Shown: piece by piece, positions 1 through 45,817 of the stretch
How the letters are laid out: every line of letters starts with the position of its first letter
Position numbering within the stretch: the first letter of the stretch is position 1
From: an uncultured Lachnospiraceae bacterium
GTDB lineage: Bacteria; Bacillota; Clostridia; Lachnospirales; Lachnospiraceae
Direction of reading: 5' to 3'
Assembly (NCBI GenBank): GCA_946623875.1
Contig: CAMORO010000010.1
Coordinates: forward strand, 1-45,817
Length of the DNA stretch: 45,817 nucleotides
Translations under genes and position numbers: made by a program
The notes under the pieces: generated by a model
The model's database searches: none
What the model was told of the DNA's origin: nothing
What the model saw: the letters and a program-made list of their open reading frames with translations, nothing else

Positions 1-77
1 CAAAAGAAGTAAACAGCACTAAAGAGTGCGGAAATTGACGAACAGGCATAAGCCGGTCAGTGTGAGGAGGAAAGAAA
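1..77 (+). promoter_or_regulatory. Leader of the symporter gene with strong RBS
   Basis: This short leader precedes the symporter start. It holds a GAGGAGG-type ribosome binding site at about 64-71, six to seven bases before the ATG at 78. A small inverted repeat (GCACT/AGTGC, near 16-29) lies upstream. No promoter can be assigned because the window starts here. Confidence 0.5.
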
Positions 78-1658
78 ATGACAGTTATATTAAGCTCGAT
101 CCTGTTGATCGTATTTTTTGCGGTTATGATCGGGGTCGGCATCTACACCAGGAAGAATGCGACCGATGTAAACGGATTTGTTCTGGGCGGAAGGAGTGTT
201 GGTCCGTGGCTTACGGCCTTCGCCTTCGGTACTTCATATTTCTCGGCCGTTATCTTTGTCGGATATGCGGGACAGTTCGGTTGGCTGTACGGTATGTCCG
301 CCACATGGGCAGGTATTGGAAATGCCCTTGTCGGTTCGATGCTCGCATGGAAGATACTCGGAAGAAGGACAAGGATCATGACCCAGTATCTTGATTCAAA
401 GACTATGCCGGACTTCTTTGAGAAGAGGTTTTTCAGCAAGAATCTTAAGATAATAGCATCGGTTATCGTATTTGTATTCCTGATACCGTATACGGCTTCT
501 TTATACAACGGTCTGTCATCGCTGTTCGGTCTTGTATTCGATCTGCCTTACTGGGTGGTTATAGCGGTCATGGCAGTGCTTACAGGAATATATGTTATCT
601 TCGGAGGATACATGGCAACAGCCATCAACGATTTCATACAGGGAATAATAATGCTGATAGGTATCACGGCTGTGATTCTTGCAGTGCTCAATGGTCATGG
701 CGGACTGATATCGGCCATGCAGGAGCTGTCGGCGGTTGAATGTGAAGGCTGGGCAGGCGGAGCTTATACCTCTTTCCTGGGACCCGATCCTTTAGCGCTT
801 GTATTCGTTGTGATCCTTACATCACTCGGTACATGGGGACTTCCTCAGATGGTAGGTAAGTTCTACGCAATAAAGAGTGAGAAGGATATTCATAAGGGAA
901 CGATAATCTCTACATTCTTTGCCATGATAGTGGCAGCAGGCTGCTATTTCCTCGGCGGTTTCGGAAGACTGTATGCAGATAAGATAAGTTACAATCCCGC
1001 CAACGGCAAGCCGCTTTTTGATACAATAGTTCCCGCAATGCTTTCAACGCTTTCGCCTGTGATCATAGCAGTGGTGATCGTACTCGTGCTCTCGGCGTCG
1101 ATGTCAACACTTTCATCACTGGTGCTTACCAGCAGTTCTACACTTACGCTTGATGTTATAAAGCCTGCTTCCAAAAAGGGAATGGATGAGAAGAAACAGG
1201 TATTTACAATGAGGATGTTCATCGTGTTCTTCATCCTTGTATCTGCAATCATAGCAGTAGTCAAGGATGCCTTCCCGGGCATAACTTTTATTGCACAGAT
1301 GATGGGTGTTTCGTGGGGAGCACTTGCAGGAGCTTTCCTTGCTCCTTTCCTTTACGGACTGTATTGGAAGGGTGCGACAAGGGCATCTGTGGCAGCCTGC
1401 TATATCTGGGGCTGCGGCATAGCGATCATCCAGCTTATCGTAACTCTTGGCGGGGCAGATGTAAGTTCATGGGGACCGGTAATAGGATACATCTTCAAAT
1501 CATCCATTAATTCGGGCGTTGTGGCAATGGTTGGAGGACTGATCGTCGTACCGCTTGTAAGTGCATTCACCAGGAAAGAGGATGCGGCAAAGATAGATGA
1601 GATGTTCACATGCTTCGACAAGAGAGTTCAGGTTCCTGTTAAGGAAGCGCTTGACTAA
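78..1658 (+). CDS. Sodium:solute symporter (SSS family)
   Basis: Predicted sodium-coupled importer of the SSS/SLC5 family, 526 residues, which is the usual size. It is hydrophobic throughout, with about 13 membrane segments. The N-terminus begins directly with a membrane helix. The stretch around residues 50-90 (GTSYFSAVIFVGYAGQFG, then a Trp/Gly-rich helix) and the PDFFEKRF motif after the third helix are typical of the family. A Ser-rich helix near residue 340 (SASMSTLSSLVL) matches the sodium-site helix of SSS proteins. The start is fixed by a GAGGAGG box a few bases upstream. The substrate cannot be read from sequence; proline, pantothenate, sugars and carboxylates are all possible. The gene ends at a strong terminator, so it is transcriptionally separate from what follows. 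Confidence 0.9.
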   Translation: MTVILSSILLIVFFAVMIGVGIYTRKNATDVNGFVLGGRSVGPWLTAFAFGTSYFSAVIFVGYAGQFGWLYGMSATWAGIGNALVGSMLAWKILGRRTRIMTQYLDSKTMPDFFEKRFFSKNLKIIASVIVFVFLIPYTASLYNGLSSLFGLVFDLPYWVVIAVMAVLTGIYVIFGGYMATAINDFIQGIIMLIGITAVILAVLNGHGGLISAMQELSAVECEGWAGGAYTSFLGPDPLALVFVVILTSLGTWGLPQMVGKFYAIKSEKDIHKGTIISTFFAMIVAAGCYFLGGFGRLYADKISYNPANGKPLFDTIVPAMLSTLSPVIIAVVIVLVLSASMSTLSSLVLTSSSTLTLDVIKPASKKGMDEKKQVFTMRMFIVFFILVSAIIAVVKDAFPGITFIAQMMGVSWGALAGAFLAPFLYGLYWKGATRASVAACYIWGCGIAIIQLIVTLGGADVSSWGPVIGYIFKSSINSGVVAMVGGLIVVPLVSAFTRKEDAAKIDEMFTCFDKRVQVPVKEALD

Positions 1659-1723
1659 ACAGGTAGTAAAGCATTCACGACGGTAATAAAAGAAAACATA
1701 CATATTGGTGCGTTAGGAATAAG

Positions 1724-1761
1724 AAAGGGTTCCGGTTTAATTACCGGAACCCTTTATTTTT
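1724..1761 (+). terminator. Intrinsic terminator after the symporter
   Basis: A perfect 12-bp stem (1724-1735 with 1744-1755, core GGGTTCCGG/CCGGAACCC) with an 8-base loop is followed by ATTTTT on the plus strand. The convergent minus-strand GGDEF gene has its stop codon (TAA, complement of 1737-1739) inside the loop. The minus side of the hairpin lacks a T tract, so it mainly serves the plus-strand gene. Confidence 0.85.
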
Positions 1762-3641
1762 GCTTTGTTGTCATACATGGACGTGTCGGCTCTTTTGATT
1801 ACATCCGAAACACTCCGATCCTTTCCGCGATCGAATACGGACAAACCGCTCGCAATGGATACATACTCGGGAGATGAGTGATCCCTGTCCGCGACCGATC
1901 TCATATGATCCCGCATCTGTTCAATAAGAGCATCCTTCCGTTCATAGTCATCGCCTGTAAGAATTGCAACGAATTCATCGCCGCCTATCCTGTATACGGG
2001 ACTGTGCTTGAAGGTGTTACAGATGAACCTGCAGCATCTTATGAGATAAATATCACCGGCATCATGTCCAAATGTATCATTTATGTTTTTAAGATCGTTC
2101 ACATCAAAGGTTACTATCCCGAACAGAAATTCGGGGTTCATGTTTATTTCCGATTGCAACTGTTTGATCCTGTCCTCGTAAGCCATACGGTTATTGACGC
2201 TGGTAAGCGGATCCTTGCGCATAAGGGTCAGAAGCTTTTCGTTTAGCACATTAAGGCTGAGAGTGTGACGAAGCTTCTCAAGAGCCATTATCATCCTGCT
2301 CTGGTATGTTTCAAGGAAATGATTACTTACGGACTCCATGCAATCCCGGAATACAAGATATCCGTAGGTATCCTGTCCCGAATGAAGCGGGATGAACACA
2401 TACAGGTGATTGTTCCTCTCCGGCCAGTAACCCGGGATCATCTCCCGTGAGTTAAAGGTTTCCCTTTTGTAGATCACCTCATCCTCCATTGAAAAAACAA
2501 CATCCATCTGCCGACTGTAGCCCTTTTTGGTCAGAGGTATATTTGTATCATAGATCGACGGTCCGAAACGGCTGTCAAGTATCAGGTGGAAAGAACTGCC
2601 TTCGAAAACATGATCGTGAAGATACAGTTCCCTGATTCCTGATCTGAATTCATCATATGATGCTGAACTGAGAATGGTCTCATCAATATCATTGAGCTTT
2701 CTTGCAAAATAATTGCTCTTGCTTCGTCTGTTTACCGATTCACGCCCGGCTATGCGGCGGATGTTGTCGCTTTCACGGCATTCCTGACAACCGCAGCTCT
2801 CACCCGGTATGAATGCCGACGGTACTGTGGTCTCTTTATCGCGTGAAACTCCGGATGAAAGATCGAGCCACAACTGTCCGCACTCTTCGCCCATTTTAAA
2901 AAAGCCCTGATCAACGGAAGCGATGGACGGATAGAACATCTGACTGTCATTAATATGATCAAATCCGGTAACGATAATGTCATCGGGTACATTGTAGCCG
3001 ATGGATGAAAGAGTAAGGCATGCCTGCATTGCAAGACCGTCGTTTGCACAGATCATCGCCTCGGGAGGTTCGTTTCCCGCGTCATAATGCTGCCTTATAT
3101 AGTTGTCTACTACGCCGTTCTCCCAATTCGTATAGTACACATCCTCCAGCACAGCTTCGAGATTATGCTCGGCAAGTACATCCTGAACAGCCTTAAGTCT
3201 GTTATACGAATCGAGTGAGCCGGTGTCACCGGCAAAGAAAACAATGCTTCTGACATTGTGCTCATTTATGAGGTGTTCGCACAGAGTCCTTGAGCCGGAG
3301 TAATTGTCGGAACCTATATAGTACATTTCCTTTTGCTTCATTCCCTGTGAAATGACGGGTATATCAAGCTCACGGCATTTTTGTATGAAATCGGTCAGAT
3401 CATCCGTGTAGCTCAGAGTGCTTGCGAAAAGCACAACTCCGTCAAACTGCGTCAGGTCGGGAAGCCTGAAGATGTTGAACTGTCCCTGACGCCGTTCCGG
3501 TTTGTCCGTGTAGGTGGGGTAGCAGGTAAACAGAAAAATATCGGTTTCTGTAGGTTTGAGCCGCTCAGTCAAACCTTCAAGGAACTGGGATAATATTTCA
3601 CATGCCCATCCGGTGGCAAATACCGCAATCTTTTTCTTCAT
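1737..3641 (-). CDS. Cytosolic substrate-binding-domain / GGDEF diguanylate cyclase (no I-site)
   Basis: Predicted diguanylate cyclase of 634 residues. The N-terminal half (about 1-290) is a type-1 periplasmic-binding (LacI/RbsB-like) domain, with motifs such as NDGLAMQACLTLSSIGYNVPDD and ITGFDHIND-like text. It has no helix-turn-helix, signal peptide or membrane segment, so it should be a soluble cytosolic sensor. A CxCQEC-like cysteine motif follows the binding domain, then a GAF-like linker of about 130 residues and a C-terminal GGDEF domain with intact GGDEF at residues 553-557. Five residues upstream, where an RxxD inhibitory site would sit, the sequence reads KHSP, so product inhibition is probably absent. 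The start at 3641 (MKKKIAVF) is preferred over an upstream ATG because of the GAGG box upstream. It diverges from tRNA-Leu and the pel operon. A paralogue lies at 24590-26446. Confidence 0.88.
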   Translation of the reverse strand: MKKKIAVFATGWACEILSQFLEGLTERLKPTETDIFLFTCYPTYTDKPERRQGQFNIFRLPDLTQFDGVVLFASTLSYTDDLTDFIQKCRELDIPVISQGMKQKEMYYIGSDNYSGSRTLCEHLINEHNVRSIVFFAGDTGSLDSYNRLKAVQDVLAEHNLEAVLEDVYYTNWENGVVDNYIRQHYDAGNEPPEAMICANDGLAMQACLTLSSIGYNVPDDIIVTGFDHINDSQMFYPSIASVDQGFFKMGEECGQLWLDLSSGVSRDKETTVPSAFIPGESCGCQECRESDNIRRIAGRESVNRRSKSNYFARKLNDIDETILSSASYDEFRSGIRELYLHDHVFEGSSFHLILDSRFGPSIYDTNIPLTKKGYSRQMDVVFSMEDEVIYKRETFNSREMIPGYWPERNNHLYVFIPLHSGQDTYGYLVFRDCMESVSNHFLETYQSRMIMALEKLRHTLSLNVLNEKLLTLMRKDPLTSVNNRMAYEDRIKQLQSEINMNPEFLFGIVTFDVNDLKNINDTFGHDAGDIYLIRCCRFICNTFKHSPVYRIGGDEFVAILTGDDYERKDALIEQMRDHMRSVADRDHSSPEYVSIASGLSVFDRGKDRSVSDVIKRADTSMYDNKAKIKGSGN

Positions 3642-3703
3642 TGGATAATCCTCATAAATATGTCCTGTCCGTTCAATGTTGCAAAAGGCTTGAAAACTTC
3701 TGA

Positions 3704-3732
3704 ATAACATATAGATTATACCATAATGTTAT
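3704..3732 (-). promoter_or_regulatory. Promoter of the first GGDEF gene with flanking inverted repeat
   Basis: On the minus strand an extended -10 element (TGG then TATAAT; TATAAT is the complement of 3715-3720) lies about 75 bases upstream of the GGDEF start. It is bracketed by a perfect 7-bp inverted repeat, ATAACAT at 3704-3710 and ATGTTAT at 3726-3732, which could be an operator. No good -35 box is visible. Confidence 0.5.
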
Positions 3733-3734
3733 GC

Positions 3735-3763
3735 TTGAAAAAAGACTGATTATCTGTTAAAAT
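3735..3763 (+). promoter_or_regulatory. Promoter of tRNA-Leu and possibly of the pel operon
   Basis: TTGAAA at 3735-3740 and TAAAAT at 3758-3763 are separated by exactly 17 bases, a good housekeeping-sigma promoter. Transcription would start near 3770, about 20 bases before the tRNA. No terminator is visible between the tRNA and the first pel gene, so this may also drive the exopolysaccharide operon. Confidence 0.7.
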
Positions 3764-3788
3764 CTTTTGCGCGCGCAAATGTGTTTAT

Positions 3789-3870
3789 GCGGATGTGGTG
3801 GAATTGGCAGACACGTAAGGTTTAGGTCCTTATGTCGCAAGATGTGCGGGTTCGAGTCCCGCCATCCGCA
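3789..3870 (+). tRNA. tRNA-Leu (anticodon UAG)
   Basis: An 82-base leucine tRNA. The acceptor arm is GCGGATG pairing with CATCCGC, followed by discriminator A. The anticodon stem is TAAGG/CCTTA around a loop TTTAGGT, giving anticodon UAG at 3823-3825. A long class II variable arm follows, and the T arm reads GCGGGTTCGAGTCCCGC. CCA is not encoded. The first pel gene starts 53 bases further on. Confidence 0.95.
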
Positions 3871-3923
3871 CTCGTTCTTAATCACATTTATGAGGAATTT
3901 ATAAAGGAATCCGGTCAGTACAG

Positions 3924-6122
3924 ATGAATTACGATAACAGCAGTCAGGATCAGCCTGCCTGCGTTTTGTTGTGCGGAAAGGTGGATCCGCTTGAATACGA
4001 AACGATAAGACAGGTTGCCCGTTTTTATAATGTGATAATAACCGGCGAAAGCCTTAATTCGGATATTCTCAGAAGAAAAGTATCAAGAAAGATACATATT
4101 TACAGGGAAGAACCCACATCGGAAAACTTTTCCAAGCTTATCTATTCCTTTTCGCCGGATGTAATATGGTATTTTTCGGGATATATAGACGGTGGGAACG
4201 GACTTGACAATGAGAATAAGAAGCTTGAGGCTCTTGTTGAGTGCTGTAAGGTCAATGATATCAAAAAGCTTGTAGTCATTTCTTCGATAAACAGCCTGAA
4301 CTACACTAAGACTTTGCAAAGACCCGGTATGAACGAAGCGTTCGTAAAGGATGAGGGCGTACCCCGATATGTAACCCAGACCGCACATGACTGTGCGGCT
4401 TTTGAGGAACTGGTTGATTACGCGACTTCGAAAAATAACATTAAGACCGTATTGTTAAGAGTCCCGTTTATTACCGGCAGGACCAATAGTACCAGTTATC
4501 TTGGCAGTCTTTTTTCGCAGATGATCAATAAGAAAAGTGTGGAATTTCCATACAATGAGAGGCAGCTAATAGATTTTCTTTCGACGGAAGATCTGATCAA
4601 GCTGCTTATTTCGGTTACGGAAGAAACATTGGATGAAGCTTCGAAATACACGGTATTCAGCGGATATGACCACAGATACGGGGAGCTCGGTGAGAGCCTT
4701 GTACGCTGTGACCCATCGGTGACAGTGAAGTACGAGAGGCCTTCGGTTTATGAGATAGACACGGATAAAGAAAGCGAGAGCAGGCGGCTTAGAGTGAACT
4801 ACGGCTTCATTGCAAGAGATGACGTTCTGCGTGATATTGAAGCTTCATATGAAGCATATAAAAGGGCGGCAGGTCACGTGTCTCCGTTCAGAGAGAAGCT
4901 GCAGGGTCTTCTTGCGAGGCTTACCGGTAAGACGGTAAAAGCAGCAGAGCTTGTGATACTTTTTGTGTTAGTGCAGGTGCTGTTAAGATATACATCCGAT
5001 TCCGTGTATTTCAGATATGTCGACTTAAGGCTTTTTTATGTCGTGATAATGGGTGTTACCCACGGTATGCTTACAGGAATGACTGCCGGGGTACTTGAGT
5101 GTATCTCTCTCATATTCGAATATGCAGCTACCGGAGTCACGGGTACAATGCTGTTTTATAACGTGGATTACTGGCTGCCGTTTGCGATATATATAATGAC
5201 CGGATCGATAACGGGATATCTTACGAGCACAAGGGAGAACAAGCTGAAGTTCATGGAGGAGGAATCCTTTGCGTTACAGGATAAGTATCTTTTCCTCAAT
5301 GATGTTTACATGTCTGTCATAGACAATAAAGAAGAGTACAAGAGACAGATACTGGGGTATCAGGACAGCTTCGGCAAGATATTTGAAACGGTCGAGAAGC
5401 TGGACAGTTCCATGCCGGCAGATATATTCATGAACGGCGTTGATACACTTGAACGCATACTTAACAATCACAGTATTGCGATATATACGATGGATGATTA
5501 TCAGAAATACCTTCGTCTTGTGGCATGCTCACGGGAGATGAGCAATAAGCTTACCAATTCGGTCAGCATAGAGGATTTCCGGATAATATACGATACTCTT
5601 CTTAACAGTGAAACCTGGAAAAATACGGAATTCATTGAGGGTCTTCCGGCTTATGCCTACGGGATAGTCGAGAACAGACTTGTCCGCCTTATGATAGTTG
5701 TCTTTGATGCATCGCCGGAACAGCTGGGTCTGTATTACATGAATCTCTTTACGATCATGTGTAACCTTATAAAGGTATCCTTTAAAAGAGCCCTTGAATA
5801 TCAGGAAGCCATCGAGGATGAAAAGTTCTGTAAGGGAACGGAAATACTGCTTCCCGAATATTTTGAGAAAGAACTTGATTCGCAGCGCCGTATGGCAGAT
5901 GCAGGTGTGGCAAGCTATATACTGATAGAGATCGTTGCCGGGGATGTCATGACTTTTGACAGGCTGATCAGGGGTCTTATCAGACACAGTGACTATGCCG
6001 GTATCGGAACGGACGGTAAGCCGTATGTTCTGTTCACACAGACCACGAGAGATATCTTTGAAGTAGTGGGAAAAAGACTTAAGGAGCACGAAGTTGAGTA
6101 TATCATGGTGGAGGGTATGTAG
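3924..6122 (+). CDS. pelD: PelD-like c-di-GMP receptor with N-terminal SDR domain
   Basis: Inner-membrane regulator of Pel-type exopolysaccharide synthesis, 732 residues. Residues about 10-310 resemble an extended short-chain dehydrogenase/epimerase. The glycine-rich nucleotide loop and the YxxxK catalytic pair are not recognisable, so it is probably inactive. Residues about 343-430 hold roughly four membrane segments, followed by a GAF-like domain (about 470-620) and a degenerate GGDEF domain. In that last domain GGDEF is replaced by TDGKP (696-700), but the RxxD inhibitory-site motif is kept as RHSD at 687-690, exactly five residues upstream. That is the known PelD arrangement for binding c-di-GMP without making it. 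The AAGGA box lies about 15 bases before the ATG, an unusually long spacing. Membrane topology plus order with pelE, pelF and pelG supports the call. Confidence 0.85.
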   Translation: MNYDNSSQDQPACVLLCGKVDPLEYETIRQVARFYNVIITGESLNSDILRRKVSRKIHIYREEPTSENFSKLIYSFSPDVIWYFSGYIDGGNGLDNENKKLEALVECCKVNDIKKLVVISSINSLNYTKTLQRPGMNEAFVKDEGVPRYVTQTAHDCAAFEELVDYATSKNNIKTVLLRVPFITGRTNSTSYLGSLFSQMINKKSVEFPYNERQLIDFLSTEDLIKLLISVTEETLDEASKYTVFSGYDHRYGELGESLVRCDPSVTVKYERPSVYEIDTDKESESRRLRVNYGFIARDDVLRDIEASYEAYKRAAGHVSPFREKLQGLLARLTGKTVKAAELVILFVLVQVLLRYTSDSVYFRYVDLRLFYVVIMGVTHGMLTGMTAGVLECISLIFEYAATGVTGTMLFYNVDYWLPFAIYIMTGSITGYLTSTRENKLKFMEEESFALQDKYLFLNDVYMSVIDNKEEYKRQILGYQDSFGKIFETVEKLDSSMPADIFMNGVDTLERILNNHSIAIYTMDDYQKYLRLVACSREMSNKLTNSVSIEDFRIIYDTLLNSETWKNTEFIEGLPAYAYGIVENRLVRLMIVVFDASPEQLGLYYMNLFTIMCNLIKVSFKRALEYQEAIEDEKFCKGTEILLPEYFEKELDSQRRMADAGVASYILIEIVAGDVMTFDRLIRGLIRHSDYAGIGTDGKPYVLFTQTTRDIFEVVGKRLKEHEVEYIMVEGM

Positions 6123-6125
6123 ATT

Positions 6126-7157
6126 ATGGGCAAGCTGATCCTGATCATTCTTATCATACATATCCTTGTATGTCTGATCCTCCTGGTCTTACGGATACTA
6201 AAGCTTATAAAATGCGAATACATAACAATATTTATTGCCTTCCCGATACCTGTATTCGGAGAGATCATGCTCTTGAGAAAGAGATATTCCGACAGGCATT
6301 CCGACAGACTGGCGGATGAGATCGATATAGTAAGACCTGTTGCCGAAGAAAACAAGAGAAGCATAGTGGTGGATCAGGATAATAAGGAGATAATCCCACT
6401 TTCGGAGGCATTGGTGATAAATGATGCTCCCACTCGTAAGGAGATAATGATGGATATCCTTTACAATGTGAACCGGAGTATCATAGTTGATGATGATGAA
6501 TTAAAGGAGAAAGCGGTTCCTCTGGAGGAGGCTCTGGTCATAAATGATGTCCCCACAAGACGTAATCTTATAATGGATGTACTGTATACGGATCCGGGGG
6601 ATTATGTTGCACAGCTTAACAATGCAAAGGAAAACTCGGATACCGAGGTTGTGCATTATGCGGCGACCGCACTTGCCGAAATACAGAAGGATTTTGATAT
6701 ACAGTTTCAGGATATCATGAAACGCAGACAGCTTGATCCCAAGGATAGGGAGATCGACAATGAGTACCAGATCCTTCTTGAAAACTATATATCCAGCGGC
6801 CTGCTTGAAGGAGATGCTCTGAGGAGCCAGCTTCTTAACTATTCGAAGCTTCTTGCACGCAGGCTTGAAGATGAAGCTACAAGGGGAAGATGGTCTCTGA
6901 TAAACAAGAAGGCCGATGCGGATCTTAAGCTCAGGGATATAAAGGAGCTTGACAGGGACATAGAATATATGGAGGAGCGCTGGCCGTTAAGAGAGAAGAT
7001 GTATGTGTATAAGATACAGAGTGCCATACTTAAAAAAGACACTAAAAGCATAAGAAGTACATTTGACCGGATTAAGAGGAATAATGTGCATATGTCGCTT
7101 GAGCTGAAGAGCATCGCGAGATTTTGGAATGTAGATACAGAGGGCGCGGATGTTTAA
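6126..7157 (+). CDS. pelE: PelE-like membrane protein with duplicated motif
   Basis: Membrane-anchored helical protein of 343 residues in the position of pelE. Two N-terminal membrane helices (about 3-24 and 32-50) precede a charged, mostly helical cytosolic part. Two adjacent units of about 39 residues (78-116 and 117-156) share RSIxVD, then PLxEALVINDxPTR and MDxLY. The rest (about 160-343) is TPR-like, which fits PelE as a scaffold in the Pel synthase complex. The gene starts three bases after pelD, with its GGAGG box inside the end of pelD, and overlaps the next gene by eight bases, so translation is probably coupled. The assignment rests on position, topology and resemblance rather than on a catalytic motif. 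Confidence 0.72.
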   Translation: MGKLILIILIIHILVCLILLVLRILKLIKCEYITIFIAFPIPVFGEIMLLRKRYSDRHSDRLADEIDIVRPVAEENKRSIVVDQDNKEIIPLSEALVINDAPTRKEIMMDILYNVNRSIIVDDDELKEKAVPLEEALVINDVPTRRNLIMDVLYTDPGDYVAQLNNAKENSDTEVVHYAATALAEIQKDFDIQFQDIMKRRQLDPKDREIDNEYQILLENYISSGLLEGDALRSQLLNYSKLLARRLEDEATRGRWSLINKKADADLKLRDIKELDRDIEYMEERWPLREKMYVYKIQSAILKKDTKSIRSTFDRIKRNNVHMSLELKSIARFWNVDTEGADV

Positions 7158-9024
7158 GCTGTTTCGTAAAAAAAAGGTACGTGAACTGAATAGTGATAAT
7201 CATGTAAGCCTTGGAGGTGTGTATCTGATCGGCGGGCTTTTCTGTATGCTTATGATCGTTCTTATAGCTGTACAGATGAATGTAAGATATTCCCTGCGCG
7301 AGACGAGTATAGGCCTTGAAGAAAAGGAAAGTCTGATAAGGCTTAAGGAAGAAGTGGAAAACGGCGAAAACAGGGGAGCGAAGATCCTTCTTGTAAACGA
7401 GGAGGATGATGCCACAAGTACGAAGGCCTTTAAGATATTTTCTGTCATACTTGATCAGATGAAGGAGCCGTATGATGTTATCGAACCGGCTGATTTCGAT
7501 ATGGCTGATTTTGACAGATATGAAACTATAATACTTGCGATCACACATTATCCGCTGCTTACGGGCAATATTTCATATCTTAAGGGCTGGGTGCGTGACG
7601 GAGGTAATCTCATGATAGCCTATCCGCCCGAAGGTTCGGGGAGCTTTCAGACGCTGTATGAGCTGCTGGGAATTAAGGACAGCGGCGAGGTGACTTACGT
7701 AAAGGGAGTTCATTTCAACAAACCTTTTATGATAGGCGGGAGCCTTAAGGATTATGATATCATAGACGCCTATGAATCATCCCTCGGTCTGTCATTGTAT
7801 GATGACTGTGATGTATATATGCAGTCCGATGATGATTATCCGGTACCTTTGATATGGAGAAGAAATGTCGGCAGCGGTACGGTGGTTTTCGATAATTTCG
7901 GAATAATGGAGAAGGCTTACAGGGGAATACACTGTGCCGCCTTCAGCCTTTTGTCGGATTATTGTGTCTATCCTGTCATTAACGGCTCAGCATTTTATAT
8001 AGATGATTTTCCGGCACCTGTACCCGAAGGGGATGCCACTTATATAACAAGGGATTACAACATTTCGGTTTCCGATTTCTATTCAAGGATATGGTGGACG
8101 GATATACATGAACTGGCAAAAGAATACGGTATCAGGTATACAGGTCTTGTGATAGAGAATTACAACGATCAGGTGAGCGGAGAGTTTAAAAGAAATACGG
8201 AGACAAACAGATTCCTGTATTTCGGAAATATGATCCTTAAGCTCGGCGGTGAGATAGGTATCCACGGTTACAATCACATGCCCCTTGTTCTTGAGAACTT
8301 TGATTACAAGGATCAGTATGATTCCTATATACAGTGGCCGTCTACAGAGGATATGAGGAATTCGCTTGACGAGGTGTTTGATTTCACACATAACCTTTTC
8401 AAGGATCAGGAGCTTAAGGTATATGTGCCTCCTTCCAATGTGCTGTCAGAAGAGGGACGAAGCCTTCTTGCCGATACTTCAATAAGCTCACTAGCCTCTG
8501 TTTATCTGTCGACAGATATGGCTTACGAGCAGGAATTTGATATATCAGCAGAGGATGGGATCATTAATACTCCCCGAATAACATCCGGCTGTATCATAGA
8601 CGAGTACATGGAGCTGGCCGCTCTGTCAGAGCTTAATTTCCATTATGTGAATACTCATTTCATCCATCCTGATGATGTGCTTGATGAGGACCGCGGTGCC
8701 GAGATCGGATGGGAGAGGATGTACGGTAATCTTAAGGGATATATGAAATGGCTGCACGAGGGCTGTCCCGATATAAGAAATCTTACGGGATCCGAACTGG
8801 CGGGAGCGGTTCTTCGTTACGACCTGCTCAGGCTTGACAGGACAGATACGGATAGCGGGGTTAAGCTTGACATAGACGGTTATGATGATGAAGCGTGGAT
8901 GCTTCTTCGTATAAACGACGGCAGAAAGATAAGCACAGTCAAAGGCGGAGGATATAAGGAGGCAGCCGAGGATCTGTATCTTATAGAATGCAGGGATGAG
9001 GCTGTTGAGATCGTGTTCGAATAA
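7150..9024 (+). CDS. pelA: DUF2194 polysaccharide deacetylase (Gram-positive PelA-type)
   Basis: Predicted membrane-anchored polysaccharide deacetylase, 624 residues. An N-terminal cytosolic stretch and one membrane helix (about 22-42) place the rest outside the cell. Residues about 75-275 look like a flavodoxin/ThuA-like alpha-beta region. A CE4-like deacetylase domain follows, with the Asp-Asp metal/catalytic motif at 285-286 (YIDDFPAP) and the zinc-binding HxxxH at 372-376 (HGYNH). A VPPSN motif near 425 probably corresponds to a later CE4 motif. In known Gram-positive Pel clusters a DUF2194 protein does the deacetylation done by the PelA C-terminal domain in Pseudomonas. No hydrolase domain is fused here. 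It overlaps the pelE-like gene by eight bases. Confidence 0.82.
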   Translation: MFKLFRKKKVRELNSDNHVSLGGVYLIGGLFCMLMIVLIAVQMNVRYSLRETSIGLEEKESLIRLKEEVENGENRGAKILLVNEEDDATSTKAFKIFSVILDQMKEPYDVIEPADFDMADFDRYETIILAITHYPLLTGNISYLKGWVRDGGNLMIAYPPEGSGSFQTLYELLGIKDSGEVTYVKGVHFNKPFMIGGSLKDYDIIDAYESSLGLSLYDDCDVYMQSDDDYPVPLIWRRNVGSGTVVFDNFGIMEKAYRGIHCAAFSLLSDYCVYPVINGSAFYIDDFPAPVPEGDATYITRDYNISVSDFYSRIWWTDIHELAKEYGIRYTGLVIENYNDQVSGEFKRNTETNRFLYFGNMILKLGGEIGIHGYNHMPLVLENFDYKDQYDSYIQWPSTEDMRNSLDEVFDFTHNLFKDQELKVYVPPSNVLSEEGRSLLADTSISSLASVYLSTDMAYEQEFDISAEDGIINTPRITSGCIIDEYMELAALSELNFHYVNTHFIHPDDVLDEDRGAEIGWERMYGNLKGYMKWLHEGCPDIRNLTGSELAGAVLRYDLLRLDRTDTDSGVKLDIDGYDDEAWMLLRINDGRKISTVKGGGYKEAAEDLYLIECRDEAVEIVFE

Positions 9025-9072
9025 CCGGACGGTCCGCAAGGCGCAAGGCAAGTCATTAATGCGAGGTACTAA

Positions 9073-10488
9073 ATGAGGATATGTGTTATCTTGGAGGGAT
9101 GCTATCCGTACGTTACGGGTGGAGTCTCCTATTGGATACATCAGTATATGAAGGCAATGCCGCAGCATGAGTTCGTTATATGGGCGATCGGGGCCAATTC
9201 ATCCCTTAAGGGCCGGTTCAAATATACGCTCCCCGATAATGTGGTAGAGGTTAAGGAAGTATTTCTGGAGGATGCCCTTAAGAAGACGGGCAATCATAAG
9301 AAGTACAAGTTCTCGAAAGAGGAGATAATGACGCTCAGGGATCTTATCGACTGTGACAGGCCAGACTGGGAGATGCTGTTTAAGATGTATGCGGACAACA
9401 ATGTGGATCCGCTTTCGTTTCTCATGAGCAAGGAATTTCTGGACATACTTACCGGAATATGTGAGGACGAATATACCTATACCGCGTTTTCCGATTTCTT
9501 CCATACGATACGCTCGATGTTTCTTCCGATACTGTATATACTGCATGCCGAGGTTCCCAAGGCCGATATCTATCATTCGATAGCGACCGGCTACAGCGGT
9601 ATCCTTGCCCGCCTTGGAAGCTACAAGTATCATGTGCCTTATATGATAACCGAACACGGCATATATACACGTGAACGGGAAGAGGAGATCATAAGAGCCA
9701 AATGGGTCATGCCCGCATTCAAGAAATTCTGGGTCCGGTTCTTTTACATGCTGTCTGCGGGAGCATATGAAAATGCTTCCATGATAACAAGCCTGTATGC
9801 GGGTGCCAGACGGATACAGATAGATATGGGGTGCGATCCGGATAAATGTGTCTACATAGGAAACGGGATCCATTATGAGCGCTTCGGGGACATTCCCCAG
9901 AAGAAGTCAAACGGTTTCGTGGATATCGGAGCGATCCTCAGGATAGCCCCTATAAAGGATGTCAAGACAATGATCTACGCCTTTGCGGGAGCAAAGGAGA
10001 GAGTGGAAAATGCAAGGCTGTTCATAGCGGGTCCGGAGGATGATAAGGAGTATGCGAAGGAATGCTATGATCTTGTTGAGCGTCTCGGAGTTAAGGATAT
10101 AACCTTTATGGGCTCGATAGATGTAGTTGAGCGTATGAAGGATTTTGATTTCACGGTTCTTTCCAGTATTTCCGAGGGTATGCCGCTGTCGGTGCTTGAA
10201 TCCTTCGCATCCGGCAGACCCTGTGTGACTACGGATGTGGGGAATTGCAAGGAGCTTATAAACGGGGTTGCCGAAGATGACGATCTTGGAAGCGCCGGAC
10301 TGTGTGTGCCTCCGATGGATATCCCGGCACTTGCCAATGCTTTTGTAGTAATGTGCAATCATCCGGAGAAAAGATATAAGATGGGTATGACCGCAAGAGA
10401 ACGCGTGCGCAGGTATTTTATGCACGAGGATATGATACGTAAGTATCTTGAGGTATATGATGAGGTGTTCAGGAAATGGCAGGGATAG
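9073..10488 (+). CDS. pelF: PelF family GT4 glycosyltransferase
   Basis: Cytosolic retaining glycosyltransferase of family GT4, 471 residues, strongly PelF-like. The N-terminus (CVILEGCYPYVTGGVSYW) is the characteristic PelF start, and the C-terminal Rossmann half contains the EX7E donor-binding motif at 368-376 (EGMPLSVLE). PelF uses UDP-GlcNAc/UDP-GalNAc-type donors to polymerise the Pel polymer. The sugar specificity here is inferred from the family only. A GAGG box seven bases before the ATG fixes the start. A 48-base gap precedes it, the widest inside the pel core, and its 3' end overlaps pelG by 13 bases. Confidence 0.93.
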   Translation: MRICVILEGCYPYVTGGVSYWIHQYMKAMPQHEFVIWAIGANSSLKGRFKYTLPDNVVEVKEVFLEDALKKTGNHKKYKFSKEEIMTLRDLIDCDRPDWEMLFKMYADNNVDPLSFLMSKEFLDILTGICEDEYTYTAFSDFFHTIRSMFLPILYILHAEVPKADIYHSIATGYSGILARLGSYKYHVPYMITEHGIYTREREEEIIRAKWVMPAFKKFWVRFFYMLSAGAYENASMITSLYAGARRIQIDMGCDPDKCVYIGNGIHYERFGDIPQKKSNGFVDIGAILRIAPIKDVKTMIYAFAGAKERVENARLFIAGPEDDKEYAKECYDLVERLGVKDITFMGSIDVVERMKDFDFTVLSSISEGMPLSVLESFASGRPCVTTDVGNCKELINGVAEDDDLGSAGLCVPPMDIPALANAFVVMCNHPEKRYKMGMTARERVRRYFMHEDMIRKYLEVYDEVFRKWQG

Positions 10489-11999
10489 GCTTCAGCCTTA
10501 AGAAGCTGTTCAAACAAAAGGGAATACTTAATCTCTGTAAAGCATACGGTTATTCGGGTATAGTCACGATAGGGCCGATGCTGCTCGGTATAGTTCTGCT
10601 TGTCGGGATGGCCTTTGTTGCCCGTATGGCAGGTCTGTCCGATCACGACAGGGAGCTCCTTAACTGTATGCTCACATACAGTCTTTTGGTGTCTCTGCTT
10701 GTGACCAACTGGTTCAATATGGTGGTGACAAGGTTCGTATCGGATATGCTGTATGAGGATATGGACGAGAAGGTGATGCCGTCATTCCTTGGCGCTGTAT
10801 CCATTGAGCTTGTCATCTGCTTCGTCTTCTACGGGATATTCCTGCTGTTTTCGGGAGCGACACTTGTGCAGGGCATCCTGTGTCTGTGGTTTTCAATGGT
10901 CCTGATAGTTGTATGGACCCAGATGATATACATGACTGCTCTTAAGGATTACCAGGGAATAATACTTACCTTTGCAATCTCGCTGATGATAGGTTTCCTG
11001 CTTGCGCTGATACTTGTGCTCATAGGCAGAGGCTCTCTTGAGAGCTTTCTGTTCTGTATGATAATCGCGTACGGACTGCTTGCTGTAAGACAGTTCAAGC
11101 TTATGCTCGATTATTTTCCGCTGAGCAAAGGAAGCCATTTTTCCTTTCTTGCATGGTTTGACAAATATCCGTCACTTGCCATAGCGGGAGGAATGGTCGG
11201 AACGGGACTGTTCTCACACATAGTCATTATGTATTTCGGTCCGTTAAGAGTTCAGGTGGAGGGACTGTTCTACGGAGCTCCCGAATATGATGTTCCGGCA
11301 CTTGTAGCCTTCCTTTCGCTGCTTATAACCACGGTAAGCTTCGTTGTTTCCGTGGAAGTGAATTTCTATCCCAAATACAGTAATTACTACGGACTGTTCG
11401 GTGATAAGGGTGCCATTAAGGATATCAGGCTCGCCGGAAGGGAGATGCTTGATGTATTGAGGCGTGAGCTTACTTACCTTGGCTGCAAACAGTTGTTTAC
11501 CACCATTCTGTTCGTGGTTATCGGACCTGTTGTGATCGAGCATTTCATACCCGGAATGAGCTCGCTGTCAATGACGGTGTTCAGGTTTTTGTGTGTCGGT
11601 TACGGGACATATGCCATAGCCAATTCGCTGATGCTGATACAGCTCTATTTTGAGGATTACAAGGGTGCCATGCTCGGGACAACTGCATTTGCGGTAATTT
11701 CATCCGTACTGAACATATGGCAGATATTAAAGGGCGATGTTTATTATTTCGGTACCGGATTTTTCGCCGGAGCCGTGGTGTTCTATTTCTGCGCTCTTAT
11801 AAGGCTTGAATGGTATACGGGCAGGCTGCCGTATTTCCTGCTGGCTCGCCAGAACCTTGTTCCCGATAAGGAGAAGGGGTTCTTCACCGCCATAAGCAGG
11901 ACTCTTGATGAACGTTACCAAAGGATGGTGGAAAGGGAAGATGCCCGGATTGCCGACAAAGCCGGCGAAATGTTGGAAAAGGAGGGGCTTAAGCAATGA
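10476..11999 (+). CDS. pelG: PelG family polysaccharide transporter
   Basis: Polytopic membrane protein of 507 residues with about 12 helices. It starts with the family-typical MAGIGFSLKKLF segment. PelG belongs to the MATE/MOP-like superfamily and is thought to move the Pel polymer across the cytoplasmic membrane together with PelD, PelE and PelF. The start lies 13 bases inside pelF and has a GAGGTG box. The final codon region overlaps the next gene as ATGA, so the CotH gene is tied to the pel core by translational coupling. No outer-membrane PelB or PelC is present, as expected for a monoderm cell. Confidence 0.93.
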   Translation: MAGIGFSLKKLFKQKGILNLCKAYGYSGIVTIGPMLLGIVLLVGMAFVARMAGLSDHDRELLNCMLTYSLLVSLLVTNWFNMVVTRFVSDMLYEDMDEKVMPSFLGAVSIELVICFVFYGIFLLFSGATLVQGILCLWFSMVLIVVWTQMIYMTALKDYQGIILTFAISLMIGFLLALILVLIGRGSLESFLFCMIIAYGLLAVRQFKLMLDYFPLSKGSHFSFLAWFDKYPSLAIAGGMVGTGLFSHIVIMYFGPLRVQVEGLFYGAPEYDVPALVAFLSLLITTVSFVVSVEVNFYPKYSNYYGLFGDKGAIKDIRLAGREMLDVLRRELTYLGCKQLFTTILFVVIGPVVIEHFIPGMSSLSMTVFRFLCVGYGTYAIANSLMLIQLYFEDYKGAMLGTTAFAVISSVLNIWQILKGDVYYFGTGFFAGAVVFYFCALIRLEWYTGRLPYFLLARQNLVPDKEKGFFTAISRTLDERYQRMVEREDARIADKAGEMLEKEGLKQ

Positions 12000-13888
12000 A
12001 GCTGTCAGTAAGGATAAGCTGTCTGTTCATTGTGCTTTCCCTCTTATTTACGATGCAGGGCTGCAGCGGAAAGAAAGAGGTGAACGGACCGGCTGAAAAA
12101 ACGGAGGAAGCCGGTAATGAGCCCGAGGTAAAAAAGGTCGATAAGGCCGTAAAGGAAGAAAGCAATATTACAGATGACAAGAGAATATACAGCGGCGATG
12201 ATGATTCGTCGGTCATAACCATGTATCTGAATGTGAGCAGGGGTAATTACGCTGATGGGAGCGATCATTCCTGGGATGAGATAAATACCTATTCGGCCTA
12301 TGATTATGAAAAAATGGGCGTGGACCGTTACAAGGTTGAAGGTATCCTTAATATAGATGAGACCGGAGAAGGTATCAATGAGAATTCCTTCGGATACGGT
12401 GAAACCGTCCCTAACGTATCGGTACAGGTAAGGGGACAGACCTCATCAAGATCCGACCAGAAAAATTACAAAATAAGGATCAAGGATGGAAGGGGAGAAT
12501 TCAGGGGACAGAGGACACTTAACCTGAACAAGCACAAGAACGATCCATACCGGTTCCTGAACAAGCTGTCGTATGATCTTCTTGAGCCGGTTCCGCAGCT
12601 TATAGGAGGAAGAACGCAGTTCGTACATCTGTATGTTAAGGACAGTACCGGTTCGGTGTCAGTAAACGCCGTACCTGAAGAGGCGTCAGAGAATGCCGTA
12701 CCTGAAGAGGTATCGGGAAACGGCATCGGGACGCAGGAGGAAGGCGCATATGAGGTTGACCTGACCGGATATGAGGACTACGGCATCTATACCATGGTTG
12801 AGCAGGTGAACAGAACCTTCCTGAGAAATCACGGCCTTGATGAGAACGGACAGTTGTATAAGGTGACTTTCTTTGAGTGGGATAAGTATGAGGAGATGAT
12901 GGTGCCTTATGACGATCCGCTCTATGATGCAGATGATTACAGCAGCTATATGGAAGTGAAGGGGAATCCGGATCCTTCAAAGCTTCAGGAGGTGCTTTCA
13001 AAGGTTAACAATTATTCCGTGCCTATAGACAATATAATAGAAGATAATTTCGATGCGCAGAACCTGTGCTACTGGATGGCTTTTAACATCATGACAGGTA
13101 ATTATGATACGGGTGCGCGTAATCTGTTCCTGTACAGTCCGCTCAATTCCGAAAGATTTTACATGATCTGCTGGGATATGGATGCATCCTTCAGGACTTC
13201 CTACAATATATGGAGGGAACGCCATGACGGAGAATCCTGGGAGCAGGGAATGACCAAGTTCCTAGGTTTAAGGCTTATAAGACGTATGATGAAGGAAGAG
13301 AAATACAGGGAGATGCTGCGGGAGGCCGTAGAGGATATACATGACAATTATGTCAATAACGAAAAGGTGTCAAAGCAGGTTGATATTTACAGAGATATAG
13401 TAAAAGAGTATCTGTACAGGGATCCCGATTATGAGAATTCCCAGATGAGGACACCTGATGTATACGACACTCTCACGGAAGAGATCAAGCTGGAGGCAGA
13501 CGCCAATTACGAGGTCTTTCTTGAGAGTATGAAAAAACCATGGCCCTTTTTTGTCGGTGTTCCGACGATCGATACGGATCATAACGAAACGATCTTAAGC
13601 TGGGAGGCATCGTACGATTACAATGACAGTGAGATAACTTATGAGTATCTTCTTGCCACGGATCCGCTGTTTGAGGATGTTATAGATGAGGGACGGGGAC
13701 TTTCCGTTCCGCTTGCAAAGACCTTTGTTCTTGACCCCGGGACATACTTCCTCAGAGTTACGGCTGTTAATGAGGAGGGATATTCAATGGAGTGTTTTGA
13801 TTATTATGAGATAGACGGTTACGGCAAGAGCTACGGCTGTTACTGCTTCAAGGTAGGAAGGAACGGGCATGTCAGTCCGTATAAATAG
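11996..13888 (+). CDS. CotH-like lipoprotein 1 (predicted extracytoplasmic kinase)
   Basis: Secreted lipoprotein of 630 residues with a CotH kinase domain. A signal peptide ends in a lipobox at Cys23 (MQGC), followed by a charged linker. The CotH domain (about 75-470) contains RGQTSS followed by KNYKIRI, the LNLNKHKNDPYR segment, DYGIYTMVEQVN, and NYDTGARNLFLY followed by a WDMD motif. CotH of Bacillus spores is an atypical protein kinase, and the WDxD-type motif matches its metal-binding acidic residues. The C-terminal 110 residues look like a fibronectin type III fold. An insert of about 45 residues carries a 9-residue tandem repeat. ATGA overlap with pelG. Its substrate (protein or polysaccharide) is unknown. 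Confidence 0.85.
   Translation: MKLSVRISCLFIVLSLLFTMQGCSGKKEVNGPAEKTEEAGNEPEVKKVDKAVKEESNITDDKRIYSGDDDSSVITMYLNVSRGNYADGSDHSWDEINTYSAYDYEKMGVDRYKVEGILNIDETGEGINENSFGYGETVPNVSVQVRGQTSSRSDQKNYKIRIKDGRGEFRGQRTLNLNKHKNDPYRFLNKLSYDLLEPVPQLIGGRTQFVHLYVKDSTGSVSVNAVPEEASENAVPEEVSGNGIGTQEEGAYEVDLTGYEDYGIYTMVEQVNRTFLRNHGLDENGQLYKVTFFEWDKYEEMMVPYDDPLYDADDYSSYMEVKGNPDPSKLQEVLSKVNNYSVPIDNIIEDNFDAQNLCYWMAFNIMTGNYDTGARNLFLYSPLNSERFYMICWDMDASFRTSYNIWRERHDGESWEQGMTKFLGLRLIRRMMKEEKYREMLREAVEDIHDNYVNNEKVSKQVDIYRDIVKEYLYRDPDYENSQMRTPDVYDTLTEEIKLEADANYEVFLESMKKPWPFFVGVPTIDTDHNETILSWEASYDYNDSEITYEYLLATDPLFEDVIDEGRGLSVPLAKTFVLDPGTYFLRVTAVNEEGYSMECFDYYEIDGYGKSYGCYCFKVGRNGHVSPYK
12668..12721 (+). repeat. 27-bp tandem repeat inside CotH-like gene 1
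   Basis: Two adjacent 27-bp units (12668-12694 and 12695-12721) share GCCGTACCTGAAGAGG and encode AVPEEASEN and AVPEEVSGN. They lie in an acidic insert that the neighbouring CotH paralogue lacks. The high identity suggests recent in-frame duplication in a surface loop. Confidence 0.8.
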
Positions 13889-13902
13889 TGTATGAGGTAA
13901 AT

Positions 13903-15630
13903 ATGAATACTAAACTGAGAATACTGATAATTGCACAGGCTGTTATTATGTCCGTTCTTTTTATGGGATGTGCCGCACCTGAGCCGGGAGATACCTATGG
14001 GAAGGCATCGCCCGGTGAGAGTATCAGACCCGACGATCTTGACTCTCTCTACTCATATCCGGATGATGTGCTTGTACTGTATCTTACCGTTGGAAGAGGG
14101 AAGACAGAGGCCGGTACACATACGTGGCGTGAGATCAATTCCCATGATCTTGATTACTATGAAAAGACAGGGCAGGAGATATATGAATGCGGGGCGCTTG
14201 TACAGTTCGGAAATGAGGAAGGACCCACTTCCGACAAGTTCGGATACGGGGATGTGTCCGAGAACGCAACAGTCAGGCTTACCGGATCCAAGGCATCGGA
14301 GAAGCAGCAGAAGAGCTACCGTATAAAGATAAACAAGGGAAGCGGAAACATGGATGGCATGAAGACTCTCATACTTAACAAGAGCTTTACCGATCCCTTC
14401 AGGTTTACCGCTAAGCTCAGCTTCGATCTTATGAGGGAAACCGATGAGATGATGTCGTTAAGAACACGGTTTGTACATCTTTATGTAAGGGATGAATACG
14501 AAGGGGAGGAACTGTTTACGGATTACGGTCTCTATACAATGATGGAGCCTGTGAATAAGAAATACCTGAGTAACAGAAGTATCGATTCTACGGGAGAGCT
14601 GTATAAGCTGAATGATTTTGATTTCGCAAGGCATGAGGACGTGATCCTTAATCCTACCGATGCCGGTTACGATCAGAAGAGATTTGAAGAACTTCTGGAG
14701 AGTAAGGGCAGCAACGATCATACAAAGCTCATAAAAATGCTCGATGCGCTTAATGCATCCGGTGCATCGATAGAGGATGTGGTCGATACGTATTTCGATA
14801 AGGAGAATCTGTACAGCTTCATGGCCTTTAATATTCTTACCGACAATGTTGATACGGATACTGAGAATATGTATCTGTACAGTCCCACAGGAACCGACAG
14901 ATTCTTCATAATCCCCTGGGATCAGGACGGAGCACTGAGGAATGATTACGAACATGTAAGGGATCCCGAATATGTAAGGAACTGGGAAAGGGGTATATAT
15001 CTGTACACGGATTCGAAGCTGTTCGGAAGTATTATGAAGAGCAGACACTGTGTTGATGAACTGAGCGCATTTATTGCCAAATATCATGACGGCGTGCTAT
15101 CGGGAAACAACGTACTGAAGAAAGCGCTCAGCCTTTCATCGATAGTAAAGCCGTATGTTTATGAACTTCCCGACAGAACCTATGCAAGGGTGACGGAGAG
15201 GGAATATGATGAGCTTATCGGCCTGCTTCCCGAACAGATGGATAACAATTATTACGCATATTACGATTCGCTGGAAACGCCGTGGCCGTTTCATATTATG
15301 AAGCCGGAAAACGATGCCGGAGGTATAAGGTTTTCCTGGGAGGACTCGACTGTTCTTGAAGGAGATGTGACGTATAAGTTTGAACTGTCCGATACATGGG
15401 ACTTTGCTAACGTGATCGAAACGGCGGAAGGTCTTTCGGATACGGAATACAGTATGGATATGCTTTCCGAGGGACAGTATTTCGTAAGGGTAAGCGCGGT
15501 TTCGTCAAGCGGTCTTTCGCAGGAAGCCTATGAATTCTATAATACCGAAAAAAAGACAAGGGCAAACGGAGTTCTGTGCTTTTATGTGCTTGAGGACGGA
15601 ACGGTTGAAACACAGATTTTTGAAGAGTAG
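13903..15630 (+). CDS. CotH-like lipoprotein 2
   Basis: Second CotH-domain lipoprotein, 575 residues, a diverged paralogue of the preceding gene. The lipobox is FMGC with Cys23. The domain keeps KSYRIKI, LILNKSFTDPFR, DYGLYTMMEPVN, a DNVDTDTENMYLY segment and a WDQD motif. The RG(Q)xSS motif of paralogue 1 is replaced by TGSKAS, which may weaken nucleotide binding. A fibronectin type III-like domain again ends the protein after a WPF motif. The ATG at 13903 with a GAGGT box is preferred over a GTG at 13888 that overlaps the previous stop. The gene is 14 bases after paralogue 1 and 14 before the VTC gene. Confidence 0.83.
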   Translation: MNTKLRILIIAQAVIMSVLFMGCAAPEPGDTYGKASPGESIRPDDLDSLYSYPDDVLVLYLTVGRGKTEAGTHTWREINSHDLDYYEKTGQEIYECGALVQFGNEEGPTSDKFGYGDVSENATVRLTGSKASEKQQKSYRIKINKGSGNMDGMKTLILNKSFTDPFRFTAKLSFDLMRETDEMMSLRTRFVHLYVRDEYEGEELFTDYGLYTMMEPVNKKYLSNRSIDSTGELYKLNDFDFARHEDVILNPTDAGYDQKRFEELLESKGSNDHTKLIKMLDALNASGASIEDVVDTYFDKENLYSFMAFNILTDNVDTDTENMYLYSPTGTDRFFIIPWDQDGALRNDYEHVRDPEYVRNWERGIYLYTDSKLFGSIMKSRHCVDELSAFIAKYHDGVLSGNNVLKKALSLSSIVKPYVYELPDRTYARVTEREYDELIGLLPEQMDNNYYAYYDSLETPWPFHIMKPENDAGGIRFSWEDSTVLEGDVTYKFELSDTWDFANVIETAEGLSDTEYSMDMLSEGQYFVRVSAVSSSGLSQEAYEFYNTEKKTRANGVLCFYVLEDGTVETQIFEE

Positions 15631-15644
15631 TAAAGGACAGTGGT

Positions 15645-16391
15645 ATGATTGACAGGAACAGGATATTCAGGCATGAATGGAAATATCTTCTTTCCCGCAG
15701 TGAGGCAGAAAATCTTAAGTACAGGCTGCTGCCGGTAATGTCTGTCGACAGTCATGTTAAAGGAGACGGATACGAGATAAGGAGTCTGTATTTTGATGAT
15801 TATAAGAACACTGCATATGTACAGAAACTCATGGGGGTATATGCAAGGAAGAAATGGCGTATAAGGATATATGATTACAGTGACAGGAAGATATCCCTTG
15901 AGAGGAAAATAAAAAACGGGAACTATATATATAAGGAATCGGCCGACCTTACAAGAGATGAATTCGAAAAGATTATAGATACGGATTTCGGTTTTCTGCT
16001 GTACAGGGATGAAAACCTGTGCAGGGAGTTCTACTACGAATGTATGTGTAATGTTTTGCGTCCTAAGGTGATAGTGGATTACAGGAGGCTTCCTCTTGTC
16101 ATGAATGAAGGAACCGTACGTATCACATTCGATACAGAAGTCGCGGCGGCCATGGGAGGATTTGACATATTTGATAATACACTTCCGAAGCTTCCGGCGC
16201 AGGATCCGGATAAGCTGGTCCTGGAGGTTAAGTATACTGAATTCCTGCCTTCCGTAATAAGGAAGCTGCTGCCTGTAAACGGTCAGGAATTTGTTGCGTT
16301 TTCCAAATATGTTGCCTGTTATGAGGCCGCTCACAGCCTGACGGATCCGACCGCGGGTATCTTAAAGAGCGGCAGCGTATCTGCTTTTTAA
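15645..16391 (+). CDS. VTC domain (triphosphate tunnel) protein
   Basis: Soluble protein of 248 residues with a complete VTC/CYTH-like triphosphate tunnel domain. The expected basic and acidic tunnel residues are all visible: EWKY (11-14), SLYFDD with a following Lys61, RIRIYD (72-77), SLERKIK (84-90), Lys97, VIVDYRR (142-148), VRITFD (158-163), LEVKY (193-197) and FSKY (219-222). In eukaryotic VTC4 this fold makes polyphosphate from ATP. Related proteins hydrolyse triphosphates. No signal peptide or membrane helix, so it should act in the cytosol, probably with the DUF4956 membrane protein encoded 18 bases downstream. Polyphosphate synthesis is a family-based possibility, not a demonstrated role. 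Confidence 0.88.
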   Translation: MIDRNRIFRHEWKYLLSRSEAENLKYRLLPVMSVDSHVKGDGYEIRSLYFDDYKNTAYVQKLMGVYARKKWRIRIYDYSDRKISLERKIKNGNYIYKESADLTRDEFEKIIDTDFGFLLYRDENLCREFYYECMCNVLRPKVIVDYRRLPLVMNEGTVRITFDTEVAAAMGGFDIFDNTLPKLPAQDPDKLVLEVKYTEFLPSVIRKLLPVNGQEFVAFSKYVACYEAAHSLTDPTAGILKSGSVSAF

Positions 16392-16409
16392 ATGAAAGGA
16401 TGAGAAGAA

Positions 16410-17093
16410 ATGAGCACAAAGGATATTTTTAAAAGATCGGTACTTGAATCATTTACGGCCAATAACGGGATCACGGCTGATTTTGTCATACAGGCGGTCA
16501 TAGCAATGGTGGTGGCGATACTGCTGGGAATGCTGATATACCTGATCTATCGGAACTACTACGGTGGAGTGGTTTATTCACCTTCCTTTGCGATGACGCT
16601 TGTGGGGATGACGATCCTGACCTGTGCACTGACACTGGCAATAAGCTCCAACATAGTGATCTCTCTCGGTATGGTCGGTGCGCTGTCCATAGTAAGATAC
16701 AGGACCGCGATCAAGGATCCCATGGATCTTCTGTATCTGTTCTGGTCGATATCCATAGGTATCATAGTGGCAGCAGGCATCTATCCTCTGGCTGTGATAA
16801 CCATGATAGTAATGACGGCCCTTGTAATGTATTTCTTTAAGAAGAAGAGTTCGGGAATAATCTATATTCTTGTTGTGCATTATGAGGGTGAAGAAACTCA
16901 GGATGAGATAATAAGGCTGTTCGGAAATCAGAAGTATCAGCTCAAATCGAAGACAATGAGGAAGGGACAGGTGGAGATGACTGTCGAATTTATGTCAAGG
17001 CAGGGTAATTTCAATTTTGTTGAAAAGATCGATGCGCTTGACCGTGTCAGGGATGTAAGCCTGATCCAGTATAACGGAGAGTATAATGGATAA
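16410..17093 (+). CDS. DUF4956 membrane protein
   Basis: Membrane protein of 227 residues. About four helices lie between residues 22 and 145. The family signature GALSIVRYRTAIKDP begins at about residue 90 and puts two conserved arginines (96, 98) at a membrane boundary. A cytosolic alpha-beta domain of about 80 residues ends the protein. DUF4956 genes commonly accompany VTC-domain genes, so a joint function at the membrane is likely, but the reaction is unknown. The RBS is AAGGATGAGAAG-like. The next gene overlaps by eight bases. Confidence 0.87.
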   Translation: MSTKDIFKRSVLESFTANNGITADFVIQAVIAMVVAILLGMLIYLIYRNYYGGVVYSPSFAMTLVGMTILTCALTLAISSNIVISLGMVGALSIVRYRTAIKDPMDLLYLFWSISIGIIVAAGIYPLAVITMIVMTALVMYFFKKKSSGIIYILVVHYEGEETQDEIIRLFGNQKYQLKSKTMRKGQVEMTVEFMSRQGNFNFVEKIDALDRVRDVSLIQYNGEYNG

Positions 17094-18498
17094 AAGAAAG
17101 AGCATACTCTTACAATATGCACTGATCGTTGTCCTTGGGATCACGATAGCACTGATAATACATCATATAACCACCCGGTCGGACATGAACATAACTGCTG
17201 TATTTTCGCCCGACATGACATTGACGGACAATCCCCTTATGGGATTTGCTCCCGATGCGTCGAACGAAGCCCTGTGCAAAGGCACGGACCTTGTCTTCAT
17301 TCCGGTCACATTCGCCGAATGGGAGCCGAGGGAGGGTTTTTATGATACGGCTTCCCTGGAACGCAGATACAATATAGAAAGATGGAAAAAAGAAAATAAG
17401 CATGCAGTCATAAGGTTTATGTGTGATGTTCCGGATGCACACGATCATATGGACATTCCCAAATGGCTGTATGACATGACCGGCACCGGGGTACATTACG
17501 ATACCGGATTGGGTAAGGGCTACAGCCCGGATTATGAGGATGCGACCTTTATGCGTTATCATGAAAGGGCACTCAAGAAGCTTGCCGAGTACTGCAACAG
17601 CGACCATTTTGTGGTCTTTGTTGAGCTTGGGAGCATAGGACACTGGGGTGAATGGCATGCGACCGGAACAAACGGGAGATCGCTTATGCCGGAGCCTTCC
17701 GTTTGTGCCGATTATGCAAGGCTGTATTCCGAGAGCTTTGTGAACGCAAGACTTCTTACAAGGCGCAATTATGACTTTGCCGTAGGCGGAATGATGGGCT
17801 GTTATAATGATATGGTCGGTGCGAAAGAAGATACCGAGGAGTGGCTCGAATGGCTTGAAAACGGAGGAACACAGGAGACATCCGGGGCTGATCTTGTGCT
17901 TACAGGCATTGAATCGTACGGGAAGAAGGAGCCTGTCGGAGGGGAATTTACAAGTTCTGTTCCGATGGAAACACTTATGACTTCGCAGATGGGCGAGGTG
18001 CTCGCAATGATATCCTCATCAAACATGACCTTTATAGGCCCGATGATACCGGACTATTTATCAGGCGAAACAGCACTTGCGGCTGATTCTGTGCTGAAAA
18101 GACTGGGATATCGTATATATGTTTCCGAAATAAGGTCGCAATATGATTTTTCGGATGATATAATGGAGCTGTCGGTTACTTTTAAGAATGCCGGACGGGC
18201 GGGGTTCTTCTTTGACTGGCCGGTTACTGTGTATATCTTTGATGCAAATAAGAAACAGGTTTACTGGGAAGGCCTTGACCTTGATCTTAGAGAACTGAGC
18301 TCTGAGGATGGGATCGAAGCAGTATCAAGGATACCGGTCACCCAGGAAATAAGGGATGAATTCTATATCGGGATCTCGATAACGGATTATGACGGAAATG
18401 ATCATATAAAGCTTGCCATCGATTCGGAAGACACGGATGAAATGATAGGGAATGCTCAGATCATCTATCATTATGTGGATCCGGATACGGAAAGATGA
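17086..18498 (+). CDS. DUF4832 family protein, glycoside-hydrolase-like, membrane-anchored
   Basis: Protein of 470 residues with one N-terminal membrane helix (about 8-25) and an extracytoplasmic body. Residues about 40-345 read like a TIM-barrel glycosidase. They start with the family-typical NPLMGFAPD, and acidic residues cluster at barrel-strand ends, including Glu180 (FVELGS) and Glu189 (GHWGEWH). A C-terminal beta-sandwich follows, with text resembling the DUF4832 domain. Glycan binding or cleavage is plausible, and it could supply the hydrolase activity that is missing from the DUF2194 protein, but that is inference. It overlaps DUF4956 by eight bases and is the last tightly packed gene before a 55-base gap. 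Confidence 0.8.
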   Translation: MDKRKSILLQYALIVVLGITIALIIHHITTRSDMNITAVFSPDMTLTDNPLMGFAPDASNEALCKGTDLVFIPVTFAEWEPREGFYDTASLERRYNIERWKKENKHAVIRFMCDVPDAHDHMDIPKWLYDMTGTGVHYDTGLGKGYSPDYEDATFMRYHERALKKLAEYCNSDHFVVFVELGSIGHWGEWHATGTNGRSLMPEPSVCADYARLYSESFVNARLLTRRNYDFAVGGMMGCYNDMVGAKEDTEEWLEWLENGGTQETSGADLVLTGIESYGKKEPVGGEFTSSVPMETLMTSQMGEVLAMISSSNMTFIGPMIPDYLSGETALAADSVLKRLGYRIYVSEIRSQYDFSDDIMELSVTFKNAGRAGFFFDWPVTVYIFDANKKQVYWEGLDLDLRELSSEDGIEAVSRIPVTQEIRDEFYIGISITDYDGNDHIKLAIDSEDTDEMIGNAQIIYHYVDPDTER

Positions 18499-18553
18499 TA
18501 TAACTGCCTTGAGTTCTGAATGGTTACCCACAAAAAGGAGGAGACGGAAACAA

Positions 18554-21500
18554 ATGCTGAAATGGAAAACCCGGAATATATTCTGGTTCGTGATGCTCTG
18601 CGTCAGCATGAATGTAATTGGAAGGCTTTTTGCTGTATGGCTTGAGCTGCCTGTTTGGGCCGATTCCTTCGGAACGGTGCTCTGCGCTTATGTGGGAGGG
18701 CCGGTATGCGGCGCGATAGTGGGACTTACGGGAAATCTTGCTTACAGTATGGTCGACCGGATTTCGGCAGCTTATTCCGTCACAGGTATTGCAATTGGTA
18801 TCATTGTAGGGTTTGCTGCACGAAAGAAATGGTTCGATGAGTTTTTCGGATTTATGAAGGCTGCGACCATGGCATTATTCACTGCCCTTATCGTATCTGT
18901 CCCCGTAAATATGCTCCTTGATAACGGATATACCGGTAATAAATGGGGTGACGGAGTGGTTGACTACCTTCTGGATAAAGGATGGTCCGGTCTGTTATGT
19001 TGTATAATGGGTCAGCTTGCTATCGAGTTCACTGATAAAGTGCTTACGGTCGCAGCGGTATATCTTATTGCCATTACCCGTAACAGACGCCATGGCAGGG
19101 ACAACGTTACAGGTGCGATCGGACGGGAAGGCGCAGTTGGACTTGCGATCATTTTCTGCCTCTCGCTCGGTCTTTCCGTTCCCGTCGAAGCTGCTTCGGG
19201 AACGTCAGCGGATTTGATCGATTATAATGATTATGTACAAAACGTATACAGCAGTAACAACGGTCTGCCCTGCGGTGAAGCAAATGACATCGCCCAGACA
19301 AACGACGGAGTTCTCTGGATAGGTACATATGCGGGTTTGTACCGTTATAACGGACGTGAGTTCCATTGGGTTGACAACTATGAATCCGTTAAAAATGTGA
19401 ACTGCCTTTATGTGGATGAAGAGGGACGCCTGTGGATCGGGACCAATGACAACGGACTGTCTATCGTCATACGTGAAAAGGTAGTAAATGTGCTCGATCA
19501 GGCGAGCGGTCTGCCCTCCAATTCAGTGCGGTCCATAATCCGGTCATCGGATGGATATTATTATATCGGTACTACGGCAAGCCTTCAGATACTTATGATG
19601 AACAACGGTCTGAAGATTGAAAACACGCTTGATGAGATAAACTATACGGAAAGCATTACCGCGGATGACAACGGGCATGTTGCGGCCATCTCTACGGGTG
19701 GGAAGCTTTTCCTTATGAAAGCCGGTAAGATCATAGATTCCATTAAGTCTGATGATGAGCAGGAGCTGTTCAACTGCTGTGCCTTTTCACCTGAGGGAAT
19801 TCTTATGGTGGGCACTTCCGTCAATCATATATACAGGTACGATGTTTCGGGAGACAGTTTTAAACTGCTCGACAAAATGACATGTGCCGATGTTGCAAGC
19901 ATAAATGACCTTAATTATCTGGATGACGGTACTCTTTTCATTTCTACGGACAGCGGTGTTTCATATATGGACAACAGTGGGTATCACCGTCTTAATACGA
20001 ATGATTTCAACAACTCAATTGACAATATGCTGTATGACTATCAGGGAAATCTCTGGTTTACATCTTCAAGGCTTGGTCTGCTCAGGCTGGCCAAATCACC
20101 GTTTAAGGATGTTTACGGTTCCATTGGGATGGAGCGGCGTGTTGTCAATACCATTGTCCTTTGGCAGGGGAATTACTACATTGGTACCGACAAAGGACTG
20201 GATGTGGTGGACAAAGCGTGCCGCAGGCAGATAAACAATGAACTGACAGAGGAGCTTAAAGGTAAACGCATACGCTGTATGTATGTTGATAGTGATGACC
20301 ATCTTTGGGTGTGTACCTATGGAAACGGATTGATAGAGTATGCACCCGACGGGGAATCGTGGGAATACAATGCGGACAGCGGCAGCTTTGGTAACCGCGC
20401 CAGAGTGGTGACGGGACTTTCGGATGGAACCATACTTGCGGCAGGTGATACGGGGATCAGCTATATCAGGGATCATACTATCAAACAGACCATAAAAAAT
20501 GAAGATGGTCTCATTAATTCCATGATCCTCACCATTACGGAGCAAAGTGACGGTACTATTCTTGCGGGTACGGACGGTGATGGGATTGCTGTGCTTAAGG
20601 ACGGTAAGGTAGTGGATATGATAACCCGTGAGGACGGATTGAGCAGCGGTGTGATACTGCGAACCGTCAAGGATCCGAAATCAGAGGGTGTGTTTCTGGT
20701 TACCAGTAACAGTCTGTGTTATCTTGAACCGGAAGGGGAAATCCGTATACTTGAGAAATTTCCGTATTTTAACAACTATGATATCTGGGTCAAGGATGAG
20801 GATACCCTCTTTGTAATGTCAAGTGCGGGAATATATGTGGTTGGACGTGATGAACTGGTTGCGGGCGGCGAGATGGCCTGGGAGCTTTTGGATGCAAGAA
20901 GAGGACTCGGGACTTCGCTGACTGCCAATTCATGGAACTATTACGACGGAAACGGGGAGCTGTTTCTTCCATGTGATACGGGCGTTTATATCATAGATGT
21001 CGAGAAATACAACAGTGATGTAAGATCCTACAGAATGCAGCTTGCATCGGTTCGCCTTGACGGTGTGTTACAGCCGCTTTCCCGAATGAGCGCCATCACT
21101 GTGAGACAGGGTGTCAGCAGGGTGGAACTGAATCCGGAGATATTGAACTATACCATTCAGGAGCCTAACGTTGGTTATTTCCTTGAAGGATATGATTCGC
21201 AATGGACTATTGTTCCGCAGAACAGCCTGAATAACATAATATATGTTAATCTTCCTGCGGGTAAATATGTTTTCCATCTTGCCATTTTTGACAGCGCGGG
21301 CGACCGTGTCCTTGAAGAGCGCAAGTTCGATCTTATCAAAGTGGGCGAGTTCTATGAACGCCCGGGCTTCGTTGTATATATGCTTCTGCTTTTGTCGTTT
21401 ATGCTTATCTGGTTTACCTGGCTTGCGGTACAGAAACAGCTTCATGAACAGAAGATCAAGCTGAATATGGCCAACGAAACAGTTATGGCAATAGCAAATG

Positions 21501-22210
21501 CAGTCGATGCCAAGGATGTACGTACTCATCAGCATTCACTGAGAGTGGCCGAATATTCGGTGCTTATAGCACAGGAAATGAACTGTTTCAAAAAGTTTCA
21601 GCGAAAGAAAAAGCTGTCCAATCTGGGAAAGGCTGCCCAGATGCATGATATAGGCAAGATAGCGATACCGGACAGCGTGCTTAATAAGGTCGGGCGTCTG
21701 ACGGATGATGAATATGCGAAAATGAAATCACATGTATTAAGGGGTGCGGAGATACTTAAGGATTTTACCCTGGTGGAGAATGTTGTCGACGGAACAAAAT
21801 ACCATCATGAACGCTACGACGGCAAGGGGTATCCGGATGGACTTAAGGGTGATGAAATCCCGCTTTTTGCACGTATCATAGGTGTGGCCGACGCTTTTGA
21901 TGCTATGACATCCAACCGTGTTTACCGCAATCATATGGATACAGATTATGTAATGACCGAAATGAAACGCGGCAGAGGAACACAGTTCGATCCGGAAGTA
22001 TTGGATGCATTTTTCCGTCTGATCGACAGGGGTGATATCAATCTGGAAGAAATATACGCCCGGAAGCTTGAAGATATACAACATGCCGATAAAGAAGCGC
22101 AGGAAGAGATCAAGCGCAGGGTAGAGGAGGATAAACGGATCCAGGAGGCAGAGATGAAAAAAGCCGCTGACGGTGAAACCGCCTGCAATGAGGAAGGAGA
22201 TAAGGAATGA
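18554..22210 (+). CDS. Membrane beta-propeller sensor with HD-GYP c-di-GMP phosphodiesterase output
   Basis: Large sensor of 1218 residues. The first ~200 residues are five or six membrane helices resembling an ECF-transporter S component. A two-component-regulator-type beta-propeller (Reg_prop repeats such as VLWIGTYAGLYRY and LWIGTNDNGL) spans about 215-830, followed by a Y_Y_Y-like domain and a membrane helix at about 939-960. The C-terminal HD-GYP domain has HDIGK (His1031-Asp1032) and HHERYDGKGYP (1084-1094), the full c-di-GMP phosphodiesterase signature. A charged coiled-coil tail ends it. The ATG at 18554 follows AAAGGAGGAG and is preferred over an upstream ATG at 18452 inside the previous gene. 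It lies 55 bases after the DUF4832 gene with no terminator between, so it probably belongs to the pel transcription unit and would lower the c-di-GMP that PelD reads. Confidence 0.87.
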   Translation: MLKWKTRNIFWFVMLCVSMNVIGRLFAVWLELPVWADSFGTVLCAYVGGPVCGAIVGLTGNLAYSMVDRISAAYSVTGIAIGIIVGFAARKKWFDEFFGFMKAATMALFTALIVSVPVNMLLDNGYTGNKWGDGVVDYLLDKGWSGLLCCIMGQLAIEFTDKVLTVAAVYLIAITRNRRHGRDNVTGAIGREGAVGLAIIFCLSLGLSVPVEAASGTSADLIDYNDYVQNVYSSNNGLPCGEANDIAQTNDGVLWIGTYAGLYRYNGREFHWVDNYESVKNVNCLYVDEEGRLWIGTNDNGLSIVIREKVVNVLDQASGLPSNSVRSIIRSSDGYYYIGTTASLQILMMNNGLKIENTLDEINYTESITADDNGHVAAISTGGKLFLMKAGKIIDSIKSDDEQELFNCCAFSPEGILMVGTSVNHIYRYDVSGDSFKLLDKMTCADVASINDLNYLDDGTLFISTDSGVSYMDNSGYHRLNTNDFNNSIDNMLYDYQGNLWFTSSRLGLLRLAKSPFKDVYGSIGMERRVVNTIVLWQGNYYIGTDKGLDVVDKACRRQINNELTEELKGKRIRCMYVDSDDHLWVCTYGNGLIEYAPDGESWEYNADSGSFGNRARVVTGLSDGTILAAGDTGISYIRDHTIKQTIKNEDGLINSMILTITEQSDGTILAGTDGDGIAVLKDGKVVDMITREDGLSSGVILRTVKDPKSEGVFLVTSNSLCYLEPEGEIRILEKFPYFNNYDIWVKDEDTLFVMSSAGIYVVGRDELVAGGEMAWELLDARRGLGTSLTANSWNYYDGNGELFLPCDTGVYIIDVEKYNSDVRSYRMQLASVRLDGVLQPLSRMSAITVRQGVSRVELNPEILNYTIQEPNVGYFLEGYDSQWTIVPQNSLNNIIYVNLPAGKYVFHLAIFDSAGDRVLEERKFDLIKVGEFYERPGFVVYMLLLLSFMLIWFTWLAVQKQLHEQKIKLNMANETVMAIANAVDAKDVRTHQHSLRVAEYSVLIAQEMNCFKKFQRKKKLSNLGKAAQMHDIGKIAIPDSVLNKVGRLTDDEYAKMKSHVLRGAEILKDFTLVENVVDGTKYHHERYDGKGYPDGLKGDEIPLFARIIGVADAFDAMTSNRVYRNHMDTDYVMTEMKRGRGTQFDPEVLDAFFRLIDRGDINLEEIYARKLEDIQHADKEAQEEIKRRVEEDKRIQEAEMKKAADGETACNEEGDKE

Positions 22211-23400
22211 AGCGGGTATATATTACAACAGTATTGGCCTGCCTTGTTATGCTGGCTGCTTTCATCGTTTTTTTCAGAGTACTGAATCTTTCGGGCAAAA
22301 GAGACAGCCTTAAGGTCGGGTTTATATATGACAATGATGAAAGTACGCCGTATACGTACAATTTTTCCATTGCAAAGGATGAAGTGGAGAAGAAATACGG
22401 AGACAGGGTAACGATAATGACCCGGAGTAATGTTCTGGATGATGAGATGGAGGAACCGCTCAGGGAACTGGCGGATGAGGGCTGTGATATCATTTTTCTG
22501 AACGGATACAGTGAGCTTGTGGTTGAGCTGGCTCCGGAGTACCCCGATACACAATTCTGTCAGACTTCTTATATGGATATGAGCGATCAGACGGTTCCCG
22601 CAAATTACCATACCTTTAAGGGCGAAGCCTATCAGGGGCGATACGTAAGCGGGATCGTTGCCGGAATGAAGATACAACAGATGATCTCAGATGGAGTTAT
22701 AGGAGAAGATCAGGCCACCATCGGATTTGTGGCGGCTTTCCCCACTTCGGAGGTTATTTCCGGCTACACGGCCTTTCTTCTGGGAGCAAGATCTGTCGTG
22801 CCCACAACTAAAATGCGTGTCAGTTATACTCATACATGGAGCAGTTATGCACATGAGAAGAACGCGGCAAGGAAGCTTATAAACGAAGGCTGTGTCATCA
22901 TTTCACAGCATACCGACACTATAGGTCCGGCCATTGCCTGTGAAGAGGCTTCACAGAACGGAGAGGTATACTTTATCGGCTACAACCAGAGTATGTCGGA
23001 GGTTGCACCGGCTACATCTCTTGTTACCTCGAGGATATGCTGGGAAACCTATGTGGTAGCGGCTGTGGATGCGCTTATGGTCAACAAAAGCATTGAATCG
23101 GTAGTTTCGGGTAAGATCCACGGGACGGATGTATCCGCGGGATTTGAAAAGGGATGGGTGGAAATGATAGATCTCAACATGCAGGTAATGGCACCGGGAA
23201 CACAGGAAGTTATGGACAGAGCCATAGAGCAGTTTAAACATGGGAACGTTGCCAATGTGTTTAAGGGGGATTATGTGGGGGTTGATCCTCTCGACCCGTC
23301 CGATACCTGTGACTTAAGCAAAGGTTATATAGAAAACGAAAACACATCCTATCCTTTGTTCCATTATATCCTTAAGGATATTATTACTGTTGAGGAATGA
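22207..23400 (+). CDS. BMP/Med family ligand-binding protein, membrane-anchored
   Basis: Extracytoplasmic binding protein of 397 residues in the basic membrane protein (PnrA/Med) family. An N-terminal helix (about 4-26) without a lipobox cysteine suggests a signal anchor. The type-1 binding fold begins with KVGFIYDNDES and includes the family-like EAYQGRYVSGIVAG segment near residue 140. BMP proteins with known ligands often bind purine nucleosides and normally serve ABC importers, but no permease or ATPase gene lies nearby. The start codon overlaps the HD-GYP stop (ATGA) with AAGGAG-like sequence upstream, so the two are made together and the protein may feed a ligand signal to that sensor. 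Confidence 0.8.
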   Translation: MKRVYITTVLACLVMLAAFIVFFRVLNLSGKRDSLKVGFIYDNDESTPYTYNFSIAKDEVEKKYGDRVTIMTRSNVLDDEMEEPLRELADEGCDIIFLNGYSELVVELAPEYPDTQFCQTSYMDMSDQTVPANYHTFKGEAYQGRYVSGIVAGMKIQQMISDGVIGEDQATIGFVAAFPTSEVISGYTAFLLGARSVVPTTKMRVSYTHTWSSYAHEKNAARKLINEGCVIISQHTDTIGPAIACEEASQNGEVYFIGYNQSMSEVAPATSLVTSRICWETYVVAAVDALMVNKSIESVVSGKIHGTDVSAGFEKGWVEMIDLNMQVMAPGTQEVMDRAIEQFKHGNVANVFKGDYVGVDPLDPSDTCDLSKGYIENENTSYPLFHYILKDIITVEE

Positions 23401-23446
23401 GAGGATAATGTGTTCGCGGGTATAATACCGGGGCAGGAAGGATGGT

Positions 23447-24163
23447 ATGCGAAGAATACTTATTACGAATGATGACGGAATAGATTCGGGAGGCATCAAA
23501 CGCCTTGCCGATGTGGCAAAGGAGTTTGGAGAGGTGTGGGTCATAGCGCCCCTTCATCAGAGAAGTGCGGCGTCCCAAAGCATCACACTGAGGGATACAA
23601 TAGATGTATATCCGCATGACTTTCCGGTGGAGGGAGTTCATGCTTATTCATGTACGGGTACCCCTGCAGACTGTGTTCGTGTCGGTGGATTAAACGTTAT
23701 GGATGATCGGCCGGATGTTGTACTCTCAGGCATTAATTTCGGATACAATGCGGCTACCGATCTTCAGTATTCGGCTACGGTTGGTGCTGCCATGGAGGCT
23801 GCGTTTCAGGGATACGGGGCGATCGCTTTATCGGAGGATATGAATGGCTGTCATGAGGTTACAGATAAATACCTTTATGATATGATTGATGAATATATTG
23901 ATGTCCGGCTTGGATACGGCCGTATAATAAATATCAATTTTCCGGGCTGCAGACTGTCCGAATGCAAAGGCGTGTTAAGGGACAGAAGGACATCACGGAG
24001 TTCTTTTTTTCATGATCATTATAACGTGGTCGAAATGCTTGCGGACGGCGGCGTGAGATATATGGTGGAAGGTGACCGCAATTACGAAGGTGAAGAGGGT
24101 ACCGATTTTAAAGCGCTGGTAGATGATTATGTGTCGGTAGGGATAGTGAGCCAGTATTTATAA
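23447..24163 (+). CDS. surE: 5'/3'-nucleotidase SurE
   Basis: Metal-dependent nucleoside monophosphate phosphatase of 238 residues, a typical length. The SurE hallmarks are present: TNDDGID at the N-terminus (Asn8, Asp9, Asp10), the HQRSAASQS segment with the conserved serine, GTPADCV, and SGINFGYN with the metal-binding asparagine. It should act in the cytosol on 5'- or 3'-nucleotides. AAGGATG precedes the ATG. It lies 46 bases after the BMP gene. A TATAAT at about 23420 could be a weak internal promoter, so it may not strictly belong to the exopolysaccharide operon. Confidence 0.95.
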   Translation: MRRILITNDDGIDSGGIKRLADVAKEFGEVWVIAPLHQRSAASQSITLRDTIDVYPHDFPVEGVHAYSCTGTPADCVRVGGLNVMDDRPDVVLSGINFGYNAATDLQYSATVGAAMEAAFQGYGAIALSEDMNGCHEVTDKYLYDMIDEYIDVRLGYGRIININFPGCRLSECKGVLRDRRTSRSSFFHDHYNVVEMLADGGVRYMVEGDRNYEGEEGTDFKALVDDYVSVGIVSQYL

Positions 24164-24216
24164 CAGCCCGGAATGCTGAAGCTCTGTCTGCTCCGAAGGA
24201 AAAGTGAAGGTGAAAG

Positions 24217-24588
24217 ATGAAGGAAAGGATACTTAACTACAGACTGCGTGTAGACAATCTTATCAAAACAGGGAATTCGGAAATAGACTGGGAAAGTGTG
24301 CGTGATGAGCATCTTGCACAGATAAGCTTTTTCCAGCATGAACGCCTTGTGCACTGGCTGGTGACCATGCTGGTTGCGATACTGACATTTATTGCTGTCG
24401 GGATATACATAGTATCGGGAGCGATCTATGTACTTGCGCTTGTCGGAATACTGCTTGTGCTTCTTGTTCCGTATATATTACATTATTATCTTCTTGAGAA
24501 TGAGACACAGAAGATGTATGACCAGTATGATAAGATTCTTGAGATAATAAGAGACAACAGGGATGGCTGGGCGTCGATCGGGGATTAG
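24217..24588 (+). CDS. Small two-helix membrane protein
   Basis: Unrecognised protein of 123 residues. A polar N-terminal region of about 45 residues with a WxxxRxxHLxQIxFFQHERLVH segment precedes two membrane helices (about 45-66 and 69-89). A short charged helical C-terminus follows. An AAGGTGAAAG box supports the start. It is 53 bases after surE and converges on the second GGDEF gene with only one base between the stop codons. No function is proposed. Confidence 0.7.
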   Translation: MKERILNYRLRVDNLIKTGNSEIDWESVRDEHLAQISFFQHERLVHWLVTMLVAILTFIAVGIYIVSGAIYVLALVGILLVLLVPYILHYYLLENETQKMYDQYDKILEIIRDNRDGWASIGD

Positions 24589-24589
24589 A

Positions 24590-26446
24590 TCAGCGCCCGC
24601 TGCTTTCCTTATGATGCTGTTCTTTTATTTCGTACATTTTCCGGTCTGCCAGGTTTACCAGTGTTTCTATATCGGCATATGAATCATATCCGTCACTGCA
24701 TACATGTGCGATACTTGCCTTGACCGGTTCGGGGAAATCATTATTCCTTGTGTATCGCTCCAGATATCTGACCATCTTTTCCTTATACTCATCGATCTGT
24801 TTGTCGGGGAGGTAGCTCCCGATCACTATGAATTCATCGCCGCCCATCCTTATCTTGATATCCTCCTCACGGAAGGTATCCTTAAGTGCGTCAGCCAATG
24901 CCTTAATAGCTTTGTCTCCATAGTTATGTCCGTATTTGTCATTGATGGGTTTGAGGTTATCAAGATCCGCATATACAACAAATACACGTCCGTTATTCTC
25001 TTTAAAAAAGGTTTCTCCCAGATTGCGGTAGCCGAAACGGTTATACAGTCCGGTAAGTGTATCATGAACGTACAGGTTTCTCAGCCGGTCATTCATCATA
25101 TCCAATGACATATGCTGCCTGATGTTGTTGAGAGCAAGCGCAATGTTGTCCATTAAAGTACGATGTCCCTGAGTCTCGACCAGCTTGTAATCAAACGGCA
25201 TGACACAATAGCCGAAGGTCTCGTTGGCGAAGTGCAGCGCGGAAAAAATGAAATCATTGTTATCGTCATTTGCATATTCGGACGGAAGGAGAGTAGTGGT
25301 TGTATCAATATCTTCCCTGCTGCCGGCCATATATGCCTTCATGTTTTTCGAGAAGGCCGAGTGTGTGTTGTTGCCGTCTTCATTGAAAAAATGTTCACTG
25401 ATACATACTGCAAAACCGGGAATATCCATGCGTATGCTGCTGCTGTGTATCGCCTGTCTGAAGCCCCGGAGATCGGGAGACGAGCACAGGAGCTTCCTCG
25501 TATCGTAGTGGCGTTGTGTGTTCAGGCGTTCATCATCCAGCCTGTCGAGCATTTCGATATAGTCGTTCCTCAGATTACGAAGCCCCGCGTTACAGCCACA
25601 GCTTTCGTTTACCTTGATATATCCGTAGGTGAAGTGATCCTCTAATTTCCGTTCACCTGATTTCAGCATATGGATCATGCCTTCCGCAGCATCCTCGCCA
25701 AGCTGTTCCCAATTGCGGTTTATGCTGGTGAGCGAAGGAAGGAAGGTCTGTCCTCTTTCAACATTGTCGAAGCCTGTTATCTTGAAATCCCATGGAGCCT
25801 GGTAATCATCCTTGGCAGCTTCAATACAGTATCCGTATGCCATATTGTCGTTTGCGCATATTACCGCATCGGGAAGATGGAGATCCTTTTTCTTGAAATC
25901 CCTGTATGCCTGCTGCCCGTCCTGAACAAGGAAACGGTAATGGCGTATGCGTTCGTAGTCGATCTCGATCTTATGATCCTTAAGACAGTCAATATATGCT
26001 TTGTAGCGTAACTGATTCTCTTCGTTTGTGGCAGGACCGCCCACATAATTGATGGTCCTGCATTCATGTCTGGTAATCATATGCTCGACCATTTCGTACA
26101 TGGATCTGTAATTATCAACCCCGAAGAAAGAAGCTCCGTTTGCGTGCTGGTCTATACTTATGACCGGCTTGCCGGTCTTGTTGAATTCGTTGACTATGTC
26201 AGAAATCGTATATGCGGCGTCCACACTGTTGAATACTGCTATCATTCCGATATAATCGCTATTGCACGGAATCGAAAAGATGGATCTGTCCATGGCATAA
26301 TATCCCTTTTCGTAGATCTCATCATAGGCATTAAAAATGTGCAAACCGATGTTTTCTTCTGAAAGACGACGACTTATACCTCTGACGATCGAAGTCAGAC
26401 ATTTAAGATTCCATGTGCTTGTAAGCATCTGAACGTATTGCCGCAT
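24590..26446 (-). CDS. Cytosolic substrate-binding-domain / GGDEF diguanylate cyclase (with I-site)
   Basis: Paralogue of the GGDEF protein at 1737-3641, 618 residues and with the same layout. A LacI/RbsB-type binding domain (about 1-285) without helix-turn-helix or membrane segment comes first, then a CGC motif, a linker domain, and a GGDEF domain with intact GGDEF at 535-539. Unlike its paralogue it carries the inhibitory-site motif RxxD (REED, 526-529) five residues upstream, so product feedback is likely. The start at 26446 (MRQYVQ) has a strong GGAGGGGG box and is preferred over an upstream ATG. The -10 hexamer lies in the loop of a large inverted repeat. Together the two cyclases flank the pel/HD-GYP operon. 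Confidence 0.88.
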   Translation of the reverse strand: MRQYVQMLTSTWNLKCLTSIVRGISRRLSEENIGLHIFNAYDEIYEKGYYAMDRSIFSIPCNSDYIGMIAVFNSVDAAYTISDIVNEFNKTGKPVISIDQHANGASFFGVDNYRSMYEMVEHMITRHECRTINYVGGPATNEENQLRYKAYIDCLKDHKIEIDYERIRHYRFLVQDGQQAYRDFKKKDLHLPDAVICANDNMAYGYCIEAAKDDYQAPWDFKITGFDNVERGQTFLPSLTSINRNWEQLGEDAAEGMIHMLKSGERKLEDHFTYGYIKVNESCGCNAGLRNLRNDYIEMLDRLDDERLNTQRHYDTRKLLCSSPDLRGFRQAIHSSSIRMDIPGFAVCISEHFFNEDGNNTHSAFSKNMKAYMAGSREDIDTTTTLLPSEYANDDNNDFIFSALHFANETFGYCVMPFDYKLVETQGHRTLMDNIALALNNIRQHMSLDMMNDRLRNLYVHDTLTGLYNRFGYRNLGETFFKENNGRVFVVYADLDNLKPINDKYGHNYGDKAIKALADALKDTFREEDIKIRMGGDEFIVIGSYLPDKQIDEYKEKMVRYLERYTRNNDFPEPVKASIAHVCSDGYDSYADIETLVNLADRKMYEIKEQHHKESSGR

Positions 26447-26484
26447 TAAACCCCCTCCGTATGGTTTCATTACAGAACATAAAA

Positions 26485-26518
26485 CGCACTTAATGTGATT
26501 ATAACACATATAAGTGCG
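26485..26518 (-). promoter_or_regulatory. Inverted repeat with -10 box in its loop (operator or terminator/promoter)
   Basis: CGCACTTA-t-ATGTG pairs with CACAT-AAGTGCG (13 paired bases, one bulge) around a 7-base loop that contains TATAAT on the minus strand (complement of 26498-26503), preceded by TGT as an extended -10. A GTCACA-like -35 sits 17 bases upstream. On the minus strand the hairpin is followed by TTTT, so it could also terminate carD, which lies just upstream. Confidence 0.6.
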
Positions 26519-26549
26519 CTTGTGACATAAAATATTGAGTTATTTGCGG

Positions 26550-27062
26550 TTATTTGCGGTTTTTACCGGATATGGTTTTGGTTATATGAGCGGCAACTTC
26601 ATTCTTGTCGATACCCAGAGCGTATGCGAGTTCCTCATACAACTGGTTCTCGGCCTGTTTGAAATAACGTTCGTCGACAACGGTAACCTTCTTGCCCTCA
26701 TCGATACGTGTTTTCTTGCGCCTGAACAGTGTCTTGATTATCTTGACAAGCTCTTCGCAGTCACAGGTCTTAAGTGCATCCTTGTACTGGGTCTCTCTTT
26801 CCTGTTCATTGGTTATCCAGGCATAATCAATATCCGGTATTTTTTCGATAAGCTGTTCGGCTTCGGTTTTGGAGATTACGGGACGCATGACGGCGGTTAC
26901 GTTGTCTACAGGTACATATACTGCCGCATCCCTGTGATAGAAGGGACGAAGAGTGTAGTATTTCTTCTTCTTGTCTACCATAGACATAGACAGGGTGCCA
27001 ACGTTAACAACCTCACACACACCCTGATTTCCGTAAACGACCATATCATTGATATTGTACAT
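26550..27062 (-). CDS. CarD/CdnL family transcriptional regulator
   Basis: RNA-polymerase-binding regulator of 170 residues, typical of CarD_CdnL_TRCF proteins. The N-terminal Tudor-like domain (about 1-60) has the family phrase VVYGNQGVCEV and YYTLRPFY, and the rest is a basic helical domain. Such proteins stabilise open promoter complexes, often at ribosomal RNA promoters. TTAGGAGTG lies before the ATG. A 10-bp direct repeat (TATTTGCGGT, 26541-26560) spans the stop codon, so the last codons are duplicated downstream of it. It shares strand with thrH but is separated by a terminator and a structured leader. Confidence 0.9.
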   Translation of the reverse strand: MYNINDMVVYGNQGVCEVVNVGTLSMSMVDKKKKYYTLRPFYHRDAAVYVPVDNVTAVMRPVISKTEAEQLIEKIPDIDYAWITNEQERETQYKDALKTCDCEELVKIIKTLFRRKKTRIDEGKKVTVVDERYFKQAENQLYEELAYALGIDKNEVAAHITKTISGKNRK

Positions 27063-27080
27063 ATTTCACACTCCTAACTT

Positions 27081-27193
27081 TCCTGCAAATGTGAGCAGGA
27101 GCCCATCGGGCAGATGACCTTCGGGCTCAAAGACAAACAACGTTAGACAACAACCTTAGAATTGAATAATATACTCCCGATATGCCTATTGTA
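27081..27193 (-). promoter_or_regulatory. carD promoter and structured 5' leader
   Basis: On the minus strand an extended -10 (TGT then TACAAT, complement of 27188-27193) lies about 130 bases before carD. Its leader has two neighbouring stem-loops: GAGCCC/GGGCTC (27099-27128) and TCCTGC/GCAGGA (27081-27100). They share the base at 27100 and end about ten bases before the RBS. They could affect translation. No known riboswitch class is recognised. Confidence 0.35.
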
Positions 27194-27263
27194 ACACCAA
27201 TTGCATGGATATTTCTAATGTTTTTTTAAAATGTTTCAATATTTATACGGAATAAATAAAGTG

Positions 27264-27293
27264 TAAAAAAAGAGCCATCATTATGATAGCTCT
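27264..27293 (-). terminator. Intrinsic terminator of thrH
   Basis: AGAGC-ATCAT and ATGAT-GCTCT form a stem (27271-27293, one A/C mismatch), followed on the minus strand by seven T residues (27270-27264). The thrH stop codon (complement of 27281-27283) lies in the stem-loop itself. Confidence 0.85.
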
Positions 27294-27883
27294 TTCTTTA
27301 TTGCAAGGAGTAGTTCGTCGTATTCCTCAAACGCAGGATACTGTGGATGATCCTTCTTGATCTGATCTGTACTCCTGAACAGAAATCCTGCCCTGCTTGC
27401 CTGTATCATTCCCAGATCATTGAAGCTGTCGCCCGAAGCGATCGTGTCAAATCCCATGGACTGTAAAGCCTTTACCGTAGTCAGCTTGGATTTCTCGCAC
27501 CGCATTTTATATCCCGTTATCTCACCGGTATCCGATACCAACAGAGTGTTGCAGAAGATTGTCGGCCAGCCAAGCTTTTTCATAAGAGGCGTGGCGAACT
27601 GTGTAAAGGTATCGCTTAAGATTATCACCTGAGTAAGGGACCTTAATTCATCCAGGAATTCCTTAGCCCCCGGAAACGGATCGATCGTTGCTATCGTGTC
27701 CTGTATCTCCTTAAGGCCAAGACCGTGTTCCTTCAGGATCCCGATACGGAAATTCATCAGCCTGTCGTAATCGGGTTCATCTCTTGTTGTTTTCTTAAGT
27801 TCCGGTATCCCGGTCGCATTTGCGAAGGCAATCCATATCTCGGGAACCAGAACGCCTTCCATATCCAAACATACTACTTCCAT
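27281..27883 (-). CDS. thrH: ThrH-type HAD phosphatase (phosphoserine phosphatase / homoserine phosphotransferase)
   Basis: HAD-superfamily enzyme of 200 residues that matches ThrH closely in length and sequence. Motif I is DMEGVL (Asp7 nucleophile with the unusual Glu9 of ThrH in place of Asp). ILSDTF supplies the motif II serine/threonine region, a lysine lies in CEKSKL, and GDSFNDLGM is the metal-binding motif. ThrH removes phosphate from phosphoserine and can transfer it to homoserine, linking serine and threonine synthesis. An AAGGAG box precedes the ATG. A TATAAT extended -10 (TGT prefix) lies about 20-30 bases upstream on the minus strand. Its stop codon is embedded in its terminator. 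Confidence 0.9.
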   Translation of the reverse strand: MEVVCLDMEGVLVPEIWIAFANATGIPELKKTTRDEPDYDRLMNFRIGILKEHGLGLKEIQDTIATIDPFPGAKEFLDELRSLTQVIILSDTFTQFATPLMKKLGWPTIFCNTLLVSDTGEITGYKMRCEKSKLTTVKALQSMGFDTIASGDSFNDLGMIQASRAGFLFRSTDQIKKDHPQYPAFEEYDELLLAIKKELS

Positions 27884-28190
27884 TGTTGATCACTCCTTAT
27901 ATAACAATTATAACATACATCTTAACATAGATCTGAGCCTTTTTAAACACTAACGTTGCATTCGTTATCTGCCCGGTTATCTGCCCGGTATGTTTTGCGG
28001 ACATACGGTTCTTTTTTTGCTGTTTTATCCGGAAATACAAAATGAACAATCACAAGGTCGGAAAATTGTGATATAATTCTAATAAGTGATTGGTCAACCG
28101 GTCATGTCATATGGATTGAACTGTAGACGGTTGTAAAAGCCGGCTGCGGTTCTGTGAGACCGGAAGAGCCGAAAGCGTTTTGAGATTGAA
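27884..28190. other. Divergent intergenic region between thrH and the repeat-protein gene
   Basis: About 300 bases without a gene. On the minus side it carries a TATAAT for thrH (near 27908). In the middle lies a perfect 12-bp tandem duplication, GTTATCTGCCCG (27964-27975, 27976-27987). On the plus side an extended -10 (TGA then TATAAT, 28069-28077) gives a leader of about 105 bases for the 28191 gene. That leader contains a hairpin with CGGCT/AGCCG outer and CGGT/ACCG inner stems (about 28141-28171). No riboswitch consensus is recognised. Confidence 0.5.
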
Positions 28191-28775
28191 ATGATTTCAG
28201 GTCAGGTAATCAATATGAATTATGACAGACATAATCCCATAATCAAATGGTATCAGTATGATGCTACCAAGCTGCACAAGAATGTCGAGGCTGAGGAGCC
28301 TGCGCCGGAACAGCCGGCTGCTGCCGGAAGGGAAGCGGCCGGACAGGCAGATACGGCAGGTGCTCCGTCAACAGGCGGCACGGGCGATCCGGCCATGGAT
28401 GATGAGGTGGCTCGTATCATGGCCCAGTTCGCGGATGCGAAGCAGAACAGCGTAGATGACGTATTTGCACAGATGGCTGCCGGGGCAGAAGCTGACGAAG
28501 GTGTTTCGGACGCAGCCTCATCGGAAACGTCAGAGAATACTCTGGATGAAGACGAGGTGGCACGTATCATGGCCAAGTTCGCAGAAGCGAAGCAGAACAG
28601 CGTAGATGATGTGTTTGCACAGATGGCTGCACAAGAGGCACCCCCGGCCGATACAGGAGAAAAGGACGCTGCCGCATCAGACGGACAATCGGATCAGGAT
28701 GCACTTCTTGCATCGATCCTCAAGCCCAAACAGAGCAATGTTGATGCTCTTGTACAGCAGGCGAAGAATACGTAA
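28191..28775 (+). CDS. Acidic repeat protein of unknown function
   Basis: Unrecognised protein of 194 residues, rich in Ala, Asp and Glu and probably largely disordered. The N-terminus (MNYDRHNPIIKWYQYD from residue 9) looks like a small folded or peptide-like segment. Two near-identical 27-residue units, DEVARIMAxFAxAKQNSVDDVFAQMAA, start about 50 residues apart. A third diverged copy at the C-terminus keeps ALLASILKPKQSNVDALVQQA. The linkers are low complexity. The start is uncertain: ATG at 28191 has only a GAG box, and ATG at 28215 has AGGT. It lies 64 bases before glycogen phosphorylase on the same strand with no terminator, so a link to glycogen metabolism is possible but unproven. Confidence 0.72.
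   Translation: MISGQVINMNYDRHNPIIKWYQYDATKLHKNVEAEEPAPEQPAAAGREAAGQADTAGAPSTGGTGDPAMDDEVARIMAQFADAKQNSVDDVFAQMAAGAEADEGVSDAASSETSENTLDEDEVARIMAKFAEAKQNSVDDVFAQMAAQEAPPADTGEKDAAASDGQSDQDALLASILKPKQSNVDALVQQAKNT
28401..28630 (+). repeat. Pair of ~80-bp direct repeats offset by 150 bp
   Basis: Positions 28401-28480 and 28551-28630 are highly similar at the nucleotide level, including the shared stretch GCGAAGCAGAACAGCGTAGA. They encode the two nearly identical 27-residue units of the acidic repeat protein. A third, diverged unit follows near 28697-28772. Confidence 0.88.
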
Positions 28776-28839
28776 ATAATGTGGGCCGGAAGAAGTGTCT
28801 CCCGACTCACTTATATTAATAAGGAGGATATATTATTTA

Positions 28840-31107
28840 ATGGAAGCAAAACTTAATGCAATAACAATGGAGCTGTTTAACAGGCAGATACAGACCTGTA
28901 CGGATCAGGAACTGTACATTGCGCTGCTTGAATTCACCAGGAAGCAGATGGGCTCCAAGATGATCAACAGCGGGCCGAAAAAAGTGTACTATATATCGGC
29001 CGAATTTCTTATAGGTAAGCTCCTGGCCAATAATCTCATAAACCTTAAGCTGTATGATGAGGTGGATGAGGTTCTTAAGAAGAACGGCAGGTCACTTGCG
29101 GCAATCGAGGAGATCGAACCGGAACCCTCACTCGGTAACGGGGGATTGGGGCGTCTGGCTGCATGCTTCCTTGATTCGATGGCTACTCTGGGGATACCCG
29201 GAGACGGTATCGGTCTCAATTATCATTTCGGTCTGTTTAAGCAGGTGTTTAAGGATCACAAGCAGACTGCGCAGAAGAACGAATGGATCGAAAAAAACAG
29301 TTGGCTCAACGATACCGGCATCTCTTACGAGGTTGCTTTCGGAGACAGGAAGGTTAAGAGCAGGCTCTATGATATTGATGTTATAGGCTATGACAACGGA
29401 CTTAACAAGCTCCATCTTTTTGATGTTGAGACAATAGATGAATCGATCGTAAAGGACGGAATTGATTTCGACAAGGAAGCGATAGAGAAGAACCTGACAC
29501 TGTTCCTCTATCCTGATGATTCGGACGAAGCCGGCAACCTGCTGAGAATATACCAGCAGTATTTCATGGTCAGCAGCGGCGCCCAGATGATCCTTGAAGA
29601 TGTGAAGTCGAAAGGAATAGATCTTCACAAGCTTGACAAGCATGTTGCCATACAGATAAATGACACTCATCCCACTATGGTCATCCCCGAGCTTATAAGG
29701 CTGCTCACCGGCAAAGAGGGCTTTGCCTTTAAGGAGGCGGCAGAGGTTGTCAGCAGGACATGCGCTTATACCAATCATACGATACTTGCAGAGGCATTGG
29801 AGAAATGGCCGCTGTCATATCTTGAGAAAGTGGTGCCGCAGCTTGTCCCGATAATCAAGGAACTTGACAGGCTTATAGTACGTAAATACCGTGATGAGCG
29901 CGTATGGATAATAGATGATGATGACAGGGTGCACATGGCGCACATAGATATCCACTTCGGATATTCCATAAACGGCGTTGCCGCACTGCATACGGAGATA
30001 CTTAAGAAATCGGAACTTAAGCATTTCTATGATATCTATCCCGAGAAGTTCAACAATAAGACCAACGGTATCACCTTCAGACGCTGGCTCCTTTTATGCA
30101 ACAGGGAACTTACGTCTTATCTTGAGGAGCTTATCGGCGACGGATTTAAGAAGGATGCCGATGAGCTTAAGAAGCTGCTTGAGTATAAGGATGACAGTAA
30201 GGTGTATTCCGGGCTTGCTTCAATCAAGATGAATAAGAAGAAGGAGCTTGCTGATTATATCAGAGAAAAGGAAGGTATCGACATTGATACCAACTCGATC
30301 TTCGATATCCAGATCAAGCGTATGCATGAGTACAAGCGCCAGCAGATGAATGCGCTGTATATCATCCACAAGTATCTTGAGATCAAGTCAGGTGCTAAGC
30401 CTAAGCGCCCGATGACGTTCATATTCGGAGCCAAGGCAGCACCCGCATATATTATCGCACAGGATATAATCCATCTTATACTTGTGCTTTCGGAAATCGT
30501 CAACAACGATCCCGAGGTAAGCCCGTACATGAAGGTCATCATGGTTGAGAATTACAACGTAAGCTATGCAGAGAAGCTTATTCCGGCCTGTGATATTTCC
30601 GAGCAGATCTCACTTGCGAGCAAGGAAGCATCCGGAACAGGTAACATGAAGTTCATGTTGAACGGGGCGGTAACGCTGGGAACCATGGACGGAGCGAATG
30701 TTGAGATATCCGAGCTTGTTGGCAGGGATAACATATATGTGTTCGGCAAGGATTCCGATACAGTCATTAAGCATTATGAGAAGGCTGATTACGTATCGAA
30801 GGATTATTATAAGAAGAGTAAGGTGATAAAGGAAGCGGTGGATTTCATTACCGGGAAGGAAGCCCTTAAGGTCGGCGATAAGGTCAACCTTGAGCGCCTG
30901 TCAAAGGAGCTGCTCAATAAGGACTGGTTCATGACTCTGCTCGATCTTGAGGAATATATCAAAGTGAAGGATAAGGCATTTGAGGATTACGAGGACAGGG
31001 ATGCCTGGAATAAGAAGATGCTTGTAAATATTGCAAAGGCCGGCTTTTTCTCATCCGACAGGACGATCGCCGAGTACGACAGGGATATTTGGAAGGTAAA
31101 GGGTTAA
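28840..31107 (+). CDS. glgP: Glycogen/starch phosphorylase
   Basis: GT35 alpha-glucan phosphorylase, 755 residues. It releases glucose 1-phosphate from glycogen or maltodextrin using pyridoxal phosphate. Visible motifs are the N-terminal [48 protein letters not shown], and the cofactor site [14 protein letters not shown] with Lys604 as the expected PLP lysine, followed by [10 protein letters not shown]. It is shorter than the roughly 800-residue enterobacterial and animal enzymes, which is common in Clostridia. The ATG at 28840 is chosen because AAGGAGG lies at 28821-28827, although the 12-base spacing is long. A GTG at 28795 lacks support. malQ follows after seven bases. Confidence 0.96.
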
Positions 31108-31114
31108 CAGCATT

Positions 31115-32674
31115 ATGAGAAGAAACGGAGTACTGATGCCGGTGGCCAGCCTGCCGGGTAAATACGGAATAGGCTGTTTTTCAAAGGAAGCGTATAAGTT
31201 CATTGACCGTCTTAAGGCTGCCGGACAGACTTACTGGCAGATACTGCCGCTTGGACCTACGGGATATGGAGATTCACCGTACCAGTCATTTTCAACTTTT
31301 GCCGGTAATCCGTATTTTGTCGATCTTGACACGCTTGTATCGGACGGACTTCTTACAGCCGCCGAGTGCGGAAAATATGATTGGGGGAAAGATCCCCACC
31401 GCATTGATTACGAGAAAATATACCAGTCAAGATTTAAGATCCTCAGGAAGGCTTTTGAACGGTTTGATCCATCGTCGGAAAAGGGATATAAAAGGTTTAT
31501 TTCAGCCAATAAGTTCTGGCTGGATGACTATGCCTTGTACATGGCAGTCAAGAATGCCTTCGGTGGCGTCAGCTTCGCTGAGTGGGATGACGATATCAGG
31601 CTTCGCGAAAAGGAAGCGCTTAAGAGATATCGCGAAAAGTATAACGTGGAGATCGATTTCTACAGGTTCATCCAGTATGAGTTCGATAAGCAGTGGAGGG
31701 CACTTAAATCATACGCGAATAAAAACGGTGTGGAAATAATAGGAGACATTCCTATTTATGTGGCTTTTGACAGTGCAGATACATGGGCTGAGCCTAAGCT
31801 GTTCCAGCTTGATGATAATGTAATGCCCATAGCGGTTGCGGGTACTCCGCCCGATGCATTTTCGAAGACGGGACAGCTGTGGGGAAATCCTCTTTATGAG
31901 TGGAAGTATCATAAGGAGACAGGCTATGCATGGTGGATAAAGAGGATCAGCCACTGCCTTAAGCTGTATGATGTCGTAAGGATAGATCACTTCAGAGGTT
32001 TTGATGAGTACTATTCGATTCCTTACGGAGACAAGACGGCTGTGGGCGGTAAATGGCGCAAGGGCCCCGGATATGCATTGTTCAGGGCTGTCAAGAAGGA
32101 GCTTGGCGATGTGAATGTCATTGCCGAGGACCTCGGGTTCCTTACTCCTTCGGTTCTTAAGCTGGTAAAAGATACGGGTTTTCCCGGAATGAAGGTGCTC
32201 GAATTTGCTTTTAATTCAAGGGAGGACAGCGATTATCTGCCGCACAATTATGTTAAGAACTGTATTGTATATACCAGCGCGCATGACAATGATACGATCC
32301 TTGGCTGGTATGACAGTATTTCGAAAGCCGACAGGAAATACGCCAATGATTACCTTAACAATGCAGGTCATACAGGGGAAGAACTCGCATGGGATTTTAT
32401 AAGGCTTGCAATGGCTTCCGTGGCAGACACATGTATAATCTCGATGCACGATTTTCTGGCGCTGGGGTCTGAAGCACGTATCAATGTTCCTTCGACTCTG
32501 GGAGGTAACTGGGTATGGAGGATGGATAAGGATGCTTTTACGCCTGCTCTGATCAGGAAGATCAGGTTCATGACCCTTTTGTACAGCAGATGCGAACGGG
32601 ATAAGAAACCGGTTGGAAAGACCACGGGCAAGGCCAAAAAGCGGGCCGGTTCAAAAACCGCAAAAAAAGGTTGA
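31115..32674 (+). CDS. malQ: 4-alpha-glucanotransferase
   Basis: GH77 amylomaltase of 519 residues. It transfers glucan chains so that maltodextrins can be used up by the phosphorylase encoded just upstream. Catalytic residues visible are the nucleophile Asp291 in RIDHFRGF, the acid Glu338 in IAEDLGF and Asp391 in SAHDND. The N-terminal LPGKYGIG and the GDIPIYVAFDSADTW segment are also typical. The C-terminal ~20 residues form a Lys/Arg/Gly-rich tail (KTTGKAKKRAGSK) beyond the usual end of the family. The start is seven bases after glgP with only a weak RBS, so translation is probably coupled. An intrinsic terminator follows. Confidence 0.96.
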   Translation: MRRNGVLMPVASLPGKYGIGCFSKEAYKFIDRLKAAGQTYWQILPLGPTGYGDSPYQSFSTFAGNPYFVDLDTLVSDGLLTAAECGKYDWGKDPHRIDYEKIYQSRFKILRKAFERFDPSSEKGYKRFISANKFWLDDYALYMAVKNAFGGVSFAEWDDDIRLREKEALKRYREKYNVEIDFYRFIQYEFDKQWRALKSYANKNGVEIIGDIPIYVAFDSADTWAEPKLFQLDDNVMPIAVAGTPPDAFSKTGQLWGNPLYEWKYHKETGYAWWIKRISHCLKLYDVVRIDHFRGFDEYYSIPYGDKTAVGGKWRKGPGYALFRAVKKELGDVNVIAEDLGFLTPSVLKLVKDTGFPGMKVLEFAFNSREDSDYLPHNYVKNCIVYTSAHDNDTILGWYDSISKADRKYANDYLNNAGHTGEELAWDFIRLAMASVADTCIISMHDFLALGSEARINVPSTLGGNWVWRMDKDAFTPALIRKIRFMTLLYSRCERDKKPVGKTTGKAKKRAGSKTAKKG

Positions 32675-32701
32675 ACAGGTATTTTTTTATGGTATTATAT
32701 T

Positions 32702-32730
32702 AAGAGGCGTTCTGACGCCTCTTATTTTTT
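32702..32730 (+). terminator. Intrinsic terminator after malQ
   Basis: AAGAGGCGT and ACGCCTCTT form a perfect 9-bp stem (32702-32723) with a TCTG tetraloop, followed by A and six T residues. It closes the glgP-malQ transcription unit. Confidence 0.93.
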
Positions 32731-32800
32731 GCTGCGGATGTGCCGATATAACAAAAGCAGTATGCAACAAGTATCAGACAGATCATATGAGGAGTAACTC

Positions 32801-34315
32801 ATGAAAAGCATTTTTGAACAGATAGATGAGGTGGTCAGGCTTAACGGATTTGTCCCAAGGGAATTCAAGCTGGAGGATCCGTATAAGCCGGGAGAAGAAG
32901 TGCCGTCACAGATGGGAGAGCAGGAGGGACTGCTTGGGCGTCCGCTTCCCAAACCGGAGGACGAAATGCTTAAGGCGGCCATGGATGTCTTAACATACAA
33001 TGTTAAGATAAATGCAAGGCTGGCCGTCCATAATTTCGATGAAAAGGAGCTTGGTTTCAGCGTCGCTCTTATCAGAGGTCATTTGCTTAAATTCGTTATT
33101 GATAATATACAGGAGTTCGATCCTCACAAGCTTTCCACATTATCATATTCCCTTGTTATGTTCGGAACAAAGATCGAAACGGTTAAGCTCGGACTGCTGC
33201 TGCTGGTACTGTTTGATTTTGCGGATGACGAGGTGGTAAAAAAGCATCTCATCACGTTGGGACTGTATGAGGAATTTACCAGTTATATACTGCCGAATGT
33301 CAAGGCTTGGCCCGAGAATGAACGTAATCATGTATACTATATCTATGCAAAGAAGCTGAGCGGATGGGGTAAGATCAATTCGATGGAGCTGCTTGAGCCT
33401 GTTAATGATGAAGTCAGGGAGTGGATACTGACAGACGGTTGTCGCAATGATATTTCGTATGGTTATCTTGGACTTGTCGCATATGAGAAGAGTAACCTTA
33501 CCAAATGGCTCAAGGACGGAGGCCTCAGTGAAGTTCAGATGCAGGGCGCAAGGGATATCATGAGGGGTCTCATGGATGAGGGACCGGCCAAGGGTATCTC
33601 GGAGGTTAAACATCCTGCAAGGCTTGCAATGCTGTATCTTAAGGAACTGACAGGACATAAGATATCCCTGGAAGACATTTCCATCGTATATGAACTTAAA
33701 TCATATATAAACGAAAGGGACGATCGTTCACTTCAAAGTGACAAGGATAATGCCGTTAAGCTGCTTGACCGTCTGATGGCACTCTCGGATACCGAGAATA
33801 TGTTAAAGGGAGGACTTGTTGACAACCCGCGTCTTGCATTGTGGATCGCAAGAGAAGCCGGAATAGACCTTTCGGATGAACTGATGGGACAGCTTAAATA
33901 CAACTTCGGACGGTACTATAAATACGGTTATTATTTCATGGAGAATAACCTTAAGGTTGAGTCCTATATCAATACCTGTGAGAAGGCTCTTCTTGATATG
34001 GATTTCAAGGAGGGAATGGGTATGGAGCCCGTTCCGCCCGATTCGGATATCTCGTGGCAGATCGATCTGGTGATACAGTATCTTTCGGCGTATCCGGGTC
34101 TGGGAGAGAAGCTGATCAATACGGCACTTAATTCAAGCATATACAGATACAGGCTTGTGAGCGCGAAGGTTCTTAAGGACTGGGAGAAGAGCGAAGGAGC
34201 AGGCCTTAAAAAGATAAATCCGGAATTATTAAAGACAGTCAGGAAGCTTAAGAAAAAGGAAGTGGACGGAGCCCTTAAAAAGGCATGGGATGAGATTATA
34301 AATTTCAAGGGCTGA
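32801..34315 (+). CDS. Uncharacterised alpha-helical protein
   Basis: Unrecognised soluble protein of 504 residues, with no signal peptide or membrane segment. It is almost entirely helical in character, with repeated amphipathic Leu-rich helices that suggest a HEAT- or armadillo-like solenoid. The first 60 residues are more polar and include a PYKPGEEVPSQ segment. No catalytic motif is recognised. A GAGGAG box precedes the ATG. It stands alone, after the malQ terminator and before the promoter of the DJ-1 gene. No function is proposed. Confidence 0.8.
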   Translation: MKSIFEQIDEVVRLNGFVPREFKLEDPYKPGEEVPSQMGEQEGLLGRPLPKPEDEMLKAAMDVLTYNVKINARLAVHNFDEKELGFSVALIRGHLLKFVIDNIQEFDPHKLSTLSYSLVMFGTKIETVKLGLLLLVLFDFADDEVVKKHLITLGLYEEFTSYILPNVKAWPENERNHVYYIYAKKLSGWGKINSMELLEPVNDEVREWILTDGCRNDISYGYLGLVAYEKSNLTKWLKDGGLSEVQMQGARDIMRGLMDEGPAKGISEVKHPARLAMLYLKELTGHKISLEDISIVYELKSYINERDDRSLQSDKDNAVKLLDRLMALSDTENMLKGGLVDNPRLALWIAREAGIDLSDELMGQLKYNFGRYYKYGYYFMENNLKVESYINTCEKALLDMDFKEGMGMEPVPPDSDISWQIDLVIQYLSAYPGLGEKLINTALNSSIYRYRLVSAKVLKDWEKSEGAGLKKINPELLKTVRKLKKKEVDGALKKAWDEIINFKG

Positions 34316-34388
34316 TGCACTGAATGCTTTGCCGGACAGTCGAAGAATAGTTACACATAAATTTATTGTCGCATTATTCTGCCTTATA

Positions 34389-34397
34389 TGGTATAAT
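34389..34397 (+). promoter_or_regulatory. Extended -10 promoter of the DJ-1 family gene
   Basis: TGG followed by TATAAT (34392-34397) lies about 80 bases upstream of the DJ-1 start. No convincing -35 is visible, so recognition would rely on the extended -10. Confidence 0.55.
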
Positions 34398-34475
34398 TTT
34401 GATAACGTAATCGGCCGGATGTGACAGAACGCGCCGGGTTCATATTTCATATGAAGAAAAGGAGACAGTGGGACA

Positions 34476-35027
34476 ATGAAGGAATGCTATGTGTTTTTGG
34501 CGGAAGGATTTGAAGAGATAGAGGCACTTACCGTTGTTGATATTCTGAGACGGGACAATATAGTTGTACAGACTGTATCGATAACGAAGGAAAAGACTGT
34601 TGAGGGTGCACACAGGATACCGGTTGTGACCGATAAGCTCCTGAAGGACATTAAGTTAAGCGATGCGGCTTTGCTGGTGCTCCCGGGAGGAATGCCGGGG
34701 ACTCTTAACCTGAAGGAATGTGAGCCGCTTATGGATATGGTCAGGCAGTTCGCCGAGACGAACCGCCGGATAGCCGCCATATGTGCCGCTCCCACCATAT
34801 TGGGAGATATGGGAATACTGGAAGGCAAGGCAGCATGCTGTTATCCCGGAATGGAGGGACAGCTCAAGGGTGCTAAGGTAAGCATGGAGGAAGTGGTAAC
34901 TGACGGAAATATAACCACATCGAGAGGAATGGGTACTGCGATCCCGTTTGCGCTTGAGCTTGTCAGGATCTTCGATTCCGAAACAGAAGCCGGTGCCCTT
35001 AAGAGGAAGGTTGTATACAATCATTAG
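34476..35027 (+). CDS. DJ-1/PfpI family protein
   Basis: Flavodoxin-like DJ-1 superfamily protein of 183 residues, in the DJ-1/YajL branch. The conserved Glu in LAEGFEEIEAL, the GG(M)PG loop and the nucleophile-elbow Cys103 in AAICAAPTIL are all present. Proteins of this group act in repair of glycated macromolecules or oxidative stress, and the precise activity is disputed for the family. It is monocistronic: extended -10 promoter upstream and a terminator downstream. AAAGGAG lies before the ATG. Confidence 0.92.
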   Translation: MKECYVFLAEGFEEIEALTVVDILRRDNIVVQTVSITKEKTVEGAHRIPVVTDKLLKDIKLSDAALLVLPGGMPGTLNLKECEPLMDMVRQFAETNRRIAAICAAPTILGDMGILEGKAACCYPGMEGQLKGAKVSMEEVVTDGNITTSRGMGTAIPFALELVRIFDSETEAGALKRKVVYNH

Positions 35028-35063
35028 TTGCTCATTCAATATCATATTTTACTGCGATTTAAG

Positions 35064-35100
35064 GACGATCAAAGACATACAGGTCTTGGGTCGTCTTTTT
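35064..35100 (+). terminator. Intrinsic terminator after the DJ-1 gene
   Basis: GACGATC pairs with GGTCGTC and an inner AAGAC pairs with GTCTT, giving a stem of about 12 bp (35064-35095) followed by five T residues. Confidence 0.88.
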
Positions 35101-35133
35101 GTCTAAATAAATCTAGCATTTTGAAAACGCATG

Positions 35134-35142
35134 TGTTATACT
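35134..35142 (+). promoter_or_regulatory. Extended -10 promoter of tig
   Basis: TGT followed by TATACT (35137-35142) lies about 50 bases upstream of the trigger factor start. It is the likely promoter of the tig-clpP-clpX-lon-engB run. Confidence 0.5.
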
Positions 35143-35193
35143 TGCGAATGGTATGTTTTATAGTAAGGTAATATTTAGGAGGTTTTTACGGTA

Positions 35194-36483
35194 ATGAGCT
35201 TAAAGGTAGAGAATCTGGAACATAATATGGCGAAGCTTACAATAGAGGTGGCAGCAGAGGAATTCGTCAAGGCTACGACTGAGGCATATAAGAAGAATAA
35301 GAACAAGATAAGCGTACCCGGTTTCAGAAAGGGTAAGGTTCCCCAGTCAATGATAGAGAAGATGTACGGACCTGAGATATTCTATGAGGATGCGGCCAAC
35401 ATCATCATTCCCGATGCTTATGAGAAGGAGCTCTCGGAGCATAAGGAGATCGAGGTTGTATCACAGCCCAAGATAGATGTGGAACAGTGCAGGAAGGGTG
35501 AACCCTTTATATTCACTGCAGAGGTTGCTCTTAAGCCCCCGGTTGAGATAGGAAAGTATAAGGGCGTTAAGATAGACAAGATTGACAGGTCGGTAAGTGA
35601 TGAGGAAGTTGATAAGGCAATCGACAGGGAGCGCGAATCCAATGCACGTACAATAAGTGTAGAGGACAGACCCGTCAAGGATAAGGATATGACTATCATT
35701 GATTTCGAGGGCTTTGTTGACGGAGAGGCATTCGAAGGCGGAAAGGGTGAGAATTATCCGCTCACGATCGGATCGGGTTCATTCATTCCCGGTTTCGAGG
35801 AGCAGCTCATCGGTGCAAGTATAGATGAAGAGGTTGAGGTTAAGGTGACTTTCCCTGAGGATTATCATGCCGAAGAGCTTAAGGGTAAGGATGCCGTATT
35901 TAAGGTTACGGTTCATGAGATCAAGGAGAAGGAGCTTCCCGAGCTCGATGACGAGTTCGCAAGTGAGGTTTCCGAATTTGATACTCTTGCCGAATACAGG
36001 GAAGATGTTAAGAAGAAGCTTACCGAGAAGAAGGAAGCGGATGCAAGGACCAAGAAGGAAGATGCGGTCATCGAAGCTATCGTGAATGATTCCAGGATGG
36101 ATATACCTGAGCCCATGATCGAGACACAGGCACGCCAGATGGCTCAGAATTACGCAAACAACCTTCAGCAGCAGGGACTTACACTTGAGCAGTACTTCCA
36201 GTTCACGGGCATGAATATGGAATCCTTCCTTGAACAGATGAAGCCCGGAGCAAAGAAGCGTATCGAGTCGAGGCTTGTGCTTGAGGCAGTAGCGAAAGAG
36301 GAAGGCTTCGAGGTTACCGATGAGGATATTGACAATGAGATAAGCAGGATGGCTGAGCAATACGGTATGGATGCCGGAGAGTTCAAGCCTCTTGTCGGCG
36401 AATATGAAAAGGAACAGATCGCAGAGGATCTGAAGATAAAGAAGGCAGTGGATTACGTAGTTGATAATGCTAAAGAGAAGTAA
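35194..36483 (+). CDS. tig: Trigger factor
   Basis: Ribosome-associated chaperone and peptidyl-prolyl isomerase, 429 residues, a normal length. The N-terminal ribosome-binding domain (about 1-115) contains the conserved loop VPGFRKGKVP. The FKBP domain (about 155-245) reads DFEGFVDGEAFEGG and GSGSFIPGFEEQL. The long helical C-terminal domain follows. AGGAGG before the ATG. It heads a run of protein quality-control genes in the order common in Firmicutes. Confidence 0.97.
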   Translation: MSLKVENLEHNMAKLTIEVAAEEFVKATTEAYKKNKNKISVPGFRKGKVPQSMIEKMYGPEIFYEDAANIIIPDAYEKELSEHKEIEVVSQPKIDVEQCRKGEPFIFTAEVALKPPVEIGKYKGVKIDKIDRSVSDEEVDKAIDRERESNARTISVEDRPVKDKDMTIIDFEGFVDGEAFEGGKGENYPLTIGSGSFIPGFEEQLIGASIDEEVEVKVTFPEDYHAEELKGKDAVFKVTVHEIKEKELPELDDEFASEVSEFDTLAEYREDVKKKLTEKKEADARTKKEDAVIEAIVNDSRMDIPEPMIETQARQMAQNYANNLQQQGLTLEQYFQFTGMNMESFLEQMKPGAKKRIESRLVLEAVAKEEGFEVTDEDIDNEISRMAEQYGMDAGEFKPLVGEYEKEQIAEDLKIKKAVDYVVDNAKEK

Positions 36484-36499
36484 TTAAAGGAGAACAGTA

Positions 36500-37084
36500 A
36501 TGAGTTTAGTACCTTACGTCATTGAGCAGACAAGCCGCGGCGAGCGTTCATATGATATTTTTTCAAGACTCCTTAAGGAGAGGATCGTTTTTCTGGGCGA
36601 GGAGGTTAATGCAACCACATCAAGCCTCATAGTGGCTCAGATGATGTTCCTTGAGGCGGAGGATCCGGATAAGGATATTCATTTCTACATCAACAGTCCG
36701 GGCGGTTCGGTCACGGACGGTTATGCCATATATGATACCATGCATTATGTTAAATGTGATGTTGCCACCTATTGCATGGGTATGGCTGCAAGCATGGGTG
36801 CGTTCCTGCTCGCGGGAGGAACAAAGGGCAAGAGGTTTGCTCTTCCCAATGCCGAGGTTATGATACATCAGCCTCTCGGCGGAGCGAAGGGACAGGCTAC
36901 CGAGATTGAGATAGCTGCCAAGCAGATACTCCGTACCAAGGAGAATCTCAACCGTATTCTTTCCGAGAATACAGGAAAGCCCATCGATGAGATCGCAAGG
37001 GATACAGAGCGTGACAACTGGATGACGGCACAGGAGGCGTTGGATTACGGCCTTATTGATAAGATAATCACAACTCGTGCATGA
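36500..37084 (+). CDS. clpP: ATP-dependent Clp protease proteolytic subunit ClpP
   Basis: Serine peptidase of 194 residues that forms the ClpP barrel and degrades substrates delivered by ClpX. The catalytic serine is in [11 protein letters not shown], the histidine in MIHQPLGG and the aspartate in the ERDNWM region. The N-terminus is the mature-like [14 protein letters not shown]. It lies 16 bases after tig with an AAAGGAG box and 66 before clpX. Confidence 0.98.
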
Positions 37085-37150
37085 TCAGGGCATGCTCCAA
37101 ACAGTTACCCGAATTTTTATAAATGAATCTGAACAGGGGAAGAAATTAAT

Positions 37151-38431
37151 ATGGCAGGAAAGCTGGATGACAGAATAAGATGTTCATTCTGTAATAAGCC
37201 GGAGAATCATGTGCGTAAGCTCATAGCAGGTCCGGCAGGTGCTTATATTTGTGATGAATGCGTAGAGATATGCATGGACATAATCAGAGATGAGCTGGGC
37301 GAAGATCCGTACTATGTTGATGATGAGGACGGCGAAGGTGAGGGAAGCCTTCATATCAATCTGCTCAAGCCCAGAGAGATCAAGAAATATCTTGATGAGA
37401 ATGTTATCGGTCAGGATGAGGCCAAGAAGGTTCTTTCGGTTGCCGTATACAATCATTATAAGAGAGTAACGGCCAAGGAGGACACGGATGTTGAGCTGCA
37501 GAAGAGCAATATTATCATGCTCGGGCCTACAGGTTCGGGTAAGACATTGCTGGCTCAGACGCTTGCCAAGATAATAAACGTTCCGTTCTGTATAGCAGAT
37601 GCGACTGCGCTTACGGAAGCAGGTTACGTGGGTGAGGATGTTGAGAATATCCTCCTTAAGCTTATCCAGGCGGCTGATTATGATATTAAGAGAGCGGAGC
37701 TTGGCATCATTTACATTGATGAGATCGATAAGATCACAAGAAAAGGCGAGAACGTATCAATAACCCGTGATGTATCGGGTGAGGGTGTTCAGCAGGCTCT
37801 TCTTAAGATAATAGAGGGAACTCAGGCGTCGGTACCTCCCCAGGGAGGAAGGAAGCATCCTCATCAGGAGCTTATCCAGATCGATACCACCAATATCCTG
37901 TTTATCTGCGGCGGAGCATTTGAAGGTCTTGATAAGATCGTTGAGAACAGGCTTGATAAGAAATCGATAGGTTTCGGTGCCGAGATCAAGAATAAGAATG
38001 AGACTGATATAAATGAGCTGTTAAGACAGGTTCAGCCTGAGGATCTTGTTAAGTACGGGATCATTCCCGAGTTTGTCGGACGTGTTCCCATCGGGGTATC
38101 ACTTCAGGGACTTGATGAGGATGCACTGGTACGTGTACTGACAGAACCGAGGAACGCCATAATAAAGCAGTATGAGAAGCTGTTTGAAATGGACGGTGTC
38201 GAGCTTAAGTTCGAGGATGATGCTGTAAGAGAGATAGCAAAGAAGGCTCACGAACGTAAGACCGGAGCAAGAGGACTCCGTTCCATACTGGAGAAGCTAA
38301 TGCTTGAGCTTATGTATGAGATCCCTTCGGATGGCAGGATACAGAAGGTTGTCATAACCAAGGCTGCAGTTGAAGATGGCGGTGAGCCTATCATATTAAG
38401 GAAGAGCTCAAAGCTTAAAAAGGCGGAGTAA
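37151..38431 (+). CDS. clpX: ATP-dependent Clp protease ATP-binding subunit ClpX
   Basis: AAA+ unfoldase of 426 residues, partner of ClpP. The N-terminal zinc-binding domain has two Cys pairs (CSFC and CDECVEIC). Walker A is GPTGSGKT, the pore loop is GYVGEDVE, Walker B is IIYIDEIDK, and the RKHPHQE and GAFEGLDKI segments are typical. A GGGGAAG box precedes the ATG. It is translated just after clpP and before lon. Confidence 0.98.
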
Positions 38432-38503
38432 GCATAAAACATAACAACAACGAAACAGATACCTTCGCGCAGCGGGGGTATTCTGCATTATTGGGTGAAT
38501 AAG

Positions 38504-40876
38504 ATGCCGGTAAGAGCATATAAGAAAAAGATTCCCGTAGTGACTGTAAACGGACTGGCAGTGATTCCGGGAATGATAATACATTTCGATATACTAAAGG
38601 GCGGAGCCGTGAAATCGATCGAAAAGGCGATGGTTTCAAAGGATCAGCAGATATTTATTGTAATGCAGAAGGATCCTTCAAAGACCAGTCCGTCTGTTGA
38701 TGAGCTGTACACAATGGGGTGTATAGCCGTGATCAAGCAGGTGTTTAAGCTTCCCAACAAGACGGTGAGAATACTGGTTGAGGGCGTCAGGCGAGGAGAG
38801 CTGCTTGAACTTGAAGAGGACGAGACGGGATGCCGGATCGGGACCATTAAGCCTGTAGTTGAAAAGGATCCGGTGAGCTATGAAGAGGAAACCGATCCTG
38901 AGAAGATCGCACTCATACAGTCCTTTATGGAGACAATGAAGGAGTATCTTAAGTACAATCCCAAGGTGGAGAAGATACTGAGTAAGTGCAAGGTTTCCCG
39001 GGTCCCTTTTACGGAACTTATGGATATGTATGCTTCTCATCTTCCGATGACGGCACGTGACAGGCAGAGACTGCTGGATGCAAAGGATGAGCATGAGCAG
39101 GCAGTTCTCTTCTGTACGATATTGGAGAACGAGATAGGTATACTGCGTGCAAGGAATTCCCTTCAGGAGCAGGTTAAGGAGCGTGTTGACAAGAACCAGA
39201 AGGAATATTTTCTGCGTGAACAGTTAAAGGCGATCAAGGAGGAGCTTGGAGAGAGGAAGTCGCTCTCGGATGAAGAGGAGTATCTTGAGAAGACACAGAA
39301 CCTTGACGCACCCGAGGAGGTTAAGGAGAAGCTCAGGAAGGAAATAGACAGGCTTTCACAGGCAGCCGCCTACTCGTCCGAGAACGGTGTTATACGCGGT
39401 TATATAGAAACAGTGTTGGAAATGCCGTGGAACAAAGAATCCAGGGACAATGACGATCTTGACAATGCAGAGCAGATCCTTAATGAAGATCATTACGGAC
39501 TTGAGAAAGTTAAGGAAAGGATGCTTGAATTCCTCGCGGTAAGAAATATGATAAAGAGGGATGAAGCCGCTCCGGATGATAAGAAGACAGGCGGAATAAG
39601 TCCGATAGTATGCCTTGTGGGTCCTCCCGGAACAGGTAAGACCAGTATTGCAAAGTCGGTCGCAAGAGCACTTAACAAGGAGTATGTAAGGATAAGCCTC
39701 GGTGGTGTACGCGATGAAGCTGAGATCCGCGGTCACAGGAAGACATATGTGGGAGCAATGCCCGGGCGGATCGCAACAGGGCTTAAGAATGCAGGTGTAA
39801 GAAATCCGCTTATGCTGCTTGATGAGATAGACAAGATGAGCAGTGATCACAGAGGCGATACCGCATCGGCTCTGCTCGAGGTGCTGGACAGCGAGCAGAA
39901 CAATAAGTTCAGGGATCATTACATAGAACTGCCTATAGATTTATCGGATGTACTGTTTATCGCAACAGCCAATTCCCTTACCGATATACCAAGACCGCTG
40001 CTTGACCGTATGGAAGTGATCGAGGTTACAAGTTATACAGAGAACGAGAAGCTTCATATCGCAAAGGAGCATCTTATAGCCAAGCAGCTTGAGAGGAACG
40101 GGCTGACCAGGAGGCAGCTTGTAATTGCCGACAAGGCATTGGAGATCATAATAAGATCATACACAAGAGAGGCAGGCGTAAGAGGACTTGAAAGAATGAT
40201 AGGCAGGCTTTGCCGCAAGGCTGCAAGAGAGATAATGCAGAATGGGAAAAAGAGCGTTCGTATCACTGCCGGAAATCTTGAAAAGTACCTTGGAAAGAAA
40301 CGTTATGAATACGATATGGCCAATGATGAGGATCAGGTAGGTATAGTCAGGGGACTTGCCTGGACTGCCGTCGGAGGTGATACTCTCCAGATAGAAGTAA
40401 ATGTAATGCCCGGAAAGGGCGAACTTAAGCTTACCGGACAGCTTGGCGATGTGATGAAGGAGTCTGCACAGACCGGAGTGAGTTATATAAGGTCGATCAG
40501 TTCGCAGAAAAAGATCAAGGCCGACTACTTCGCGAAGCATGATTTTCACATACATATACCGCAGGGCTCGGTGCCCAAGGACGGACCGTCCGCGGGTATT
40601 ACCATGGCGACAGCCATTTATTCGGCTGTAACCGACATACCTGTAAGGGCAGATGTGGCAATGACGGGTGAGATAACCCTGCGCGGCAGGGTACTCCCTA
40701 TCGGCGGACTTAAGGAGAAGACACTTGCTGCAAGGAATGCGGGCATTAAGACAGTGCTGGTTCCCGAGAAGAACAAAAAGGATATTGAGGAAATATCCGA
40801 TGAGATATTAAGCGGCCTTAAGATAGTGTATGTTAAAACGATGGAGGATGTTCTGGAGCATGCACTTGTACGGTAA
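38504..40876 (+). CDS. lon: ATP-dependent protease La (Lon)
   Basis: LonA protease of 790 residues. An N-terminal substrate-binding domain (about 1-200), a coiled-coil region, an AAA+ module with Walker A GPPGTGKT and the GGVRDEAEIRGHRKTY segment, and a C-terminal peptidase are all visible. The catalytic serine is in KDGPSAGIT and the lysine in GGLKEKTLAARNAG. ATG at 38504 is chosen (GGTGA box) over a GTG at 38495 that adds three residues. engB follows after 20 bases. Confidence 0.97.
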   Translation: MPVRAYKKKIPVVTVNGLAVIPGMIIHFDILKGGAVKSIEKAMVSKDQQIFIVMQKDPSKTSPSVDELYTMGCIAVIKQVFKLPNKTVRILVEGVRRGELLELEEDETGCRIGTIKPVVEKDPVSYEEETDPEKIALIQSFMETMKEYLKYNPKVEKILSKCKVSRVPFTELMDMYASHLPMTARDRQRLLDAKDEHEQAVLFCTILENEIGILRARNSLQEQVKERVDKNQKEYFLREQLKAIKEELGERKSLSDEEEYLEKTQNLDAPEEVKEKLRKEIDRLSQAAAYSSENGVIRGYIETVLEMPWNKESRDNDDLDNAEQILNEDHYGLEKVKERMLEFLAVRNMIKRDEAAPDDKKTGGISPIVCLVGPPGTGKTSIAKSVARALNKEYVRISLGGVRDEAEIRGHRKTYVGAMPGRIATGLKNAGVRNPLMLLDEIDKMSSDHRGDTASALLEVLDSEQNNKFRDHYIELPIDLSDVLFIATANSLTDIPRPLLDRMEVIEVTSYTENEKLHIAKEHLIAKQLERNGLTRRQLVIADKALEIIIRSYTREAGVRGLERMIGRLCRKAAREIMQNGKKSVRITAGNLEKYLGKKRYEYDMANDEDQVGIVRGLAWTAVGGDTLQIEVNVMPGKGELKLTGQLGDVMKESAQTGVSYIRSISSQKKIKADYFAKHDFHIHIPQGSVPKDGPSAGITMATAIYSAVTDIPVRADVAMTGEITLRGRVLPIGGLKEKTLAARNAGIKTVLVPEKNKKDIEEISDEILSGLKIVYVKTMEDVLEHALVR

Positions 40877-40896
40877 GGAAAGTCATAAGGGTAAAA

Positions 40897-41541
40897 ATGA
40901 AGATTAAAAACGTAAGTCTTGAAACGGTATGCGGGATAACGTCCGTGCTGCCTGACAACAGATTTCCCGAGGTGGCGTTTGCGGGTAAGAGCAATGTCGG
41001 AAAGTCATCGCTCATAAATGCACTGATGAACCGTAAGTCACTGGCACGCACCTCATCGCAGCCGGGAAAGACACAGACGATAAATTTCTACAATATAAAC
41101 AATGAATTGTACTTCGTGGATCTTCCGGGTTACGGATATGCCAGGGTGTCCAGGGATGTCAAGGAAAAGTGGGGCAGCATGATAGAGAAATACTTAAGAC
41201 GCTCAAGGCAGCTTAAGGCTGTATTCCTGCTTGTTGATATCAGACATGAACCCTCAGCCAATGATACCGAAATGTACAAATGGATCGTGGGTAACGGTTA
41301 TGATCCCATCATAATAGCCACCAAGCTTGACAAGATAAACAGAAGTCAGGTGGCAAAAAATGTAAAGATAATAAAAGAAAAGTTAAAGGTTGGGAAAGAC
41401 ACTACGGTCATACCCTTTTCCGCTTCCACAAAGCAGGGAAGAGATGAGATATACGAAGTTATAGACAGGCTAACAGCAGACACTGTATCGGAGGATACTG
41501 GTAACGATGGTGGGTTTACTGATCCGGATATTGGTAAATGA
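40897..41541 (+). CDS. engB: Ribosome biogenesis GTP-binding protein EngB (YsxC/YihA)
   Basis: GTPase of 214 residues needed for large-subunit assembly. Motifs are G1 GKSNVGKSSL, the switch region SSQPGKTQTI, G3 DLPGYGYA, G4 TKLDK and G5 SAST. The C-terminus extends about 15 residues beyond the usual end and overlaps the next gene by 35 bases. Confidence 0.97.
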   Translation: MKIKNVSLETVCGITSVLPDNRFPEVAFAGKSNVGKSSLINALMNRKSLARTSSQPGKTQTINFYNINNELYFVDLPGYGYARVSRDVKEKWGSMIEKYLRRSRQLKAVFLLVDIRHEPSANDTEMYKWIVGNGYDPIIIATKLDKINRSQVAKNVKIIKEKLKVGKDTTVIPFSASTKQGRDEIYEVIDRLTADTVSEDTGNDGGFTDPDIGK

Positions 41542-42673
41542 TTACAATAACATAAGGGATGATAAAGTACGGCGCGGTTACGGTGTTGTCTGCGGATGGA
41601 TGTCCATCATCCTTAATATAGTTCTGTGCTGTATTAAGGTGTTTGCCGGCATATTGTCAGGATCCATTGCGATCACTACGGATGCAGTTAACAACCTGAC
41701 GGATGCGGGATCTTCCTTTGTCAATATAATCGGTTTCAAGATGGCGGGACGTAAGCCCGATCCCGAGCATCCGTTCGGACACGGAAGGATCGAGTACGTT
41801 GCGGGACTCATAATATCCATTCTTATAATCGTGTGCGGCGTGGAGCTCGGTAAGACTTCGGTTGCCAAGATTATTGATACTTCGGACATCTTCACATCCA
41901 AGACTGTATTTATTATCCTTATCATAAGTATCATCGTGAAGATATATATGTATTCGTATGATAAGAAGTATGGAGAAAAGACTGATTCACCAATATTGAA
42001 GGCCGCGGCCGTGGACAGCTTTACCGATGTCATAGCTACTTCAGCGGTACTTATTTCAGTCGTTATCTTCGAGTTTACCGGAGTGGTAATAGACGGTTGG
42101 TGCGGCTTGATCGTATCCGTTATAATCATTTATTCGGGTGTGAGTTCGGTGAAGGATACAATAGATCCGCTGCTTGGCAGCAGGCCGGATCCGGGGTATG
42201 TGAAGCTGATCGAGAAATATGTACTTGCCCAGAGGGGTATTCTGGGGATGCATGACCTCATTATTCACAATTACGGACCGGGAAGGAGTATGATATCCTT
42301 CCATGCGGAGGTGCCGTCCGAATCAAACCTCATAGATGCTCATGATGCGGTAGACAACATAGAGCGAAAGCTGAGGGAGGTTCTTAAGTGTGACTGCATT
42401 ATCCACATAGATCCTATTGTTACGGATGATTCCATAACCGGAAGGATGCGTGATTTTACCAGGATAATAGTAACAAATGTCGATCCGCATCTTAAGATAA
42501 ACGATTTCAGGATGGTACAGGGAACAACTCATACTAACCTGATCTTTGATCTTGTTATTCCCCACGGACTTCCATTATCCGATGATGAAATAGTAGAGGA
42601 AATAAAGCAGAAGGTCAGGGAGCTTCCGGGAAGTCATTTCGCGATCATCAATGTCGAAAAACCGTATGTTTAA
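41507..42673 (+). CDS. Cation diffusion facilitator family transporter
   Basis: Metal-ion/proton antiporter of the CDF family, 388 residues. Six membrane helices lie between about 28 and 210. The metal-site motifs DAVNNLTDAGS in helix 2 and DSFTDVIATS in helix 5 are present, with HPFGHGRIEY in the loop. A cytosolic C-terminal domain (about 215-300) with His/Asp residues is followed by a further ~90-residue domain, longer than in simple CDF proteins. The metal could be zinc, iron, manganese or cobalt. The ATG at 41507 lies inside engB with a GGAGGA box 11 bases upstream; an alternative TTG at 41531 lacks a good box. Confidence 0.92.
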   Translation: MVGLLIRILVNDYNNIRDDKVRRGYGVVCGWMSIILNIVLCCIKVFAGILSGSIAITTDAVNNLTDAGSSFVNIIGFKMAGRKPDPEHPFGHGRIEYVAGLIISILIIVCGVELGKTSVAKIIDTSDIFTSKTVFIILIISIIVKIYMYSYDKKYGEKTDSPILKAAAVDSFTDVIATSAVLISVVIFEFTGVVIDGWCGLIVSVIIIYSGVSSVKDTIDPLLGSRPDPGYVKLIEKYVLAQRGILGMHDLIIHNYGPGRSMISFHAEVPSESNLIDAHDAVDNIERKLREVLKCDCIIHIDPIVTDDSITGRMRDFTRIIVTNVDPHLKINDFRMVQGTTHTNLIFDLVIPHGLPLSDDEIVEEIKQKVRELPGSHFAIINVEKPYV

Positions 42674-42679
42674 GCGTAT

Positions 42680-42708
42680 TTGCTAAGTTGTAAATTTTTT
42701 GATATAAT
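42680..42708 (+). promoter_or_regulatory. Promoter of the small acidic-tail membrane protein
   Basis: TTGCTA at 42680-42685 and TATAAT at 42703-42708 are separated by 17 bases. TGA precedes the TATAAT as an extended -10. The start codon is about 48 bases downstream. Confidence 0.75.
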
Positions 42709-42755
42709 TACATTAAGTTTTTATTTATCCAAAAGAAGGGTGGAGCAGAAGTACT

Positions 42756-43070
42756 ATGAATCTGGATAGTTTAAATGATCTTGTACAGACAGTTAAGGCT
42801 ACTGAGGCGATGGGGATGGCAAAGGCTAACGATATCATTAATGTGGTAAAGGCAAATGAAATACTTAAGAAGAAGGAGGAAGCGGAAAAGAAGGTAAACG
42901 TGGTTCTCGTTGTATGCACGATCCTTGTTTCCCTGGTTGCGATAGCAGCGATCATCTATGGTCTGTATTGCTATTTTACTCCCGACTATCTTGATGATTT
43001 TGATGATGACTATGATGATGAATTCGATGACGAATTCGATGATGACTTCTTCGAGAATGAGGAAGACTGA
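42756..43070 (+). CDS. Small single-pass membrane protein with polyacidic tail
   Basis: Unrecognised protein of 104 residues. An N-terminal amphipathic/coiled-coil segment (about 1-47) contains a repeated VKAxE/xAN pattern and ends in a Lys/Glu-rich stretch. One membrane helix (about 48-69) follows. The C-terminal 32 residues are almost only Asp, Glu, Phe and Tyr. A GGTGGAG box and a good promoter support it as a real gene. The acidic tail could bind cations or basic proteins, but this is speculation. No terminator is seen before the convergent DUF1624 gene. Confidence 0.8.
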   Translation: MNLDSLNDLVQTVKATEAMGMAKANDIINVVKANEILKKKEEAEKKVNVVLVVCTILVSLVAIAAIIYGLYCYFTPDYLDDFDDDYDDEFDDEFDDDFFENEED

Positions 43071-43102
43071 CAGGGATCCGTGTCATCGCGCCGATGGCTA
43101 TA

Positions 43103-44074
43103 TTATCTGTGGCAGAACAGCCATATGATCCCATAGCAGACCGGCTGGTGAATTATGTAAACCAACAGGCTCTTTGTGCCAAACCATGAGAGAACCGGGA
43201 TCTTTTTCGAGCCTGCTTTTTTGATAACGGGATTGCTGAGCAGAAACCCGCTTAAGTGGTATCCTGTCATGTACAGGAATATCCAGGGTATTACGGGGAA
43301 GTAATCTCCGGATGTGAAACTGGCAGTCGGCAGTCCGAGCGGCGTAAGTACAGGGAAACGGTAGATGGCTTCGGGAAGAAACATGAGTGCATGATATCGT
43401 GTTCCTATATAGCCGTTAGGTACATGCTTTGTAAGTACGAATAATATAAGATATACGATTATAAAAATTTTATCCTTGGATTTAAATGGTCTGATCAAAG
43501 ATTCGGTAGGGACAGATATGTTCTTACCGAATTTTGGGTTATCGGGAGTGTGGGTATCTTCCGTCCGGCCATCTGTTTTTTTGTTATCGGTGTTTTGAAA
43601 TGCCATATTCGGAATTCCAGTACTCTGCACCTCTGTGATCGGAATGTTTCTGTATTGTGCCGCTGATCCGGACAGGTTTTCTTGCTGTACCTTTGTGCCC
43701 GGAAGGCTTCTGCGTTGTACCATGTCATATGGGAGCATTAGCAGCGTTGCAATACCCATGAAGGTAAGGATCCCGTAATATATTGCTTCGTTTGGCATGA
43801 AAACCGATGTGACAAAGGTAATGGCACTGCCGAGGAGCAGGAGCACGAGCCCCCGTTTAAGCACATGCTTTTTCCCCAAAGGCCATACCAGTCCCGATAC
43901 AAGTATGAAAGAGATACAGATACTCTGCTGCCACAGGAAAGCGCTCTTTGAGCGAAGGAAGTCATAATTACGTCCAAAGACGATGAAATAATCATAGCAT
44001 GAGTGATACAGTATCATGCTTACCATAGTAAAGCCGCGATAAGCGTCAATTATATGGTTGCGTTTTTTATCCAT
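43103..44074 (-). CDS. DUF1624 membrane protein (heparan-alpha-glucosaminide N-acetyltransferase-like)
   Basis: Polytopic membrane protein of 323 residues. It opens with the family signature RNHIIDAYRGFTMVSMILYH, then helices holding the CYDYF motif. The family resembles membrane acetyltransferases that act on glycans, though its role in bacteria is unknown. Residues about 119-200 form a polar insert absent from ordinary DUF1624 proteins. The insert begins with two 20-residue tandem repeats, VQRRSLPGTKVQ... and AQYRNIPITEVQ.... The last three helices contain HALMFLPE-like and YIIHQPVCYGI segments. The start at 44074 has an AAGGAAA box and is preferred over an upstream ATG at 44242 that lies in the structured intergenic region. 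Confidence 0.83.
   Translation of the reverse strand: MDKKRNHIIDAYRGFTMVSMILYHSCYDYFIVFGRNYDFLRSKSAFLWQQSICISFILVSGLVWPLGKKHVLKRGLVLLLLGSAITFVTSVFMPNEAIYYGILTFMGIATLLMLPYDMVQRRSLPGTKVQQENLSGSAAQYRNIPITEVQSTGIPNMAFQNTDNKKTDGRTEDTHTPDNPKFGKNISVPTESLIRPFKSKDKIFIIVYLILFVLTKHVPNGYIGTRYHALMFLPEAIYRFPVLTPLGLPTASFTSGDYFPVIPWIFLYMTGYHLSGFLLSNPVIKKAGSKKIPVLSWFGTKSLLVYIIHQPVCYGIIWLFCHR
43601..43720 (-). repeat. Degenerate 60-bp tandem repeat in the DUF1624 gene
   Basis: Two 60-bp units encode residues 119-138 and 139-158. They share the pattern (V/A)Q(R/Y)R(S/N)(L/I)P-x-T-(K/E)-VQ. A third partial unit may start at Phe159. The units form the start of the polar loop insert. Confidence 0.65.
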
Positions 44075-44312
44075 ATGGTTGTTTCCTTCTTTCCGGTATG
44101 AAGCTTTCTGAATACCGGATACGTATTCCTGCCTGCTAATCCCGATAATATATAATTGAAGGCTGCGGTGCAGGCAGTGTCTCATGATCCTGTAATATGT
44201 AAAGGATCCATATGAGACAACTCGGAGTTGTTTGAACGACATATATTAGAATATATGATTTTTATTTTCATGTAAAGAGATACGGTAAGAGACCGGTAAA
44301 AAGGAGTTTGAT
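44075..44312. promoter_or_regulatory. Divergent, hairpin-rich intergenic region with promoter for the methyltransferase gene
   Basis: The stretch contains several inverted repeats: CCGGTAT/ATACCGG (about 44096-44121), CTGCCTGC/GCAGGCAG with a long loop, TCTCAT-GATCCT/AGGATC-ATGAGA (about 44171-44218) and ACAACT/AGTTGT. A promoter toward the plus strand reads TTGAAC (44232-44237), 16 bases, TATGAT (44254-44259). No known RNA class is recognised. Confidence 0.5.
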
Positions 44313-45817
44313 GTGAAAAAAGGACAGATGTATACAGGTACGGTAACGGATATAAAGTTTCCGAATAAAGGACTTGTGATGGTGGGTGACAGTGATCCGG
44401 ACGGGCAGGGGGATGCATCCGCTCCCGTATACTGTACAGTTAAGAATGTTATCAAAGGTCAGAGAGTATCTTTTATTGTCAATAAGAAAAAGGGTGGAAG
44501 ATGCGAAGGCCGCCTGGTTGAAGTTCTGGAAAGATCGCCCGATGAGATCGATCCTCCCTGTCGATACTTTGGTGTATGCGGAGGATGTACATACCAGAAC
44601 CTTCCGTATAACAGACAGCTCGAGCTTAAGGAAAAGCAGGTACGGGATTTACTGTCGCCTGTGGTTCCGTATCTGGACGAAGTGTTTGAAGGGATCAAGG
44701 GAAGTCCGGTACAGCTTGGTTACAGGAATAAGATGGAGTTCTCATTCGGTGATTCGAGTAAGGATGGAGAGCTGGAGCTTGGTTTACATAAAAGAGGAAG
44801 CTTCTATGATGTTATAACAGTTAAGGACTGTAGGATAGTAGATGAGGACTATCGCATCATCCTAAGTGAGACTTTAAGCTATTTTCGGGGTAAGGACACA
44901 CCATACTATCATAAGATGAGACATGAAGGCTATCTGCGTCATCTTCTGGTGAGAAAGGCGGTTAAGACCGGTGAGATACTGATCGATCTTGTTACAACAT
45001 CCAAAGAACCGGCACCTACCATATGTACCGAGGTGTCACTGATAGATGACTGGAAGGAAGTTATGTTAACTATAGAGCGCTCGGGGCATCTTAAGGGAAA
45101 GATAGCCGGGATCCTCCATACTGTAAATGATTCACTGTCTGATACTATTATGAACGATAAAACGGACATATTATATGGTAATGATCATTTCTATGAGGAG
45201 CTGCTGGGACTTAAGTTTAAGATATCCCCCTTTTCTTTCTTCCAGACCAATTCATTGTCGGCCGAAGTGCTGTATGATACCGCGCGGGAATATGTGCTTT
45301 CGTGTATGACTCATACTGATGGAACGGAAGGTGAAGGAAGATTTGGTTTACATAATTATAATAAAAAAGTAATATATGATCTCTACAGTGGTACAGGTAC
45401 CATAGCTCAGCTACTTGCTCCGGTGGCGGATAAGGTTGTCGGAGTGGAGATAGTGGAGGAAGCAGTGGAAGCCGCAAAAGAGAATGCAGAGCTAAATGGT
45501 TTATATAACTGCGAGTTTTTGGCAGGTGATGTCCTTAAGGTACTTGATGAGATAGAGGATAAACCGGATATGATCGTCCTCGATCCTCCCCGTGACGGTG
45601 TCAATCCCAAGGCTCTTAAGAAGATCATAAATTACGGTGTCGATAATATCCTCTATATCTCATGCAAACCCACATCCCTTGCGCGCGACCTGGAGATGCT
45701 CACATCCTGCGGCTATAAGGCAACCCGGATATGCGCCATCGATCAGTTTCCGTCGACTGTGCATGTGGAGACTGTTTGTTTGCTTTCCAAGGGAGATGTC
45801 AAGAGCAAAAAGATCCG
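44313..45817 (+). CDS. 23S rRNA (uracil-5-)-methyltransferase, RlmD/RumA type (3' end cut by window)
   Basis: S-adenosylmethionine-dependent m5U methyltransferase, 501 codons visible. A TRAM-like N-terminal domain (about 1-65) precedes an iron-sulfur cluster motif Cys83-x5-Cys89-x2-Cys92 with a fourth Cys at 173. The methyltransferase domain has FSFFQTNS, DLYSGTGTIAQLL (SAM motif), VLDPPRDG and SCKPTSLARDL with the catalytic Cys451. The final visible text HVETVCLLSK is close to the normal family C-terminus, so only a short tail is missing. The start is a GTG with AAGGAG six bases upstream; the ATG two bases earlier is followed at once by a stop. Firmicutes often have several paralogues, so the target uridine is uncertain. 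Confidence 0.93.
   Translation, partial: MKKGQMYTGTVTDIKFPNKGLVMVGDSDPDGQGDASAPVYCTVKNVIKGQRVSFIVNKKKGGRCEGRLVEVLERSPDEIDPPCRYFGVCGGCTYQNLPYNRQLELKEKQVRDLLSPVVPYLDEVFEGIKGSPVQLGYRNKMEFSFGDSSKDGELELGLHKRGSFYDVITVKDCRIVDEDYRIILSETLSYFRGKDTPYYHKMRHEGYLRHLLVRKAVKTGEILIDLVTTSKEPAPTICTEVSLIDDWKEVMLTIERSGHLKGKIAGILHTVNDSLSDTIMNDKTDILYGNDHFYEELLGLKFKISPFSFFQTNSLSAEVLYDTAREYVLSCMTHTDGTEGEGRFGLHNYNKKVIYDLYSGTGTIAQLLAPVADKVVGVEIVEEAVEAAKENAELNGLYNCEFLAGDVLKVLDEIEDKPDMIVLDPPRDGVNPKALKKIINYGVDNILYISCKPTSLARDLEMLTSCGYKATRICAIDQFPSTVHVETVCLLSKGDVKSKKI

Follow-up and report, generated by a model that had tools for sequence, protein, structure and literature searches.

Conservation of CotH, VTC, and DUF4956 genes beside pelG and fusion of PelG to CotH in relatives of a Lachnospiraceae Pel locus

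Introduction

Pel is a biofilm polymer, and in Gram-positive bacteria the pelDEADAFG genes can be accompanied by accessory genes for CotH, PPP, DUF4956, and DUF4832 proteins, as set out in the available part of the report by Whitfield et al. (2020, PMC7112168). A first-pass annotation found such a locus in an uncultured Lachnospiraceae bacterium (assembly GCA_946623875.1, contig CAMORO010000010.1) and proposed that the pel genes and the genes after pelG are tied. Does the second half belong functionally with the Pel machinery, and if so, what might it do there? The window is the whole stretch of DNA analyzed, 45,817 nucleotides long; among the matches listed, the genome nearest to that of the window is a rumen metagenome-assembled genome. 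The accessory gene set itself is not new, having been in print since 2020 (PMC7112168). We add a count of CotH, VTC, and DUF4956 in relatives, the fusions of PelG to CotH and of PelD to HD-GYP, the pattern of partners around VTC and DUF4956, and the occurrence of the trio outside pel.

Results

All ten reading frames previously annotated at 3924 to 18498 were recovered on the plus strand in the window's list of open reading frames. They are as tightly packed as had been claimed, with gaps of −13 to +48 bases, and the claimed order of pelD, pelE, pelA (deacetylase), pelF, pelG, two CotH genes, VTC, DUF4956, and DUF4832 was borne out by Pfam and NCBIfam, pelE being placed by position and a local profile. 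The Pfam family matches ruled out antisense or chance frames. A tRNA-Leu gene (3789 to 3871, plus strand; ARAGORN and Rfam) lies 52 bases 5′ of pelD.

The contiguous Pel core, entirely on the plus strand, comprises pelD (3924 to 6122), a pelE-like gene (6126 to 7157), the deacetylase-type pelA gene with DUF2194 (7150 to 9024; PF09960, 2.7e-150), the pelF glycosyltransferase gene (9073 to 10488; NCBIfam PelF NF038011, 1.6e-107; Pfam DUF3492, 1.9e-81), and the pelG exporter gene (10476 to 11999; PF16933, 5.4e-121). The window PelE had no significant family match in Pfam or NCBIfam; the local profile also detects PelE in relatives. PelD has an N-terminal epimerase-like (SDR) domain (Pfam, 5.2e-5) and a DUF4118-like region below Pfam's cut-off. 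Its C terminus carries a candidate c-di-GMP site, an RxxD motif (R687/D690) followed by R718, and these residues are kept in 71, 71, and 70, respectively, of 72 PelD proteins. The pattern fits R363/D366/R395 of the Bacillus cereus protein, the residues mutated in the study of Whitfield et al. (PMC7112168, in the part available). R656/D659 was considered as an alternative site and dropped, since these residues are not conserved.

The second half, on the same strand, consists of genes for two predicted lipoprotein kinases, CotH1 (11996 to 13888; PF08757, 2.4e-54), whose gene shares an ATGA with pelG as annotated, and CotH2 (13888 to 15630, GTG start; PF08757, 9.2e-54), followed by those for a predicted VTC-type tunnel polymerase (15645 to 16391; PF09359, 3.7e-39), a DUF4956 membrane protein (16410 to 17093; PF16316, 4.3e-10), and a DUF4832 protein of glycoside hydrolase type (17086 to 18498; PF16116, 5.3e-11) with an N-terminal hydrophobic segment (by eye). 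The end of the cluster had been placed at 18498, which proved wrong: a sensor gene with beta-propeller (Reg_prop), Y_Y_Y, and HD-GYP phosphodiesterase domains (18554 to 22210, plus strand; family matches and motifs) comes next, 55 bases beyond the DUF4832 gene and with a likely start at 18554 preceded by AAGGAGG, and a gene for a Bmp/PnrA-like substrate-binding protein (22207 to 23400, plus strand; PF02608, 1.2e-26) overlaps it by 4 bases. On the minus strand, genes for periplasmic-binding-type sensors with a GGDEF domain lie upstream of the cluster (1737 to 3710, divergent) and downstream of it (24590 to 26509). HD-x-GK and GYP motifs are present in the window HD-GYP protein and in all six PelD-HD-GYP fusions that were found among 80 loci (the best 80 of 338 PelG matches). 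The locus thus shares with the Whitfield set the core genes, all four accessory families contiguous with pelG, and the epimerase-type PelD N terminus, but differs in having two CotH genes and the HD-GYP and Bmp genes that follow (PMC7112168, available part).

To survey neighborhoods, named PelG loci were taken as the best 80 of 338 matches, so that the sample leans to close relatives, and genes were called with profiles built from window and relative sequences plus a six-frame count. Of these loci, 61 have at least 5 kb after pelG, and in 57 of the 61 pelG is followed by CotH, VTC, and DUF4956, more than expected by chance. Gene order is kept in loci from Lachnospiraceae, Oscillospiraceae, Bifidobacteriaceae, and Coriobacteriaceae. 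The locus of Bifidobacterium catenulatum (L214), for instance, holds a single gene each for CotH, VTC, and DUF4956. Exceptions include one locus with CotH and DUF4832 and without VTC or DUF4956 (L234), one with VTC and DUF4956 and without CotH (L216), and two Liquorilactobacillus loci with none of CotH, VTC, and DUF4956 (L218 and L232). Within a class-level sample of 291 genomes, PelG was above the cut-off in 11 (13 at E ≤ 0.001; for one of the two weak matches, the retrieved stretch held no PelG). CotH follows pelG in 8 of these 11. Nine of the PelG loci are on contigs that continue for more than 5 kb, 6 with the trio and 3 without it.

PelG and CotH form a single reading frame in 14 of the best 80 of 338 PelG matches, a count to be read with the fact that four loci (L163, L166, L222, and L227) end too soon after PelG to reveal a fusion. 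The fusions, 4 of which were run against Pfam, include one in the complete genome of Claveliimonas bilis (L181). No start codon occurs between the end of PelG and the internal lipobox in fusion L175; in 4 of the 14, a Shine-Dalgarno-like stretch precedes an in-frame ATG in that interval. On the PelG tree the fusion takes five changes, likewise when three rows cut off just after PelG are set aside, and a single origin in one clade was rejected (p-AU 5e-54, quick tree). Strong support for the proposed functional tie between the two halves comes from the order kept in 57 of 61 loci, the 14 fusions, and the rejection of a single origin. Since exporter and surface kinase are one protein in some relatives, it is suggested that the kinase acts where Pel leaves the cell. 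No mention of either kind of fusion was found in the available part of the Whitfield report (PMC7112168).

At the N terminus of both window CotH proteins is a lipobox-like signal (by eye), and the C terminus of CotH2 is weakly Ig/FN3-like, below Pfam's cut-off. CotH1 combines a CotH-kinase domain with both conserved aspartates, D371 and D394, to which we attribute, as an assumption, a catalytic role. None of the 68 first-listed CotH proteins, among which are the 14 fusions, has lost either aspartate; first-listed here means the first CotH reading frame of at least 450 residues in a greedy set, perhaps the second gene in a few loci. CotH1 matches the structure of the spore coat kinase CotH (PDB 5jd9; E = 2.6e-7), with which it has the domain and both aspartates in common, whereas the window proteins are predicted lipoproteins, are exporter fused in relatives, and imply no spore role.

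In the 291-genome class sample, VTC is present in 150 genomes; by raw counts from the match lists, in which kinship is ignored, 107 genomes have CotH and VTC, 8 CotH only, 43 VTC only, and 133 neither. VTC and DUF4956 are both missing from 8 of the 115 CotH genomes; among the five of these with strong CotH matches, four CotH N termini look secreted (by eye) and the fifth was unreadable. CotH therefore does not always need VTC, and the idea that a secreted CotH always requires it is refuted.

In an alignment of 37 of the 121 VTC proteins found, 16 charged residues (R9, E11, K13, K70, R72, R74, E86, K88, K90, K97, R148, R159, D163, E194, K196, and K221) are invariant in all 37, and we take these to be functional basic and acidic residues of the tunnel domain. 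The VTC profile matches yeast VTC4 at 1.1e-20 across profile positions 3 to 171. The kept residues and this match favor assignment as a polyphosphate polymerase; polyphosphate synthesis itself is a prediction from them. The window VTC protein has no SPX domain according to Pfam, and to our knowledge DUF4956 is not the membrane subunit family of yeast VTC. The yeast complex (PDB 3g3q, 8i6v, and others), which couples polyphosphate synthesis to translocation (PMC9911596, available part), has matching conserved tunnel-domain positions and likewise a membrane partner.

Going down the ranked VTC matches listed, we chose 60 loci by hand, with flanks of at most about 7 kb, and took a neighboring entry in place of any that lay at a contig edge; recognized pel-linked entries (G000:C10, G021:C15, and G052:C80) were left out, so that the finding of none of the 60 near PelG is no fair rate. 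VTC is followed by DUF4956 in 59 of the 60. CotH is present in 17, Cthe_2159 in 26, and neither in 17; the two never occur together. Among 14 control genomes, VTC and DUF4956 each match in 3, the same ones for both families. VTC-DUF4956 is thus a pair of general occurrence whose surface partners are interchangeable. Outside pel, the full trio of VTC, DUF4956, and CotH is present twice in the window's own genome and in 17 of the 60 loci, contrary to the statement in a 2025 study (PMC12345266, available part) that it is not found in synteny outside pel. In 4 of the 60, CotH stands in a row with GH72-like (below Pfam's cut-off), HEAT, and chitin synthase-like GT2 genes. The Clostridium perfringens NELoc-2 run of VTC, tubulin-like, CotH, 685-residue, HEAT, and putative glycosyl-type genes has the order of L100, L111, L121, and L124, and pel genes are not mentioned with it in the available part of that report (PMC2879425); its tubulin-like gene, standing at the DUF4956 position, is probably DUF4956.

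Discussion

The reading that we favor, at a probability of roughly 0.4, is that of a c-di-GMP-controlled Pel locus with a CotH kinase at the PelG exit and a VTC-DUF4956 polyphosphate pair at the membrane. By homology to published systems, PelF would polymerize Pel, PelG would export it, the DUF2194 protein would deacetylate it, and the DUF4832 protein would cut it. For catalysis, substrate, phosphate donor, and DUF4956 transport, we infer the following. CotH would be a kinase-fold enzyme held to the membrane's outer face beside the exit from PelG, and its target would be either Pel as it emerges or a matrix protein that binds Pel. VTC would be paired in the membrane with DUF4956: the former would synthesize polyphosphate from ATP, and the latter would position this product at the membrane or hand it on there; the polyphosphate may be a phosphate source for CotH or itself a matrix polyanion. 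Counted against this reading are the lack of Pel specificity of VTC-DUF4956 (VTC in 150 of 291 genomes versus PelG in 11), the sampled VTC loci with Cthe_2159 or neither partner, the relatives without the trio, CotH without VTC, and the production of Pel by Streptococcus intermedius without each accessory gene (PMC12345266, available part).

The S. intermedius pel cluster (SIR_1591-1594), whose accessory genes were deleted in the 2025 study, also includes CotH-, VTC-, and DUF4956-type genes, and its DUF4832 protein has glycoside hydrolase activity; unlike the window, with its PelD RxxD motif and c-di-GMP enzymes in and beside the cluster, it has one CotH and no c-di-GMP. Deletion of the DUF4956-type gene raised Pel and deletion of the CotH-type gene lowered it, and either deletion lessened aggregation; no such change was found reported for the VTC-type gene (all PMC12345266, available part). 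These opposite effects on Pel argue for a second explanation, in which CotH sets output by phosphorylating the Pel machinery, as considered possible in the available part of PMC7112168, and VTC-DUF4956 senses phosphate or nutrients. The weak likeness of DUF4956 to MgtC, below cut-offs, and the c-di-GMP enzymes already at the locus are in keeping with it. However, CotH is predicted to lie outside the membrane (a lipobox, internal in the fusions), where most of the Pel machinery is unexposed, and VTC keeps its conserved residue set; we consider this explanation doubtful.

Alternatively, VTC-DUF4956 may export matrix polyphosphate that binds partly deacetylated, cationic Pel or other amino-sugar polymers, with CotH phosphorylating surface proteins and only loosely linked. 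The pairing of VTC-DUF4956 with Cthe_2159 in 26 of 60 loci and with other surface carbohydrate genes in 4 of 60 would suit such a role, as would one VTC copy in the window's own genome that adjoins PPK1 and Ppx/GppA. However, that arrangement was seen at only one locus of those examined, so PPK1/Ppx is rejected as a regular VTC neighbor, and both the PelG-CotH fusion and the presence of VTC in 107 of 115 CotH genomes are left unexplained; this explanation seems unlikely. It can also be envisioned, with still less confidence, that CotH, either docking on PelG or forming one protein with it, phosphorylates emerging Pel or a carrier protein while VTC-DUF4956 supplies external polyphosphate. If true, this external polyphosphate would account for the activity of a secreted kinase in the absence of ATP, and the same portable CotH/VTC/DUF4956 unit would serve other surface polymers. 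That a mobile surface biogenesis cassette came to lie next to pel on one or two occasions and was retained through linkage, without shared chemistry, is very improbable: the deepest split does leave pel-linked and CotH-linked VTC on the same side, with two changes (midpoint root, quick tree), and the module is commoner than pel, but the order is kept across four families, PelG and CotH have fused repeatedly, and the S. intermedius deletions affect Pel (PMC12345266, available part).

In conclusion, the PelG-CotH fusions give the favored reading a direct, testable prediction, namely, that the kinase acts at the exit of the exporter; species in which PelG-CotH is a single fused protein are well suited to structural work. 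With a VTC-DUF4956 pair whose surface partners can be swapped, the question shifts from Pel alone to a common membrane phosphate chemistry module in bacteria.

Results

The ten ORFs that the first-pass annotation had proposed as a Pel cluster at positions 3924-18498 are all located on the plus strand, and their families were named by use of Pfam and NCBIfam. In order, they are pelD, a pelE-like gene, a DUF2194 deacetylase-type gene, pelF, pelG, two CotH genes, a VTC gene, a DUF4956 gene and a DUF4832 gene, with intergenic spacing of -13 to +48 bases; the pelE-like ORF is without a family match in either database. The ten-gene content stood; however, the proposed end at 18498 did not, because a sensor HD-GYP gene (plus strand, likely start 18554) and then a Bmp-like gene continue the cluster after DUF4832. 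The cluster is flanked on either side by a minus-strand gene encoding a periplasmic-binding-type and GGDEF domain protein (1737-3710 and 24590-26509), and the two proteins resemble each other. A tRNA-Leu gene ends 52 bases ahead of pelD, and a promoter-like site, one of eight scoring 10/12, is located just upstream of this tRNA (site and tRNA together, 3735-3871); therefore, the tRNA and pel genes might share a common transcript. Terminator-like matches between 3650 and 23600 numbered 23, exceeding the count in shuffled sequence (mean, 12.6; standard deviation, 3.0), and, by eye, were mostly intragenic. The genome itself comprises 2.8 Mb in 155 contigs, and the closest named PelG, among the best 80 of 338 matches, is that of the Lachnospiraceae MAG Tb.RUG.133 (96%).

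Eleven aligned PelG proteins were used to scan a named genome collection; of the 338 matches, the 80 best were retained, and neighboring genes were scored by a six-frame search with local profiles. In the 61 of these 80 loci whose contigs extend 5 kb or more past pelG, CotH, VTC and DUF4956 were each found downstream in 58 and all three together in 57; DUF4832 was present in 47 and at least two CotH genes in 30. Part of the trio was missing from four loci (L216, L218, L232 and L234).

PelG and CotH formed a single ORF in 14 of these best 80 loci, and Pfam confirmed both domains in all four of the fusions submitted. The CotH lipoprotein signal is retained internally. In 4 of the 14, a Shine-Dalgarno-like stretch precedes an in-frame ATG between the end of PelG and this signal; therefore, internal translation starts may be possible there, judging from the sequence. 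In the fusion of L175, there is no start codon in that interval. The fused state required five changes on the PelG tree, a number that was the same when three rows ending just after PelG were set aside. A single clade of fusions was rejected (p-AU of 5e-54, quick tree). An HD-GYP domain was fused to the N terminus of PelD in six of the 80 loci (L199, L205, L207, L211, L215 and L227), all with HD-GYP motifs; these sit in a clade of seven, the seventh row being L028, on whose contig no pelD was seen.

The VTC profile matches yeast VTC4 (1.1e-20), and 16 tunnel-type charged residues were invariant in all 37 VTC proteins. Both CotH aspartates were present in 68/68 first-listed CotH proteins and in both copies from the window. 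The second CotH protein had lost one or both in 8 of 25 relatives (L162, L169, L170, L172, L175, L178, L179 and L183); therefore, it may be inactive in some of them. In PelD, R687 and D690 were each conserved in 71 of 72 proteins and R718 in 70 of 72.

The window's own genome matched PelG once, VTC four times and CotH five times. DUF4956 follows all four VTC genes, and contigs C8 and C47 carry two VTC-DUF4956-CotH sets that are separate from pel; on C47 (L007, 332-9327), PPK1 and Ppx/GppA genes adjoin the set and an MBOAT acyltransferase gene. Across 291 genomes of the class, PelG exceeded the cut-off in 11, whereas VTC matches were present in 150 and CotH matches in 115. VTC and CotH occurred together in 107 genomes, CotH alone in 8, VTC alone in 43 and neither in 133 (Fisher P = 1.5e-33, with the genomes treated as unrelated); DUF4956 was found in none of the eight CotH genomes that lacked VTC.

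Sixty VTC loci were hand-picked down a ranked list. DUF4956 was located within 300 bases downstream of VTC in 59. Within 3.5 kb of VTC, CotH was found in 17 loci, Cthe_2159 in 26, neither in 17 and both together in none of the 60; in the 26 loci (within L067 to L126), the Cthe_2159 carbohydrate-binding protein replaces CotH beside VTC-DUF4956. PelG was near VTC in 0/60, which does not represent a rate, since no pel-linked entry from the list was part of this sample. At the deepest split of the midpoint-rooted VTC tree, 69 Pel-linked rows grouped with 16 CotH-linked and 2 Cthe_2159-linked ones, opposite 24 Cthe_2159-linked, 3 CotH-linked and 18 other rows. In four VTC loci (L100, L111, L121 and L124), VTC-DUF4956-CotH leads into a run of GH72-like, HEAT and chitin-synthase-like GT2 genes, an order apparently shared with a Clostridium perfringens gene run (PMC2879425).

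Discussion

The gene content of the cluster is already known, since it is described in two reports: cotH, polyphosphate polymerase, DUF4956 and DUF4832 genes adjoin pelDEADAFG in streptococci and clostridia and correlate with an epimerase-type PelD N terminus (Whitfield et al. 2020, PMC7112168), and glycoside hydrolase activity has been shown for the DUF4832 protein (2025 mBio, PMC12345266). Among the matches listed, only these two papers join CotH with Pel polysaccharide. A word search of their texts brought up no PelG-CotH fusion: "fusion" is missing from PMC7112168, where the single "fused" refers to a tag, and the single "fused" of PMC12345266 refers to cloning. A fused gene may nevertheless be drawn in the supplementary figures, which lie beyond those texts. 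In the companion paper (PMC7112194), which takes up gene fusions within exopolysaccharide operons, none of the 12 fusion mentions covered, of 25, concerns PelG with CotH. PMC12345266 reports that the trio is not in synteny outside pel; in contrast, we found it free of pel as well, although the scope of the published search may differ.

Strict dependence among these components is disfavored, because CotH proteins with secreted-looking N termini are found in genomes without VTC and because, according to PMC12345266, Streptococcus intermedius makes Pel without these accessory genes. The same paper reports that loss of a CotH- or DUF4956-type gene in S. intermedius changes the amount of Pel and lowers aggregation without abolishing it. 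The best reading of our data is that CotH would be a kinase-fold enzyme on the exporter side and VTC-DUF4956 a membrane polyphosphate unit. Gene order, pairing, fusion and conserved residues are the observed features of this reading; its activity, substrate, donor and transport by DUF4956 are inferred.
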